A stretch of DNA of 64,000 bases, from positions 1,937,352-2,001,351 of the forward strand of contig OX595988.1 of the NCBI GenBank assembly GCA_951394045.1, read 5' to 3'. A model generated the notes under the pieces. It worked only from the letters and a program-made list of their open reading frames with translations. It did no database searches and was not told the DNA's origin. This stretch comes from Nitzschia sp. DOCU1. Taxonomy: Eukaryota; Bacillariophyta; Bacillariophyceae; Bacillariales; Bacillariaceae. Positions 1 through 64,000 of this stretch are shown one piece after another (within the stretch, counting starts at the first letter, position 1; each line of letters starts with the position of its first letter). The translations under genes and the position numbers were made by a program.

Positions 1-486
1 CTTTCTATTGATCTTTGGGTGGGTTGCAATGGAATTCTCCTTTGCACGGAAGCGGTTTTCAATGAGGAGAGGAGTATGGTCGAGAACTACGAGGTCATGG
101 GAATCAATGAGCCGGGGCTCTCCATGGTGCACTTGGTTGACCAAGTTACGTGGAGCACGCGGTTTCCCGGCGAGTCCTCGGCGTGCCTCCCAACGCTTCT
201 TGAGTCCAGCATGAAGGGCCATTGCAGCTTCTTCTCTCTCTTCCAAAATAGCCAAGTTGGCCATCAAGCTGACAAAGAACTCGGTTGCTTCAAGTTCTGC
301 AGCTTCCTCGGCAGTTGGGGGGAAGGCCTCATCAAGCACCTCATCCGTGATGCTAGCAAGGAATTCGTGCTCGGTACCCATGAACGTCAGGCATGGCAAT
401 CCATCGTTGTAGATCATCGGCTGAACGATCTCGCCCATGATCGGGTGAAATGGTGGCGCAAGAGGAGACAGCAAAGAGGTCGTCAT
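1..486 (-). CDS. Unknown protein, N-terminal part (runs off left edge)
   Basis: The minus frame is open from an ATG at 486 to the window edge, giving 162 codons with no stop. The predicted protein has normal composition: a short N-terminus, a Glu/Ala-rich helical stretch around residues 60-95 (EEAAELEATEFF, LEEREEAAMALHAG), then a basic segment. The plus-strand ORF over the same bases is rich in Trp, Cys and Arg and looks like its shadow. I recognise no family. The gene is divergent from the PRPP synthetase at 839, so the two probably share the 352-bp spacer as a promoter region. The C-terminus lies outside the window. Confidence 0.5.
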   Translation of the reverse strand, partial: MTTSLLSPLAPPFHPIMGEIVQPMIYNDGLPCLTFMGTEHEFLASITDEVLDEAFPPTAEEAAELEATEFFVSLMANLAILEEREEAAMALHAGLKKRWEARRGLAGKPRAPRNLVNQVHHGEPRLIDSHDLVVLDHTPLLIENRFRAKENSIATHPKINRK

Positions 487-838
487 GGTGAAAGATACTG
501 CTTTGTGGGCTTGGGTTCTTTTTGTGAGACAAAAGAGAAATGACTTGGAAATTCTCATGACGCTCGGTGTCAAGAACACACGTTCGCTCGATTGACAGGT
601 CGGGTTCCTTGTGAACTGGGGTTCGGCTCGCGCGCCCTACCGAATATCTTGCAACTGAATGACGTCATTCACGAATCGGTGCGATCTTTTGCGATGGATC
701 TTTGCCATGATGCCACGAGCTGGCCACGCCGCGCGGCGACGATTTCGACCGCTATTTTCATTACGACCAAAAAAAAGGATCGGCAGCTCGTTGGCACGTC
801 ATCTCACACTTCATCTTTGCCCTGATGCCCAAGATAAG
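487..838. other. Divergent intergenic region
   Basis: This 352-bp spacer separates two divergent genes. It has a short A-rich run near 768-776. I see no RNA gene or repeat. Confidence 0.5.
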
Positions 839-2381
839 ATGAAAGCAAGTGGAGGGAGGCTAATCGCCTTGTTGATGCTAGTATCATCAGCTTGGTCCAA
901 CGGATTTCAGCAACAGCAACAAAATCAGAGGCAGGAGGTAACGTGCCGATTTGAAACGATGAATGGGGGTCAACGGGACAGAGCCCAGAAAATTATGTAC
1001 AACCAACAGGCACGCCAGCGAGAGGCTATGCGGTACCAAATCGTTGCTTCTGAGGCGTTCGGTCCTTTGGCGAGGCGGATTGAAGAGGTAGGTGTACATG
1101 CGACGGGTGACGGAAGCACGTGGAGTTATTTTCGAGGGGAATTCCAATCGTTGTGGTGCTGACTGTTTACGACATGTTGCAGGCATACCCAGAAAGATTT
1201 ACATACCACCCGACCACTTGGGGAAAGTTTCCTGACGGAACTGGTACGTTTACCGAGCGAAGAGGAATGTTATATGTTTAGAATCATTTGATGTTCAAAT
1301 CCAATCCTGAACGCTTTTAGACAATATCGAGATCGGAGGGTTCACGCCTCACAACCTTCTGTCTGGCGAACATGTCTTGTTTTTGGCGAGCTTTTCCAAC
1401 AATGATACAACGCTCAGTCAATTCCAAGTCATGATCACATTGCTGCAGGTACGACCACCAATTGCTTGTGTTTGCCCACGATTGACAATTGCACGGTAGA
1501 ACCCCCATTGATCCCTCCGTAGTCTTTCATTGCCTCCATGACAGTAGTTCTTCCGTACTCGCCAGTTGGTAAGCATGGAAACCGGAGAACAGTACTGAGG
1601 TCGCTACGATGAGCCTGACATTCTATTCTTTGCGCAGGGACAATGGAACGCGTCGTGAGAGAAGGCCAGGTGGCCACCGCTGCCACCTATGCGCACATGT
1701 TTTCTTCGCTCCCTAGCTGTGGACGACCAACGCGCCTCATGGTGTACGATCTCCATACACTGCAAAATCGGTTCTACTTAGTAAGTCACTGGGAGCCTGG
1801 CCTCTTTGAAAATAATTGGGGTGCGTACTCTGACTTACTTGTACGGGATTGTGTGTGAAAAGCATGGCAACGCGGTGGCCTCGTTGCAGACTGCCATTCC
1901 CCTGCTCAAAGAGAAAATTAAAGAATCAAACATCAATTGTGTTGCGTTTCCTGATGATGGTGCGGCCAAACGATTCTCGGCTATGTTCACGGATATGGAT
2001 TTAGAGATAATTGTTTGTGGGAAGACACGAGGAGAAGGAGATAGTCGATCAGTGATCATTCAGGATGGAGACGCTAGTGGCAAGAACATTGTGATCGTAG
2101 ATGATCTTGTACAAACAGGAGGTACTTTATACGAAAGTGGAAAAGTTCTGAAGGAAGCTGGTGCGGCAAGCGTGAATGCTTTTGTCAGTCATGCGGTCTT
2201 CCCCAGCGAAAGCTGGAAACGATTTAATGTTGGCGGGGACCGAGCTTGCTTTGATAAGTTTTGGGTAACTGGATCGATACCAACGGTGACTGACAAGCTT
2301 CCTACTGAAGACGGAATATTTGAGGTCTTGGACCTAATGGACCTTATCATCAGAGACCTTGATCATTTTTCTAGTGCTTAG
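839..2381 (+). CDS. Ribose-phosphate pyrophosphokinase, class II (plant PRS3/4 type)
   Basis: Six exons are inferred: 839-1087, 1183-1243, 1321-1448, 1523-1568, 1638-1780 and 1863-2381 (381 aa). All junctions are GT-AG and keep frame. The enzyme makes PRPP from ribose 5-phosphate and ATP for nucleotide, His and Trp synthesis. The family is shown by LASFS (exon 3), YDLHTLQNRFY (exon 5), FPDDGAAKRF and the PRPP-binding loop VIVDDLVQTGGT (about residues 286-297). The order and spacing match the plant class II enzymes, which lack the classic bacterial allosteric arrangement. The N-terminus, MKASGGRLIALLMLVSSAWS, looks like a signal peptide; cytosolic class II enzymes would not need one, so plastid or secretory routing is possible. 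An in-frame upstream ATG at 659 gives a less protein-like leader. Confidence 0.88.
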
Positions 2382-2613
2382 GCGGCTGAACTTGCCGAAG
2401 AAAACTCAACCACCGATACAGTCAGGTTAATTGCAGTACCAGACATGGTGGCTGCCTCACGGCGGCTACAACAGTAAAGTAGCGAGATGTTCAGCTTGTT
2501 TGCACTCTTGCGGCCCCAATGACATACCCTGCGATCCATAATATCAGAACGACACTGCACTGCCCCCTTCCACTACAGCCATCGACAACAGAAAGGAAGG
2601 AGCCAATCTTACT
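2382..2613. other. Convergent 3' intergenic region
   Basis: This 232-bp spacer lies between two convergent stop codons. No feature was recognised. Confidence 0.4.
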
Positions 2614-3441
2614 TCAGCCTGAAATCCCACTTTCAATCTTGCTTTGCTCCTCCTTGGCGCGTCGAAGATCACTCCTCAAATTAGACCTCTGCTCGGGGAA
2701 AGATAGTTTCATTATTCGGTGAGCGGCTTCCCGGCAACAAGTCAAATCAATTCCTATGACTCTTACCTTGGTCAATGCTTCTCGCACCTTGGTGGCAAGG
2801 CTTGCAACCTCTTGCAGCCCTCCCCGCTCTTCTTTTTGGAAACGCTCTTTTTCATCAAGCAACGTCGTGCGTTCCATGCGAAGTTCAAATCTGGCTTGTT
2901 TCAACCCACGGATTTTTTCTTTGACCTTCTCGGATTGTTCTTGGTGTCTCTTAGCCGCCTTGTTCTTTGCCTGAAGAATGTCACGATAGCGCTCCATTTC
3001 CATCTGATGTGGAGCATACACCTCCTCAACGTCATTTTGGAACTGGGTTTGAAGAAGTTCGGTCTCGTCCTTGACCGTTTGGGTGGTCTCTTCCATTCGC
3101 CGAATCTTGTTTCGCTGTTCTTGAAGCCGACTGTGCGATCGATAGAGCTCCAACTCGGTTTGGTGCCGAGCAATGACCACTTCGAGCAGGCTTTTGCGAG
3201 TAGTTCGATTGGCTTGAACCTCGTGGTCCTTCCTCTTGCGAATTTGTTGCAGTTGCTCCTTCGCCTTCTTCAAGTTTTCCTGTTCTTCCATGCGTCTTTT
3301 ACATTTTTCCTGGATGTGAGACGCCACACCAAGGATATTTCCATTCGTCGAGGAGCCATTACCCGTTCTTGCGGAAAGTGCGTCCCCGCCCGAGGACCAC
3401 CGACGTGGAGCAATCGCACCATGGGAATACGATGGTTCCAT
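2614..3441 (-). CDS. Coiled-coil protein, function unknown
   Basis: The ORF runs 275 codons from an ATG at 3441. After about 45 Ser/Gly-rich residues, almost the whole protein is charged heptad-like helix (for example EEQENLKKAKEQLQQIRKR), which predicts a long coiled coil. Near the C-terminus a 78-bp stretch (2689-2766) begins GTAAGAG and ends GAGCAG on the minus strand and is a multiple of three. It is therefore either a spliced intron (249 aa) or coding, and removing it gives a smoother helix (ALTK joined to RSNLRSDLRR). I recognise no catalytic motif. A structural or scaffold role is a guess. The gene is convergent with the PRPP synthetase. Confidence 0.7.
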   Translation of the reverse strand: MEPSYSHGAIAPRRWSSGGDALSARTGNGSSTNGNILGVASHIQEKCKRRMEEQENLKKAKEQLQQIRKRKDHEVQANRTTRKSLLEVVIARHQTELELYRSHSRLQEQRNKIRRMEETTQTVKDETELLQTQFQNDVEEVYAPHQMEMERYRDILQAKNKAAKRHQEQSEKVKEKIRGLKQARFELRMERTTLLDEKERFQKEERGGLQEVASLATKVREALTKVRVIGIDLTCCREAAHRIMKLSFPEQRSNLRSDLRRAKEEQSKIESGISG

Positions 3442-3883
3442 CTTGGAGTGAGTGATGAGATGAAGTTGAGCTGAAACACTTTAGATGACTTGTGTGCAAG
3501 AAATACGTCGATTTTCTTCTTGGTGGTTTGATAGACCGTAGTAGTCGTTTGTGATGATGGATTGATTCAGCTCGAAAATGTGGCTCGCCGAACGTGGGCC
3601 ATCATCTCCATTCAAATATGTTGACAACCGAACATCCATTTTCGCGTCCGTCGTCAGAGTTTGGCGCGAAGATTGCATCCACGAGTCGTCAGTCGACATG
3701 CGCGCGCCGGCTAAGCCGAAGGGGTCAAAGAGATCGGAGAGGTCAACAAGAACGGGATTTAAGCGATGGGTGTTCCGTTTCGGCGGGGCGGAACTAACGG
3801 CGTTATTCCGCACCATGGAATGTGAAACTACTCTAAAAAACTCATTGAATCCATTTGTTGTCGAGTGAATTACACCCCTCACG
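3442..3883. other. Divergent intergenic region upstream of recA
   Basis: This 442-bp region lies between the divergent coiled-coil gene and recA. Short ORFs occur on both strands, including a 186-codon minus ORF that enters recA exon 1. None shows coding character or a recognisable motif. It probably holds both promoters. Confidence 0.45.
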
Positions 3884-5260
3884 ATGAAGAAAGTGCTGTT
3901 GACGAGCTTTCTCGCTTTGGCGTCCACCTCGGTAGCCTTTGTTATCGGTCCTTCACAGAAGTGTTCTAGCGCCGCACTGTTGGCAAGGAAAGGCAAGGAT
4001 GCGGAAGGCGAGGCGAACAGCGGAAAGATGGATCCGGCCAAACGTGCTGCTCTGGATGGGGTTCTGAACCAAATCGAGCGCTCCTACGGTCGGGGCTCTA
4101 TTGTGAAGCTAGGAGATGCCGACAATATGATTGTGGATAGTATTAGCACGGGGGCGCTTACACTCGACGCTGCCCTCGGTGGGGGCTACCCCAAGGGAAG
4201 GGTAATTGAGATCTACGGACCAGAAAGTTCTGGAAAGACAACACTAGCTTTACACGCAATTGCTGAGTGCCAGAGAATCGGCGGAACAGCAGCCTTTGTA
4301 GACGCAGAACATGCTTTGGATCCAGCTTACGGTAAGACTCATTGACCAGCATGTAAAAACGATGTATTCGTTCGAGCAAGTCTAACCGTCCCGAATTTCG
4401 TGCCAACAGCGCAAGGCTTGGGAGTGGACGTTGACAATCTTCTCGTTAGTCAGCCAGACTGTGGGGAGATGGCTCTCGATATTGTGGATCAACTTGTTCG
4501 GAGCTCTGCGGTAGATATCATCGTAATTGATTCTGTGGCAGCTCTGGTTCCTCGAGCGGAGCTGGAAGGCGACATGTCCGATCAGCAGATCGGACTCCAG
4601 GCGCGTCTCATGTCGAAGGCAATGCGGAAAATCACGGGATCGCTTGCGTTGAGCCAGTGCACTGTTGTGTTTTTGAATCAGCTTCGGTCCAAGGTAAGCA
4701 GCAGGGATTGTAGGCCGTCTCAGAAACTCATGCCTGGTCCCGGACATTAATCCTTTATCACCCCTCAACCATAGGTCGGAGTAATTTACGGCTCTCCCGA
4801 AGTAACATCCGGTGGGCACGCCCTGAAATTTTATGCTTCGATCCGCCTTGATACAAGGCGCAAAGAAGTCCTTCCAGATAACAAAGGAATCCGGGTGAAA
4901 GTTAAGGTCGTCAAGAACAAAGTTGCTGCTCCGTTCAAAGCCGTCATGCTCGACATTCTTTTCGGCTCGGGCATTGATAGCTTGGGCTGCACGTTGGATG
5001 CTGCCCTTGACCTAGGAATCGTTGAAAGACGCGGAAGTTGGTATGCCTATAAAGGTCAACAGCTAGCACAGGGTCGCACCAATGCGGTGGATTTCTTGCG
5101 AGACAACGAGATTGGGACCAACATTGCCGAAGATGTGCGACAAGCCCTCACCAATCTTGGTAAGGGTGACTCCGTGGGCAGTAACGTGGTGGGAGAAGGT
5201 TATGATGATGATATTATGGGGGAAGCTGTGGAAGCAGAAGAAGAGTCGCTGTTTGAATAG
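3884..5260 (+). CDS. RECA: RecA recombinase, plastid-targeted
   Basis: Three exons are inferred: 3884-4331, 4410-4693 and 4775-5260 (405 aa). RecA forms ATP-dependent filaments on single-stranded DNA and drives strand exchange. Visible hallmarks are Walker [10 protein letters not shown] (about residues 112-120), VDAEHALDP, Walker [11 protein letters not shown], the DNA-binding L1/L2 region ([26 protein letters not shown]) and [11 protein letters not shown]. It is bacterial-type RecA rather than Rad51, expected from the cyanobacterial plastid ancestor. The N-terminus has a hydrophobic signal segment ending STSVAF, matching the diatom bipartite presequence in which Phe follows the cleavage site. 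It therefore probably repairs plastid DNA. An Asp/Glu-rich tail resembles the acidic RecA C-terminus. Its stop lies 12 bp from that of the convergent TRAPPC2L gene. Confidence 0.95.
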
Positions 5261-5272
5261 ATGGGGTATTGT

Positions 5273-5912
5273 CTATATCATCCCGTCATTTTGATTAAAC
5301 GCAGAAACATGTTTTTGAAGACCATCTTCAAATCGCTTCGAAACAATAGGCGTCCCAATATCCTTGAATGGGTTCATAAGGTCCGCTACATAAAGATCAT
5401 GGATTTTTACAAGCAGCAACTTTATTTCTTCGTCCACATTTTTTTGAATGTCAGGCCTGCTTTCGTCTTCGACGACTATGATTAGCTTGATTCTGGTGGT
5501 TGTGGAATATCCTAGAAACGTGAAACATGAGGTCGATCTCCAGTTTATAAATCACCAAGCTTTCGAGCTTACCATAGACACGCAACTCTTCAATGGGAGT
5601 TAAAAGTCCCACGAACATTCCGTCCGTCCCAGCAGCTCCGGTCGCCTGCCTCCAGCCGTATCCAGGCGGAGGGCCCGCGAGCTGTTCAAATCGATCCAAT
5701 GCAGAATGCAGAATAAATTGGTGCCGCGACGAGCAGTCAAAGCCCCCGAGCGTCATTTTCGAGGAATTTCCTTCTTTTTCACTCGGTGCCGTCGACAAAC
5801 CAAACAATATTCGTTCATCGTACATTTCCTCCGAGAAACCCGCTTCACGAAATTCCTTCATGTAAAGAGGCTCATTATTCTTTCCGATGATCGCCAAGCT
5901 AAGGGCAGACAT
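5273..5912 (-). CDS. TRAPPC2L: TRAPP complex subunit 2-like (sedlin family)
   Basis: Two exons on the minus strand, 5912-5573 and 5511-5273, are joined in frame across a 61-bp GT-AG intron (192 aa). The first exon alone would run on into the intron and end with an artificial basic tail; splicing instead restores the family sequence (RVYGYSTTTRIKLIIVVED, then LHDLYVADLMNPF-like and SKRFEDGLQKHV). TRAPPC2L is a longin-fold subunit of TRAPP, the tether and Rab1/Ypt1 exchange factor for ER-Golgi traffic. Start motif LAIIGKNNEPLY and GLLTPIEELRVYG are typical. A region of about 55 residues between them (EKEGNSSKMTLGGF and following) is longer than in animal proteins. The gene is tail-to-tail with recA, so the 3' UTRs must overlap. 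Confidence 0.88.
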
Positions 5913-6215
5913 GACTTAACGAAGTAAAGTGCGAGGGCGTGGTGGCCTATTGTTATTACTGTAGCAAAGAGCACCGTTGTCCATCTCATCCATCGTCGTC
6001 CGTCGCCGGGAGCATCGATTTTCACGCGAGGCACGCGCGAACGGATCAAATCTTTTCGGCCGACCGTGCCGGCGCAATGAGCGAGCCGGCAAAAATGTGG
6101 GCTGTTTTCGTCGAAATGAGAGAATCCAGTCGAAAATCTCGCGCCGCTTTTTGTTCGTTCCACCACCTGACACAATATTGAGAATCGAAACAACGGAACT
6201 TGCTAGAGTACAACC
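5913..6215. other. Divergent promoter region
   Basis: This 303-bp spacer separates the divergent TRAPPC2L and AAA ATPase genes. It is GC-rich with many CG dinucleotides. Short ORFs on both strands have no protein-like character. Confidence 0.45.
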
Positions 6216-7883
6216 ATGTCAATTCAGATGTTCCAAACAGCTACGTTCATTGACGAAGAGACGTCGATGCCTCCTCCGAGAAAAGTGATCCGGCGGGGAA
6301 GTCGCGAGCTCGAAGAGGCGCTCACAAACGGAAAAGTCGAATTGTCATTGCCGAAACAAGACTGGCGGGCATGGGTTTCGACCGCTTGGAATGAGAGCTC
6401 CACAGATCAAGTCGCCGATTCCAGATCGGATGTCTCAAATGCATTCGGCGATCGGGCTAGCGGTCCCGGAGAAGCGACCGGGAATGAGGAAGGCTTCGCT
6501 TGCCCTCAAACGCCGTCGCCGATTGTCAGCAGGCACAAGGCCGCCAAGGAACCGCGCCAGTCACAAAGATGCCACAAGGACGCCTCTACCGAACAAAGCA
6601 GCCATTCGGCTGTGGACCAAAACTCGGAGCTTGCCACCGAGCCTCAGAGTAGATTGCCAAGATTCAGCGACATCATTGGGCATGCGGCCGTGAAACTCCG
6701 CTTGGACGAAGTTCTGCTTCCATTGGCGCTTCCGCCGACTTTGGCGGATTCCATCTTGGTAGGTGTTCGATCTTTGTCCACCTCGATTTTACTCTTCGGG
6801 CCTCCTGGCTGTGGAAAGACGCAACTCGCGAAAGCGATTGCAGGGGAAGCCGAGGCGGCTTTCTTGTCGGCCGGCCCGAGCGACATTCTCAGCAAGTTCG
6901 TGGGAGAGTCAGAAGCCGCCATTCGCTCCCTCTTTGAAAAAGGTACGAAACCAGATTTCTCTCAGCGGAAAAATAGTGTTCCACGATAAACTCACGATAG
7001 CATGGTGAACTCGCGTGCAGCCTACAAGCAAGCGCGTCGTGTCGAAAGCAAGTGCGCAGTTCTGTTCTTTGATGAAATCGATGCTCTTGGACAATCTCGT
7101 GGTGGAGGTTCTCAAGGTAGCAAGTCGGGCCCATCCGATGCTGGCTCGCGACGAGTGCTCGCGGAGCTTCTTATTCAATTGAACAAAATAAATTCATCTC
7201 GTGGCCGACCTGACAGGGGCGACACTTCGGTAGGGTGCGACGAAATATCAGCCTGCAGCAGCGTAGAGGACCATTCTGATCACGAAGAAGACTTGCACGT
7301 GACCTCGAATGGGAAGGAGAACGTTCGAATCATAGTCGTTGCAGCGACAAATAGACCCGAGGACTGCGACCCTGCCCTTCTCCGTCGATTTGGCGTGAGA
7401 GTCGTGGTAAATACCCCATCACGGCGCGACAGAAAGAAAATTCTGAAGAGATTTCTAGGAGGCATTCCTCACACCATATCCGGCGAGCAACTTGATGCAC
7501 TGGCGCTCGAGACCGAAGGATGGTCGGGATCCGACTTAGAAAGCCTAACACGAGAAGCCGCTATGGCGCCAGTTCGTGAATGTATCCGTTCGGCGGCCTT
7601 GATGAAAAGGCGCAACGCCCAGATGGGGCAAGAGGGCGGCACTTCCACCAGCCAGGACACCGGCGACAATTTCGAGACCGCTCGCGATGGTTCCCACGAC
7701 AAACTCCTTGAGCAATTTTCCAAGCTCCGCCCGGTGCATGTTCAGGACTTCGAGGATGCAATTGCATTTTGGACCTACAACCTCGGAAGCGTGGACCCGA
7801 CTTGCACAAGTGACGCCGGCGACAGTGGTTCATTCAACGTACAAACTATGCACTACGACAGCAGTTCGGACGAAGAGGATTAG
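6216..7883 (+). CDS. AAA ATPase, meiotic clade (spastin/katanin/fidgetin-like)
   Basis: Two exons are inferred, 6216-6942 and 7021-7883 (529 aa). One AAA module follows about 150 residues of low-complexity N-terminus. Visible motifs are the linker FSDIIGHAAVKLRLDEVLLPL, Walker A GPPGCGKT (about residue 195), pore-loop region SKFVGESEAAIRSLF, Walker B VLFFDEIDAL, sensor-1 VAATNRPEDCDPALLRRF and the C-terminal helix EDAIAFW. This pattern fits hexameric microtubule-severing or ESCRT-disassembling ATPases; the exact subfamily is not clear and no MIT domain is seen. An acidic, Ser-rich insertion of about 55 residues (GRPDRGDTSVG to SNGKEN) lies between Walker B and sensor 1, where relatives have a short loop. 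The gene is convergent with the chaperonin gene, about 100 bp away. Confidence 0.85.
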
Positions 7884-7986
7884 AAAAAGGACACTGTGGT
7901 CCAAAGCAAAAATCGACTCTTGCTCTCACCTTGCCTACTCCATTAGATCTCTACGGTTTCTTGTTTACTACCAATCAGTTGCCAAT

Positions 7987-9863
7987 TTACATCATTCCAG
8001 GCATACCGCCCATTCCTGGCATTGGTGACGAGCCGCCCGCGTCGGGCTTGTCCACAATCATGGATTCAGAAGTAGTCAGAAGACCCGCGACAGAGGCGGC
8101 ATCAACGAGACCTGTTCTAGTAACCTTCGTAGGGTCGATGATTCCAGCTTTGAACATATCTGTGTAGACACCATTTTGGGCATCGAAACCCATGGCAATG
8201 TCGGTTCCGGGCTTCGTAAGCTCTCCGCAGACAACAGCACCTTCCTCACCAGCGTTCTTGGCAATTGTCGACAAGGGGGCCCTAAGCGCTCGTTTGATGA
8301 TTTGGACACCGATCTTTTGGTCCATGTTCTTGGCCTCATTTTCCGCGACATCATCAAGCAGAGTTGAGCAGTAGAGGAGAGCCTTTCCGCCTCCAGGAAC
8401 AATCCCCTCTTCCACAGCCGCCCGGGTGGCGTTAAGGGCGTCAACTACACGGTCCTTCTTTTCTCCTACTTCAACTTCAGATGCACCTCCCACACGAATC
8501 ACGGCTACGCCCCCGGAAAGCTTGGCAAGGCGTTCCTGGAGTTTTTCTCGCTCGTAGTCAGACTTGGTGGTTTCGATGGAATGTCGGATTAGCTCGCAGC
8601 GTTCGGTGATTCCTGCCTTGTCGCCACCGCCGTCCAAAATTACAGTATTGTTCTTATCGACCTCGACCTTCTTGCATCGACCAAGGTGAGACGGTTGCAC
8701 ATCTTCCAGCTTCATTCCAGTTTCTTCAGAAACGACGGTTCCTCCGGTCAACAGCGCAATGTCTTGCATGGTGGCCTTTCGGTTGTCTCCGAATCCAGGA
8801 GCCTTCACGGCACAAACCTTGATTCCGGCACGAAGCTTGTTGACGACCAACGTAGCAAGAGCCTCGCTTTCGACGTCCTCAGCGATGATAAGCAGGGAAG
8901 ACTGACTCTTGATGACTGCTTCAAGCAGAGGTACAAGCTGCTGTAGACTGCTAACCTTTTTCTCCACCAACAAAACAAGGGGGTCCTCTAATACACATGT
9001 TTGAGTCTTGGCATCGGTAATGAAATAGGGACTGATGAAACCCCGCTCGAATTTCATTCCTTCCACGACTTCCAATTCATTCTCCAGTGTTTTCCCGTCT
9101 TGAACAGTAATAACACCCTCCTTTCCAACACGTTCCATAGCGTCCGAAATAAGACGCCCAATTTCCTCGTCTGAGTTGGCCGAAATAGTACCCACTTGTG
9201 AGATCTCCTCCTTGGACGTAATTGGACGACTAATTTCCTCCAGAGTTGCGACAACCTTGTTGACGGCGAGGTTGATTCCCCTGCGTAGGTCCAACGGGTT
9301 CAAACCGGCCGCAACGGCCTTGCACCCTTCCGAATAGATGGCGCGAGCAAGAACCGTGGCAGTGGTAGTACCATCTCCAGCAATGTCGTTTGTCTTCGAC
9401 GCGACGCTCTTGATCAGCTGTGCCCCCATATCTTCGAACTTGTCTTCGAAATCGATGGCCTTGGCTACTGTCACACCGTCCTTTGTAATCTTCGGAGGCC
9501 CGTATGGTTGAGCGATAATGGCGTTACGCCCCTTAGGTCCTAGTGTCACCTAACCAAAGGAACACGTTGATAACATGAGAGGCACGAAAAACATTTGATA
9601 AAGTGCGACAAAATTGCTCATTATCGTATCCGCCGATTCCACCGTGGCGCGCGGAGACGACGAGACGAAGAAATTTTTCGGTGGAAATCTTCGTGCGATC
9701 TTACCTGGACAGCATCGGCCAGGACGTTGACCCCCCTCAACATGGCAGCCCGGCCCTCAACGCCAAACTTGATTTCCTTTCCCGCCATGGTGCGAATAGC
9801 ACCATTGTTGCGAGAAACTACTCTCGAAGAAAGTTTGGATACATTCAATGTTGATCGGATCAT
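7987..9863 (-). CDS. CPN60: Chaperonin 60, mitochondrial (HSP60/GroEL)
   Basis: Two exons on the minus strand, 9863-9705 and 9549-7987 (573 aa). Group I chaperonin forms the folding chamber that works with Cpn10 and ATP. The join gives ADAVQ followed by VTLGPKGRN, the GroEL consensus. Other hallmarks are the ATP-binding [50 protein letters not shown], and a Gly-Met-rich tail ([12 protein letters not shown]). The leader, with [20 protein letters not shown], is Arg/Ser-rich without acidic residues, so mitochondrial import is likely, and the Gly-Met tail also fits the mitochondrial rather than the plastid Cpn60 type. A large stretch downstream of the short first intron is uninterrupted. Confidence 0.97.
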
Positions 9864-10325
9864 TTTACTATCTGCAAGGAACGAGAAAATGAGTCGTTGG
9901 AGGTGGATGGCTGTGGTGGTGGCAGAAAAAGATGTTCGATGTGTGTGGAAAGGGATGGGTTGTTGGAGAAAGTTCTGCGCGAAAGCGCGCAGCGTTGTGG
10001 AACGAAATTCGAAGAATCATGTCAGGAATGTCATCTTTCATGTATGGCGCATAGGTACAATACTACTGATAGCTACAATTGGTAAAGCAGGTACGAAAAT
10101 TCTACCAGCACTACGCCTCATGTCTACAAGCATCAACGTACGAGAAGTAGCAAGCGTACCTTTCGAAAGATGCTGCTATCGCAATTGATTTAGTGGGACC
10201 GAGTAAAGTATAGTATCGATACTTCGTCTCTAAAGGGTACACCTCGCAATGGAGTCGTCGTCGCAATCGTCGCAGATGAACGAACATGCTTCGCAATTGA
10301 CGACTGTCTTTCTGAATCCTAGCAT
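9864..10325. other. Intergenic region upstream of CPN60
   Basis: This 462-bp gap lies between the CPN60 start and the stop of the GDP-fucose transporter, both on the minus strand. A plus ORF overlaps it but is rich in Arg and Trp and enters CPN60 exon 1 antisense. I looked for a heat-shock element and found only a loose GAA/TTC cluster near 10000-10017, not a clean one. Confidence 0.45.
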
Positions 10326-11390
10326 CTATGTCTTCCGCAGCTCCACATCAACAGTTGAAACGGTTTTGACGACAGGGGTGGCAGTTGCTATCTTTTTCCC
10401 CTCTCGCATTTTCACAATCGTATATAGCAGGGACCCTCCAAGCACGACAAACATACCAAAAACACCCAATAATGTAGCGGGATTTTTCCAAATATAGAAG
10501 GCCATCATAGATTGGACCGCTGCTTTTGCGGTACCACTGATATTATGGGATAGAGGGCTTGTTGCCTTGATTTGTAGAACTGTCACAATACCAATACTGA
10601 AGCCAAAGAAGCCAGCGATCGCCATGGCCGACCAAAAGAGCGGGGAAAGAAATTGGTTGTGCATGGCTTCCAATAGTACTGGAGCTTCAAAATATGCCAT
10701 GAGCGGGAGGAACATTATGACAGCATTCACGTTGTTGTAGAAGGTCAGCTTCCAATGATCATTCTCAACAGCGGGGAGAACCTTTTTCGTAAGGATTGAA
10801 TTGAGGGAAACAAAGAGCGAGCTACACACTCCTGCTACAGTTCCCAAATAGTGGAAATTGACTTCACCATTGGCCCCCATGAAAAACCCCAAGATCACGA
10901 GACCAAGACAGGCCAAAGTCTTTAGAGAAGTTGGACTCCCAAGAATCAGACGAGACAAAACAACGTTGAACACGATTGTAAGGGACCGCGCAACGTTATA
11001 AAATGAAACCTCGACCCATTTGAGACATAGATTGTTGAATCCAATCATTCCCACAAAAACAAAACTCAAAGGAAGAACTTTCGCCCCGATGGTAGGCTTG
11101 TATTCCGTCTTTGGAAACTGAGAGAAAAACGACTTTCCATGACCTTTCGCTGTTTCATTGGTGTCGGCTCTGGTAGGCAGGACGTCTGCTCGCTTCTGCA
11201 TTCGCTCAGAAAACTTTCCCGCTGCCCAACAGATGACCGCTGTAACCACACATTGGGACCATGTGACGAAAAGAGGCGCTGAAATCGAAATCCCTTCCGA
11301 GCTCATCAAAACCTTATTCAGATACACCATGGAAATTGACACAAACCAGTAGAGCGCCACGACCGACGCGACGTACTGGCTACTCGCCAT
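10326..11390 (-). CDS. GDP-fucose transporter (SLC35C1-like nucleotide-sugar transporter)
   Basis: Single exon of 354 aa from an ATG at 11390. It belongs to the drug/metabolite transporter superfamily with about ten membrane segments and exchanges GDP-fucose for GMP in the Golgi or ER. Close matches to the animal and plant GDP-fucose transporters are LPLSFVFVGMIGFNNLCLKWV, SFYNVARSLTIVFNVVLS, KKVLPAVENDHWKLTFYNN and SPLSHNISGTAKAAVQ; the last is the substrate-recognition region with the key Gly residue. The N-terminus has YLNKVL as in the family. The hydrophilic loop at about residues 62-98 is specific to this protein. The presence of the gene implies fucosylated N-glycans or polysaccharides. 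Diatom wall and storage polymers contain fucose (family knowledge). Confidence 0.92.
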   Translation of the reverse strand: MASSQYVASVVALYWFVSISMVYLNKVLMSSEGISISAPLFVTWSQCVVTAVICWAAGKFSERMQKRADVLPTRADTNETAKGHGKSFFSQFPKTEYKPTIGAKVLPLSFVFVGMIGFNNLCLKWVEVSFYNVARSLTIVFNVVLSRLILGSPTSLKTLACLGLVILGFFMGANGEVNFHYLGTVAGVCSSLFVSLNSILTKKVLPAVENDHWKLTFYNNVNAVIMFLPLMAYFEAPVLLEAMHNQFLSPLFWSAMAIAGFFGFSIGIVTVLQIKATSPLSHNISGTAKAAVQSMMAFYIWKNPATLLGVFGMFVVLGGSLLYTIVKMREGKKIATATPVVKTVSTVDVELRKT

Positions 11391-11691
11391 TGCATTGACC
11401 TGCGCTTACGTAATGATCAGTTTGCTTTGCTTTTACGTTATTGCTGTGCCTATTGCAGGAAATGAAATGCTCGCAGCATTGCAGAAGGGGATAGAGGACC
11501 CGAGGGAGAGATCGGACCCCCAACAAGGATCGCGCTGATGGCGGTCGGACGTTGGATGGAGATTTCGTTCTGCAGGCTCGAGTGGGTCAAATACGTACAA
11601 AATGCAGTAAAAATACACAGAAAAATCAAAACCCATCTTTAGAAATTCGTTCTTGTGCTTCAACAACAACACACTCACTTCTGCCTACATT
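11391..11691. other. Divergent intergenic region
   Basis: This 301-bp region separates the divergent GDP-fucose transporter and the IscA-like gene. Only poor ORFs occur. No motif was recognised. Confidence 0.45.
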
Positions 11692-12400
11692 ATGCTGCGT
11701 GGAAGTCCTATTCATCGCTTTCGGGGTGTTGCATGGAAGCTCGACCATGCTACCCAAAGGCAAATTTCAGCTTCTTCGTACTTGGGAGCCTCGCCTGACT
11801 ATGACAAGTTCTTGTCTTGGGGAACGCTGCCTGGCCCAAAAAGCTATCCGCCACAAAATTCTTTCTTTAGCGCACGTGCAATGTCGTCCCCCTCTTTCAC
11901 CAAGCCCAATTCAAGACGGCGAAGAAAATTTATACCTCGCCGTGCCGCTGTACAGCTAACGGAAAAGGCTCGGATTTTCTTCAAGGCTTTGCTTGAAAAC
12001 AGCCCAGAAAAAGACGGGATTCTTCTAAACTATCAACAGGCATCTTCAGGGCAACCAAGGATGGTGTTTTCGTTCAGCTTTGTCACGAAAGATGAGCTGT
12101 CAGAGGAGGACGAAAGGTATGTTTGGACGGTGACTTCCAAAGTGTTCTACGTGAAGAAGGCGTGAATTCACCGTGCTCAATCGTCCATTTCTTTACTGTC
12201 CTGTCAGTGTATCTTTGGAAGTTTTGGAGGATGGAAGCCCCAAACCACCGCGGGAAAGCATGGGCGACGGTTTGCCGAAATTGTTTATCCATCACAATGC
12301 ATTTTTGAAAGTACTTGGCGTAACGGTGGATGTTGACACTGAAAAAATCTCCCCGATTCTCTACGATCGGGAAGGAAACATAGTGGATCCAAACGACTAG
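11692..12400 (+). CDS. IscA/HesB-like (iron-sulfur biosynthesis fold) protein lacking cysteines
   Basis: Two exons, 11692-12116 and 12208-12400 (205 aa). The core from about residue 88 (VQLTEKARIFFKALLENS...KDGILLNYQQ) to the end (PKLFIHHNAFLKVLGVTVDVD) follows the strand and helix order of A-type iron-sulfur carriers, which end with a valine/leucine-rich segment and LLGxxIDY. The N-terminal 60 residues are Arg/Ser-rich, so mitochondrial targeting is possible. The predicted protein contains no cysteine at all, whereas A-type carriers use three; it cannot bind a cluster in the known way. The fold assignment is from pattern only and might be wrong; a profile search against FeS_biosyn would settle it. 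The alternative start at 11653 is not an ATG. Confidence 0.6.
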
Positions 12401-13119
12401 TAGAGTAGGGTTTTTTCGGGGCAGTCTCGCATTACTCTACCAATCGGAAAGCAGAAGAAGGCAGTGTTGGTGTACTTGTGCGAATTGGTTGTATTCACAA
12501 CGTCATACTAGATGAGAACGACGTTCGAATCCTCTTTAGAAATAGCTCGCTACTTTACTCCACCCTTTATCTATTACTATAGTAGTTGGCAGAGAACATC
12601 GCAGTTATTTGACGGGTTCTTCTAGCTGCTCGTGGTTGAAAATAAAAACCAGACAGTAAATTTGCATTAGTTGAGTCCTTGGACGCTACTAGTGAGTGCA
12701 CGTGCCGCACTTGCCATCGAAGCGTACCGGGCATTTGTTGCTGGGCCCTCGTACTTTCCAATGACTTGCAGGCCTACCTAGGCTGATTCTAGCTCGGTAA
12801 AGCTAGACTTTAGTGAGAAGTTAGAGCTGCATGTATTATGGACAGCGGATCCGGGATGAACTAGAACGCAACGCCAAAACATGCGGCATCAGGTAGTTAA
12901 TTGCTGTCTGTCCTCCATACGATACCAGGTGTATTTGTACGCCAAAATGTACTATACCAGGTACAACACATACCATACATGGTACAACATCGCACGAGAA
13001 CAGCGTTCGACTTTTTTCTTGGAAAGGGAGATACGAAAGAATTCAAAGCAATCACATTGCTTTAGATGAGAACAACAAACTCGACGCTGACCTTACCTCG
13101 TCAATAAAGACTAAACACC
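12401..13119. other. Intergenic region without recognised genes
   Basis: This 719-bp gap has several GGTAC/GTACC words between about 12920 and 12990. No ORF has coding character. It is presumably the 3' UTR of the IscA-like gene and the promoter of the SNARE gene. Confidence 0.45.
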
Positions 13120-14042
13120 ATGACGATTCTCTACGCTCTAATCTCCCGCGAAAAGACTGTGCTGGCTGAATACACCGCCACATCAGGTAAGTAATGGCAA
13201 AACAACTGCGTGTTACTGAAAGAACTTGAGTCATGCCTGTCGCCACGTACGATCTGTACTACTTTGTACGAGCGAGCAATTTCAGATATTTTGATGCGCA
13301 CTGTTTCGATATTCATGAGTTGTCACCCACTTGCTTTGATGGCTCTGCGGTAAGCAGTCTGTCGATCTCGGCCTACCGTGTTACCCTCGCACTGATATGA
13401 GCTCCTCCGTTGTTCTTTCTCGTAGCTACAGGTAATTTCCCGACGGTCACGCGGGTCCTCCTCGCGAAAATCCCCACGACAGATGGGAAGATGACTTACG
13501 TTTATGACGAATACGTGTTTCATTACTGCGTTGAAGCGGGGATTTGTTATCTCTGTATGAGCGATGAAAAGAACAAGCACCGAATTCCTTTTGGCTTCCT
13601 AGAGGACTTGAAGCGGAGTTTTACAACGAAATACGGGTATGAAGCGCCGCAGACGGCAATCGCCTTTGCGATGAATGAAGAATTCAGCCCCACGATCAAA
13701 GAGCGGATGGATTTCTACAACTCCGAGGATGCAGACCGTTCGATTGACAATATTGGAGCCGTTAAGAGTCAGATAGAAGACGTCAAAGATGTCATGGTCC
13801 AGAATATTGAGAAAGTCTTGGAGCGAGGCGAAAAGATCGAGTTGCTGGTGGATAAGACGGACCGTCTGAATCAACAGGCCTTTCGATTTGAGTCGTCCAG
13901 TCGAGCCTTGCGCCGCGCAATGTACTGGAAGAAGATGCGATGCTATGCTATCATTGGAGTTGTTGCAGTTCTTTTGATTTATTCTGCGGCGGTCTCAATG
14001 TGCGGATTCGATTTCCACCATTGCAAGGGAGGCAAGAAATGA
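13120..14042 (+). CDS. VAMP7-type longin R-SNARE
   Basis: Two exons, 13120-13186 and 13432-14042, joined in phase 1 (225 aa). The short first exon supplies the longin start MTILYALISREKTVLAEYT, which continues as TSGNFPTVTRVLLAKIP. The longin domain (about 1-115) is followed by the R-SNARE helix (about 125-185), whose zero-layer Arg is in NIEKVLERGEKIELL. A C-terminal membrane anchor (AIIGVVAVLLIYSAAVSM) follows, then a short Cys/His/Lys-rich tail (CGFDFHHCKGGKK). VAMP7/VAMP72 proteins act in fusion at late endosome, vacuole or plasma membrane. Which of these compartments applies cannot be told from sequence. Confidence 0.92.
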
Positions 14043-14802
14043 CGCAGCTGCGCCAACGTCGCAAATGTTTGAGCCCAATGCATGACGCTATGCATACTTG
14101 AACATTGACGCTCAGCAGAGGCCTGCTCTCAGGTCTGCAGCGTGGATGCAAACTACTGATAGAATGTCACTAGATATTGTGAAACGAGCACTCGCCACAC
14201 GTGATTCTTAAAGCGGTGGTCTGTCTTCTTAGGATGCGCAACTACTACTGTGTAGGAGGAGGAGTTGTCACTACTTTGTAGCGACGATGGCTGAGTCCAA
14301 AACGGGAGAACAAACCATTCTTTGTTTTCGGGCATGAGAGGACTGATTGTTTGGTGCAGAGGTCAAGCCATATTGCAGTGTGCGTAGGATCCTGGTGGTT
14401 TCGTTTACCCATTCCCTTCGCACCATTGGACCTTATCTCTCTACCGGTAGTCATATTTCATTTTGGTACCTCGCATGCCGTGTCTGTCCCACCTACGTGC
14501 AGATGCGACTAGTTGAAGCGCTTCAGGCCTCCGAAGGTGATGCTGCACAACATCCAGCTCTACGACTCTTTAGTTCCATTACGGGCAGGCTAATCTAGTG
14601 CTTTTAACCCCGGGAAGATCGGTCCGTCTGATTGCTCTTCGGGTGACTTGTCGGGTTTTCGTGGGTGGAGCTGTCGATGTACCTCTACCATGGCAATTAA
14701 TATTCCCGGCTTATACTTAGGCTAGTACAGATTAGATCTATGCAGTTGGTGTAGGAGAACCCAACCTTCGTACGCAGTAATCATCCATCACACCTAAATC
14801 AT
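14043..14802. other. Intergenic region without recognised genes
   Basis: This 760-bp gap lies between convergent genes. Short ORFs on both strands have no family motif or suitable composition. It includes AT-rich 3' UTR sequence near 14690-14800. Confidence 0.4.
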
Positions 14803-15018
14803 CTATTGGCCCACCAAAATGTTATTGATGGGGATATGCACCAGCTTGACAAAGAAACCAATGAAGCCCATGATCAAAAAACCGACACCAGTGGCCTTGG
14901 CAATATTCGTGAATTCCTTTCGGTCAGGCTTGGTGCACTTCTTGACCAAATGGACCGAGTCTTTGGCGAACTGCTTCAAGGGCTCGATGAGCACTTCGTT
15001 GAATCCTTCCTTTTCCAT
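14803..15018 (-). CDS. SEC61G: Protein transport protein Sec61 gamma subunit
   Basis: The protein has 71 residues, the usual length. It is a tail-anchored subunit of the ER translocon that clamps the Sec61 alpha channel. The sequence is a textbook match: [17 protein letters not shown] is the cytosolic amphipathic clamp helix, [18 protein letters not shown] is the single membrane segment, and [10 protein letters not shown] is the conserved luminal end. The gene is intronless and starts at an ATG at 15018. It is divergent from the Lys-rich protein gene at 15792. Confidence 0.97.
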
Positions 15019-15791
15019 CGTGACTTCTTACTGAGACTTGGTGCCTGTTCGAGAGAGAAATGGAGTGAAAATGAGAATTGTGCCCACGTGCCGATCAAGT
15101 AAGGAAAATTTCTTCTGACTCTCATAACTGAAGCCATTAGCGTCAATAGCATGCTTAGGCGCTCTGAAGGCACGATATTGTTGATCGGGCACACCGACCG
15201 CCCACGACCGCCCGCGAGCCACGTGGCTCAATAAGCATCAAGGAAACTTCGAGGACAGATGGCTAGTCTGAAGCTTCAATTTGAATGCAACCAATGGAGC
15301 TTGATACATGAAAGGCCCTGATTTATCCCGTATTACAATGGCTTACTTACCCGAGAGTTTCAACTGTGTGTTTCGTGGCGAAATGACAACAAACGGCTGC
15401 TGTTGTTGTCCTGGGGCATTTCGATTATTACCGACCGTCCGTGACCATCTCAGTACACGACAGGTGTGTCGCCTCGGTGCCGCGCACGCCTGTCCACGTT
15501 TGGTATGCCACCGCATAGGTACAGGTATGATACAGTGAGTATCGTACCGTGAAAGTGCGGGACGAGACGACGAATGTTAACACGCAGCGGGCAGAAGGAC
15601 GGACCGACCTAGTCGCAGCCATACGTTATCTGAATCTCTATTTTGACCGAAAGACGACGACTGACTCCTCGTGCACTTTTTCGTCACACTTCTCGACTTA
15701 CCCCCCCCCCCCCCCCCCGTCAAGAACAACCTTTCTCACACACTCCCTCCACCAGCTCGTAAAACAACTTTGACAGAATTTGGTTCTCACA
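15019..15791. other. Divergent intergenic region with an 18-bp poly-C tract
   Basis: This 773-bp spacer between divergent genes includes a run of 18 C at 15701-15718, just upstream of the Lys-rich gene. No coding ORF was recognised. Confidence 0.5.
15701..15718 (+). repeat. Poly-C homopolymer, 18 bp
   Basis: Eighteen consecutive C on the plus strand are preceded by a CT-rich segment (TTCTCGACTTA) and followed by GTCAAG. The run lies 74 bp upstream of the ATG at 15792. A tract of this length is prone to slippage and assembly error. Confidence 0.95.
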
Positions 15792-16577
15792 ATGGAGGAA
15801 AGCAAGTTGCAAGTAATCGCAGATGCTCTGGCGAAACATGGTGGTAGAAGGGGACTGGGGACGTCCGGTGGGGAATATTCTTGGTCGAAAAATGCAGCCA
15901 TTGTGACCGAGCAAGGCGACCGGACCGATGGACTTCCCAACAATGCTCTCTACAGCAATTTTGTAAAGTCAGGGACCTATGACCCGAATTCAAAGGCTCA
16001 AATGAGCCATGGAGATGGTCGTAAAATCAAGCGTGACTTCTCTGATTCCCCGGCGATAGTCGACGATGGTTCGACGGACAACTCGGCCAAACAGAAAGCA
16101 AAGAAAATGACAAAAGAAGAGCGAAAGGCTGCAAAGAAGGCTGCCAAGCTAGAAGCGAAGAAGCAGGCCAAACTGGAGGAAAAACGACGCCTTAAGAAGA
16201 TTGAAAAGCTGGGAACGAGGCAGCAAAAAGAATTGAATGCAAATCACGGTGGCACCTCTACGGAGCCAAAAGGGCGCAAGCGATCGCGAGATGAGGTTGA
16301 AGCAGGGCAAGATGCTTCGTCGGGCAAACAATACAAAAAATCGAAATCAAAATTCGAAAATCTTAATGAGCACGTGGGGTCACCGCTGTCATTTAAAAAG
16401 CCAAAGAATTCCGAAGCTGACTTGCCCGTGGCTTTGGAGATGGTCGGTGGCGCACCCAGCGATAAAAAGAAAAAGCGCACCAAGGAAGAAACTATGGTTG
16501 AGTCGGATCACACTAGAAGTATTGCGAGGTCGAAAACGAAAGACAAAAAGAGCAAAAAGGCGAAGAAAAATAAATAG
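15792..16577 (+). CDS. Lys-rich basic protein, probably nuclear or nucleolar
   Basis: Single exon of 261 aa from the ATG at 15792. The first 55 residues are mixed and possibly structured (VIADALAKHGG, GGEYSWSKNAAIV). The rest is extremely basic with Lys/Glu/Ala helices (TKEERKAAKKAAKLEAKKQA) and several classic nuclear localisation clusters (KGRKRSR, KKKKR, KKSKKAKKNK at the C-terminus). This composition is common in ribosome-biogenesis and chromatin proteins, but no named domain is seen. It is convergent with the large ATPase gene at 16772. Confidence 0.75.
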   Translation: MEESKLQVIADALAKHGGRRGLGTSGGEYSWSKNAAIVTEQGDRTDGLPNNALYSNFVKSGTYDPNSKAQMSHGDGRKIKRDFSDSPAIVDDGSTDNSAKQKAKKMTKEERKAAKKAAKLEAKKQAKLEEKRRLKKIEKLGTRQQKELNANHGGTSTEPKGRKRSRDEVEAGQDASSGKQYKKSKSKFENLNEHVGSPLSFKKPKNSEADLPVALEMVGGAPSDKKKKRTKEETMVESDHTRSIARSKTKDKKSKKAKKNK

Positions 16578-16771
16578 CAGTTCGGAGCCGCGATATTTTC
16601 TACTTGGTCCTGGTATTGAGGTAAAGTCTCGTACCTGGCACAGGACACGGATTGTATTTGAATGTAAATGCAAGTAGGTAAATGCAGCAAGCCGGTCCTG
16701 CACTGTAGTTATGCAATAACGAACACAACTCGTTGGGAAGGAGTCACTCTCTGCTCGTCCTGTTCGGACAC

Positions 16772-19700
16772 TCAGTTACGTTGCCACACCGTCTTCCTCA
16801 GACTAGTGTTGCCCGCATCTGCCGTAAAAAATGAGCTGCGCTCAGCGACTCGACTGTGTTGTCCAGCAGCCTCAGGATCGAATCTAGTGACTCCGCGGAA
16901 TGTGGTGGACGTCTGTGTCAAACGCGCCTCTGTTGTGAAAGAGCCAGAGCTCGTCACGGCGGCTCCCATTGCACCACTTCTGTCTTGGCCGCTATACCCA
17001 GTAATTTGGCTGACACTTTCACCAATGGTCTTTCCTAAGGAGCTTGAAGCGTCTTTGTTCAAAATTTGGGGGTACGTTCTCATCATGTGCCGAGCTTTCC
17101 CGTGCGCCGACCAGTCTGAGTAGAGCAAGTGAGCCCGCTCAATGTAGACCTTAGCCCAATATTGGCTGTTTTCATCATTTCGGCTCGAAAACCACAGTCC
17201 AGCGCGTTCATTTGCCAGCGCCGCATCCTGGATGAAGCCAGCCCTCGATGCAGCCACAATAGCGGCGTCATAGTCCATGCGCACTTTCTTTTCGTGGTTC
17301 TCTTGAAGGGCATTGAAATCGGCTTTTAGAAGTAGCAACTTATGCGCAAGATTTGCATTGCCGATTTTGACCCAACTTTTAATGGTTTTGATGGCCTTCT
17401 GAGCCACAGCTCGATGCTTTCCACTTCTTTTGGTAGTTCGAGCCATTTCGATAGCAACAAGCCCTAGAAAGAAAGTGTAGATAGACGTAAAGAAATGCGT
17501 TGCCAAGTTTGCCTTGGTCTTGCCAAACTCAATAAGAACTCTCAGCGCTTCTTTCACATCACCAAAGTAATAGCACAGCTGACCCTTGTTGATCCAGTAA
17601 GTCTGCAGCGCCCCGAGATTTTTTTCTTTCGCCATTTTCTCCACGAAAACTGTTTCGTCCATGGCCTCCCCAGTAAGCATTAGGGGGTCTTCTGATTTTC
17701 CAAGCAAATTTAGGAGTAGCTGCCAAGTAGGACAAGATACCGTGTAGTTATTCTCGCGATTGTATACACGCATCTGCTCGCAATAAAGCCTGCAGTCGGA
17801 CTCGCAAGGTTCCAGGTTCAGTCCCGAAAGGAAAAAGAAACTCACAGCACATATACCATTGTAAAACGCAAACTCGATATCTCCGTACGTCATCCCAGCC
17901 TTGTACGCTCGCGTTAGCCCCCCTACACATTCTGAATACGGTTCTTTCCAATGGCGAAGCGCCTGGTGAAAAATCTGAGCACAGTTGGCCTCCCACTCCT
18001 TGGCACCTAACCGATTGAGTAGCTTAATGGCCAGTTCACCATACCTGATGCCTTCTTTAAGTTTTCCGAGGGTTCCCAAAACCAAACCATAGGCGCAGAT
18101 TGCCGATGGTGAAATGTTATGCAGTCCGAACTTCAAAGTAAGCTGGACGTTTCTTATCAAGCACAAAAGCATATCTGGCGGTCTTGACCTCAGCAGAGCA
18201 TGGACCGATCTTTTGTTGAGAATGATCATGGCCGCCGACTTCCTGTCGTCTGTCATACGTGGCAGTGAGAGGATATCGTCATCGGTCATTCGCCGCAGCA
18301 CTCGCATGGTCATGAACAGTTGAACTAAAACCTGCCCCATGTTCGCTTTTCTAGGAAATGGCTCGCCCAAATCCTTCAAGACCTTTGCGCCCAGATCCAT
18401 TGCCTTTTTGTATTCTGTTTGATTCCCGTAGGCATTGATGAGAGACATAAGCACCGGCGTTCTGTCGGCGAAAGAGCGCGCATTGGCAATGACGGCATCA
18501 GCATATTTTACACAACACTCGTGGTTGCCAATGCACATTGATACTTCTGCCGCTTTCGCATGCAGCTGCAAAGTCAAGGTATAGTTGTTTTTCCAGCAGT
18601 CCTCGTCCAGCAACTGAATGCCATGGAAGAGGTAGTTAGAGGCCGGAACAAAAGCTGAAATATCTATAGCTTTCGTGGCAGCGTCTAAGTTCATACGGAC
18701 GATTTCGCGTCTCAATTCCTGCTTCCTCGTGCAGTCAATGCCTCGGTTCAGCTGGTCGGTAGCAATGAAGAGCATCCAACCCTGCTCTTCCTCGCCTCGC
18801 ATCATCCTCCGAATGACTTCTCCAACTTCCAAGTGAAACTTCTTTCGTTCATTTTCATCCTTGAAGAGTGAACATGCACTTTCCTGAATTCTGTCGTGGG
18901 AGAACTTGTAGTGTCCGTTCCCGAGACTGTCGAGCAGACTTTCGGTAACAGCCATGTCCAGCACGGCAACAAAGTCGCCTTCGGTTTCTACACGGGAAAA
19001 ACCCTTGTCGAGCCTAGTTGCAATTAAAAAAAGAGATCCAGCGTGAAAACGAGACCAAAGGCACGCGGCAAGTTTCAAAATGTCTTGCCCCTCTTGCGGA
19101 AGGCGACTGATTTTAAGCGCGACCACTCCAACAACTGAATCCGGTAGATGCGTCTCCTTGATCATCTTATCCAAACGAAAAGTCCATTCTAGATTCATCC
19201 ACGAGTATTCAATGAACTTTTCAGTCTCCATAAGCCGCAGGAACTCTCGTACCATAAACGGATTGCCCAAAGTCTTTCTATAGACCAACTCTGCTACATC
19301 CCGTGTCTTTTCCCGGTCCCCACGGGTAAGGTAGCGAACTAACTCATCGATACTCTCAACATTCATGTTTCCAACTTCGATGCGCTGTATTGATCGATAC
19401 CTTTCAACTTTGGAAATAATCTCCGAGAATGGATGTTTCTGGTCAACCTCGTCGATTCGATAGGTCCCGATGAACATGAATTGGTGGGTTTCGCTGTCGC
19501 TTATTATTGATTCAACAAGCTCCAATGTGGATCTATCTGACCATTGCATGTCATCCAGAAAAAGAATAAAGCGGCGGTGTTTGCAGACAGTGCGAACGAA
19601 CAGTTTCAAGAGAAACTTCAAACGGAGAAACGACTCCATGCTCCCTTGGGTATTCGAGACGACATCGTCTTGTTGGTCAGCGATCATCAGGGTAGCTACT

Positions 19701-20134
19701 CCCGGTACAACATCCACAAGAATCCCGCCTTCGGGGCCAAGCACGTCGCTAAGGTCGTCGCACACTTTTCCTCTTTCCCTTGTATTCAAGATGGAATCGC
19801 AAAGCTCAGAAAAGGCTTGTTTGAGGGCTGCGTATGGTTCATACCCCTGAACTTGACTGAACTTTCCTGAACATATGTAAGTTTTGCATTCACCGGCCAC
19901 GAAGTCATTTGGATTAAGTTTCTCCTCTCTCCTCAACGCTTCTTCCACCAGCGACGACTTCCCAGCCCCAGATTCACCGGCTACCAGGACAATTTGTGGT
20001 CCGTGATCAGCCCCCAATAAAATGGAATTTCTGGATCGCTCGCACGCGTGGGCCAGAGTGTCCAGCTCCTTCGATCTGCCGAAAAGACACGGGTCGTGGA
20101 GTTGAAGCCGAATCGGGCCGTGTTGATCTGCCAT
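16772..20134 (-). CDS. Large STAND-like P-loop ATPase with helical repeat tail
   Basis: An uninterrupted ORF of 1120 codons from the ATG at 20134 (six non-ATG codons are open before it). The N-terminus LFGRSKELDTLAHACERS leads into an Orc1/AAA-type NTPase: Walker A VAGESGAGKSSLVEEAL (about residues 48-64), Walker B FILFLDDMQWSD, and NPFMVREFLRLM. This matches the 'predicted ATPase' family that in protists and bacteria is often coupled to adenylyl-cyclase or kinase domains. Residues of about 450-1050 are alpha-helical and TPR-like (repeated Ala/Leu/Tyr patterns such as AALDLGAKVLKDLGEPF-like). No cyclase or kinase domain is present here. A signalling scaffold role is inferred from the family only. 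The C-terminal 60 residues are Ser/Thr-rich. Confidence 0.8.
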   Translation of the reverse strand: MADQHGPIRLQLHDPCLFGRSKELDTLAHACERSRNSILLGADHGPQIVLVAGESGAGKSSLVEEALRREEKLNPNDFVAGECKTYICSGKFSQVQGYEPYAALKQAFSELCDSILNTRERGKVCDDLSDVLGPEGGILVDVVPGVATLMIADQQDDVVSNTQGSMESFLRLKFLLKLFVRTVCKHRRFILFLDDMQWSDRSTLELVESIISDSETHQFMFIGTYRIDEVDQKHPFSEIISKVERYRSIQRIEVGNMNVESIDELVRYLTRGDREKTRDVAELVYRKTLGNPFMVREFLRLMETEKFIEYSWMNLEWTFRLDKMIKETHLPDSVVGVVALKISRLPQEGQDILKLAACLWSRFHAGSLFLIATRLDKGFSRVETEGDFVAVLDMAVTESLLDSLGNGHYKFSHDRIQESACSLFKDENERKKFHLEVGEVIRRMMRGEEEQGWMLFIATDQLNRGIDCTRKQELRREIVRMNLDAATKAIDISAFVPASNYLFHGIQLLDEDCWKNNYTLTLQLHAKAAEVSMCIGNHECCVKYADAVIANARSFADRTPVLMSLINAYGNQTEYKKAMDLGAKVLKDLGEPFPRKANMGQVLVQLFMTMRVLRRMTDDDILSLPRMTDDRKSAAMIILNKRSVHALLRSRPPDMLLCLIRNVQLTLKFGLHNISPSAICAYGLVLGTLGKLKEGIRYGELAIKLLNRLGAKEWEANCAQIFHQALRHWKEPYSECVGGLTRAYKAGMTYGDIEFAFYNGICAVSFFFLSGLNLEPCESDCRLYCEQMRVYNRENNYTVSCPTWQLLLNLLGKSEDPLMLTGEAMDETVFVEKMAKEKNLGALQTYWINKGQLCYYFGDVKEALRVLIEFGKTKANLATHFFTSIYTFFLGLVAIEMARTTKRSGKHRAVAQKAIKTIKSWVKIGNANLAHKLLLLKADFNALQENHEKKVRMDYDAAIVAASRAGFIQDAALANERAGLWFSSRNDENSQYWAKVYIERAHLLYSDWSAHGKARHMMRTYPQILNKDASSSLGKTIGESVSQITGYSGQDRSGAMGAAVTSSGSFTTEARLTQTSTTFRGVTRFDPEAAGQHSRVAERSSFFTADAGNTSLRKTVWQRN

Positions 20135-20664
20135 GGTCGTAGCATCTACCACAGGCCGAATTGTCGTGGTTGCGAGGAGTAGACCTTGACATGTCGAACT
20201 GAGCAGAAATCCAGGCGCTATTCTCTCTAGTAGAGTACGAGCGTAGTAGCGTGAACTGGATTTCCTGAAGTGGATCTCGCCGTCTTTTCGGCATAGATGG
20301 ACCTTTTCTCGTTCCTACTCTTCTCGCGTGTATGATATCTCGCACAGAGAATTCAGAATAGCCCACCGGGTTGGGTGCGCGCATTCTCGATGATTTTTTC
20401 TGTCCCAGAGAAGCCGGCGAAGGAAATGGAAATCGTACCCCTCGAATACTTGGATTTAAAAACGGGTTATGGGCTTCACGGAAGTACGGAAGTTGTATAT
20501 ATAATTCTTTTTAAGTACCAAACTTTTAAGCGAATATTTGGCGACCGAAGCCCCTACCCACCACTCCATCTAGTCCTCGATTGCCACTCACCCTTCGGTC
20601 ATCCTCAGGGGGTGTGTCACGTCCCCACATTCCTACCCCAACCAAGCAACGTCACCTTTGAGCA
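20135..20664. other. Boundary region: host promoter and probable left end of the mobile element
   Basis: This 530-bp spacer lies between the divergent ATPase gene and the recombinase gene. The proximal part should be the host promoter. From about 20540 the sequence becomes C-rich and AT-poor (CCCCTACCCACC, TCATCCTCAGGGGG), unlike the AT-rich stretch before it. I place the element border near here without finding a terminal repeat or target duplication. Confidence 0.35.
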
Positions 20665-22584
20665 ATGGATGGTCAGATTGCCTTTTCTGACTCCTCGTTA
20701 GCCAACCCTCCACAATTTTCCAAGAGTTCCAACATGCCACCTTCCAACCTACCCAATCCAGCTCCAGACCCGGCACTATGGCAGGATACTTCATTTCACT
20801 TCTCACTAGATGCCCGCTGCATGGATAGGTTCATCAACAGATACCTAGGACAAAAGGTGATTGATGGGCTAGTCGCCGCCGCCGAAAGATTAAGAATCCA
20901 GATCCCTGATTGCAATATCCTCTGGCTCACCAACCATGCTGGCAGGTACCAGCAATATGCTGATCCAGATGACCGAAAAACACAGGAACAACTTCAACAA
21001 GCATGTTTTGCAGGGTTGTCGACAGAGGAACGGGATACACAGTTCCTGTCCAAATACCACAAGGAGGTGGCTTCTTCCCCCCGCTTTCGTGGTTCCAGTC
21101 TCAAGCCCACAACCACCAATTCCTACGAGGATAAGCTAGGCAAGCTTTGGATGTTCCTAGCAATGTTGGGCGATTACGAGAGTATGTTGATTCTTCTTGC
21201 AACACCCCCCATTGCATTTATTCCATCCATAAATGCAGACCACCTTAAGGCATATTGCGACCATCGATTTCTGCTAAAGAAGTCCCCACTGTTCTGCCCC
21301 AATACAAGCGATCAACCACTCTGTGATGTTCATGATGTACCAATTCTTGCAGAAGGTGGAACCTTCAACCACCACCGGTTTCAAAGTTTATTTGCGGCTG
21401 TCACCTTTCTATGCACCAAGCACAAGAATGGTGGGAACTACACCCCTCGCTGCGAAAACTGCTTCAACCATTTTATCAACCGTCAACTGACCCCCTGCCA
21501 ATATCACCCAATCCAGAACTTCTGTAACACAGGCAATCCAATTTGCTCTGATGTAGCTAAAATGCTAAGAAAGTGGCTTATGGCCGAGAACAACCGGCGA
21601 AACTACTGTGTCCGAAAACGTGACGTACTTCTTCCCTCCGATCTTGTGGACATTCACCACCATGTTACCCAGGCTGACTTCCACATCACCCAGTTCCAAT
21701 TTTATGTGATGTTACTCAATGCCCTTGATGGGGCCCTCCGATTTGATGGTTTGCACGACGTATCTTTTCAGGATTTTGAGAAAGACGAACATCGGCAACT
21801 TTGGCAAGTCAATAGTCACTGTGGAATTAAGTACCTGGTTCAAGGTGTAAAGGAGAAAAACGACAACCAGGTTCACCTTTACAAAATTTCCTTTAAAGAT
21901 GACTTTCCCGAGCAATGCTATCTCCGCCATCTCCTTATTTTCATTCACTGTGCAACTCATGACTCAGGTCACGTTTTCCGACGTCACGTTTTTGCACATT
22001 CAGGCAACCCGGCACCGGGCAACGTTGACAATGAACCACCCATAGGGGACGACCACCCTGTGCCTCATCAATCATTCCACAACTGGATCTGCTCACGTCT
22101 CCGCCTAAACTGCCGCCACACTCTCAAACCTGGCCTGCTGAAGTGGGGCACTCATTCCCTAAGGCGTACCTTTTATTTCTTCTGGGCACTGGGTGGTGGC
22201 GAGTTCGAAGCTGCCAAGAGAAACGCTCGCCACAAGGACACTGCTACTGCCCTTGGCTACCAGGCGGACTCTGCAGTCCTAGTTCGGGAAATCCATTCCA
22301 ACCCCAAAGCAGCCATTATACAACGAATTTGGCCAGCACAAGAGCGCCTCTTGTGCCAAGGCGGACACTCCCTTATGCGAATTCACCAATTTTCTGCAGA
22401 CATCCCAATCGAGCTAGGTGGACTTTCAGAAGCGGCAAGTTATTTTGTTACCAAAATGCTGGGTGTGCCTAGCAACAGCCCCATCTATCGCAATGCGGGG
22501 CAGTTGTGCCAACTTTCCTATACCAGAAAATTTACAGACAACAGGGCTAAAGCCTCATACCTGGAGTGGGTCGAGGAAAGTTAA
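20665..22584 (+). CDS. Tyrosine recombinase, Crypton-like (candidate mobiliser)
   Basis: Intronless ORF of 639 codons from an ATG at 20665. The C-terminal half carries the tyrosine recombinase signature: Arg359 in ALRFDGLHDVSF, a candidate strand Lys around residue 395-402, His497-x-x-Arg500 in THSLRRTF, His523 in ARHKDTA and the nucleophile Tyr532 in ALGYQADS. The spacings (3, 23 and 9 residues) are typical. All catalytic positions are filled, so activity is plausible. The N-terminal about 330 residues include Cys/His pairs (CTKHKNGGNYTPRCENCFNHF) that may form a zinc-binding or DNA-binding part. Family: YR of Crypton or related eukaryotic elements, by motif only. The ORF overlaps the start of the next ORF in the minus-one frame. 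Confidence 0.8.
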   Translation: MDGQIAFSDSSLANPPQFSKSSNMPPSNLPNPAPDPALWQDTSFHFSLDARCMDRFINRYLGQKVIDGLVAAAERLRIQIPDCNILWLTNHAGRYQQYADPDDRKTQEQLQQACFAGLSTEERDTQFLSKYHKEVASSPRFRGSSLKPTTTNSYEDKLGKLWMFLAMLGDYESMLILLATPPIAFIPSINADHLKAYCDHRFLLKKSPLFCPNTSDQPLCDVHDVPILAEGGTFNHHRFQSLFAAVTFLCTKHKNGGNYTPRCENCFNHFINRQLTPCQYHPIQNFCNTGNPICSDVAKMLRKWLMAENNRRNYCVRKRDVLLPSDLVDIHHHVTQADFHITQFQFYVMLLNALDGALRFDGLHDVSFQDFEKDEHRQLWQVNSHCGIKYLVQGVKEKNDNQVHLYKISFKDDFPEQCYLRHLLIFIHCATHDSGHVFRRHVFAHSGNPAPGNVDNEPPIGDDHPVPHQSFHNWICSRLRLNCRHTLKPGLLKWGTHSLRRTFYFFWALGGGEFEAAKRNARHKDTATALGYQADSAVLVREIHSNPKAAIIQRIWPAQERLLCQGGHSLMRIHQFSADIPIELGGLSEAASYFVTKMLGVPSNSPIYRNAGQLCQLSYTRKFTDNRAKASYLEWVEES

Positions 22585-23225
22585 ACCCAGATCAACGCCA
22601 AAAAGCTTTATCCCTTTTTCACAATGCGGTGGAAGAGGAGGTATCTTTACAATTGCAAGGCAGTTCCCCTGAATCTACTGCTCCAAGTCCTGCAGCTGCA
22701 CGAGGTACCATCCAACCATCCCCGACAGATGAACACAAGCCAGCAGCCAGCAATGCCTCCCAAGCAACCACTCCCTCACCACTACCTCCCACGCTTCCAG
22801 GTTTCCACTTTACAGGTGTCACTGACCACGGATCAATTATTCCTCTGGAAATACTAGTCAAGGCAGGTACAACCACAACAGGTAGAGTTCAATACAAAGT
22901 CAAGCCTGACATCCTTCCAAGGCTTTCAGGGCACCATGGTGAATTGGTGATCAGGGTTCTGTATAGACTCATGCATGAGGTTGCCAGCATTGCTTTTGAC
23001 GGTCAGCAGCCACCTGTACCCTTCGACCTACTCTACGAACAAGGGCGCAAAAAATGTCGACCATCCAGACACATTTTCAAGAAGTACCTCAACGCACTGC
23101 ACCTTTGTATCCGAGTTTGTCATTCCAACAATATCAACAGCTTCATTGATGCCAACCCATCTTGGTGTATCAGCAATCCCCCTGTTTGCATCAAATGCTA
23201 CCCACAAGTCCTACCCTCTAGTTAA
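22551..23225 (+). CDS. Second-frame extension of the recombinase gene, or separate ORF
   Basis: This frame is open from 22551 to a stop at 23223-23225, overlapping the recombinase end by about 34 bp in the minus-one frame. It has no ATG before about residue 145. That suggests it is the C-terminal part of the recombinase protein joined by frameshift or by an unseen intron, or that a one-base indel split one gene. The sequence has a Pro/Ser/Thr linker (about residues 30-85) and then an ordered part (LPRLSGHHGELVIRVLYRLMHEVA, RHIFKKYLNALHLCIRV) ending in Cys/Pro-rich CIKCYPQVL. No family recognised. Confidence 0.5.
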   Translation, partial: SLIPGVGRGKLNPDQRQKALSLFHNAVEEEVSLQLQGSSPESTAPSPAAARGTIQPSPTDEHKPAASNASQATTPSPLPPTLPGFHFTGVTDHGSIIPLEILVKAGTTTTGRVQYKVKPDILPRLSGHHGELVIRVLYRLMHEVASIAFDGQQPPVPFDLLYEQGRKKCRPSRHIFKKYLNALHLCIRVCHSNNINSFIDANPSWCISNPPVCIKCYPQVLPSS

Positions 23226-23334
23226 TTCCAGGACCTTGACCTTCCACCCTGTTCCGAGTTTGAACCCCCCCAACAATTCAACGGAGTACATCATTTAATG
23301 AACCAAACACACTATAGCAACACAGCAGTCCAAT

Positions 23335-24361
23335 CCAATAACGAGTAATGGTCCAACCTTAGTATACCATTTCAACAGGTTGCTATCCACTTTTTAGCAA
23401 TCTATTAGTAGAATTCACTAAGCTAGCTACCAAATAGCACGTTTTTGCTCGTTTCTACGAGCTTTTCCGCCTATCCACACATTTTTGACAACTACCTGAC
23501 ACCCAAGGGTCAAATCCAATAACGAGTAATGGTCCAACCTTAGTATACCATTTCAACAGGTTGCTATCCACTTTTTAGCAATCTATTAGTAGAATTCACT
23601 AAGCTAGCTACCAAATAGCACGTTTTTGCTCGTTTCTACGAGCTTTTCCGCCTATCCACACATTTTTGACAACTACCTGACACCCAAGGGTCAAATCCAA
23701 TAACGAGTAATGGTCCAACCTTAGTATACCATTTCAACAGGTTGCTATCCACTTTTTAGCAATCTATTAGTAGAATTCACTAAGCTAGCTACCAAATAGC
23801 ACGTTTTTGCCCGTTTCTACGAGCTTTTCCGCCTATCCACACATTTTTGACAACTACCTGACACCCAAGGGTCAAATCCAATAACGAGTAATGGTCCAAC
23901 CTTAGTATACCATTTCCACAGGTTGCTATCCACTTTTTAGCAATCTATTAGTAGAATTCACTAAGCTAGCTACCAAATAGCACGTTTTTGCCCGTTTCTA
24001 CGAGCTTTTCCACCTATCCACACATTTTTGACAACTACCTGACACCCAAGGGTCAAATCCAATAACGAGTAATGGTCCAACCTTAGTATACCATTTCCAC
24101 AGGTTGCTATCCACTTTTTAGCAATCTATTAGTAGAATTCACTAAGCTAGCTACCAAATAGCACGTTTTTGCCCGTTTCTACGAGCTTTTCCGCCTATCC
24201 ACACATTTTTGACAACTACCTGACACCCAAGGGTCAAATCCAATAACGAGTAATGGTCCAACCTTAGTATACCATTTCCACAGGTTGCTATCCACTTTTT
24301 AGCAATCTATTAGTAGAATTCACTAAGCTAGCTACCAAATAGCACGTTTTTGCCCGTTTCT
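23335..24361 (+). repeat. Tandem array of a 181-bp unit, about 5.7 copies
   Basis: Unit starts at 23335, 23516, 23697, 23878, 24059 and 24240, with a constant period of 181 bp; the sixth copy stops at about 24360. The copies differ at only a few positions (for example GCTCG versus GCCCG, CAACAGG versus CCACAGG). Each unit holds small self-complementary words such as TTGCTA...TAGCAA and GCTCGT-TTCT-ACGAGC. No ORF crosses the array. It lies between the recombinase gene and the palindrome-type repeats. Confidence 0.97.
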
Positions 24362-24366
24362 GAGTT

Positions 24367-24540
24367 GACCAAATGGATTAGTCTTAACGCAAGCTACCCC
24401 GTTGGTCAAAGGCCACCTACCAGTTCGACTGCTAGGATCGCAATTTCTGATTGGACCAAATGGATTCGTCTTAACGCACGCTACCCCGTTGGTCAAAGGC
24501 CACCTACCAGTTCGACTGCTAGGATCACCATCCATTGTAA
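24367..24540 (+). repeat. Two 87-bp direct repeats carrying the shared core (half-sites)
   Basis: Two copies with a period of 87 bp begin at GACCAAATGG (24367 and 24454). Each carries AAGGCCACCTACCAGTT (24409 and 24496), the reverse complement of the core found in the other repeat blocks of the element. They lie just downstream of the stop of the minus-strand gene at 24625. Confidence 0.9.
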
Positions 24541-24624
24541 ATCCAAACAACTACATGGCTAGTAGGATTAACTAAATGGCTAGTAGGACTAACACATATA
24601 CTAAAACCATTACTGTTTGGAATC

Positions 24625-27600
24625 CTATACCGGCACAGGCTCCCACTCGGTTGATCCAAAATACTTTACCATGGGTGCACCCTCGTTGGAAAGTCTGAAC
24701 AATGACTGTCCTATGAAATACCGGTCAAACTTCTGGCAAAGACGACCATCCCTTGACTCGCAAAGGATATTCTCGACCTCATCCAGGTGAATGGGCCTAG
24801 TACCCACCGAAAGGGATGTTCTTATGTCCTCTAGGACCTGTGTCATATCCTCTTTCCCTATACCCGCCATCAGAAGGTGGTCGTGCCCCCCGCTCCCCTC
24901 CAGTGGGACGAAGACACTGCGCAATTGTTTCCGCGCCTTCACGCCAAGTCCCAAGTGAGCATCAGCTTGCACACACAGCATCAGACGGAAACCGCCCAGT
25001 TGACACAATATTCTCGCCTTTATATTTTTGTTGGTGTGCAGCAATGTTGTTGTGACATTTTCCATATTCGGTTCCACGATTTGGTTCATGTTTGACGCAA
25101 GTAAACGCAGCTCCTCCACCACAAAGTCCACCAGTTCCTTTTTGGGATTAACGTCTGTCCCAAAAGTTACCGCAAAATCAATAGCCGCCGGTCCGAATCG
25201 TGGGGTCGACCCACCAATCATCCGTGCACAGGGTTTCTTGTCCTCGAACAATATGGTTGCCACGCGGTAGTACTCAAAAATAGGGTAGTTCACGTCGAAG
25301 TCAGGGTTTCTCAACATTTGCTGGCAGACCTGGTGAAAATTCACAAAGCTGTTCTGCCACACCAGGACTAACACCAGCTGGTAGAGACCTGTGACTGGCA
25401 CTCTCAACTTCGTTTTGAGTTCCAAAATGTCCGACAAAGCTAGGGACATCCAGAATCCACGACCGATTCCTGTCAGCAGGGTGAAGCTTCCGTCGGCGTC
25501 CCATGGAGTCATAGCCGACAACGAGAAATCGTCCACACAGTACCACCGTGGGATGTTTTTTCCTTGGTACCCGCCTTGGTGTGCCTCCACCCAACGCACG
25601 TAAGCCTGGTCCAGACTGTTGAGGTAAGTGCTAGCGGCCAGCATGACCTTGTTCACAGCCGATGCCTTGGCTCCGTAGTAATCGCCAATGTTGCGGCGAT
25701 AGCCCGTGATCAACTTCAGAGACCAAAGCGAGCCGGTCGCATCCACCAGATTGATCACTTTGACGACAACCCGGTCGTACGAGGGCCTGTGATCGTTGAA
25801 TTGATCACGGTGTTCCTCACCCCCCTCTCCAGCAGATAAATTCAACAACTGTAAGGTGACGAACTCCACGTCGGACTTGCCAGAATAAAAATAGTCGGCG
25901 AGATGCGACGCATAATCCTGATAGCGGCGGTGGTTGATTGTAACCGGTAGCTTGAGACAGTCCGACATTTCTCTCCCCATTGGACACAGTCCATCCAACA
26001 GTTGCCCGATGACTTTTCTCACCAAGTGGTCTTCAGGTTCAGTGTCGGAGAATACCTCGGTGCCGCAAAGCGTCCTTGGCCGAAAGCTCCCATCCGGTAG
26101 GGCGTCGTACGCCTGTCCTCCATTCATTACGTCGATGCGCCGGCCTCCAGATCTTTTCTCCTGTCGACCACCCTTTTTTTTCAGGAAATTGAAAAGACAA
26201 TCAAGCCCCTTGTACTGGCTGCCCTCTTCCGGGAAGTGTCGTTTAAATATACTACTTTCCGGGCGTGCCACGTAAAATTCATTGCCCACTATTGCACGGG
26301 GGCATTGGTCGCCAACAACAATAAGAGGCGCGTCCGAACGTTCGAAGTGTTCGGGAGGACAGTCACCCATGTTTTGATATTGGTGGTTGTATTCGCCCAG
26401 TTTGCGTGCGAAATACACCTCCACCGGAGCGTGGTACAGCATAATAATGTCTTCGGTCCGCCTTACCACCAGGCGGTGATGAAGTTTCCTGGTTTCCTCC
26501 AATGTTGCAACGCGAAGGGGTTTACTGTCTTCAAGTGACGGGTCCCCTTGGCAGCTCGGACTTGCAGTCGGGCTCTGGGTGACGGCCCTGGGAGTGGGTC
26601 GGTGAGCCACTGACACTGCCTTGGTGAGGGCACGGCGGTCCTTATCAAAAAGTGATGGGGCTGCTTGGAGGCTTGCAAGAACAGCGGTGGGCACGGGCAG
26701 TTGCCGTCGACTACGCTCTCCAATCTTGATTTCCACCTCGGTGCTTTGCTTGCGGTAGGACGTAAGACGATTGATAGTCATGGATGACTCTCTCCTCTTA
26801 TCTAGCTCCATTGTCACGGCCAGCCTGACCAACGTTCTCTGAGCTGGCCATTGACGTTCGTCCATTTTGGAGCATGCACGAAGGAAATGTGTCTTCAACT
26901 GAACATTCAAGTCTTGCTTGTATTCGAAGAAAGATTGCGATTTAGACCGCGCAGAGACCTTTTGGCGGATTGTCGCGGGGTCGTCGAGGAGCTCCCTCAT
27001 CATGGTCTTATTCTCGATGATTACATCGTGGGTCGGACACATCATCAGGAGGTCTTGACAGGACTCAAGGACCATACGCTTGGTGGAACAATCCAAAAAA
27101 ATCAGGGTAAATAGCTTCTTCATCACATCCTCGTCCTCAAATATCTCAGTACGAAGAACTGGCTCAAAACAACACTGCATCGTCCTCCAGGCTAGCTGGA
27201 GAATTTTTTGACGTTCAACCAGATTCCTCCAAGAAGACAGCTCTGTGAAAAGTTTAGAAACAAGGCGGTCCTTCTCCGAATGTCTGTTGGGACCGGTAAT
27301 TTTTTTTTTTTTGGGCAAAGGACCAAGCGTACTGCTATCGGTCACGTCGTCGGTGGCCATGCTGTAGGTTCCTCCTTCGCCTTGGCTCCAGCTGGTGTCG
27401 TCGAAATCCTCCTCCTCGTAGTCGCCCTTTGAGTCTTCGTCGTCGTAGTCGTCTGTGGATTCTTCCTCATCGTCATCGGATTCCGAATCATTCGCCTCAT
27501 TCTGGATGGTTGTAGTATTACCAGGCCCACCTGCCAATCTAGATACGTGCGAGTTAGCAGGTTTGCCGCCGGCCGTAGCATCCTTGGCACCGATACCCAT

Positions 27601-28392
27601 TTGGTCCGGCACGGTTGTAGTGTAAACAGATAATGTTGCGGCGGCTCCGCCTCCTTTGCTGTGTAACACGGATTTGGTCTCTCCCAAATCGGTGGAGGGC
27701 GGCGGGAAAAGTTCATCACTTTGGAGCACTTTGTAGAGCGACTCCATCATGGTCGCCGCTCGATAATACATCTGTGCCTTGTCGCCGCCAATCAACTTCA
27801 GGCAGTTGTGGATGCGGACGTAGGACACATGTACGTGACCTTGCGCCACCTTAGCCTGCCAGCCACGTAAACGCAGGAAGGTGGCTAACGACATTTTGAG
27901 TTCGTTAGAAAATACCGTGCAGGCGTAAATGCTATCACGGAAAAAAGATTTCTTGCGCTTCTTCGAAAATAGAATAAGACCGAGAGCAACCATGCCCTGT
28001 GAGGGCAAATAAGGACTTTGTGTCCGATTCATCTCCTTTCGCTTTTTTGTCTCGACGACCTTGGAAACGGCCTGGGTGAGGTTGACATCGTTGACATCAC
28101 CGCCGTTGGAGAATGCAACAACATCGTTTCCCAGCGCTGCGGTGAGTAGGTCCATTTCCTCATCCAAAAATAAATTCCTGATCGTCTGACCAGCGACGGT
28201 GGGTATCGTCGGTCCCGTGGTAAAATCGGGGTCAGGGCGCACAACGGCGTCAAAATTAACCAAGTCGCTTGTCGGCCAATCGATGGTGCCTACCGCCCTA
28301 CCGAGAACTGTATCTGCCGTCAAACTATCATCATCTATCAGTGAGACTGATTTGTATTGTTCTTTGAGACGTCGTCTGAGTGTAACTACCAT
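24625..28392 (-). CDS. Orphan 1255-aa element protein with acidic centre
   Basis: An uninterrupted frame of 1255 codons runs from the ATG at 28392; the frame is open to 28503 but without an earlier ATG. I recognise no family. A helical N-terminal half leads to a strongly acidic tract (DDDEEESTDDYDDEDS, about residues 335-365) followed by a Lys-rich signal-like PKKKKI. Another mixed domain contains HRDQFNDHRPSYDRVVVKVINL (around residue 880), where an His-x-Asp pair resembles metal-binding motifs of 2OG dioxygenases; this is a weak resemblance only. The C-terminal 250 residues are ordered and hydrophobic-patterned. The gene is divergent from the Ulp1/RING gene, with palindromic repeats between them. 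Confidence 0.75.
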   Translation of the reverse strand: MVVTLRRRLKEQYKSVSLIDDDSLTADTVLGRAVGTIDWPTSDLVNFDAVVRPDPDFTTGPTIPTVAGQTIRNLFLDEEMDLLTAALGNDVVAFSNGGDVNDVNLTQAVSKVVETKKRKEMNRTQSPYLPSQGMVALGLILFSKKRKKSFFRDSIYACTVFSNELKMSLATFLRLRGWQAKVAQGHVHVSYVRIHNCLKLIGGDKAQMYYRAATMMESLYKVLQSDELFPPPSTDLGETKSVLHSKGGGAAATLSVYTTTVPDQMGIGAKDATAGGKPANSHVSRLAGGPGNTTTIQNEANDSESDDDEEESTDDYDDEDSKGDYEEEDFDDTSWSQGEGGTYSMATDDVTDSSTLGPLPKKKKITGPNRHSEKDRLVSKLFTELSSWRNLVERQKILQLAWRTMQCCFEPVLRTEIFEDEDVMKKLFTLIFLDCSTKRMVLESCQDLLMMCPTHDVIIENKTMMRELLDDPATIRQKVSARSKSQSFFEYKQDLNVQLKTHFLRACSKMDERQWPAQRTLVRLAVTMELDKRRESSMTINRLTSYRKQSTEVEIKIGERSRRQLPVPTAVLASLQAAPSLFDKDRRALTKAVSVAHRPTPRAVTQSPTASPSCQGDPSLEDSKPLRVATLEETRKLHHRLVVRRTEDIIMLYHAPVEVYFARKLGEYNHQYQNMGDCPPEHFERSDAPLIVVGDQCPRAIVGNEFYVARPESSIFKRHFPEEGSQYKGLDCLFNFLKKKGGRQEKRSGGRRIDVMNGGQAYDALPDGSFRPRTLCGTEVFSDTEPEDHLVRKVIGQLLDGLCPMGREMSDCLKLPVTINHRRYQDYASHLADYFYSGKSDVEFVTLQLLNLSAGEGGEEHRDQFNDHRPSYDRVVVKVINLVDATGSLWSLKLITGYRRNIGDYYGAKASAVNKVMLAASTYLNSLDQAYVRWVEAHQGGYQGKNIPRWYCVDDFSLSAMTPWDADGSFTLLTGIGRGFWMSLALSDILELKTKLRVPVTGLYQLVLVLVWQNSFVNFHQVCQQMLRNPDFDVNYPIFEYYRVATILFEDKKPCARMIGGSTPRFGPAAIDFAVTFGTDVNPKKELVDFVVEELRLLASNMNQIVEPNMENVTTTLLHTNKNIKARILCQLGGFRLMLCVQADAHLGLGVKARKQLRSVFVPLEGSGGHDHLLMAGIGKEDMTQVLEDIRTSLSVGTRPIHLDEVENILCESRDGRLCQKFDRYFIGQSLFRLSNEGAPMVKYFGSTEWEPVPV

Positions 28393-28904
28393 CGTATTCG
28401 CCTGTAGCTGAAAACGGTGTGTGCGGAAATTATCGCGCAAATGCGAGACGTAGTGAAAAACAAAAATCTGGGATTTCGGTTTTTCACCATTATTCGCCCT
28501 ACGCTAAGTTACGCGTAGAGATTTGTACCAAGTTCAATTGACTGATTCTGAGAATTATGACAGGCAAGTGGACACCGCCGTGCTCTTGCGCGCGTCCGCC
28601 CGTGGGGTGGTTTGCTAAGTAGCCGGTGCTGTTTGGCAGTTGAATGACGAATAAGACTCACCTGGCCATCGAAATATTGTGCACTATCCAGTTTATATTC
28701 TAAATTTGTCGAAGGTGCTCTTATGTACATAAGGAAGTTAGTATTTTGAACGTTGGGAGAATGTGTGCACTCCCCCTTGTGGAAAGGTTATATGCCCTTG
28801 TTTCTATGTATCGGTACGAGCACGTGCCGACCCAATTTATGTTTAATAAGCCCTTATGTCTGTCGGAATTCCGGTCTCGAGATTCAACCCGGTCGGTCGG
28901 TCCT

Positions 28905-29271
28905 AGGGCCAGCAACCAGTTGGAAAATGTAACTGGTAGGTGGCCCTGGAGTGGGTGGGCAAACGGTCATTCAGTCATCCGTCACGGTTCGACTGGTACC
29001 TGGCCCTGCCTCTTGTTGGCCATCCGTACTCCCGTCATACGGTCGCACGGATAACCACGGTCCTAGTAGGGCCAGCAACCAGTTTGAAATTGTAACTGGT
29101 AGGTGGCCCTAGATTGGGTTGACAAACCGTCATTCAGTCATCCGTCACCGTTCAACTGGTACCTGGCCCTGCCTCTTGTTGGCCGTCCGTACTCCCGTCA
29201 CACGGTCCACGGATAATCACGTCCTAGTAGGGCCAGCAACCAGTCTGATGTTGGAACTGGTAGGTGGCCCT
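28905..29271 (+). repeat. Three palindromic modules in a 161-163-bp tandem array
   Basis: Modules lie at 28905-28947, 29068-29110 and 29229-29271. Each is 43 bp: a 17-bp arm (AGGGCCAGCAACCAGTT), a 9-bp spacer, and the complementary arm (AACTGGTAGGTGGCCCT). The arms pair at 15 of 17 positions in the second copy. Between modules the sequence also repeats, including GACTGGTACCTGGCCCTGCC. The array lies in the divergent gap between the minus-strand orphan and the Ulp1/RING gene, a position suited to operators or recombinase-binding sites. Confidence 0.93.
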
Positions 29272-29379
29272 GAATTGGAAAGCCACGTGTGCTGCTGATG
29301 TCCTTGGTGGTTTGACAATGCCATCTTCCAGTTGTCTGCTTAGGTCAATTGACATTAGAGCCCACAAATAACATCCAGG

Positions 29380-32300
29380 ATGCAAGAAGCCAGTCACTGG
29401 ATAAACAAATATGAGTTGGTAGAACCACTCAAAAGAAAAGATTTGCCCAAACGGCAGCCCAATGATTGGGTAAGGCCCGGGGATGTTGATTGGTCGCGTG
29501 TTCTAATGTCGTTTGAGCGAAGGGACAGTTGGCTTGTTGAATCCGTCATTGTAACCATACTCGAGGGGATGCTGCCCAAGGGAACGTTGCTACTACCTCA
29601 TTATATAGCCGAGCTTTTTCAAGGGCAAGAGGGGAATCTTGGTCCTGAGAATGGACGTTGGCAGCGATTCTTGGCCAATACCAGAGAAAAATTCCAATCG
29701 CAGCAACCCAATTTTGAACGGAGACAAATGGTGCGAGTTGTTGCCGCAGTCAACCTGCGAGAAAATCACTGGATTGGGTGCGAGATGGACCCATTCAAAA
29801 GGAGGATTTGGGTTTATGATTCTATGATCCCCACTGGTTTGGCAGGTAGGGTATATCTATTTGATCCCATGCAGAAAACCAACGAAAAATTGCCTGTCAC
29901 GTACAAAAAGTTTCATGTGATGTCGCAGTTTGTGGACTGCTTGTACAACCACCGCTCTGCCCCTTGGCAAATGGTATTTCCAAAGAAAGAGGAGGTGCCC
30001 CAACAAGTGAACTCCTGGGATTGTGGCGTTTATGCCATCATGATTCTGATGGAAGTTGCAAGGTCACAACCCATTGGCTGGATTACACCGACCGACGTGG
30101 GGAATGCGCGTCAGTACTTTTTGAAACTGATCATTGCATTGGGTAAGAAAAAACATTGTCGGTTCGATGAAGAAAAGTTGGACATTGACGAGCGGGCTAT
30201 GTTGGACGTCTACAAGGTCCATTTTGTGCAGCGTGCGGGTGCTGGAATTGGTGAGGGGGAGACAAAAAAAGGAGCTGCAGGGCGTAGGTCGGGCTATCGA
30301 CTACGAATCAGGAAGGAAACAATCGCGAAGGACAGTACGAAAGAGGAGGTAATATTGATAGCAGAAACTCCACCAGATACTCCGCCAAAGAAGCAAAGAA
30401 GGAATGCCCTCACTGGTGATGAAGAGAGGGAGGACGATTCAAAAAAACCACCAGCAAAGCGACGGTCCGACTACCGACTACGCAGCAAGGAGGCAAGCAC
30501 CATGGTGTCCACACGGAGTGGGGACAAAGCGACTAAGGTCTCCACCAAGGTACCAAAGAAGGGCCCCACCAAGACGGCAAAGCAGAGGGGCAAGCTGACC
30601 AAGAAATCAAAGGCCGCCGCAAAGGAAAACAACGGCGGCAAAGCCCTGGGACGGGACAACGTTCAAGAAATCGAAGCAGAGCTGGAGGATCCATATTTCG
30701 ACTCCCCGTCCTTTTCACTGGACTCCTCCATATGCTCATCAGTTCGCGGATCTTTGAATGCTGACACCGACGACCAGGAATGGAACAAAAAGTGCGCAAG
30801 GGCGATGCAACCGTTTGGTGAATTCGGGTTCCAGATTGAGTTGAAGTCACTGCATTTCCCCCCACTGTTAAAACCAGGAGAAAACTGGGACGAGGCACTG
30901 CTCAACACTGGCCTTGGGCTGCTCGCCGCAGTATGCCAGCAAAAAGAGGAAGGCTTTTATATTTACCCCACAGTTCTATCTGGCGCTTACTCCTTCAAAG
31001 AGGGTTATGCTGCCAAGCCAACGGACCTGGGCGGCGCTAAAGTGGTTTTCATCCCTCTCCAGGTAGACGAACCTACCGAGCACTTTTTCCTCCTCAGAGT
31101 GGAAAAAGGGCCCTCCGAATCTGCTTCGGCACAGATGAATGTGACGTTATTCGAGGCCGTCGTTCGGGAAGACGGGGGTGCACCCAAAACCCTGGAGGAA
31201 CTCGAGGCGGATGACCCAGACTTCTTTGTAACTGCTCAAGAGCTAGCAAAGACAGCCATGCGGTGGATTGGTTTGGAAGGAGAAGCCCGGCTGACTGGGT
31301 ACGAGAACATAGCTTCCGCCCCGACTGATAGTAACAGTTGCGGTCCGGCCATCTTGCTGAAGCTGAACCAGGAAGTTGGTTGTCCTAATTGGGAGGACTG
31401 GCCCTCTGGAGGTGACGCTAGGTGGACCACAAAGGCAAAAGCGCTTCGGCTTGTCAGCAATGCCCTCCTTCATTTCTGGGACAAGCTAGTGCCAAACGGT
31501 GGTGAGGACAGCAACAATTGGGCAGTCTGCAAAGAGATCAGTCTGCGCCTCCATAGGTTGACCCCCCGATCCTTCATCGGGCTCATCAGCCGACTCAAAT
31601 GTTCCCCCTGCGTCTGCGTGGAGAAAGTACAATCCCAGTTTGTCTCGCTAGGTTGCTGCTTCCGCAGAATGCACTCCCAATGCTTTCTTGCGGAATGGAC
31701 GCAAAGGGGGCAGGAGAGGGCTGGAACTCGGCCATTGTGCAGTAGCTGCAACGGGCAAATCGAAGAGATCCAGCTCATCAACGAGAATCTTGAGAATGGA
31801 ATGTCAAAATGGTACCCACCGCCACGGGGCCCTTATGAAGAGGATTTCAAGGAGTGGCTGGAGGATTTGCAGAAGAAGCCGATGGTGGAGGACCCAAATC
31901 TCCCCATCGAAGAATTGCCCCAGGTCGCCCCTCAACTCACTGCCTCCCCCACGAGCAGCAATATTCTGACCTCGCCAGTGGTCACTTCGAAGACGCCAAT
32001 AGGGTTAAAAGGGAGCACAGTGCCGGTCCAACAAGAACAGTTGAGTGTCCATGCCGGTGTGGAGGAGGGAGAAGAAGATTCAAAAAAACAATCAGCAGCC
32101 AAGGATCAGGGTGAAGAAGATTCAAAAAAACAATCAGCAGCCAAGGATGGTGGAGACTGCGAAATGGACGTTGACGTGGCCGAGCCAGGGGAAAATCAGC
32201 AAGGCAAGCCTTACCGGGGCAGAACCATGCAGACACTAGATGTTGGGAGGAAAGACGGGGAAAAATACCTGGTGTGTTGTTTTTGCCACAATTTCTTTGG

Positions 32301-32973
32301 AAAGATCAATGCCGAATTGTCAAAGAACTACAGAAGTGACAATGACGCAAGGATCATTTCCTATGTTTCTAATGAGATTGCCTGTTCCCAGCTGAGAAAA
32401 AAGAGCGGGTATAAAAGCATGGTCCAACACTTGTGGACATGTGGCCTTGCGAGGGGTAAAACAAGGGATGATTGGCCAGATTTCTTCGATCCCTGCTATG
32501 GTGGTAAAAAAAGGAAGGGGGCCCTGACAGATGCGGAGAAAAGGAGAACAGAGCCAAACAAAGCCAACAAAGGTCACGAGGGTAGGTGCAAGACCATAGC
32601 GGATGTCAACCCGACTGACCTGGTCCTTTGGTGCCCACACTGCGAGAGGGTTAAAGATGTGAAAAGAAATGTTGTGGAAGCCTTGTGCCCACACTGCCGA
32701 AAGGATAAGGATGGTAAGAGAAAAGCCAAGGAAGCATTTTACCCAAATTGCCCCAAGAATGCATTCAAGAAGCTCGGAGAGCATTGGTTGGTTGCTGACC
32801 TAGAAATGGAAGCCCATCATTGCATTAGGAAGACTCATGCTTGGAAGAGGATGAGGGAGCATGTTCGGGATCATGTTATGATGGGAAGGCATGGATTGGA
32901 AAAGCATAGTCTGGAGGTGGAAAACTCACTACCACTGTTCTACCGTCACAAAGACACACCTAGCTTACCATAA
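29380..32973 (+). CDS. Ulp1/SENP (C48) peptidase with second peptidase-like domain and RING-like finger
   Basis: Intronless ORF of 1197 codons. Domain 1 (about 115-260) is a C48 SUMO/NEDD8-type cysteine protease: His130 in ENHWIGC, Asp147 in WVYDSM, Gln208/209 and Cys215 in VPQQVNSWDCGVYA. Basic low-complexity sequence with nuclear-type Lys/Arg clusters follows (about 290-425). Domain 2 (about 485-700) repeats the plan more loosely: His568 in EHFFLL, Glu592 in TLFEAV, Cys654 in DSNSCGPAILL. A RING-like finger (about 741-793) has CSPCVC, CCFRRMHSQC and CSSC. Two 14-residue copies with EEDSKKQSAAKD precede a C-terminal Cys/His-rich part (CCFCHNFFG, CPHCERVKD, CPHCRKD). The union of deSUMOylase and E3-like parts is unusual. 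It might modify host SUMO or ubiquitin targets. Confidence 0.85.
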   Translation: MQEASHWINKYELVEPLKRKDLPKRQPNDWVRPGDVDWSRVLMSFERRDSWLVESVIVTILEGMLPKGTLLLPHYIAELFQGQEGNLGPENGRWQRFLANTREKFQSQQPNFERRQMVRVVAAVNLRENHWIGCEMDPFKRRIWVYDSMIPTGLAGRVYLFDPMQKTNEKLPVTYKKFHVMSQFVDCLYNHRSAPWQMVFPKKEEVPQQVNSWDCGVYAIMILMEVARSQPIGWITPTDVGNARQYFLKLIIALGKKKHCRFDEEKLDIDERAMLDVYKVHFVQRAGAGIGEGETKKGAAGRRSGYRLRIRKETIAKDSTKEEVILIAETPPDTPPKKQRRNALTGDEEREDDSKKPPAKRRSDYRLRSKEASTMVSTRSGDKATKVSTKVPKKGPTKTAKQRGKLTKKSKAAAKENNGGKALGRDNVQEIEAELEDPYFDSPSFSLDSSICSSVRGSLNADTDDQEWNKKCARAMQPFGEFGFQIELKSLHFPPLLKPGENWDEALLNTGLGLLAAVCQQKEEGFYIYPTVLSGAYSFKEGYAAKPTDLGGAKVVFIPLQVDEPTEHFFLLRVEKGPSESASAQMNVTLFEAVVREDGGAPKTLEELEADDPDFFVTAQELAKTAMRWIGLEGEARLTGYENIASAPTDSNSCGPAILLKLNQEVGCPNWEDWPSGGDARWTTKAKALRLVSNALLHFWDKLVPNGGEDSNNWAVCKEISLRLHRLTPRSFIGLISRLKCSPCVCVEKVQSQFVSLGCCFRRMHSQCFLAEWTQRGQERAGTRPLCSSCNGQIEEIQLINENLENGMSKWYPPPRGPYEEDFKEWLEDLQKKPMVEDPNLPIEELPQVAPQLTASPTSSNILTSPVVTSKTPIGLKGSTVPVQQEQLSVHAGVEEGEEDSKKQSAAKDQGEEDSKKQSAAKDGGDCEMDVDVAEPGENQQGKPYRGRTMQTLDVGRKDGEKYLVCCFCHNFFGKINAELSKNYRSDNDARIISYVSNEIACSQLRKKSGYKSMVQHLWTCGLARGKTRDDWPDFFDPCYGGKKRKGALTDAEKRRTEPNKANKGHEGRCKTIADVNPTDLVLWCPHCERVKDVKRNVVEALCPHCRKDKDGKRKAKEAFYPNCPKNAFKKLGEHWLVADLEMEAHHCIRKTHAWKRMREHVRDHVMMGRHGLEKHSLEVENSLPLFYRHKDTPSLP

Positions 32974-33089
32974 TACATTAATAGAGGTCCAAGATTTAGG
33001 TAAACATTGACTTAGTTGTCAAGATTCATGAAGGTGCTTATGTGCCTAACTACCACATCTGAATTGGAATTTAGTGCTCATACAAGTCA

Positions 33090-33595
33090 TATTGGTAGGT
33101 GGACTTGAATATTCTGTAATGGGAGGTAGGGACAAATCTGCTCGGTCAAAATCGACTTAAAGTCGAATTGGTCCAATTGGTAGGTGGCCTTAGCCTGGGG
33201 TTGGGGCGAAGAAATCCAATTGGTTGTCTTCCAGTCAAATGAGTCCGATTGCCTTAAAGTCGAATTGGTCCAATTGGTAGGTGGCCTTAGCCTGAGGTCG
33301 GAGCGAAGAAATCCAATTGGTTGCCTTATAGTCAAATGAGTCGGATTGACTTAAAGTCGAATTGGTCCAATTGGTAGGTGGACTTAGCCTGAGGTCGGAG
33401 AGAAGAAATCCAATTGGTTGCCTTCCAGTCAAATGAGTCCGATTGACTTAAAGTCGAATTGGTCCAATTGGTAGGTGGCCTTAGCCTGAGGTCGGAGAGA
33501 AGAAATCCAATTGGTTGCCTTTCAGTCAAATGAGTCCGATTGACTTAAAGTCGAATTGGTCCAATTGGTAGGTGGCCTTAGCCTGGGGTCGGAGC
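33090..33595 (+). repeat. 97-bp tandem repeats with half-site cores upstream of the acidic-protein gene
   Basis: TTAAAGTCGA occurs at 33157, 33254, 33351, 33448 and 33545, exactly 97 bp apart. Each is followed by AATTGGTAGGTGGCCTT (33175, 33272, 33369, 33466, 33563; the third has ACTT). A further lone core is at about 33090. Minus-strand ORFs of 65-82 codons arise from the repeats but simply reflect the repeat period. Confidence 0.95.
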
Positions 33596-33739
33596 AAGGG
33601 TTTAAAAAAAATGATGGGCAGGTGGGCATGTGCCCCAACAATGACAAAAACTGGGAGGGCCAAAACGAGTTGGGGAAACGGTGTTACATCAGTCTAAAGA
33701 AGAGATTGGTTTTAAAGAGAAGAAGATTGAAATAAGAAA

Positions 33740-34678
33740 ATGTTGGAACCTGGGGAGTTGGTTATGTTGGAAGAAGTCATGGAAGAAACTGTCAAAAATG
33801 ATTCCAATGATACGGATGGGCATGCTAAACAGAAGGTAAATGCCCCGTCAGCTGTCCGTTTGGAACCAATAATGGAGGAGCTTTATGCAGACATAGACGC
33901 ATTGGAGATGATTGACCCGCACAGGTCCAGGGCAGTTGAACAACAATTCATTGAAGAGATTAAGGCAATTATTGCTCAGGCTCGTGATAAATTACGAAAA
34001 GGTGAAGAGACTAAAATTCCAGTGGAAACCACTGTCGTTGTGGTGGATGGTAAACAAGGGAGTGGTGAAATGCGCCAGGAGGTTAGCAAAGAAACGCAAA
34101 CAAGAGATGACAGTGTTAGCGTAAAAATGGATAAAGTGGAAGAAAGTGAGTGTGCTCATGTTGAGAAAAAAAGGAAGATGAATTACGAGGAGTGGGAAGC
34201 ACCGCCGGTGGAAAATGGGGAGTGGTTGGAGGCAGAAGGGTTTGGAGCATTACGTAGGTCCCTGGAGGTGGGAGTCCCGGAGGATGTCGAGGAGGCTGCA
34301 TTTGTAGAGTGGGATGAAGAGGAAGAGGCCAGGAGGTTGGAGTTTGAACGTAGGGGTAACAGGCTGTGCGAGCAGTGTGGTTCTGACCCATGTTGCCTTG
34401 ACAATTACTCGCGTGGCAAAGATGGGAAGGAAAGAAGGCTTGGACATGACATGATAAGTTTGGGGGAAGGAATGAAGGATAGAGATGGAATGAGTAATTT
34501 GGAAGTACGCCATAAATTGGAAATTTTTGCGAAGAGCTTCATGAAAAATCTGGTGGACGACAGGTTTAAAGACAAACTTCCAAAGTGCGTTGAGGAAGAA
34601 ATAAAGAAAAGTTACCCGGAGAGGGGGGTGAATGTGAAGAATACCTTCAAACAAGGGTATATGTATTTCTTGGATTAG
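33740..34678 (+). CDS. Acidic element protein with a Cys cluster
   Basis: Intronless ORF of 312 codons from the ATG at 33740. Residues of about 1-150 are acidic and helical. The middle has KKRKMNYEEWEAPPVEN and a Glu-rich stretch. A Cys cluster CEQCGSDPCCLD (around residue 214) could bind a zinc ion. The C-terminus has KKSYPERGVNVKNTFKQGY. No family was recognised. The gene lies immediately after the 97-bp repeats, and the minus-strand small gene follows within 12 bp, tail-to-tail. Confidence 0.65.
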   Translation: MLEPGELVMLEEVMEETVKNDSNDTDGHAKQKVNAPSAVRLEPIMEELYADIDALEMIDPHRSRAVEQQFIEEIKAIIAQARDKLRKGEETKIPVETTVVVVDGKQGSGEMRQEVSKETQTRDDSVSVKMDKVEESECAHVEKKRKMNYEEWEAPPVENGEWLEAEGFGALRRSLEVGVPEDVEEAAFVEWDEEEEARRLEFERRGNRLCEQCGSDPCCLDNYSRGKDGKERRLGHDMISLGEGMKDRDGMSNLEVRHKLEIFAKSFMKNLVDDRFKDKLPKCVEEEIKKSYPERGVNVKNTFKQGYMYFLD

Positions 34679-34689
34679 TTTAAAAAATC

Positions 34690-35215
34690 TTAAGTTTGTG
34701 GTTCCCAGTTGAACTCATTCTCCTCGTTGTCAGAAGTGCTAGCAGCAGATGCATGGGTGGTGGTGGAATTGGTAGCAGCAGTATGTCTGGTGGTAATTTT
34801 CCTGGCCTTAGTTCTCTTGCGAATGTGGGGTGTGGCTGATTTGGCTATGGAAAAAAATTGGTCGAGGGAGTGCTGCTTGCCTTTCTTTACTTCTTTCAAT
34901 GCTTGACGTTTGACTTTTTTGGCTGCACGTTCTTCGAATTGGTAGGATTCGTATCGTTCCCTGGCCGTTTACATGGGGGGGGAGCTTGTTGAGGTAGAGG
35001 TGGCACTGGGGACAGTGACAGTCTTTGGATTGGTGTTCGATGACAACTCGAGGGTCATAGGTAGGGTCGATTAGCCGGCGGGAGAACTTCACTTGGGGTG
35101 GACTACTCTCTGGAGATGAGGTCATATTGGGGGATAAGGAGGATATGGTTGTAACGATGAGGATAGGGTAAACAGGCTCGATGAGGGTGGTTTTTTGGCA
35201 TGCTCCACACAACAT
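34690..35215 (-). pseudogene. Small Cys-cluster gene with PIP-box-like motif, frameshifted
   Basis: The frame from an ATG near 35215 gives LCGACQKTT, a Ser/Pro-rich middle and CHCPQCHLYLNKLPPHV, then shifts. A second frame of about 93 codons resumes at 34968 with TARERYESYQFEERAAKK and reads to the stop at 34690. Dropping one A of the AAA at 34968-34970 joins them. An eight-base G run (34975-34982, plus strand) lies beside this point and may be the cause. The C-terminal part carries QHSLDQFF, which fits the PCNA-interacting peptide pattern (Gln-x-x-Leu-x-x-Phe-Phe) with basic residues on both sides. Whether the break is real or an assembly error cannot be told here. Confidence 0.5.
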
Positions 35216-35384
35216 TGCAAAATCGAAAATCAATGAGTGGGCGACTGGCCTTTTGTCATTGGTGGTTTGGTGCTAAGGCTATAGCTATTTAGCCTGATAA
35301 GGCCATTTATGAGATGGAAATCGCTGGGGCAATCACCTCCGTGGGGAAAACGAGGTTGGGGAAATCAGTTGTTATCGAGTAAGT

Positions 35385-35500
35385 AGGGCCAGGTACCAGT
35401 TGATGGATTGGAAATGGTAGCTGGCCCTTGTGTGTCCAGTAAAGACTATCGTAAGAAGGGCCAGATACCAATTGATACATCAAAATTGGTAGTTGGCCCT
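35385..35500 (+). repeat. Two palindromic modules near the right end
   Basis: The modules at 35385-35428 and 35457-35500 are 44 bp each: 17-bp arms of the AGGGCCAGGTACCAGTT type pairing at about 15 of 17 positions around a 10-bp spacer, 72 bp apart. They match the modules at 28905-29271 in plan and core. This is the last shared repeat before host sequence. Confidence 0.92.
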
Positions 35501-35788
35501 TGTGTGTCAGGTAAAGAGGATTCGATCGCCAAGGTTTGGTGATGGATCGCCTTTTGGAAATGAACACATGGTACTAATTCTACATACGTCGACTGATAGT
35601 AGACGTCGTACTTTTTAAAAAGTCGAAATAGGCGAAACTTTACACATAGGACATCGTATCATACATACTACGATATGACGCCGAAAATGTTGTGTTGAAA
35701 AAAGTAAAAAAATCGACACATCCAAAAAAAAGATATGGCACACCCTCCATTTCGAAGATGATGATTCGAAGGAATGAAGTGATATGGA

Positions 35789-36822
35789 ATGAGTAAACAT
35801 TTGCATCTTTTGATCCTTGTCGCGGCTGACCTCTTAGGTGGGGCGTCAGCAGTCCGTACACGCGTTACGTGGATCAACGGAATCGGCTACAATGAAAAGC
35901 ACGTGAAGATTGAAGTGGGAAAACTTTCGAAGCTGTTCGGTGCCACTGTTCACTGCTGTTTTAATCCGAGCGCAATGTCGAACGACAATGATATGATGGG
36001 TTATTTGAATGATTTGACTCAAGCTGGCACTCAAAAATTAGGTCGGATGACGGAGGAAGTGAAAGCCTTGGTGAAGTGAGTACACGTGGGAATCAAGTAC
36101 ATGTCGCAAATCCGGTAGAGAATGTTTCTCACCACGTGTGGATGTGAAGCCACCTGAAAAATGCGGTCGCTTTTGTCGGAAAGAATGGCCGCGTCATTCA
36201 CATTGCGCATTCGCAAGGTGCTCTCATAACTTCGTTGGCTGCCAAGCAGTTAACGCCTCTGGAAATGAATCGCATTGAAGTTATTGCGTTTGGAGGCGCT
36301 GCCGCCGTAAGACAAACACCACAGACGCCATTTCATCGATGCATTAACTACTACTCGGTCAATGATCCACTACTATGGGTTGTTCCGTCAGCCGAACAAG
36401 CACTTCGATCAGGGTTGGTAGCAGATGAGGAATTCTGTTTTCTCGTCCCTAAAATTGGAGATCCAATTCAAGATCATTATCTGTTGAATCCAACCTACGC
36501 TCAAGCACTTTCTTGGGAAGGTCAAAGATATCGAAGAATCTATCGGCGCACATCTTATTGGATACTGAGCTGGATTTTTGTCCTCCTGAGGACGTTTCTG
36601 GAGGCTACGATTATCAGTCTCTCGCAGTTTGCGTCAAATATTTCAAGCTACATCAGCAGTAGGCAGCGCCAACTGGTGAAAATGCTTGAGCTTTTGTTGA
36701 GGAGGATTGTGCTGTGCGTTCTGCTTGGCCTTCGGAGAGCCCGCGATCACGATAAGAACGCTATAAAGGCTGTGAATCGCAAAGAGCTAGTGCCCGAGGC
36801 GGGGTGTGTGCCCGCAAAATAG
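35789..36822 (+). CDS. Alpha/beta-hydrolase-like (lipase-type) protein
   Basis: Two exons, 35789-36075 and 36150-36822 (319 aa), joined by a 74-bp GT-AG intron. The N-terminus begins with a possible signal segment (LHLLILVAADLLGGASA), then TWINGIGYN, which fits the oxyanion-hole region of lipase-like hydrolases. Exon 2 has HIAHSQGALIT: a nucleophile elbow of the G/H-x-S-x-G kind with Ser as the probable nucleophile. Downstream, GGAAAV and YYSVNDPLLWV could hold the acidic residue. The C-terminal third is hydrophobic (YWILSWIFVLLRTFLEATIISLS), suggesting membrane attachment. Substrate unknown. The gene starts only about 290 bp after the last element repeat. Confidence 0.75.
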
Positions 36823-36879
36823 TCAAAAGACAACGTTCTTTACAGAACTATCTCGTCTGTATATATAGCTATTGAATCG

Positions 36880-38243
36880 CTACTTGGTTGGCTTAGTGCC
36901 GTCGTTGTTGGTCAAGCTTTTTCCTGCGCTTTGGAGATCTCCTGCTGGCGACGGCGCTTGAGATGATATGTCGTGCAACGCAGTAAGTGCCAGCCTCCGT
37001 GCATAATCGATTTCTTTCGCCCTCTGCATCTCCTGCTGCTGCCTTATTGCAGCAGCAGTCAGCCAGAGTTTGTTGGCAGGGGCTGGGCCAGGGTTGAGGC
37101 CAAGATACTGTTGACGAGTGAAGGCATGTGTTAATGGAGTGAAATTCTGATACGGACTCGGCTGACCAAGTAGGCTGGCAGCAACGAGACGGGTTGGATC
37201 CACCGTGTAAGGGTTGCTCGTCCCACGCGGGAAAATCGAAGTATCCAAACCGGAGAGTGAACTGCTAGTCGCCGGCCTCGAGCCCAAACCCCCCGGGGGC
37301 CTCACAAAACCAGACGTTCGGTGGGATGCTGCACTCATGATTCCATCTGTCTGGTTGATCCCGAATAGTCGATCAAAAACCCTTGAAGAATCAATTTTCG
37401 CCTCCTCCTGCTGGTCCCTGGTGCTGCGACGACTTGCAGAATCTTCGACGGCGGCTGGTTGTTCTAGCACCCCAACTTTGTTGCTTGAAGCATCTGGCTC
37501 TATTGTGGCTCTTCGAGATAATGATCTGTCAGAAGACTCACCGATCCCTTCCTCTGGTTGTGCCTTGGTCGCGGTCGGCGCCTGCTCAAAAGAAACCGAG
37601 GACCCGTCCAAGAAGACGGAAGGACTCCTGCGATTGCTTGCTGCTGATGCTTCGTAAGAAATACTGGCACAATTATGTTTTTTTAGTCGAGCAGCAAGTT
37701 TCGGTTTTGTCTCTTCGAGCCGCTGAACCGCTTTTCGGATGGCATGACCAACTTTATCTCGTGCTTCGCTATCTTTGATTCTGTACCACCTTCCAGTCGT
37801 GGGGTCTTTCTTGATAAAACCACCGTTGGGGCTACTTTGATTGACTTTATCAACAATAATTGCAATGGCTTCGCTCTTTTCGACCTTCGTTCGAGCACCC
37901 ATGTAAGCTCCGACATGCTGCTGAATGAAGTCTCGAAAATATCGATTTCCGTCTACAGAGAATCAACATGAGTAAAATGACTACAGCTATGCGGCTGTTT
38001 TGAACACCATCATGATGTAGTATGCCAGCCGGGTTCAAACTTACCATGATGAAAATTTTCTCGAGCCCTGCCACAAATTATATCTTTTCCCGAAGGCTCG
38101 AAACTAATAGGAAGGAAATCAATGTTGTAGGACGCTATGTCTACCGGTGCGGCTGAAATGAGACTGGAAACTTTGAATGGAAGGCCAAACGGCGTCTTGG
38201 ACATACTGATGGGCCCCGAGATCGACTGAAAACAAACTGTCAT
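36880..38243 (-). CDS. DUF6824-type protein, probably nuclear
   Basis: Two exons on the minus strand, 38243-38045 and 37952-36880 (423 aa). Splicing reunites the family motif: DIICGRARENFHH continues as DGNRYFRDFIQQH, then ARTKVEKSEAIAIIVDKV and FIKKDPTTGRWYRI with KVGHAIRKA. This DUF6824 module is widespread in diatoms and of unknown function. It lies at about residues 40-130; the remaining 290 residues are Ser/Pro/Gln-rich and look disordered, as in transcription-associated proteins. The frame also extends upstream to a second possible ATG at 38504; the first part of that extension is less protein-like, so I chose 38243 with modest confidence. Confidence 0.78.
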
Positions 38244-39316
38244 CGCTGTTTGGCTCAAGAGCTGCTCCTTGGACGGCTTCTTGGCCTGAATATTGTGGAT
38301 AAGAGTTCTTGCGCTTAGGGTGTAGTGATCAGATTGCCAAGGAGATGATGAGAAATCGATGGCCAACCGCTGGAGGGACAGGTGCAGTGTGATATTGTGA
38401 TCATAATCGTAACGAACCACCGTGGCGTTTTTGGTCGGTGGGGTTCTGGTCGGGCTTCTGGCGTAATATCTGCAACAATAACGAAGCCAAGGGAAACGCT
38501 TCAAGTGGTATACCCAAGGGCTATATTAAAATTGTCATAGAACATGAGGGCATATCACAATTGTGCGACAGGGATGAGTCTCAAGACGAACAGCAACCTA
38601 AAGTAAAGTCATTCTTCGTTTTTCGTTCAAGCGATCGCTTAGTTGGAGTTGAACCTGGGCCTTCTTTTCTTCTTGAATTCTCTTCGCAGGAAAAATTAAG
38701 AACTTCAAGAATTAGGCACTTGAATCTGTGGGTGGAACAAGAAAAGAGTCCCAAGAAGATACACTGGTAACGTTGCTCGCGCTCCCCTAACACCGCACAT
38801 TCCTTGGTTGTGGTGGCGCTTATGATGTGTATAAATATCATTGAGAAACAGGACTGATGACAGTCCACCCTGTACTGTACGATACAGACAGTACGATACT
38901 GGTATAATGTATCGTACTCGTAAATTTAAAAATATAAAGATGCTTCGATTGTGAGACCCGAATGCCGACAAGTTCGCCGCGCTATTCAAAAAAGACAAGG
39001 AACAGTCATTTTATTGTGTATGTGGTATCAAATGTACCATAGCATGCATGCAAAGTCCCATATTCCACTAAAAGGAGCTTTCCATAGAACGGTCGGTATC
39101 ACAGGCTCGCACCTACGGTGTTCATGTCCAATAGCGCGCGTGACGGACCTTTGTTTTATCCGTACGGGCCATGGTGAGACTTTTGGAGGGGCTGAGAGAT
39201 ACGAGCAAATACCGGTAGATAGTAGACGTCCAATTCAAATTACCTCGTCCATGGGTATCATGATCCCGTGAGATCACGACCAGAGTCTGAGGCGAGATTC
39301 CGATAAAACAACGCAT
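38244..39316. other. Intergenic region, promoters of divergent genes
   Basis: This 1073-bp region may include a longer 5' end of the DUF6824 gene. ORFs of about 110 codons occur on both strands without recognisable motifs. It holds repeated TACGATAC/GTATCGTA words near 38870-38925. No gene is supported. Confidence 0.4.
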
Positions 39317-40777
39317 ATGGGTGCTGGGGCGAGAAAGATCCCACAGAGGAGCGCGAACAGAATGGCATCCTTTGCCCTTGCTCTCAAATCAACAATGACG
39401 TCCTCAGGGCGATCAACGGAAAAACGGCTGCTGCATTCGTGCATTCTGTTGCTATTTTTCACTCGGCCTGGAGTATCGTTCTTCCCGTCAAGGTATATCC
39501 TCAATTCAGCGCCCGTGGTATGCTGTACATCATCACTTTTTTTGGCAGGCAACAAGAAAGACTTGAGTGCATCCGAACGCGAAAGACGGGAGGAGGAGGA
39601 GCGACGACGCCAACGTAAGGATGATGTCATCATCGGCAAAACTTCCGCAAAGAAAGGGGAGAAGGATTTCGCTTTGGACCCAAAAGCCACCGAGCAAGAA
39701 TACCTGCGGTATGCTTCGAGCGTCGAGCGAGAAGTGTTTCGATTGACTGACGCAGGCATGCAATTTCTCAATTCGGTAAGCAAACACAGCAGAAGAAGCA
39801 AAACCCGACATGTTTGACCTAACGAAGACCTTCATCGTATTGCATGCTTTTTTCTTCAGCTGCAACTTGAAAAGGCAGATACAGCGTTCAGCCGAGTCTT
39901 TGAATTGAAACCAAATGCATATTTGTGGCAGGCCGGGATTGTAAAATATTACATGGGAGATGTGACAGCGGCTGCAAAAATCTTTGCACAAACAGCTGAA
40001 ACGTACGAGGCGAAATTTGGTGGACCTGCAAGCGAAGAACGAATATGGCGGGATGCTTGTGAATCAAAGTACCAAAATTCGATTCCGAAAGAGAGGAAGA
40101 AAGAGCTACAGGAATCAGGGGGGATTTCGTCCTTGATCCCCAACATAAAAGATATGGATGAGACGAATGATCTGTTTGGAGGCGAATCACGAAAAGTTAT
40201 CAGAATCGTTCGCAATCTCTTCTCTTCGACTTTGGATTCCGACAAGTCAGGGGAGCTGCTAGCCAGAGCAAAACTTCGTTCGATTGGAGGAACTGAGCAA
40301 GCCCAAGATCGAAAGCTGTGGCAACTTACAGCATGGTTCTATCTTGGTTTGCACTACGATTGCATAGGATCACCTGAAGAAAGCAAGAAATGCATGAAAA
40401 TAGCATTAAAGTTTGGCCCGAGCAGTGGCAAGAGCAACGATATTGTTCACACGTTGCCTCTGCTCCACATGACAGTCCGCGATTGGTTTGACGACGATGA
40501 TTTTGAAGCCGACGTTGTTTTCGGGGAGGAATCCGGGGCGAGCGATGAGATCTTTTCCCCCGTGCCGCCCAACCAGGCTGTTGCGAATATGGCATATGCT
40601 GACCCTCTTATTGAAAAATCGATCAGAGAAGGCGTTTCCAAAATGAAGCTAAGAGAGCTAAAGGATGCCCTGCGTCTGCGCGGAAAACCAACAACTGGGT
40701 CGAAGAAACAATTACAAGAACGACTCTTCTACTCGTTGATGGATGATGCTGGGTTTGCCTCTGGATTTGCGCCGTAG
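39317..40777 (+). CDS. TPR-like protein with C-terminal SAP domain, possibly plastid-targeted
   Basis: Two exons, 39317-39775 and 39860-40777 (458 aa). A hydrophobic segment in the leader (LLHSCILLLFFTRPGVSFFPS) is compatible with a diatom plastid presequence, in which case Met27 (39395) could be the true start. A basic Arg/Glu stretch (ERERREEEERRRQ) follows. Exon 2 begins with a TPR-like unit (LEKADTAFSRVFELKPNAYLWQAGIVKYYMGD). The middle is unknown. The last about 35 residues (VSKMKLRELKDALRLRGKPTTGSKKQLQERL) form a SAP motif, a DNA/RNA-binding helix pair. A nucleic-acid function in the plastid is a reasonable but unproven idea. It is convergent with the cap methyltransferase, 23 bp apart. 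Confidence 0.75.
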
Positions 40778-40800
40778 ATACAATCTTCGACCTTATAACT

Positions 40801-43065
40801 TCACTTCTTGGCAAGAACCTTAAGTTGCAGTTGGGTGAGATGCTTCTTTTCTTCGCTGGACAAGGCGTTCCAGACATCGTCACCGGCTGCTCGTTTTGCT
40901 TGGATCATCGCCATCGGGAGCATTTTCTTTGCTTTCACAGGATCTAGTTCCACCTCAATTTCCTCATCGTCGTCACTTTCAACTCCATCTTTGTCTGTAT
41001 CGTCGACCGTCGCAGGCGGTTCGCGGACCTTGCGAAACTTAATGGCTGCATAAAGTCGACTGACACTCCACTCGTCCGCCGAAATCGATCCTTCTCGATT
41101 GAGGACTTTCATGTTGTAGAGGGCCAGATGGGCTGCTGGGTTTGCCGCTGCATCCTTGCGATCGTCATAGAACTCGTGAAAATTTTGTGCATACTGTAGC
41201 TCTAGCCCGGCTTCCCGCGCTAGCGTCTCCAACACGGGCAGGGGCACAAGCCATTCTGGGAGGTTGACGGCATCTCCGACCCCGGCCGCGTGATCTGAAC
41301 CCTCGACGAGCGTGAAGGTGTATTGAAGCCCATACAAATCATCCACCACGCCCTCGGCTGAGTCCGAGCAAAGAATCTTCCTCACGACTGCAGGATCAAA
41401 TTTGATTTGGCAGGCCCCAGCTCCTACCTCAACCAGGGCCTCCGAGAAAGGTGGGCGGCCCATCGACTCGTCGAAGTGATAGTCAAGCCCCAAACCCATC
41501 AAGTGTTCAATGACCACGCGAGCATCGATCGTAGTACAAATCAGATTCCCGCCGACTTCCAGTAATTCACTAACGGTGCGAAAGAAGCGCTGCGCGCGCT
41601 TCGGTGTAGAAAACATGTAATGGATAGCAAATTGAATCGAAACCACATCAAAACGCTGGTCTTCTTTGATACCTCCCCCGCGTCTCATTGTGAATTCAGG
41701 GGGAGATGACTCATTTGGGGCCTCGTCTTGAAGAGACCAAGTAAGCAGTTTCTGCATCTGTTTGTGACGAGGAGACCTTTTGCGTCCAGGAACATCCGCC
41801 CCTAAGTCTGCGACTGTGAAGATGGCATGCGAGAGCTTATTTCTCTTGTACATGTCACGAGCTCGAATCGCCGCATCTTTGAGCGATCCACGGGCAACAT
41901 CAATCCCAACATATGAATGAATTCCCCGACCATGCAAACTCCATTTGGTCAGATCTCCACCCTTTCCGCATGCCAAGTCTAGGATCCGCAGAGGTGCTTT
42001 AGGTTGAGGCTTGCCATTGATGGAGATCACAGGATCAAGTTCTTGAATCTGCGTCGCCTTGACCCACCCATTAAAGGCTCGCATGTGAAAGAGATATGAG
42101 TCCGCACGTGTATCGAGGGATCGTGTCAATCCGGAATAAAAAACGTCCGCAGCCGCTGCACTTGAGTCGGCATGAAAGGCGTCACCCCCGTGACTTTCGT
42201 GGTCGTCGTCTTGTTGACCTCCGTTCATCCGGTCAAAGGAGCGCTTGTTCCTACCCACTCCCCATTCGGGATCTTCCCCCGCTGCGACGACAGCAGGGGC
42301 GGCGGAATCCCAGGCAGACGACATGCCGTCTTTTACTTCGTTTGTAGCCCATGGCTCTGAGAATCCCATAGGCTCTCCTGGGTCAGGTGGCTGCCATAGG
42401 CCGATTTCAGTTTCAGGTGGAGAAGTCTCCGTTCCAGGTGGTTTCCACATCATTTCTTTGGTGTCAGTTTTTAACAAAGCGCTTGCTTCAGAACTCTGCG
42501 CTGCACTTGTCGATAAGTATTCCATGACCTCGTTGACCTCTCCAACGTAGCAAAGCGCCGCGCAATCTTCGGGAGCTATGATTGAAAGATCGTCATCGGC
42601 CGAACTTGGCTCTCCCATGGGCACCACCATGGCAAATCTTCCGTGCTTATCCTTGGCGACGATTGCAATGGCCTCATCTTTACGCAGCTGCTTCATGAAT
42701 CGACTAAAGTCTTTGGAGTTTTGTTGGTGTCTCGATTCTAACCGGTGGATGTGCTGGGCATCTGCTAGTTGCACTGCAATGGTACACTTGTGCAGGCAGG
42801 ATGGAAGTTGGTCATCATCACTCAGGCCCAAAATTTTTCGGTTCGCGATACCAAGGACAATGAGAGATCGACTGAGGGGCGGGTATGGGGCGTCTGGATA
42901 GCTGTAGACCGCAGAGATTTTGCGTGCGCCCGAATTCAAATGCTCGTCGTTCAGACGCTGAAGGAACCCTGTCGCACTGCCAAACGAAACCAAAGGCTTC
43001 TCAGGATATTCTCCAACGCATACAATATCATGCTTCGATTTAGGAGTGGCCTTTGGATATGACAT
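40801..43065 (-). CDS. mRNA cap guanine-N7 methyltransferase with long N-terminal extension
   Basis: Single exon from the ATG at 43065 (754 aa). The C-terminal half is a cap0 methyltransferase: DLACGKGGDLTKW (SAM-binding motif I, around residue 360), VGIDVARGSLKDA, HAIFTVADLG, FDVVSIQFAIHYMF and the C-terminal FHEFY...GSDHAAGV region. The enzyme adds the N7 methyl to the 5' cap in the nucleus. Yeast and human enzymes have a few hundred residues; here about 320 residues precede the domain. Part of the extension, FSRFMKQLRKDEAIAIVAKDKHGRFAMVVPMG, resembles the SPOC domain of RNA-processing factors, an impression needing a profile search. The final 80 residues are acidic, then Lys-rich. Confidence 0.88.
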   Translation of the reverse strand: MSYPKATPKSKHDIVCVGEYPEKPLVSFGSATGFLQRLNDEHLNSGARKISAVYSYPDAPYPPLSRSLIVLGIANRKILGLSDDDQLPSCLHKCTIAVQLADAQHIHRLESRHQQNSKDFSRFMKQLRKDEAIAIVAKDKHGRFAMVVPMGEPSSADDDLSIIAPEDCAALCYVGEVNEVMEYLSTSAAQSSEASALLKTDTKEMMWKPPGTETSPPETEIGLWQPPDPGEPMGFSEPWATNEVKDGMSSAWDSAAPAVVAAGEDPEWGVGRNKRSFDRMNGGQQDDDHESHGGDAFHADSSAAAADVFYSGLTRSLDTRADSYLFHMRAFNGWVKATQIQELDPVISINGKPQPKAPLRILDLACGKGGDLTKWSLHGRGIHSYVGIDVARGSLKDAAIRARDMYKRNKLSHAIFTVADLGADVPGRKRSPRHKQMQKLLTWSLQDEAPNESSPPEFTMRRGGGIKEDQRFDVVSIQFAIHYMFSTPKRAQRFFRTVSELLEVGGNLICTTIDARVVIEHLMGLGLDYHFDESMGRPPFSEALVEVGAGACQIKFDPAVVRKILCSDSAEGVVDDLYGLQYTFTLVEGSDHAAGVGDAVNLPEWLVPLPVLETLAREAGLELQYAQNFHEFYDDRKDAAANPAAHLALYNMKVLNREGSISADEWSVSRLYAAIKFRKVREPPATVDDTDKDGVESDDDEEIEVELDPVKAKKMLPMAMIQAKRAAGDDVWNALSSEEKKHLTQLQLKVLAKK

Positions 43066-43450
43066 TTTCAATGACTGAATGTTGGCTCATAGTTTAACAG
43101 AGGCGGAGTTTCAAAGTGTGTCTGTGATTGCTTTGCCGAGAGAGGAGACGACGACGCGACTGGGATGAACAAGATCGGTTTTCGGTTTTCCAAGCGCAAA
43201 AATGTTTGAGTCGATCAAGTCAAGTCGTGTCGCAATCATCCATGTCATCTCATCGCGCTCGTCTCGCGTTTTTAGTTCATCATCGCTGGCGGCGTTTCGA
43301 GCATCTCGGAGTCTTTGTTTCTCGAGCCCTCGCTCACGACGATGACAAAACAAAGGCACGATAGCAACCGGCGCGTTGTGACCTCCAGCATTAGAAGACG
43401 ACCACAGGTCTGCGCGACTCATACTACGGACCTTCTCCACTGAAATAGCC
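43066..43450. other. Divergent promoter region
   Basis: This 385-bp spacer lies between the divergent cap methyltransferase and GRIP golgin genes. Minus and plus ORFs enter it but have no family support. Confidence 0.45.
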
Positions 43451-44878
43451 ATGGCCGACGCTGTCCCGAGACCCGAGGCCCTCAATGGCGCCGTCTCCCC
43501 TCAACCGTCTACCAACAAAGTCGCTGCTCAACTGACCAAATTGAGGGATGCCAACGCCAAGTACAAGAATCTTCTCAAAATGGCCAAGGAGCGAATCGAG
43601 CAACAAGAGGGAGAGCTAAAACAGCTGAGAGGTAAGGAACGCTGCGCCGCAAAACTGTACTTTTCTGGTTCCCACCATTCACACATGTCATTTAGTGCTT
43701 GTAGCCGACTCGGAGAAAACCAGGGATCAAATGGACGACAATAACGCCACTTCGGGGATAGACGAACAAATGGAAATTGGAGACGGGGGAGAACTGAGTT
43801 GGCAAATTGTTAGAATACGGCAGCGCATCAAAGTGGAACTTGAAGCGCATCAGCTCAATGCAAAAGGAGGGAACGAAGAAATATGGGCACTCGTGGAGCT
43901 GGAAATGCTCGATCCAGATCAGACGGAGCCACTGGCGCAACCCCCAAAGCGAATCAAAAAGTGGAAAAGGTTTGATTCAGAGGCCGATCTAGCGGACTAT
44001 ATTCGGAGGGACACTGGGGAACCCTTGACACTACCACCATACTCGTTAACGCCACAACAATCGGCAAAAATCCAGGAAGAAGCGAAAACTAGTGTTTCCA
44101 AGATAACCGAAGACTTTAGAAGATTCAGAGTCAAAGCAGAAATGGCCAGGAAGCAGGCGGAAACGCAAATCAAAGAAATGCAAAACAGCAATGTCGAGTC
44201 GGCCAAGCGGCGGATTGAGGGTCAAGAATCTTCCCTTTCTGATAAGGACCAGGAAAGGTCAGAATTATCCAGGCTCGAACGAATGCGATCGGAAATGGCG
44301 CGCCAAGAGACTCAGTGGAAAGAGGCCTACGACATTTTATTGGCGGAAAACAATACACTCAAATTATCAGGTTCGGAGGCTCTACTAGCGTCACAATGGC
44401 GGCAGAGGTATGAAGCCTGTCTCCAAGAGAAAGTCGAAGCAGAAAACCAACTCAAAATGGAAAGACAAAAGGCGGACACGGCAGACGCTGGGAAGTATGA
44501 GATGAAATATAGAGATCTGAAAGAGTCATTTCGGTTGTATCGCAAAAAGGCCAAGGAAGTTTTCGAGGCACAACACGCCGGGCAGCCAAGTGTAAGAATC
44601 TCGGCTGCGACTAACGTACCCGTACCGAAAGCACTGACTGAGTAACTCATCCACTTGCTTTTGCTCGACAGGCTCAGATCTTGCAAATGTCCGAAAAGTC
44701 AAATGAAGACTCAAAATTATCCTATTTGAAAAATCTCATGGTGAACTATCTCGCATCGGACCTTGCTGTTCGAGAACACATGGAGGCAGCAATAGGCACC
44801 GTGCTGCAGTTTTCTCCAGAGGATATCGAAAAAATCGAACAAAAGAAAAATGAAAACGGCTACTGGGGACTATTCTAG
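43451..44878 (+). CDS. GRIP-domain golgin (trans-Golgi coiled-coil tether)
   Basis: Three exons, 43451-43631, 43696-44591 and 44672-44878 (427 aa). The first exon starts with a short disordered part and a coiled coil (KLRDANAKYKNLLKMAKERIEQQEGELKQLR). Exon 2 is mainly charged coiled coil. Exon 3 carries a GRIP domain: KLSYLKNLMVNYLASDL and TVLQFSPEDIEKIEQ, including the Tyr-x3-hydrophobic pattern used to bind Arl1 at the trans-Golgi. The splice sites are clean and the exon junctions keep the helix. Expected to tether vesicles at the trans-Golgi network. Confidence 0.85.
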
Positions 44879-45475
44879 CACGATGAATTTGGTTGCCTGG
44901 TATTGGTCTGGCTAGAATATGGCTGCCCAAATACACTTGTAGACAACCCTGAATTGTCCGCCGATGATACCCATTGCGAAGTTGGTTTACCAGCAGCACT
45001 CGGTTTCTTTTTATCGGAATCGGTGCTGTACGTCCTGCCAGCGGAGGAACAAATCCAGAAGCAAGCGCAAACAGAGGATTTGATTGATATATCCTCCCTA
45101 GCTTATAACAAAGACAATTTACTGGTGGTCGCTGCCCGCTTGGATGTAGAGAGCCATGCTACTCCCCTTTCGTGTTAAGCGTGGATCGCGTCATCCTAAA
45201 GTACCGCATCATGGCCCACAACGAGTCCAACTAGTCCTTGGAACGAAGAAATGGGTGTCAACTAAAAAAAATAAAAAAGTGTGACACGCACGCGAGCGCG
45301 CCGACACCCAATCACTCTCTCTCGCCAACGACGCCACATGCAACCTCTGGTGATTTTGATGAGATGCATCGCCGACTTTTCTTGTACTTTTCAGTTTGGT
45401 GTACTATTCATTTGATGGTTGGGGGCGAAAGTCGCACAACGACACCAAGGAATACCGACACGACGACGGTGAAGG
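44879..45475. other. Intergenic region
   Basis: This 597-bp gap follows the golgin stop. A non-ATG ORF of 91 codons begins within 25 bp of the stop (44903) and is probably 3' UTR. No other gene is supported. Confidence 0.45.
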
Positions 45476-46364
45476 ATGTTGCGAACTAGTCGCGTCTTTG
45501 TGAGATTCGTCGTCTTGCTACTTTTGAGGTGCAGCGATGCGTTTCTTCCATTTGGGATTTCGGGGGTAAGGACGTGGCCTTCTTGCCCCGCAGCACAGCC
45601 GGCCTTCCAACACCTTCGCAAATTGGAGTTGGACTTGTCGTCTCCAGGCTCGATGCTCTGCCTAGTCTCGGAACAAGTCCAGGATGACGAACCTTCACAG
45701 GGAATAACTATCCGTGATCGACTACGAAAGGCGACTGGTTTCAGTCTGACCGCTTTTCGAGCTGCTTGGCGTGCAGCAACTGGAATGTCCCTAACCGCAA
45801 TCTACGCTACGGCCCTTGCCGCCTCGGGCCTCTGGATCAGGAAAATTACCTCAGTTTTCCTCTCGATTTTTCCTGCTTGGGTGAGTAGTTTGTGCGCCCC
45901 GTCTTATTTTTGTCAAAACAAAGCAGCTGATAAAAGTCTCGGTGACAGTTCCGCTATTTTGTGCAACCATTCTTGATCGCGTATTACCTGCCAATGTTCA
46001 TCATTCGAGGTTTAACAGGGCCCACACGGAAACAAGCAAAGGCACACCATGAAGCTGTCAAGGAGAGTTGGAAGGACGCTGTTGAGTTCGCGAAACAAGC
46101 GAAAATTCAGGGCTATTGGCCAGTCAATATAAGCGGTAAGTAGCTTACACAGGGCACATCGACGCTGGCTTATCGCCCACCCACTCTGCATGGAACTCTT
46201 TCTAACTGCTCCACGCATATTCTTTGATAGAAAATGGCGATTTTGAGCTAAACTTCCCTCCCAATCCGAAGCATAGTATGAGCGAGGACCTTGCAGAGGC
46301 CGTGGCCGAATCGGTGGAATTGGCGAGGGAGCAGGGCTACAAACCAAAAGACTTACCGGAATGA
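45476..46364 (+). CDS. Plastid-type membrane protein of unknown function
   Basis: Three exons, 45476-45880, 45949-46135 and 46231-46364 (241 aa). The leader MLRTSRVFVRFVVLLLLRCSDAF has a hydrophobic signal with Phe directly after the presumed cleavage site, the diatom plastid pattern. A hydrophobic or amphipathic middle (GMSLTAIYATALAASGLWIRKI) and exon 2 (FVQPFLIAYYLPMFIIRGL) suggest membrane contacts. A helical tail follows (QAKAHHEAVKESWKDAVEFAKQAK), and exon 3 ends with SEDLAEAVAESVELAREQGY. I recognise no family. Confidence 0.72.
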
Positions 46365-46833
46365 ACTTACGAACGAAGGTAGCTCCGTTACGCTGCTATC
46401 AACCTTATTTCACGAAAGATAAGACACTCATACTCCCGAAATCTGCAACTTTTTGCTCTTAGCTCGATTGAAAGAAGGCATGAAGCAGAGCAGATGTTGA
46501 TTCACGTCTACGAACTTGCGCGCGCTGGCATAAATCGAAGGGCTACTGTACAGTATCCAAGGTATTGTTCCAGGTCGAAAGGACTGTAGCTAGAAATTAC
46601 ACGAACTGCTCACCCAATAACTGAATTATTTGATTTCATTTCAAACGGTATCTGCAGCATCCATGTCACCTTATTTCTTTTACCACGTGTATTCAGGGTC
46701 CTGCTGTTGAGGATTGATAGCAAATTCAAATCGCGCAATCAGCTCTGCGCTATGTTATGTCCCATATTTTTGAACTACGTGGACTGACTCGAGTCGTCGT
46801 GGACGATTCATTCTCCACGCGGCGGTACCTGGT
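46365..46833. other. Intergenic region before the Copia element
   Basis: This 469-bp region has no coding ORF and ends at the 5' LTR. Confidence 0.45.
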
Positions 46834-46955
46834 TGTCATCTGTCTGTCTGCCTGTCCACTGAATGATCTCGGATGACGTCGCCCTTCCTCCGTCACCAAT
46901 GACGGATAGCGAGTAGAGCATAAGCCACGATAGACTCACATTCTCTAGCACTACA
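46834..46955 (+). repeat. 5' LTR of the Copia element
   Basis: 122 bp, starts TGTCATCTG and ends GCACTACA (TG...CA), identical to 53144-53265. It should carry the element promoter. Confidence 0.97.
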
Positions 46956-47023
46956 GGTTGTGCAGCCCTCTTTACGCTTTTTATCGTTGTTCTTATCCTA
47001 TTTTTTTGATCCCTATTCTGACG

Positions 47024-48832
47024 ATGGCTCGTGGTCGTGGTCGTGGTCGTGGTCGTGGCGGTGCCGCCACTGGTGGCATTCGTTCCTCTGTCCGTTTTCG
47101 CGGCATTTCGGCCGACATCCCTGCGACCGATCCGCCCGACGCTCCCACCACCAATGACGCCAATCGTGCCGCCAATACCGATGTCCCTGATGCCGGTAGC
47201 ACTGCGGCTGTGACGGATGGTTCCATTGCTGGCGGTGTTCCTGCCGGAAATGCCGCTCCTGACGCTCTTCTGGCTGGTTCCCCCACCAATGCTGCAGTTG
47301 ATGGTGCGGCTCTCGCGGATGCCCAGCGTGCTGGGATCGGCGGCTATGCCTCGGCATCCACCCCAGCTTCCTTTCGCCATTTCGGCACGGAACTATTCGC
47401 CTCACCTCCACCTGGAGTCCCCGGCACGGATCTTGCGTTGCCACCGCACTCCAGCCCCTACTCCTTGACCAATGTTGGTCGTGCCGTGCCCCTGATGTCG
47501 CTTGCTGATTCTCATGCCCTTTTTGCTCAGCAGACCAGCCCCTCCCTCGTGCGCTCGGCTGCCCCCGTGCCGCTTGCTGCTACCCCTGAGGATAGCCTTC
47601 GCGCCATGCTGGATGTTCAGGCGACCCTTGTGCAGCGTCGCAATCAGGGCCATTCCTTTGGCCCCATCACCTACATCTACAAAGGTGATGAGAAACTTGA
47701 CCTGCTTTTGGACCCTATGGCCCTTGATGGTGATGAAGCCCTACGCGCGGCTCGCCACCGTTGGAGTGTTGAGAGAGCCTTGGAACTCCAGTTTCTAGGA
47801 TCAACTCCACTTTTTGGGGCCCGAGTTCTGGCTGCCGTCTTGCAGCAGCTTCTGTCTGTTAGTCTTTTTGAGACGATTACCGCTCGCCTTCATGGCGATG
47901 ATAGCCGCCTTATTCAAGATGGCGTGCTTCTATGGCTTCTCTGTTGGCAGGTGTTATTCCCTACGAAGGCAATCTTCCTGAAAGCTTTCAGTGCCCACTG
48001 TGACCGTTTGACTTTGTCTCGGTTCAACAACGACTTCGCGGCTTTCATCCGGTCTTTTCGGCGTATCAGCACTATAGCTGAACGTCATAAATTAGAAAGC
48101 CATCAGAGTCTGGTAGAACGATTTCTCCGAGGCTGCTTGGACTGCCGTCGTCCCATCGTTCAACATCACTTTCGGGCCACGTTCATCGCTTTCATGGCTG
48201 ACCCGGGTACCACTGCACAGTGGAACCTCGACCGTTTGATCGACGAGGCAGAACGACTCTACAGTTCTGCTGCCGCTTTTAATTTGCCTGATTCATCGTT
48301 TGTGCCCACTCCGGAACCCGGCTTCAGTTTGGCTGGCATTCAGTCTGAGGATGGCGTTATTGCATTGTTTACCGAGGCTATTAAAAAGGCCGTGGCCTTG
48401 GCCGGCTCCGCTCCCACTGCCTCGGGGACTGTGACCAAGTCCAGTGCAAATAAAGGCAAACGCACCCGCTTTCAGGCCTACAAGAATCGATACGCAAACA
48501 TGCCGAAGCCTACGTGGATTGCAGATGCCCCTACGGATATTCATGAAGTCAAGAAATTCAATGATAAGGATTGGTGTTGGTGTGCCATTTGCCGCCATTG
48601 GACCACAAATCTTAATGGTCATGTGAACTGCAAAATGCGCAAGAAATTTAAATCCAATGGTACCCCTTCCCAAGCCACGGCGGCAGTTGCTACCGTTTCA
48701 CCTCCTGTCCCGGCACCTTCGTCTGACAATCCCACCAACCCCTTCGGTGATCTTGCTGCTGTTGGTCAGCAGCTCGCGAATCATTTCGCTTCTCAGCTTC
48801 GCAGCAGTCGGGAGACTGCTAGCAAGAAGTAG
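47024..48832 (+). CDS. gag: Gag-like protein of the Copia element
   Basis: The ORF runs from the ATG at 47024 to a TAG at 48830-48832 (602 aa). It begins MARGRGRGRGRGG, an Arg-Gly run that could bind RNA. Ala/Pro/Asp-rich sequence follows up to about residue 190. A central helical region (ERALELQFLGSTPLFGARVLAAVLQQLL to RFLRGCLDCRRPIVQ) resembles the retrotransposon Gag (UBN2-type) shell. A CAICRHWTTNLNGHVNC cluster near residue 525-541 could be a zinc knuckle of C-x2-C-x-H type. The TAG is in the same frame as pol, with no other stop before 48911. Confidence 0.88.
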   Translation: MARGRGRGRGRGGAATGGIRSSVRFRGISADIPATDPPDAPTTNDANRAANTDVPDAGSTAAVTDGSIAGGVPAGNAAPDALLAGSPTNAAVDGAALADAQRAGIGGYASASTPASFRHFGTELFASPPPGVPGTDLALPPHSSPYSLTNVGRAVPLMSLADSHALFAQQTSPSLVRSAAPVPLAATPEDSLRAMLDVQATLVQRRNQGHSFGPITYIYKGDEKLDLLLDPMALDGDEALRAARHRWSVERALELQFLGSTPLFGARVLAAVLQQLLSVSLFETITARLHGDDSRLIQDGVLLWLLCWQVLFPTKAIFLKAFSAHCDRLTLSRFNNDFAAFIRSFRRISTIAERHKLESHQSLVERFLRGCLDCRRPIVQHHFRATFIAFMADPGTTAQWNLDRLIDEAERLYSSAAAFNLPDSSFVPTPEPGFSLAGIQSEDGVIALFTEAIKKAVALAGSAPTASGTVTKSSANKGKRTRFQAYKNRYANMPKPTWIADAPTDIHEVKKFNDKDWCWCAICRHWTTNLNGHVNCKMRKKFKSNGTPSQATAAVATVSPPVPAPSSDNPTNPFGDLAAVGQQLANHFASQLRSSRETASKK

Positions 48833-48910
48833 AATCCCCTCGGTGTTCCGTTTTCGTGTTCAGGGCTTTCTTTCCATCTATCGTTCTTGGCCCAGTCTAA
48901 ACTAAGAACA

Positions 48911-51900
48911 ATGAAAACGTACTTTACAAATTATTTTACACGATGGCATCAGCTGTTGTGGTCCATCCTGCCGCCTTGTCCGGAATCATCGAGAGCTCGA
49001 TGCTACCGCTCTCGCATTCGGCGACCCCGTCCTGTTTCTTCCGCCTGCTACCGACGGCCCACGGATATTCCGGTGCTCCCTGAGACTTATGCTACTGGTC
49101 AGCTGATTGATTCCTCTGTGGCCCACGACACCCGTGCTCTCCTGAGCACCTTGATCCATCACGATCATGTCGCCCTGCTCAGCCTGACTTCGGACGATGT
49201 TCCGGTCGTTCTTGATTCAGGCGCAACAATTGCGATCGGCATTGACAAGTCGGATTTTATCGGTGCCGTCTCCCCGTGTCCTATGGCTGAACTGAAGGGA
49301 ATCGGTAGTGGCCTTGCAGTCAAAGGTATTGGAACGGTGAAATGGACATTCCGGGATACTGACGGTGCCCTTTGCGATGTGCGTCTTCGGGCTCTCTATG
49401 TTCCTGATTGTCCGGTCCGTCTTCTACCGCCTCAGCAACTTTCCACCAACCCAAATGGAAATGATTCGAACGGTGCATGGATCGGCTGTGGCGAGCATGC
49501 ATTGGTGTTTTATAATGGCCAATGCCTCCCGTTCTGCTATGACAAGGCATCAAATTTACCCATCGGAAAGACGGTCCCTGGCGTTTCGCGTTTCAAGGCG
49601 TTCCTCGGCAGATTGTCGGTTTCCGATCCACCGTCTGAGGGCATTACGGACACTGGCATGGAACCCCTTTTTGGTTCGACTCTGAGCGATGACCAGCGCC
49701 TCCTGCTGGACTTCCATCGTCGCTATGGCCACGTCGGTATGAGCCGGATCCAGGACTGGGCTCGAGCCGGCCTTTTTGGCATTCCAAAACGGGTTTCGCG
49801 ATGCTCTATTCCCGTGTGTCCAGGCTGTCATTTTGGTGGAATGCATCGTCGCCCGCATTCCCACGAAATCAAAAGTAATTCGGTCCCCATCGAGGCCCCT
49901 GGTGATTTTGTCGCTGCCGATCAGATGGAATCAGCATTGGGAGGAAGAATTCCTTTCACTCGTGGTCGCCCCTCCAATCGCCGCTATAAATGCAGCACCG
50001 TGTTCGTGGATGCTTTTTCCAAGTATGCCAAGTCGTGCCTCCAAGAATCCACCGCTGCCGAGCCAACGGTGGCTAGCAAGCATGCCTTCGAGGCTGATTG
50101 TCGCCCTCACGATGTCCATGTTCGGCACTACCGAGCGGACAATGGTGCATTCGCTACCCAGAAATTTCGCGCAGCCGTTGCTTCGGCCGGCCAATCCATG
50201 TCCTTCAGTGGTGTTGGGGCCCACTTCCAGAATGGCCTTGCTGAGCGATACATTGGCGTTTTCACCAGGACGGCTCGCATTTTATTGCTTGAGGCCATGT
50301 CGCGGTTTCCGGGAGTGATTGACGAATCGTTTTGGAGTTTTGCATTCCAACATGCAGTACTGCTCCATAATCACACTCCTCGGTATCGCTCTTCCGGCCC
50401 TGGTTTTGAAACCCCCTTCGAATCCTTCGCCATGACAGACAGCCCATACGACGTTTCGTGTCTCCACCCGTTCGGCTGCCCTGTTTTTGTTTTGGACCCA
50501 GCCTTGGCTGATGGTCAACCAATCAGAAAATGGCGTGAGCGATGCTATCAGGGGATTTACGTCGGTCATTCCCCTGAGCACGCTTCGAATGTCCCCCTGA
50601 TCTACAATCCTAGGACCGAGTTGGTGAGTCCAGCATATCACGTCGTCTTTGACGATGACTTCCACTCTGCAACAATGTTGGCGAAGAATGAAAATCCTGC
50701 AGCCATTATCGACGCCATCCAGCGGTTGATTGTTGCCCCCGAAAACCAGTGGAAACACAAGGATCAATTCTCGGTTTATCCCGATGAGCTAATTGATCGT
50801 CGGTACCTTGATCAAGCTGCCAGTGCTACGAGGGAGTTGTTATTGGAGCAACATCGTCACGCTGCCGCTGCTCTTGCTTTGGCTAAAAGGCGATTAGGCA
50901 CAGCCGTCGCTCCACCCTCCAAGCGCTCACGCACTGATGTCGGCTCGTTTACACCTGTTTTGGCTCCCGAGGGAGTTTCAGACGGCACCGTCCCGTCGCC
51001 ACCTCTCGGGCCCGACCAGATTCTAGCGCTGATCCGGTCTTTGGGCTATTCGCTGCCGCCAGGTGTGGCCTTCGTGGCCACCAGCACTGCTCCCCCGCAG
51101 TCCCCATCTGTCCCCTCTTCTTTTTCCACAGGTAATTCGACGGCTGTCATCCCTCCGCATGATCTGACTGCTCTGCGTCCAGACGATTGGCCTGGCATTG
51201 CTCAAGCTGCTCTGGACTGCATGTCAATTGATCACACGTTGAACCTTGACAGCCTCCACGCCTGCATTGCGAGCTCAAACCCTGACATCCTGACTCAAGG
51301 TGAAATGTTCCGGGCCACGGACTGCGCTGATTTCCTGCGTTCTCAAGTTGATGAAATTACCACGCTAGAAAAAGAGAAAGTTTGGCGCGTACTTCCTCGC
51401 ACTGAACTTCCACCCACGGCCCGACCTCTAAATGCTGTCTGGTCTTATCGCCGCAAGCGCCGTCCGGATGGCAGCCTTTTGAAATATAAAAGTCGGATCT
51501 GTGCTGACGGCAGCATGCAGGAACAAAATCGCGACTTCACGGAAACCTACGCCCCCGTTGTCCAATGGAGCACTGTTCGTCTCGTTCTTGTGTACGCCTC
51601 CCTACTCGGCCTGGTGAATTGTCAGGTGGATTTTGCTCAAGCGTTCACTCAAGCCGATATTGACACGGACGTGTTCCTTGCCATTCCGCAAGGTTGGTTC
51701 TACGACCCCTCTGCTGACCGTCTCATCCAGCATTCAGATCCCAAACATCGCGATCGTGCACATTGCTTGCACCTCGTCAAGAACCTCTATGGGACGAGGC
51801 AAGGAGCTCGCAACTGGTTTTTGTTTCTCCGGGACGTTCTGCTGTCTCCCAAATTTGGTTTCAAGCAATCGAACGTCGATCCATGCCTTTTTATTCGGGA

Positions 51901-52978
51901 AGACTGCCTTCTGACTCTCTACACAGATGATTGTTGCATGTTCGGAGCTTCCCAAAGGGTCCTTGATGATTTAAAGTCCGCCCTCTCAGAACAATTTGTG
52001 CTCCGTGATGAAGGCTGCGTTGAGGATTTTCTTGGCGTTCGTATTCGCCCCGCTCCGGAGCACGGTCCTTTTGCATTTGAAATGACCCAAACCGGGCTCA
52101 TCGATCAAATTCTTGCCGACGTCGGCCTTTCTGCGGAAAATGACGAATCAGGTGCACGCTCTGTTAGCATGAGCAACAAGAAATTTGTCCCAGCCACCGA
52201 TCACTTGCGTACCAATTCTGACGCAGCACCGTTTGATGCCACATGGTCCTATCGCTCCGTCATTGGCAAGCTCAACTTTCTCGCCGCCAATACTCGCCCT
52301 GACATTTCCTACGCAGTCCACTCGGCCGCCCGCTTCTGTAATCAGCCGAACAAGGACTGCCAGTTGTACATCAAATACCTGTGTCGGTACCTGCTTGGCA
52401 CTCGCTCCAAAGGCTTGCTATTCCTCCCAAACATGCAGCACCAACTCACCGCTCATGCTGATGCTGATTTCTGTGGCCTATTCTCCGCAAAGACCAGTCA
52501 TCTCAGGGAGGCAGCATTGTCAAGAAGTGGGTTTATTGTTGCATATGCTGGCTGTCCCATCCTCTGGAAGAGTGCCCTCCAAACAATTGTGGCTCTGAGC
52601 ACCTGCGAGGCGGAGTATGTTGCACTTTCGGATTGTGTGCGGTCCCTGCTCCCTCTTCGCCGAATCCTTGATGAACTGAAGGCTTTCCAAAGCCACCCGG
52701 GCTGTGGTTCTGCCGGCATGACCATCAAAAATAAACAGCTTGCCTCCATCATTTTCGAAGATAATGTCGGTGCCTTGGAGATTGCCAGCAAGGAAGCACA
52801 GTATCGGCCTCGCACAAAGCACATTGCCATCCGCTACCACCACTTCCGAGACCACGTGGCCGATGGCAGCCTCATCATCAAGAAGATTGATACGAAGGAA
52901 CAACTCGCTGATATCTTCACCAAGCCCCTGCCCCGTGTGACCTTCGAGCATCTTCGGCAAAAATTGTGTGGTTGGTAA
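48911..52978 (+). CDS. pol: Pol polyprotein of the Copia element
   Basis: The frame is open from directly after the gag TAG (48833) to 52978; the first ATG is at 48911 (1355 aa from there). Protease: VLDSGAT (about 49212). Zinc-binding region: RRYGHVGMSR and CPGCHFGG. Integrase core: ADQMES, then ADNGAF and the Glu of NGLAERYI, the three catalytic acidic residues. Reverse transcriptase: WSYRRKRRPDGSLLKYKSR to the active-site TLYTDDC (about 51920). RNase H: ADADFCGLFSAK to CEAEYVALSD and DNVGALEIA. The order integrase-RT-RNase H is Copia-type. No internal stop or frameshift was seen, so the polyprotein looks functional. Confidence 0.95.
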   Translation: MKTYFTNYFTRWHQLLWSILPPCPESSRARCYRSRIRRPRPVSSACYRRPTDIPVLPETYATGQLIDSSVAHDTRALLSTLIHHDHVALLSLTSDDVPVVLDSGATIAIGIDKSDFIGAVSPCPMAELKGIGSGLAVKGIGTVKWTFRDTDGALCDVRLRALYVPDCPVRLLPPQQLSTNPNGNDSNGAWIGCGEHALVFYNGQCLPFCYDKASNLPIGKTVPGVSRFKAFLGRLSVSDPPSEGITDTGMEPLFGSTLSDDQRLLLDFHRRYGHVGMSRIQDWARAGLFGIPKRVSRCSIPVCPGCHFGGMHRRPHSHEIKSNSVPIEAPGDFVAADQMESALGGRIPFTRGRPSNRRYKCSTVFVDAFSKYAKSCLQESTAAEPTVASKHAFEADCRPHDVHVRHYRADNGAFATQKFRAAVASAGQSMSFSGVGAHFQNGLAERYIGVFTRTARILLLEAMSRFPGVIDESFWSFAFQHAVLLHNHTPRYRSSGPGFETPFESFAMTDSPYDVSCLHPFGCPVFVLDPALADGQPIRKWRERCYQGIYVGHSPEHASNVPLIYNPRTELVSPAYHVVFDDDFHSATMLAKNENPAAIIDAIQRLIVAPENQWKHKDQFSVYPDELIDRRYLDQAASATRELLLEQHRHAAAALALAKRRLGTAVAPPSKRSRTDVGSFTPVLAPEGVSDGTVPSPPLGPDQILALIRSLGYSLPPGVAFVATSTAPPQSPSVPSSFSTGNSTAVIPPHDLTALRPDDWPGIAQAALDCMSIDHTLNLDSLHACIASSNPDILTQGEMFRATDCADFLRSQVDEITTLEKEKVWRVLPRTELPPTARPLNAVWSYRRKRRPDGSLLKYKSRICADGSMQEQNRDFTETYAPVVQWSTVRLVLVYASLLGLVNCQVDFAQAFTQADIDTDVFLAIPQGWFYDPSADRLIQHSDPKHRDRAHCLHLVKNLYGTRQGARNWFLFLRDVLLSPKFGFKQSNVDPCLFIREDCLLTLYTDDCCMFGASQRVLDDLKSALSEQFVLRDEGCVEDFLGVRIRPAPEHGPFAFEMTQTGLIDQILADVGLSAENDESGARSVSMSNKKFVPATDHLRTNSDAAPFDATWSYRSVIGKLNFLAANTRPDISYAVHSAARFCNQPNKDCQLYIKYLCRYLLGTRSKGLLFLPNMQHQLTAHADADFCGLFSAKTSHLREAALSRSGFIVAYAGCPILWKSALQTIVALSTCEAEYVALSDCVRSLLPLRRILDELKAFQSHPGCGSAGMTIKNKQLASIIFEDNVGALEIASKEAQYRPRTKHIAIRYHHFRDHVADGSLIIKKIDTKEQLADIFTKPLPRVTFEHLRQKLCGW

Positions 52979-53143
52979 TTTTGATCGGCAATAAAGTCCG
53001 GTCTTCTGTCTATGTGTTTCTGCCTTCTCTCGTGTGTCGCTCGCTCGGAGCACGAGGGAGACCCGCAGTGCTTGAGTCCAGTTAGTCATTATGCTCCTTC
53101 TCTACTCGTCACTCGTTCGACTCTACCCTCGATCACGAGGGAG

Positions 53144-53265
53144 TGTCATCTGTCTGTCTGCCTGTCCACTGAATGATCTCGGATGACGTCGCCCTTCCTC
53201 CGTCACCAATGACGGATAGCGAGTAGAGCATAAGCCACGATAGACTCACATTCTCTAGCACTACA
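53144..53265 (+). repeat. 3' LTR of the Copia element
   Basis: 122 bp, identical to the 5' LTR, and followed by CTGTA. Confidence 0.97.
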
Positions 53266-54814
53266 CTGTAATACTCAATTTTCTACCGAAGTAGTTATTA
53301 TCTACTAGAATCCCCCTTCCCCGTATGTAGCAACCCCGATACGGTCGTCGTAGTCTGTAGAATTTGCACCGTATCCCATACGTAGATTCTACCGCGATGT
53401 CGCCCAAAAAGTAGACATTTTGAGGGCATTTTATCTACTCTAAGGACTCCTTCCGAGCCCACGTGGCATGCGATTTCATGCCAAATCCATACCGTCATGC
53501 GCCATCTACTCACACAAGTCATGCATACGCTACTCGAACACATGAAACGCTCGCGACGCGAACAACAATGACAACACACCAATGCACCTGGGCCCATCAT
53601 GTGCCAATGCCGGATTCCTGCCACACTTTACTTCAATAGCGGATAGAATGCATGCCTTGGCATGATGGGATTATGCCTTATCATTTTTGGATTTGCCAAA
53701 CGAGTTGAATGCCAAAAAGATGCAAGAAAGGCCCCCCCTCCAGCAGCAAACAACAACCTGCCAGTGAGGAGCTTGAGGAAACAAACCCAAATGCCTTGGC
53801 CGGTACGACTGCCTTGCCAATGATTCATTTCGACCCAAAGAAAAGAAGAACAAGGACCCAAGCAAGAAAAGAAGAGTTGTTGCAGCCAAGTCCTTTCAAC
53901 AAAAATTGGAAGAGCGATAGCAACGGGAGAGGCTGAAAAAGAAGCTTGGCAGCAGAGTGCAAGAAGAGGTGAAAAACAACGATTACGACAACCAAATATC
54001 AAGGGCAAGGCTTCCACAATGATGTTGCCTACTGCGACAATTATCATCAGGTGTCACTGGACTTGGGGGCGACGGTGTTAGTACAGCAGCAACATCTACA
54101 TGTACTCAACAAGAATCAGAGAATCCCTCCATGCCTGAGTTCAAAGCTGGTCCTGCTAGTACCTCTGCTATTCCAGTGCAAGGATTTTCATCGTAGTAGA
54201 TTCTAGACTTGTTAACTAGTAGTACAAGGGTCGACCACACATTTGTGCACCACTAGTAAGTACTAAAATTAAGTCCATCGGTACCTTGCCGCACATTCGA
54301 ATTCTAATACCAGGAGCTAGAACATACAGCACAGTACTTTATTGTGTACAGTATAGAGTGAAATAGTACCCATGTCAAGAAACAGTTACAGTAGCTAGCT
54401 AGAGAATGGTAGCTGCTGGCTCTATCCCGTCGGTCAACATGCGTCGTCTTCCGACTTCTCGACGACTTGGACTCGAACAAACGCTTGTGCGCAGTTTGCG
54501 AACCCCTCCGACATAGACGACTGCGGTTTGTACGGTAGATAATATGGTAGAGAAAGTTGAGTCTACGAACCTGGTACGTCACATGCAACCCTCTCCCCCG
54601 AGCCCGGCCGGCGGCCGAGCACACCTACCAAATTTTCTCAAGTAGAGTGCCACGAGAAGCACAAAAGCAAAGAGCCATCGAATGACGAAGAAGCCGATGA
54701 TTCTCACCCTCACCCTAACATTTCGACATCGTTGGCATGCCGTTCAAATCACCTTCGTGTTGGATCGTGTGTACCTTTTCATTTTTGATCGTCAGCTTGT
54801 AGAAGACACCCACT
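53266..54814. other. Relic-rich intergenic region
   Basis: This 1.5-kb gap has repeated CTACTAGAAT/GTAGATTCTA words (53280-53385 and 54190-54240), partly inverted, as in degraded non-coding elements. No RNA gene was seen. A short Lys-rich ORF at 53709 is listed separately. Confidence 0.4.
53709..53936 (+). pseudogene. Possible relic ORF, Lys/Arg-rich
   Basis: A 75-codon ORF (MPKRCKKGPPSSSKQQPA, then PKKRRTRTQARKEELLQPS). In another frame just downstream, coding-like sequence continues (RERLKKKLGSRVQEEVKNND), so the ORF may be the front of a gene broken by frameshift. I recognise no family; a dead transposon-associated protein is possible. Confidence 0.3.
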
Positions 54815-56002
54815 ATGAATGTCTTTGAACGTGCAATGCTCATGCTTTTTGCAGTACTATGTAGTTTAGTGGTGGTGGCATCTTTTGGAGTTCCAATCGA
54901 CCTCAAATACTTCCCTCGGACGGCAGGTTCTTTATCAAAGCCTGCCACCATTGTAAGGCGAGAAGATGTTCCCACATCCATCTCATTGTATAATAGCCGG
55001 GAACAAATGTTCTCCCCAAGGTCGACTTCAGGCGAATCACTTCTATTTTCCACCCACTTTGAATCTTCACCTGAAACGAAGAAAGGACGCGGATTCCTAA
55101 GACGCCTTAGGGCTGTTGTTTTCTTTCCGATAGTAAGTTTTCTGTGGATTCGTCAAAAAAGAGTCGTATGCGTAGATGGACTAACGAAGATGCGTCCTTG
55201 GTGAAAGAAATTACTCCTAGTTAAACCAATTCGATATCTTATGGATCTCCTGGCCGACGAGATTGACCTCGAAGATGGCACGGCGGCTCTAAATCAAAAC
55301 GGACAAAATGGTGTCGAGGAACCGTCGTCTTCTTCATTAAGCAGCACAGTTCTTGCTACAGAAGATTATGTTGCGCATGACAGTGGAGAAGACACGATAG
55401 AGGTTGTGAAATCCAGTCAAATCAAGACTACCGGACGATCCATTTCCAGATCGACCGCGAAGCCCGCTGGCAACAGATGGGCAGTGGCAGCACCTGGAGT
55501 AGACCTCACTGGAGAATGGGAGCTATTTGTCACCGAGGAATTCAAGCAGGAATACGACAGGTATCTGGCAGAACTCGGGCAACCATTGTTGGTGAGGTCG
55601 GTGGCGTTGGGAATCATTTCTTTGACAACTGAAGTGACGCAACAAACGGACAATGGGAAATCCCTGCTAATCCGTGGCCAAAATGTAAGAGGCACATGGG
55701 ACAGGACGCTCGTGGCATCAGGGACAGATGTAGGTTGTGATGAATACATTCCACTACAAATACCAGTCATGTCGGCTGATTCAGAGAAGGTGGAAGCTGA
55801 GAGCTGGTGGGAAAACGACGGAACTGTGCACGTATCTTGGCTTCGAGGTGTCAAGAAGTATGGCGGGGGAGAGTTTGAAAGCAGGCGGTATCTCGATGGT
55901 GATGATTATGTGTGTGAAAGTATTTTCCATCCCACTGATAGTACAAAAGAATCCAATCGGATAGTGTGGCGATTTCGGCGACAGGTAGCAAAAGAGGCTT
56001 AA
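54815..56002 (+). CDS. Plastid-type protein with a C-terminal beta-rich (lipocalin-like) domain
   Basis: Two exons, 54815-55132 and 55208-56002, joined in phase 0 (370 aa). The start MNVFERAMLMLFAVLCSLVV followed by VASFGVP fits a signal peptide with the diatom plastid Phe motif. The first half after the presequence is Ser/Glu-rich and acidic. The C-terminal 170 residues (LTGEWELFVTEEFKQEYDRYL, VRSVALGIISLTTEVTQQTD, WDRTLVASG, HVSWLRGVKKYGGGEFESRRYL, SNRIVWRFRR) have the alternating pattern and Trp start of a beta-barrel such as a lipocalin. The family is not certain. It could bind a lipid or pigment in the plastid, or act elsewhere. Confidence 0.7.
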
Positions 56003-56059
56003 TAATCCATCATCGATCGGATGGGTATTGTGAAGTTGCTACTTGCACTTGACTCCACT

Positions 56060-57386
56060 CTAGTGGTTCTTCTGAACTCTGACATATCTGGAAATCGACA
56101 CTTGCTTCTTCTGTTCCGCCTTTGAAATCATAACGACATTGTCGCCTCGAACCAGCAGATTCTTCATTTGTCGCTTCCTACCGAACCACTCCTCTTCAGA
56201 ACATGTACTGCTTCCCATCAGTTTCTGCAAACGCGTTTTCTCTCTTTCGACGTTTGACTGCGTCGAATCGGCCGGTCTCATTGTATACTTTTCTTCCGCG
56301 TCTCGAAGAATCAGATTCATGTGCCCTAACACAAAGCAGTGGAAGTCGTTAACGCAAATGACATTACGATATCATACTTAGGGATGATACCATCAATCGG
56401 CAGACATCGGCGGTCACGACTCACCATCAAAAGTGACCAAAGTTCCAACCAATGTTCCCCTGATAGCGTTGACGTAACGGACGACAACTCTTACGCGTTG
56501 CTTTCGAAAGTCATGCAAGCGCGACAACGGTCCTCTTTCAATTTGTTGTGCAATTGTTTCTATCGGATGACGACCAAGCGTGATTTTCTCGGATACTAGA
56601 GAGTCGCTTCTGAAAGGTGTAGGGCGTTTTCGAGATTGTGTTGGTTCTATTCGCAAAGGGTCGCATGTTGGCAGATGTAGCCCGAATTGTCCCACTGTAT
56701 CGAGGCGAAAGCATTGTGCGAGCCAAGGATTTCGCTCCAAAACTAAAGATTCGGGCACTGATGATGAAAGTGCCGCAACGGGGTCGAATCGCGTCGAGAC
56801 AAAGCTGATTTCCCCTGAATTTCTTTCCGTAGTTCTGAGATCATACCAGTCTGGATTCTCGGTTTGTGCCCGCGGTGCTTTGGGTGGATCTATTTGCTCC
56901 AATGATTCATCGGTCGGTCTGCTGGCGACAAGGAGGCGCACTGCAGTGCCGTATTTCTTCGCAAGCTATTTGAACAATGATGCACGACAAGATGAGCGTC
57001 GGTGCCTAATTGCCCACTAAGCGAACGACAGTACGCACCTTATGCCCGAGCTTCGTTTCGCCTTAGGGAAGAAGGTAGTCAGCGTTTTGGCGGGAGGGAT
57101 GATGTGGTTTGAAGCCTGTCCAACGCACCTTCATGGGAGCCACCATATTTTGCAAAGATTTGCTCGAATTTCGACCGCCATTCTGTTTGATCAGCAAGTA
57201 TCTCTGGTGCTACAAGGGAATAGTATGCTTCCAGGCGTGCCTTCAGGCTCCTGCGCGAAAAAGCCCATCGCGACGAAAGTCAGGAAAAGGAAACTCATGG
57301 GAAGAAACACAAGCATCGATTGTGCCTTTTGTCCGAACTTACAACTTTCCGATAACAGCTGTTTCTTTGGAGTGAGTAGGTTGCAT
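56060..57386 (-). CDS. LSm11-like Sm-fold protein with N-terminal helical module
   Basis: Five exons are inferred on the minus strand: 57386-57343, 57250-57129, 57061-57039, 56965-56425 and 56325-56060 (331 aa). All splice sites are GT-AG, and phases 2-1-0-1 fit. The third exon encodes only ETKLGHK, and without it the frame does not join. The N-terminal 65 residues (SLKARLEAYYSLVAPEIL, KFEQIFAKYGGSHEG, LAKKYGT) match a short helical module common in protist proteins. The Sm1 part reads RVRVVVRYVNAIRGTLVGTLVTFDG joined to HMNLILRDAEEKYTMR, and Sm2 is KNLLVRGDNVVMISK (about residues 299-313). The insertion between them and PLSRLHDFRKQRVRV resemble LSm11, the U7 snRNP protein for histone mRNA 3' ends. 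The U7 role here is inference; no U7 RNA was sought. Confidence 0.78.
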
Positions 57387-57923
57387 TTCGCGCCTTTGAC
57401 GACTTCTGCTGCTACGTGCTTTACCTGTATTGTGTGTTTCCAATGGATGAGAGAACGAGAGTGCTCATCTCATCTCCCAAAGCTACACAAGTCTCGAGTG
57501 AGTCCGAGTCGAATCGAATCAGTCACTCTTTCAGCGATTGATTATTGTCGCGATCCGCATGTCGCGGTGACAACTCTCCCTATGTAAGTAAGCTGGCTGG
57601 CTCTCCTCTTGGCAGACGACGACACTCTCTCTGCCGGACAGCAGACGTCGCAAGTATGTCTCGCGCCACGCAAACTACCGATACCGGGTTTGATTGAGGC
57701 ACCGGGCACAGCAAGAGCAAGGACATCATCATCTACCTATGTATTTTCTGGGACACAGAGTAAGGATCAACAGAATAGAGAGCGTTAGCACACCATCTAC
57801 TAATATTAAAGTATCATACAGCAGGCTCAGTCTCTTGCCAGTTAATAAAGTTTGGCGTTTGCATCTGACGAGTAGTCTCGAAGGAATCCAGGTCGGCGAC
57901 ATTTCTAGGTAAAAGTGTGAGGA
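57387..57923. other. Divergent intergenic region
   Basis: This 537-bp spacer lies between the LSm11-like gene and the CDPK. It carries GACTCG/CGAATC-rich sequence near 57505-57525. No gene is supported. Confidence 0.4.
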
Positions 57924-60052
<2,129 letters not shown>

Positions 60053-60182
60053 CATTTAAATTGATCCAGTATTTCGAATAGATCGTTATTACTAATACTT
60101 GATTCTATGATTTCAGCTCACTATGGATTGGGCAGAGCATTTGAAAGTTGCACCATTTCCTTTAGCGCGTGATCGGATCTTG

Positions 60183-60949
60183 TCATGCCAAAAGAGACTG
60201 CATCAGCGAGGGACTCGCTCCGGATCCCTCCGGTGAAACTGCTTTGGTGAATTCCGTTTTGGAGACTTCTACTTCTCCGTTTGCAAGTTCATAGACGTAG
60301 CAGACAAGTTTGTTTTCTTGAATTGCGAGGAGAACAAAAGACGGAATGACATTGTCTGTCTGTGCTGAACAGGCCCCTGTAATGGAGCCCTAGAAAAAGC
60401 GCAACCGAAATGAGTCAGTAAGTGAATTGTACTTTCGGTCCTCGTTGTGCCTGCGGAGGCATCTACGTACCGGGTTGATGTAGTAGAATCCCTCTTGAAG
60501 GCTGACTTCGTTTTGATGAGAAAACCCGGTGATGAATATATCCACTCCTAGTTTTCGTCGCATTCGTGCCGTGGCCTCTTGCGATCCATAGGGCAAAATT
60601 TGATGTCCATGCATAACCCCGATTCTAAACTGACCCACTTGCAAGACGTGGCATTCTGGAAAGTTTAGCGATGGATCCTCGTAGTCACCGGCCACTACGT
60701 GGACATGAGGTGCGAGACCCAACAGTTCATCGTACTGATCGACTCCTACATTGCCTGTGCATATTATGTGCTGCATCTTATTTGGGACGAGCATACTGGT
60801 CAACGAGACGCATGATGAGGTTGTACGGAAGGAGGAATAAAAAATGGGACAATGTTGGCTCACCGCTTGAAATTCTCAGGGATGGAATTCGCCCTGCCGG
60901 GAATGTGAAGATCTCCTAGTACCAGGACTAGTTCACCAAAGCTGCCCAT
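60183..60949 (-). CDS. VPS29: Retromer subunit VPS29
   Basis: Three exons on the minus strand, 60949-60864, 60795-60471 and 60389-60183 (205 aa). The first exon, MGSFGELVLVLGDLHIPGRANSIPENFKR, and the last, beginning GSITGACSAQTDNVIPSFVLL, are too short or too split to stand out as ORFs. The joins give GDLHIP, CTGN, GDYEDP, GQFRIGVMHGHQ and TGFSHQNEV, the metallophosphoesterase-fold motifs of VPS29. Yet VPS29 acts as a scaffold of retromer, which recycles cargo from endosomes to the Golgi. The usual GDxHIP and GHTH motifs appear as GDLHIP and GFSHQ here; the replaced second His fits the generally inactive site. Confidence 0.94.
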
Positions 60950-61285
60950 TCTCGATCTACAGTCCCAATGCTGTTTTGGGAGCTGTCGGTATACTTGTCC
61001 TTCAGGCCGCTATGAGTTAAGAATGATGATGAACTCGTTTAGCGTGATCGATGAGTCGTGTAGGCATGGATAGAGACGATGGTGGGTGGCGGGGTCGCCC
61101 CATCTCGCCTCGGCACCTATGCCATAGTGGTGGACGTTTCTGGGAAAATTAATTCGACGAGCGAAGCGAGGCGAAAACGCGCCGTACATCCGGGTTACCA
61201 CGACGCCGAGCCACAAATGCACTACACAATTCATTATTGACTACCTTACCCAATCTCAATCCACTATAATCAATCTCCATCCACC
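60950..61285. other. Intergenic region
   Basis: This 336-bp spacer lies upstream of VPS29 and of the frameshifted ORF. No coding ORF or repeat was recognised. Confidence 0.4.
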
Positions 61286-62217
61286 ATGCCACGGTCTGGA
61301 CGCCCTTATGGCACTAAAAAGACAGACGATGAGAAGAAATTGGCACAGGCCAAGCGAGATGCAGATGGGAGTAGAGCTTGCGGATGCAATCAGGCAGGAG
61401 CATCGGCATCGTTATAATCATCGCATGTCAGAGCGCAGACGGGCACATTTTCCTTGCTTTGGGCACTATGACAACTTGGTTGATTGACGAGATCCAATCC
61501 ATTGTGGAGATCAACCATAACAAGCTGGTCTATCCAAGTTGGATAAATAGTCTTGACTATTTAGACACCACGGAAGAGTCCTGTGGTGTGATCCCTTTGC
61601 AGCCCAGCAACTTGACAGAAGCCATAAATGCACTGGAGATCCAGGTAGATCTTATGAAGGAACAGCAGTATCTCGCCCGGCAACAAAACGTAAAAATTCC
61701 ATTCACTCCAGTTACTCATCCTGATGAAGCCAAGGCATTTCGAGAATTACTTGCTGAAGATCCAACGCTTGCAAGAGATAGCGAAATGGAGAGGGCTGCA
61801 TTTGCCTTTCTGAAGTACGTGAATGGAGTTACTATTCTTCCCAAATTGCCCGTCTACTTGCGAGTCCAGCTGGGCATCGTGCTGCAAAGTCGCAAGGTCA
61901 ATGATGCAGTGCGAAGCATTGCACGGGAGTTGAAGCGCCTTCGTGAAATCAATTTGCGAGGATACCCAGCAGCCACACACGATGATGAGATGAACAATGA
62001 TACAGCAGCCACACACAATGATGAGATGAACAATAATAATAAACTTACCAGGTGGCCTACAGTGGGCATGTTACCTCCGATGCCACAACCACCAGCACCC
62101 TCAGATTGCAGGGATCGCATGCCCCAGTTGACTGCTGGGATGTGGATTGGCGTAGATCCCTCCTGCAATTATCAGATTATGACACCAGGCAACAAAAAGC
62201 GAGCACGTGGAGAGTGA
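61286..62217 (+). pseudogene. Frameshifted transposon-like gene of unknown family
   Basis: Three reading frames each hold a protein-like piece in succession. The piece from the ATG at 61286 reads MPRSGRPYGTKKTDDEKKLA and has a basic helix. Next comes VELADAIRQEHRHRYNHR...PCFGHYDNLVD in a second frame (about 61370-61485). Then TTWLIDEIQSIVEINHNK opens a long third frame to the stop at 62215-62217 (rest of a 279-codon ORF). That frame contains PTLARDSEMERAAFAFLKYV and two copies of the unit AATHxDEMNN in a row. The pattern suggests one gene broken by two indels. The long third frame remains open, so decay is recent. I recognise no domain. Confidence 0.45.
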
Positions 62218-62903
62218 GGAAAGGATGGGAAAACAAGGGCACCACGAACATGCAAGAATTGCGGCAGGGTTGACTGTCGAGGGCGAACTGCATTCTGGGG
62301 TCGGGACCATTGCCAAAATAAAGTGTAAGACCGGTAGTAGTGCTATTGTAACCCTACTGTAGTATGCCGTTGAGGCTACAGGGATTGTATGTTTAAGGGG
62401 AACATAATGTATCATAAAATGTGTGCAATGGATTTGGCTCAGTAGTAACAATAATGGATCAATTGGATCAATTGTGTCGGCGGCGGCGCGCGCATTTGCA
62501 TGAGTCGATCGATTCGATTCATTCGGCGCCATTCAGGTTATGAGCTTGTGCGCGGAATTCGCGCATTGGATGACGTCCATATTGTTCTTTGCGTTAAAAA
62601 TACTAGTTCTGAGGATAATGATTCGTTGATTTTTAACGCGAAGAACAAGCCCTGCGTCATCGGAGTGTCCCTTCCACCAATCACATTCCTCCAAACCTCC
62701 CAAAAAAGTCCACCGCCATGTTTCAGGTGCCCTCGCCTCTCCGTAGGGCCGGTTCCCGGCGTTTGGGAACTTTATAATAAAATTGCAAGGTGGGCTCGGC
62801 CTATGTGCTGGAGGCTGGTGGCCGTGCAGGCGTGTCGAAGGACACTTATTATGGTTCCATTTCATCTCGAAACGGAACTCCGTTGAATTTTTTCCGAATC
62901 CGG
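62218..62903. other. Upstream region of the transposase gene
   Basis: This 686-bp region lies between the frameshifted ORF and the transposase ATG. It contains GATCAATTGGATCAATTG near 62457-62474 and an inverted repeat at 62584-62646. The left end of the mariner-like element should lie within it, but I could not place it. Confidence 0.4.
62584..62646. repeat. Inverted repeat, 18-bp arms
   Basis: GTTCTTTGCGTTAAAAAT (62584-62601) pairs with ATTTTTAACGCGAAGAAC (62629-62646) at 17 of 18 positions, with a 27-bp spacer. It could fold as a hairpin or mark an element end upstream of the transposase. The link to the transposase is inferred from position only. Confidence 0.85.
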
Positions 62904-64000
62904 ATGGAGGGGTCCCCCAAAATATTTTCCAATCCAGGAGTTCGCTTCGTGTCGACTTCGCGCCGAAAATTCATCCAGAAATCCACGCGAAATCGCAACA
63001 ATGACGATCCGACACATCATTATTTCAACATTCACGCAACAATGAACATCAACGAACATGGCGGCTACTACCATCCTGGCTGTGCGTATGGGATGAATAC
63101 GAAAATGGCCATCATCGAGGCCTTTTTGGATCTTCAAATGGTGGATTTAGAAGGAGACGACGAAACAGCAATGAATGGGCGCAGGCTTGGGGCCCTCCAC
63201 GTCCGGGAGGTTGCGACGAAGTGCAAGGTGGGGATACGTTTTGCGTATGATGTTATCCAAGAGGTTTTGGCTCTTGGGTACATCACTGACCCAGCGGAGA
63301 ACCGTGCCGCACTACGTGCAACACGTCATAACTACAGCAAGCTTGACCGGGAAGATGCGATGGTGTTGCTCGCGTTGCGATCGGAAAACGACCAGCAACT
63401 GTTGTCCGACTATCAACGAGGACTACAGTTCGCTACAGGAAAGATTGTATGCGCTACGACAATCGACCATTTCTTCAAAAAGCGGTTTGAGTTTAAGGGG
63501 AGTCTACGCAAAACATCAATGGTACCCTTGGACAAGTGGAAGCCGGCCAACATCAGAGCCTACTACCACGAGTTCATGGGTACCATTGCAACACTCAAGT
63601 TACACAACAAGTATCACTTTATTGACGAGAAGCACATCATCAATAAAGACTGCTACAACAATCGTGTAAGGGCTGACCCCCTCTCCGGCGCAGTTCGGTG
63701 CATCTGTGTCTCCGGCAACTTCCGGAGAGCCTACAACATGATAGCAATCATCCGACTAAGTGGCAAGGACCCCCCAATGCACTACAGCATTGGAGAAGAG
63801 AATGGCACAGCGGCCAATTTCACGGCGTACATCGAATACTTACTCGGAATAGGCTGGTTTGAGCCATACGACGTACTCATACTTGACAATGCTGCAATCC
63901 ACTCCGGCGCGGAGGCTACCATTGTTGCCGACCTTTTGTGGGAAGTTCGGAGGGTTCTAGTTGTTCCTTTGCCCACCAGGGCGCCGGAATTGAACCCTAT
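62904..64000 (+). CDS. Tc1/mariner-type (IS630 superfamily) transposase, runs off right edge
   Basis: The frame is open from an ATG at 62904 to the end (at least 365 codons, no stop). The N-terminal part has helix-turn-helix-like sequence (RLGALHVREVATKCKVGIRF followed by DVIQEVLALGYI). The catalytic domain shows FIDEKHI with the first Asp, LILDNAAIHSG with the second Asp, and APELNP near the edge, just before the third acidic residue expected. These fit the DDE/D signature of the IS630-Tc1-mariner superfamily. The frame is intact, so this copy may be active or young. The alternative start at 63042 would drop 46 residues. Confidence 0.85.
   Translation, partial: MEGSPKIFSNPGVRFVSTSRRKFIQKSTRNRNNDDPTHHYFNIHATMNINEHGGYYHPGCAYGMNTKMAIIEAFLDLQMVDLEGDDETAMNGRRLGALHVREVATKCKVGIRFAYDVIQEVLALGYITDPAENRAALRATRHNYSKLDREDAMVLLALRSENDQQLLSDYQRGLQFATGKIVCATTIDHFFKKRFEFKGSLRKTSMVPLDKWKPANIRAYYHEFMGTIATLKLHNKYHFIDEKHIINKDCYNNRVRADPLSGAVRCICVSGNFRRAYNMIAIIRLSGKDPPMHYSIGEENGTAANFTAYIEYLLGIGWFEPYDVLILDNAAIHSGAEATIVADLLWEVRRVLVVPLPTRAPELNP

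Follow-up and report, generated by a model that had tools for sequence, protein, structure and literature searches.

The window analyzed here is a stretch of 64,000 nt from Nitzschia sp. DOCU1 (GCA_951394045.1, contig OX595988.1, positions 1,937,352–2,001,351, forward strand), and all coordinates of the element are window positions, with position 1 being the first letter of this stretch. A 15-kb block within the window carries four long open reading frames without stops, as the first-pass annotation had described. In order, these encode a putative tyrosine recombinase, a 1271-aa protein, a Ulp1/C48 protease and a 312-aa protein (gene 4) (table 1). A Pfam profile search of the genome returned 63 matches to the light-harvesting family PF00504, and the single such protein that was compared with the PDB has as its nearest entries the fucoxanthin chlorophyll a/c proteins FCPI-7 and Lhcr11, which we take to come from a diatom. 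On sequence grounds, the host is a diatom-type genome and not a fungus.

Table 1. Features of the element and its left flank (window coordinates)
Feature	Position	Strand	Evidence or remark
Left target half-site GTAC with 4-nt spacer GGAA (host flank)	20484..20491		Flank comparison
Whole element, family 1	20492..35609		GT at each end; net insertion 15,116 bp
Left terminus GTTG	20492..20495	+	GT common to element and target
Putative tyrosine recombinase, 639 aa, C-terminus lost to frameshift in window copy	20665..22584	+	Residues R359, H497, R500, H523, Y532; XerD spacing
Out-of-frame remainder of recombinase gene	22566..23225	+	Same residues follow in copy L003, whose frame is 853 aa
Tandem array, 181-bp unit x 5.7	23328..24361		TRF
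87-bp unit x 2 with core motif	24357..24526		TRF and motif scan
1271-aa protein, C-terminal half conserved at many genome loci	24625..28440	-	47 matching stretches in own genome
163-bp unit x 2.3, inverted core-motif pairs between two divergent genes	28904..29278		TRF and motif scan
1197-aa protein with Ulp1/C48 cysteine protease domain	29380..32973	+	PF02902, 5.4e-10
97-bp unit x 4.6 with core motif	33154..33595		TRF and motif scan
312-aa protein (gene 4)	33740..34678	+	C-terminal ~100 aa recur elsewhere in genome
Cassette, 89% DNA identity to family 2	33814..35088		Exchanged once the families had split
72-bp unit x 1.9, inverted core motifs near right end	35379..35517		TRF and motif scan
Right terminus ATAGTAGACGTCGT, then target AC	35596..35611	+	Alignment of copies

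The first gene is a predicted tyrosine recombinase by its residues and their spacing. The catalytic residues initially listed (Arg359, His497-x-x-Arg500, His523 and Tyr532) all lie at those positions and are retained in three divergent families of the element. The HxxR-22-H-8-Y spacing is identical in families 1, 2 and 3 and in Escherichia coli XerD, and 75 of 20,000 shuffles of the recombinase protein hold it. The gene does occupy the first inward position, with its ATG 173 bp from the element start, as had been proposed, but its frame in the window copy is not intact; in all five of the other full-length copies it is a single 853-aa open frame. Synonymous changes per site are in excess among the recombinase copies (e.g., 13 changes in 579 synonymous sites and 12 in 1980 non-synonymous sites for copies C7 and C1b, one of 10 pairs). 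An hhalign comparison with 81 XerD proteins places R359, the VKEK lysine region and the H, R, H and Y residues in register and in order, at a probability of 0.3% that does not amount to significant similarity, and the element protein differs from bacterial XerD-type recombinases in having extra N- and C-terminal regions. Searches of the recombinase against Pfam, PHROGs, NCBIfam and the PDB gave no recombinase match, and Pfam PF00589 had no matches across the genome. Six aligned homologues listed five Pfam families at E<=10, none of them a recombinase, Crypton or DUF3435 family, in a search whose HMMER filters drop most weak matches; stray matches, none present in more than two of the six homologues, suggest other affiliations (Ima1_N, 0.00079; AraC-type RhrA, 0.0028). 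Among 5.77 billion proteins, one relative was found with the recombinase as query and two with its six-row alignment. The structure model of the window recombinase with two homologues (P0001 and P0002) had a mean pLDDT of 30.7 and is unusable. The main ORFs contain no reverse-transcriptase family in Pfam, unlike DIRS/Ngaro retrotransposons.

Alignment of the genome paralogues shows that homology among seven copies begins at 20492 and ends at 35611, where the last two bases (AC) are target and not element; the ends of the element are thus 20492 and 35609, and the bounds of 20560–35560 first suggested for the block are superseded. The genome contains at least six full-length copies of 14.2–15.8 kb together with one internally deleted copy of 1.8 kb, and at least seven left ends and at least seven right ends pair in order. 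Pairwise comparison of the 400-bp flanks of different copies revealed no similarity. Two of the seven copies have flanks that, once joined, match paralogous sites with no interruption: the C1a flanks correspond to contiguous, insert-free sites in a family of tandem repeats (on C14, on C15 and at other places), and the C1b flanks to C1:2723828–2724009. Both empty sites are paralogous repeat-family sites, not alleles, and no empty site was seen for the other five copies among the 40 of 89 candidates scored. The common ends, the unrelated flanks and the empty sites of two copies argue that the 15-kb block is a genuine mobile unit. An ordinary host gene block spread by segmental duplication could also yield long, collinear copies that are mostly 97–99% identical, two of them only 58 kb apart on C1; however, we regard this origin as extremely improbable given that all seven copies end at the same two places amid unrelated flanks, that two are matched by empty sites precisely at the junction, and that the internally deleted copy keeps both ends. 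The proposal of a large recombinase-led mobilized unit in a diatom-type genome is therefore borne out, and the outcome that had been set against it, that no paralogue would show the block as a unit, is the opposite of what the paralogues show.

The target can be read base by base: the empty site TTTTT-GTAC-CAAA becomes TTTTT-GT[TGTATA...GACATC]GT-AC-CAAA when filled, and the second empty site, TTATC-GTAC-TATC, obeys the same GT rule. The insertion point lies within GT^AC; each end of the element carries GT, and nothing beyond this dinucleotide is duplicated. A further half-site is found 8 nt upstream of the left end, where the left flanks have TA at -7,-6 in all seven copies and GTA in five, a 3-mer count matched by 1 of 5000 random flank sets. 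This half-site is imperfect in C7 (ATAG) and C1b (ATAT), and in family 2 it fits two of three copies. Before insertion, the window site would read ...GGAA-GTAC-TTTTTAAAAAG.

We consider it very probable that the block is a diatom DNA transposon, family 1 of at least three, that is mobilized by its first gene, a tyrosine recombinase, through the following mechanism. The recombinase would join the two ends, excising a circle with the junction TAGA-C(A/G)T(C/A)-GT-TG, and this circle would recombine with a chromosomal palindrome-like site, [G/A]TA-N5-GT^A[C/T]. Strand exchange would take place at GT, so that one GT would be kept on each side and nothing else duplicated. The repeat families with a shared core that had been reported in the gaps are real: AACTGGTAGGTGGCCC at up to three mismatches occurs 19 times in the element, and it is absent from the window's remaining 48.9 kb and from five mononucleotide shuffles of the element. 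Genome-wide, AACTGGTAGGTGGCC at up to one mismatch has 58 matches, 55 of them within the six full-length copies (reversed control pattern, 1), and all 28 of its exact matches fall within those copies. The core-motif repeats lie in four gaps, often as inverted pairs, and are putatively bound by a protein that the element encodes. This protein, probably the recombinase or the 1271-aa product, would control the element genes and pair the ends.

Families 2 and 3 retain the design of family 1 with different sequences. The repeat motif differs from family to family, and in each of them the recombinase is directly followed by a tandem unit of 181–183 bp that is unrelated between families; in families 2 and 3 the array is in the same place as in family 1, with a similar period and a different sequence. 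Between families 1 and 2, dS is 0.35 for gene 4, in contrast to the saturated synonymous sites of the recombinase and the 1271-aa gene; a 1.3-kb cassette including gene 4 was exchanged after these families split. No right end was located for family 2 or family 3; in family 2 this is because the flank of copy C5 (L053) past gene 4 runs into a 616-bp repeat, probably a solo LTR, that has 40 near-full-length matches at other loci (scoring covered 40 of 254 candidates). A query with the family-3 recombinase identified one more fragment, at C14:518579, and no fourth family.

The 1197-aa product was initially read as a Ulp1/RING protein and viewed as cargo. The Ulp1 assignment is supported by Pfam, and the C48 residues H130, D147, Q209 and C215 are also present in the family-2 homologue; in contrast, the RING part has no Pfam match at E<=1, and no counterpart of its Cys/His cluster was seen in the family-2 homologue. 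We posit that the C48 protease is a helper whose probable substrates are element or host proteins conjugated to SUMO or ubiquitin. The 1271-aa protein matches no Pfam or PDB family and has no relative among 7992 scored candidates; a profile of eight sequences of its family gave weak PDB matches (best E 0.014), all in the first 75 of 956 positions, and a structure model of its C-terminal 531 aa alone had a mean pLDDT of 33.3 and is unusable. It contains an HxDxxND motif at 877, a possible sign of a TET/JBP-type 2-oxoglutarate oxygenase; we rejected this assignment given the lack of a Pfam match and of a convincing downstream His/Arg pair. Gene 4 has 57 matching stretches in its own genome, seven of which are long. 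Further genes are aboard, but their status as cargo is shown only in part: families 1 and 2 have all three of them (C48, 1271-aa and gene 4) in common, so that they resemble the element's own equipment more than cargo from the host, although the gene-4 cassette has moved between these families. Cysteine proteases and tyrosine recombinases also occur in Polinton-like viruses, which would favor a viral remnant, e.g., a Polinton-like virus with a tyrosine integrase. The element is within the 14–40 kb given for such viruses in the available text of PMC12220804; however, its four main ORFs include no capsid, packaging ATPase or DNA polymerase family and three element proteins have no relative among viral contigs, making a viral origin very improbable.

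The element could instead be a large, divergent member of CryptonS, with only its size and extra genes being new. This reading concerns ancestry and overlaps the transposon explanation above, and we give it somewhat less than an even chance. In the available text of Kojima and Jurka (2011, PMC3212892), CryptonS are tyrosine-recombinase transposons of oomycetes and Phaeodactylum, some of which encode a C48 peptidase, and Cryptons are said to be without terminal inverted repeats and to have terminal direct repeats of 4–6 bp (5–6 bp and mostly TATGG in CryptonS). Set against that description, the element is alike in its stramenopile-type host, its C48 peptidase gene, a putative recombinase as the sole recognizable mobilizing enzyme (no transposase family in the main ORFs) and the absence of evident terminal inverted repeats when its ends are compared by eye. 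It is unlike CryptonS as described there in its 15-kb length with four genes, palindrome-like target, family-specific motif arrays and 181–183-bp array; its termini (GTTG... and ...GT|AC) repeat GT alone, with no TATGG or 5–6 bp repeats, and no Crypton domain was detectable with Pfam in the six aligned homologues. CryptonS membership is unproven.

The best-known large elements that are led by a recombinase and carry additional genes are the Starships of fungi, which have been implicated in interspecies gene transfer. The available text of PMC12506042 and PMC12134995 describes Starships as elements of Pezizomycotina, with a size of 15 kb to ~700 kb (PMC12134995), so that the 15.1 kb of our element is at the lower limit, and with a recombinase that comes first and reads inward near the 5' end, about 350 bp from it in Sanctuary compared with 173 bp here. 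Empty sites and further genes aboard are also shared, with the empty sites here being paralogous, for two of seven copies, and GT the only repeat. In contrast to Starships, no DUF3435 (PF11917) captain is among the five Pfam families listed for the six homologues, and the host is algal. The gene content may differ as well: Starships carry variable cargo in addition to conserved accessory genes, and here the gene set of families 1 and 2 (the two compared) is largely common to both, apart from the exchange of the gene-4 cassette. The recombinase-led layout of the Starship-like plan first put forward stands: the element would work like a Starship or a large Crypton. Kinship to Starships and Starship membership are not supported. 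Whether such elements arose more than once becomes directly testable with a diatom element of this plan, because its ends are exact, its empty sites are known to the base and five near-identical copies have an open recombinase frame; the element also supplies a defined attachment site on which excision and integration could be assayed. We raise only tentatively, as a rather doubtful extension, that the element represents an independent diatom lineage of captain-led, multi-gene tyrosine-recombinase transposons not derived from Cryptons or Starships, characterized by palindrome-like targets (two TAC/GTA half-sites 4 nt apart), cassette exchange and a 181–183-bp array of fixed period and freely changing sequence that would act by its unit length and not its sequence, and might, for example, place nucleosomes on the circle.

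In alignments of the fetched loci, homology begins at window position 20492 and ends at 35611 in each of the seven near-identical copies of the element, and the 400-bp flanks of these copies show no mutual similarity when compared with each other. The genome searched comprises 52.08 Mb in 63 contigs, with the window at C4:1937352-2001351, and protein queries of it gave 16 matching stretches for the recombinase, 11 for the 1197-aa Ulp1/C48 protein, and 47 for the 1271-aa protein. The three genes occur in the same order at five other loci with 96–100% identity, some of these sets being partly deleted or broken. The first 181 bases of the element recur at at least seven genome places and the last 233 bases in at least eight matching pieces, which lie in the same seven loci; the counts from these terminal-sequence searches are lower bounds. 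Copy C5d joins the equivalent of window 20492-21989 to right-end repeats from 35417 onward. Among the six full-length copies, the 853-aa recombinase is open in five and broken in the window copy, the 1271-aa frame is undivided in four, the C48 frame is open and complete in three, and gene 4 is open in all six. All three larger genes are also present at C5:2792995-2803568 with identities of 58% (recombinase), 51% (1197-aa protein), and 33–35% (1271-aa protein). The insertion in the window falls between genes for an AAA_16 ATPase-domain protein and a DUF6824 protein.

Copies of the family-1 element and other located features
Feature	Location	Strand	State
Copy C4	in window		full-length
Copy C1a	2672518-2688337		full-length
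Copy C1b	2730406-2745526		full-length
Copy C3	2881579-2896431	(-)	full-length
Copy C7	2021944-2037375		full-length
Copy C8	913287-927519		full-length
Copy C5d	596005-597811		internally deleted
Gene 4	window 33740-34678		
AAA_16 protein	window 16772-20152		
DUF6824 protein	window 36880-37902		
Tandem array behind recombinase	window 23328-24361		
Tandem array behind recombinase	L007 4122-4824		
Tandem array behind recombinase	L012 3794-4614		
1.2-kb tandem repeat family	C14:1240156-1247672		
1.2-kb tandem repeat family	C15:256515-259330		
Relative of 1.2-kb repeat	window 53564-54442		diverged
616-bp repeat	L053 1285-1900		

The ORFs and recombinase catalytic residues named by the first-pass annotation are present in the window sequence. 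The recombinases of all three families share the spacing H-x2-R-x22-H-x8-Y with E. coli XerD; this spacing also arises in 75 of 20,000 shuffles of the recombinase protein, so that the motif alone is just suggestive. Recombinase identity is 30–36% between families 1 and 3 and 56–58% between families 1 and 2, and retention of the spacing at these levels adds weight to the predicted recombinase assignment. When hhalign was run against 81 XerD proteins at a relaxed setting that yields a full-length alignment, R359 lay opposite the Arg box and VKEK opposite the lysine region, with a probability of 0.3%. None of the domain and structure libraries searched recognized the protein as a recombinase, PF00589 had no match across the 52.08-Mb genome, and a structure model was unusable. 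The ten pairs formed by the five open recombinase copies differ by 0–12 changes in about 1980 non-synonymous sites and by 2–14 in about 579 synonymous sites, a pattern that fits purifying selection between jumps.

Empty sites were sought with concatenated joined flanks of 2100 bases, and the best 40 of 89 candidates were scored. At least 41 matches were obtained, some being the flanks themselves and many lying in one repeat family. Among the matches listed, the C1a flanks match without interruption in tandem units on contigs C15 (three) and C14 (seven) and at further loci, the C1b flanks match at C1:2723828-2724009, and the remaining five of the seven copies have no uninterrupted flank match. 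These empty sites are paralogous sites, not alleles. Nine loci were read base by base, eight of C1a type and one of C1b type. The empty C1a-type sites read TTTTT[T]GTAC-CAAAATT in seven of eight loci, with a variant in L073, and the filled site, with junctions marked by slashes, reads TTTTT-GT/TGTATA...GACATC-GT/AC-CAAAATT; C1b obeys the same junction rule at TTATC-GTAC-TATC. Copy C1a sits inside a 1.2-kb tandem repeat family, a diverged relative of which is found in the window.

Every one of the seven left flanks carries TA at -7,-6, and five have GTA at -8 to -6; one 3-mer in five of seven flanks at a single offset was seen in 1 of 5000 random flank sets. From this recurrence we infer that the target consists of two GTAC-like half-sites separated by 4 nt. 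Left junctions read CTAC-N4-GTAG in all three family-3 copies read and GTAY-N4-CT in two of three family-2 copies. Close to the right end, C(A/G)T(C/A) contains two variable positions, and because these differ among otherwise nearly identical copies, we suggest that they belong to the exchanged region.

H130, D147, Q209, and C215 of the C48 domain, which we take to be its catalytic residues, are common to the window and family 2. The 1271-aa protein has a conserved HxDxxNDxRxxY stretch at residue 877 (H replaced by Q in locus L039), which is shared across a large, genome-wide protein family without a Pfam name. The recombinase was not recognized near 1271-aa homologues at 11 fetched loci (L037–L047, up to 1.5 kb of flank each); on contig C9, a recombinase fragment (L016) lies a few kb from one such homologue. 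As a guess, the 1271-aa protein could be a putative DNA-binding or regulatory partner. Of the 57 genome matches to gene 4, seven are long and belong to families 1 and 2, one is a short fragment at C1:5348112 (76% over 37 residues), and the other 49 cover its C-terminal ~100 residues (~204–308) alone at 30–37% identity, a hint of a widespread domain that is mobile or carried by repeats. Over window 33814-35088, identity to the family-2 copy on C5 reaches 89%, and gene 4 has a dS of 0.35 and a dN of 0.11 between families 1 and 2; synonymous sites are saturated between families in the recombinase (pS 0.80) and the 1271-aa gene (pS 0.81). The simplest reading is that the two families swapped this segment long after splitting. 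Past gene 4, the family-2 copy is followed by a 616-bp repeat, probably a long terminal repeat, with at least 40 near-full-length matches elsewhere.

A diatom host is well supported. The light-harvesting family PF00504 has 63 genome matches, and the one protein tested best matched the fucoxanthin chlorophyll a/c proteins FCPI-7 (E 1.3e-87) and Lhcr11 (E 1.8e-85), whose PDB entries are presumably from a diatom.

The element had been proposed to resemble Starships, in which, in the parts of the sources available, a DUF3435 captain comes first at the 5' end, followed by cargo, over 15 to ~700 kb (PMC12134995, PMC12506042). The likeness holds for the overall plan and the empty sites, whereas captain family and host differ. 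CryptonS elements are described, in the portion available, from oomycetes and Phaeodactylum, some with C48, with 5–6 bp repeats, mostly TATGG (PMC3212892); compared by description rather than by recombinase sequence, they share host and C48 with the element but differ in their termini. Among the matches listed, that paper alone, in its accessible text, reports tyrosine-recombinase transposons in a diatom. Accessible parts of other sources name Crypton among 12 superfamilies in Cyclotella cryptica (PMC7466962), place Starships and Cryptons just in the reference list of an Ectocarpus giant-virus paper, judging by terms (PMC13236599), and lack the word Crypton in a giant-transposon review (PMC6431247). 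We found no literature that brings Starships, Cryptons, diatoms, and tyrosine recombinases together; because preprints and the majority of subscription papers lay outside this scope, we claim no priority.

The family-1 core motif occupies four gaps (behind the recombinase, between the two divergently oriented genes, upstream of gene 4, and close to the right end), and 55 of its 58 genome-wide matches at no more than one mismatch fall inside the six full copies. In family 2, the middle gap holds inverted pairs of a different motif, TGGTTCCTGATCCGC, which recurs near the right end, with no shared motif found in the gap behind the recombinase; the family-3 locus L015 has repeats of TATTGTCCCCACAATA type. 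Each family has a tandem array directly after the recombinase gene, with periods of 181, 182–183, and 183 bp, respectively, and comparing the units across families gave no significant similarity (best E 0.055). That this constant unit length with free sequence reflects nucleosome-scale spacing is only a guess. GC skew across window 22001-36000 is roughly mirror-like over the element, from -0.33 at 23–24 kb to +0.42 at 34–35 kb.
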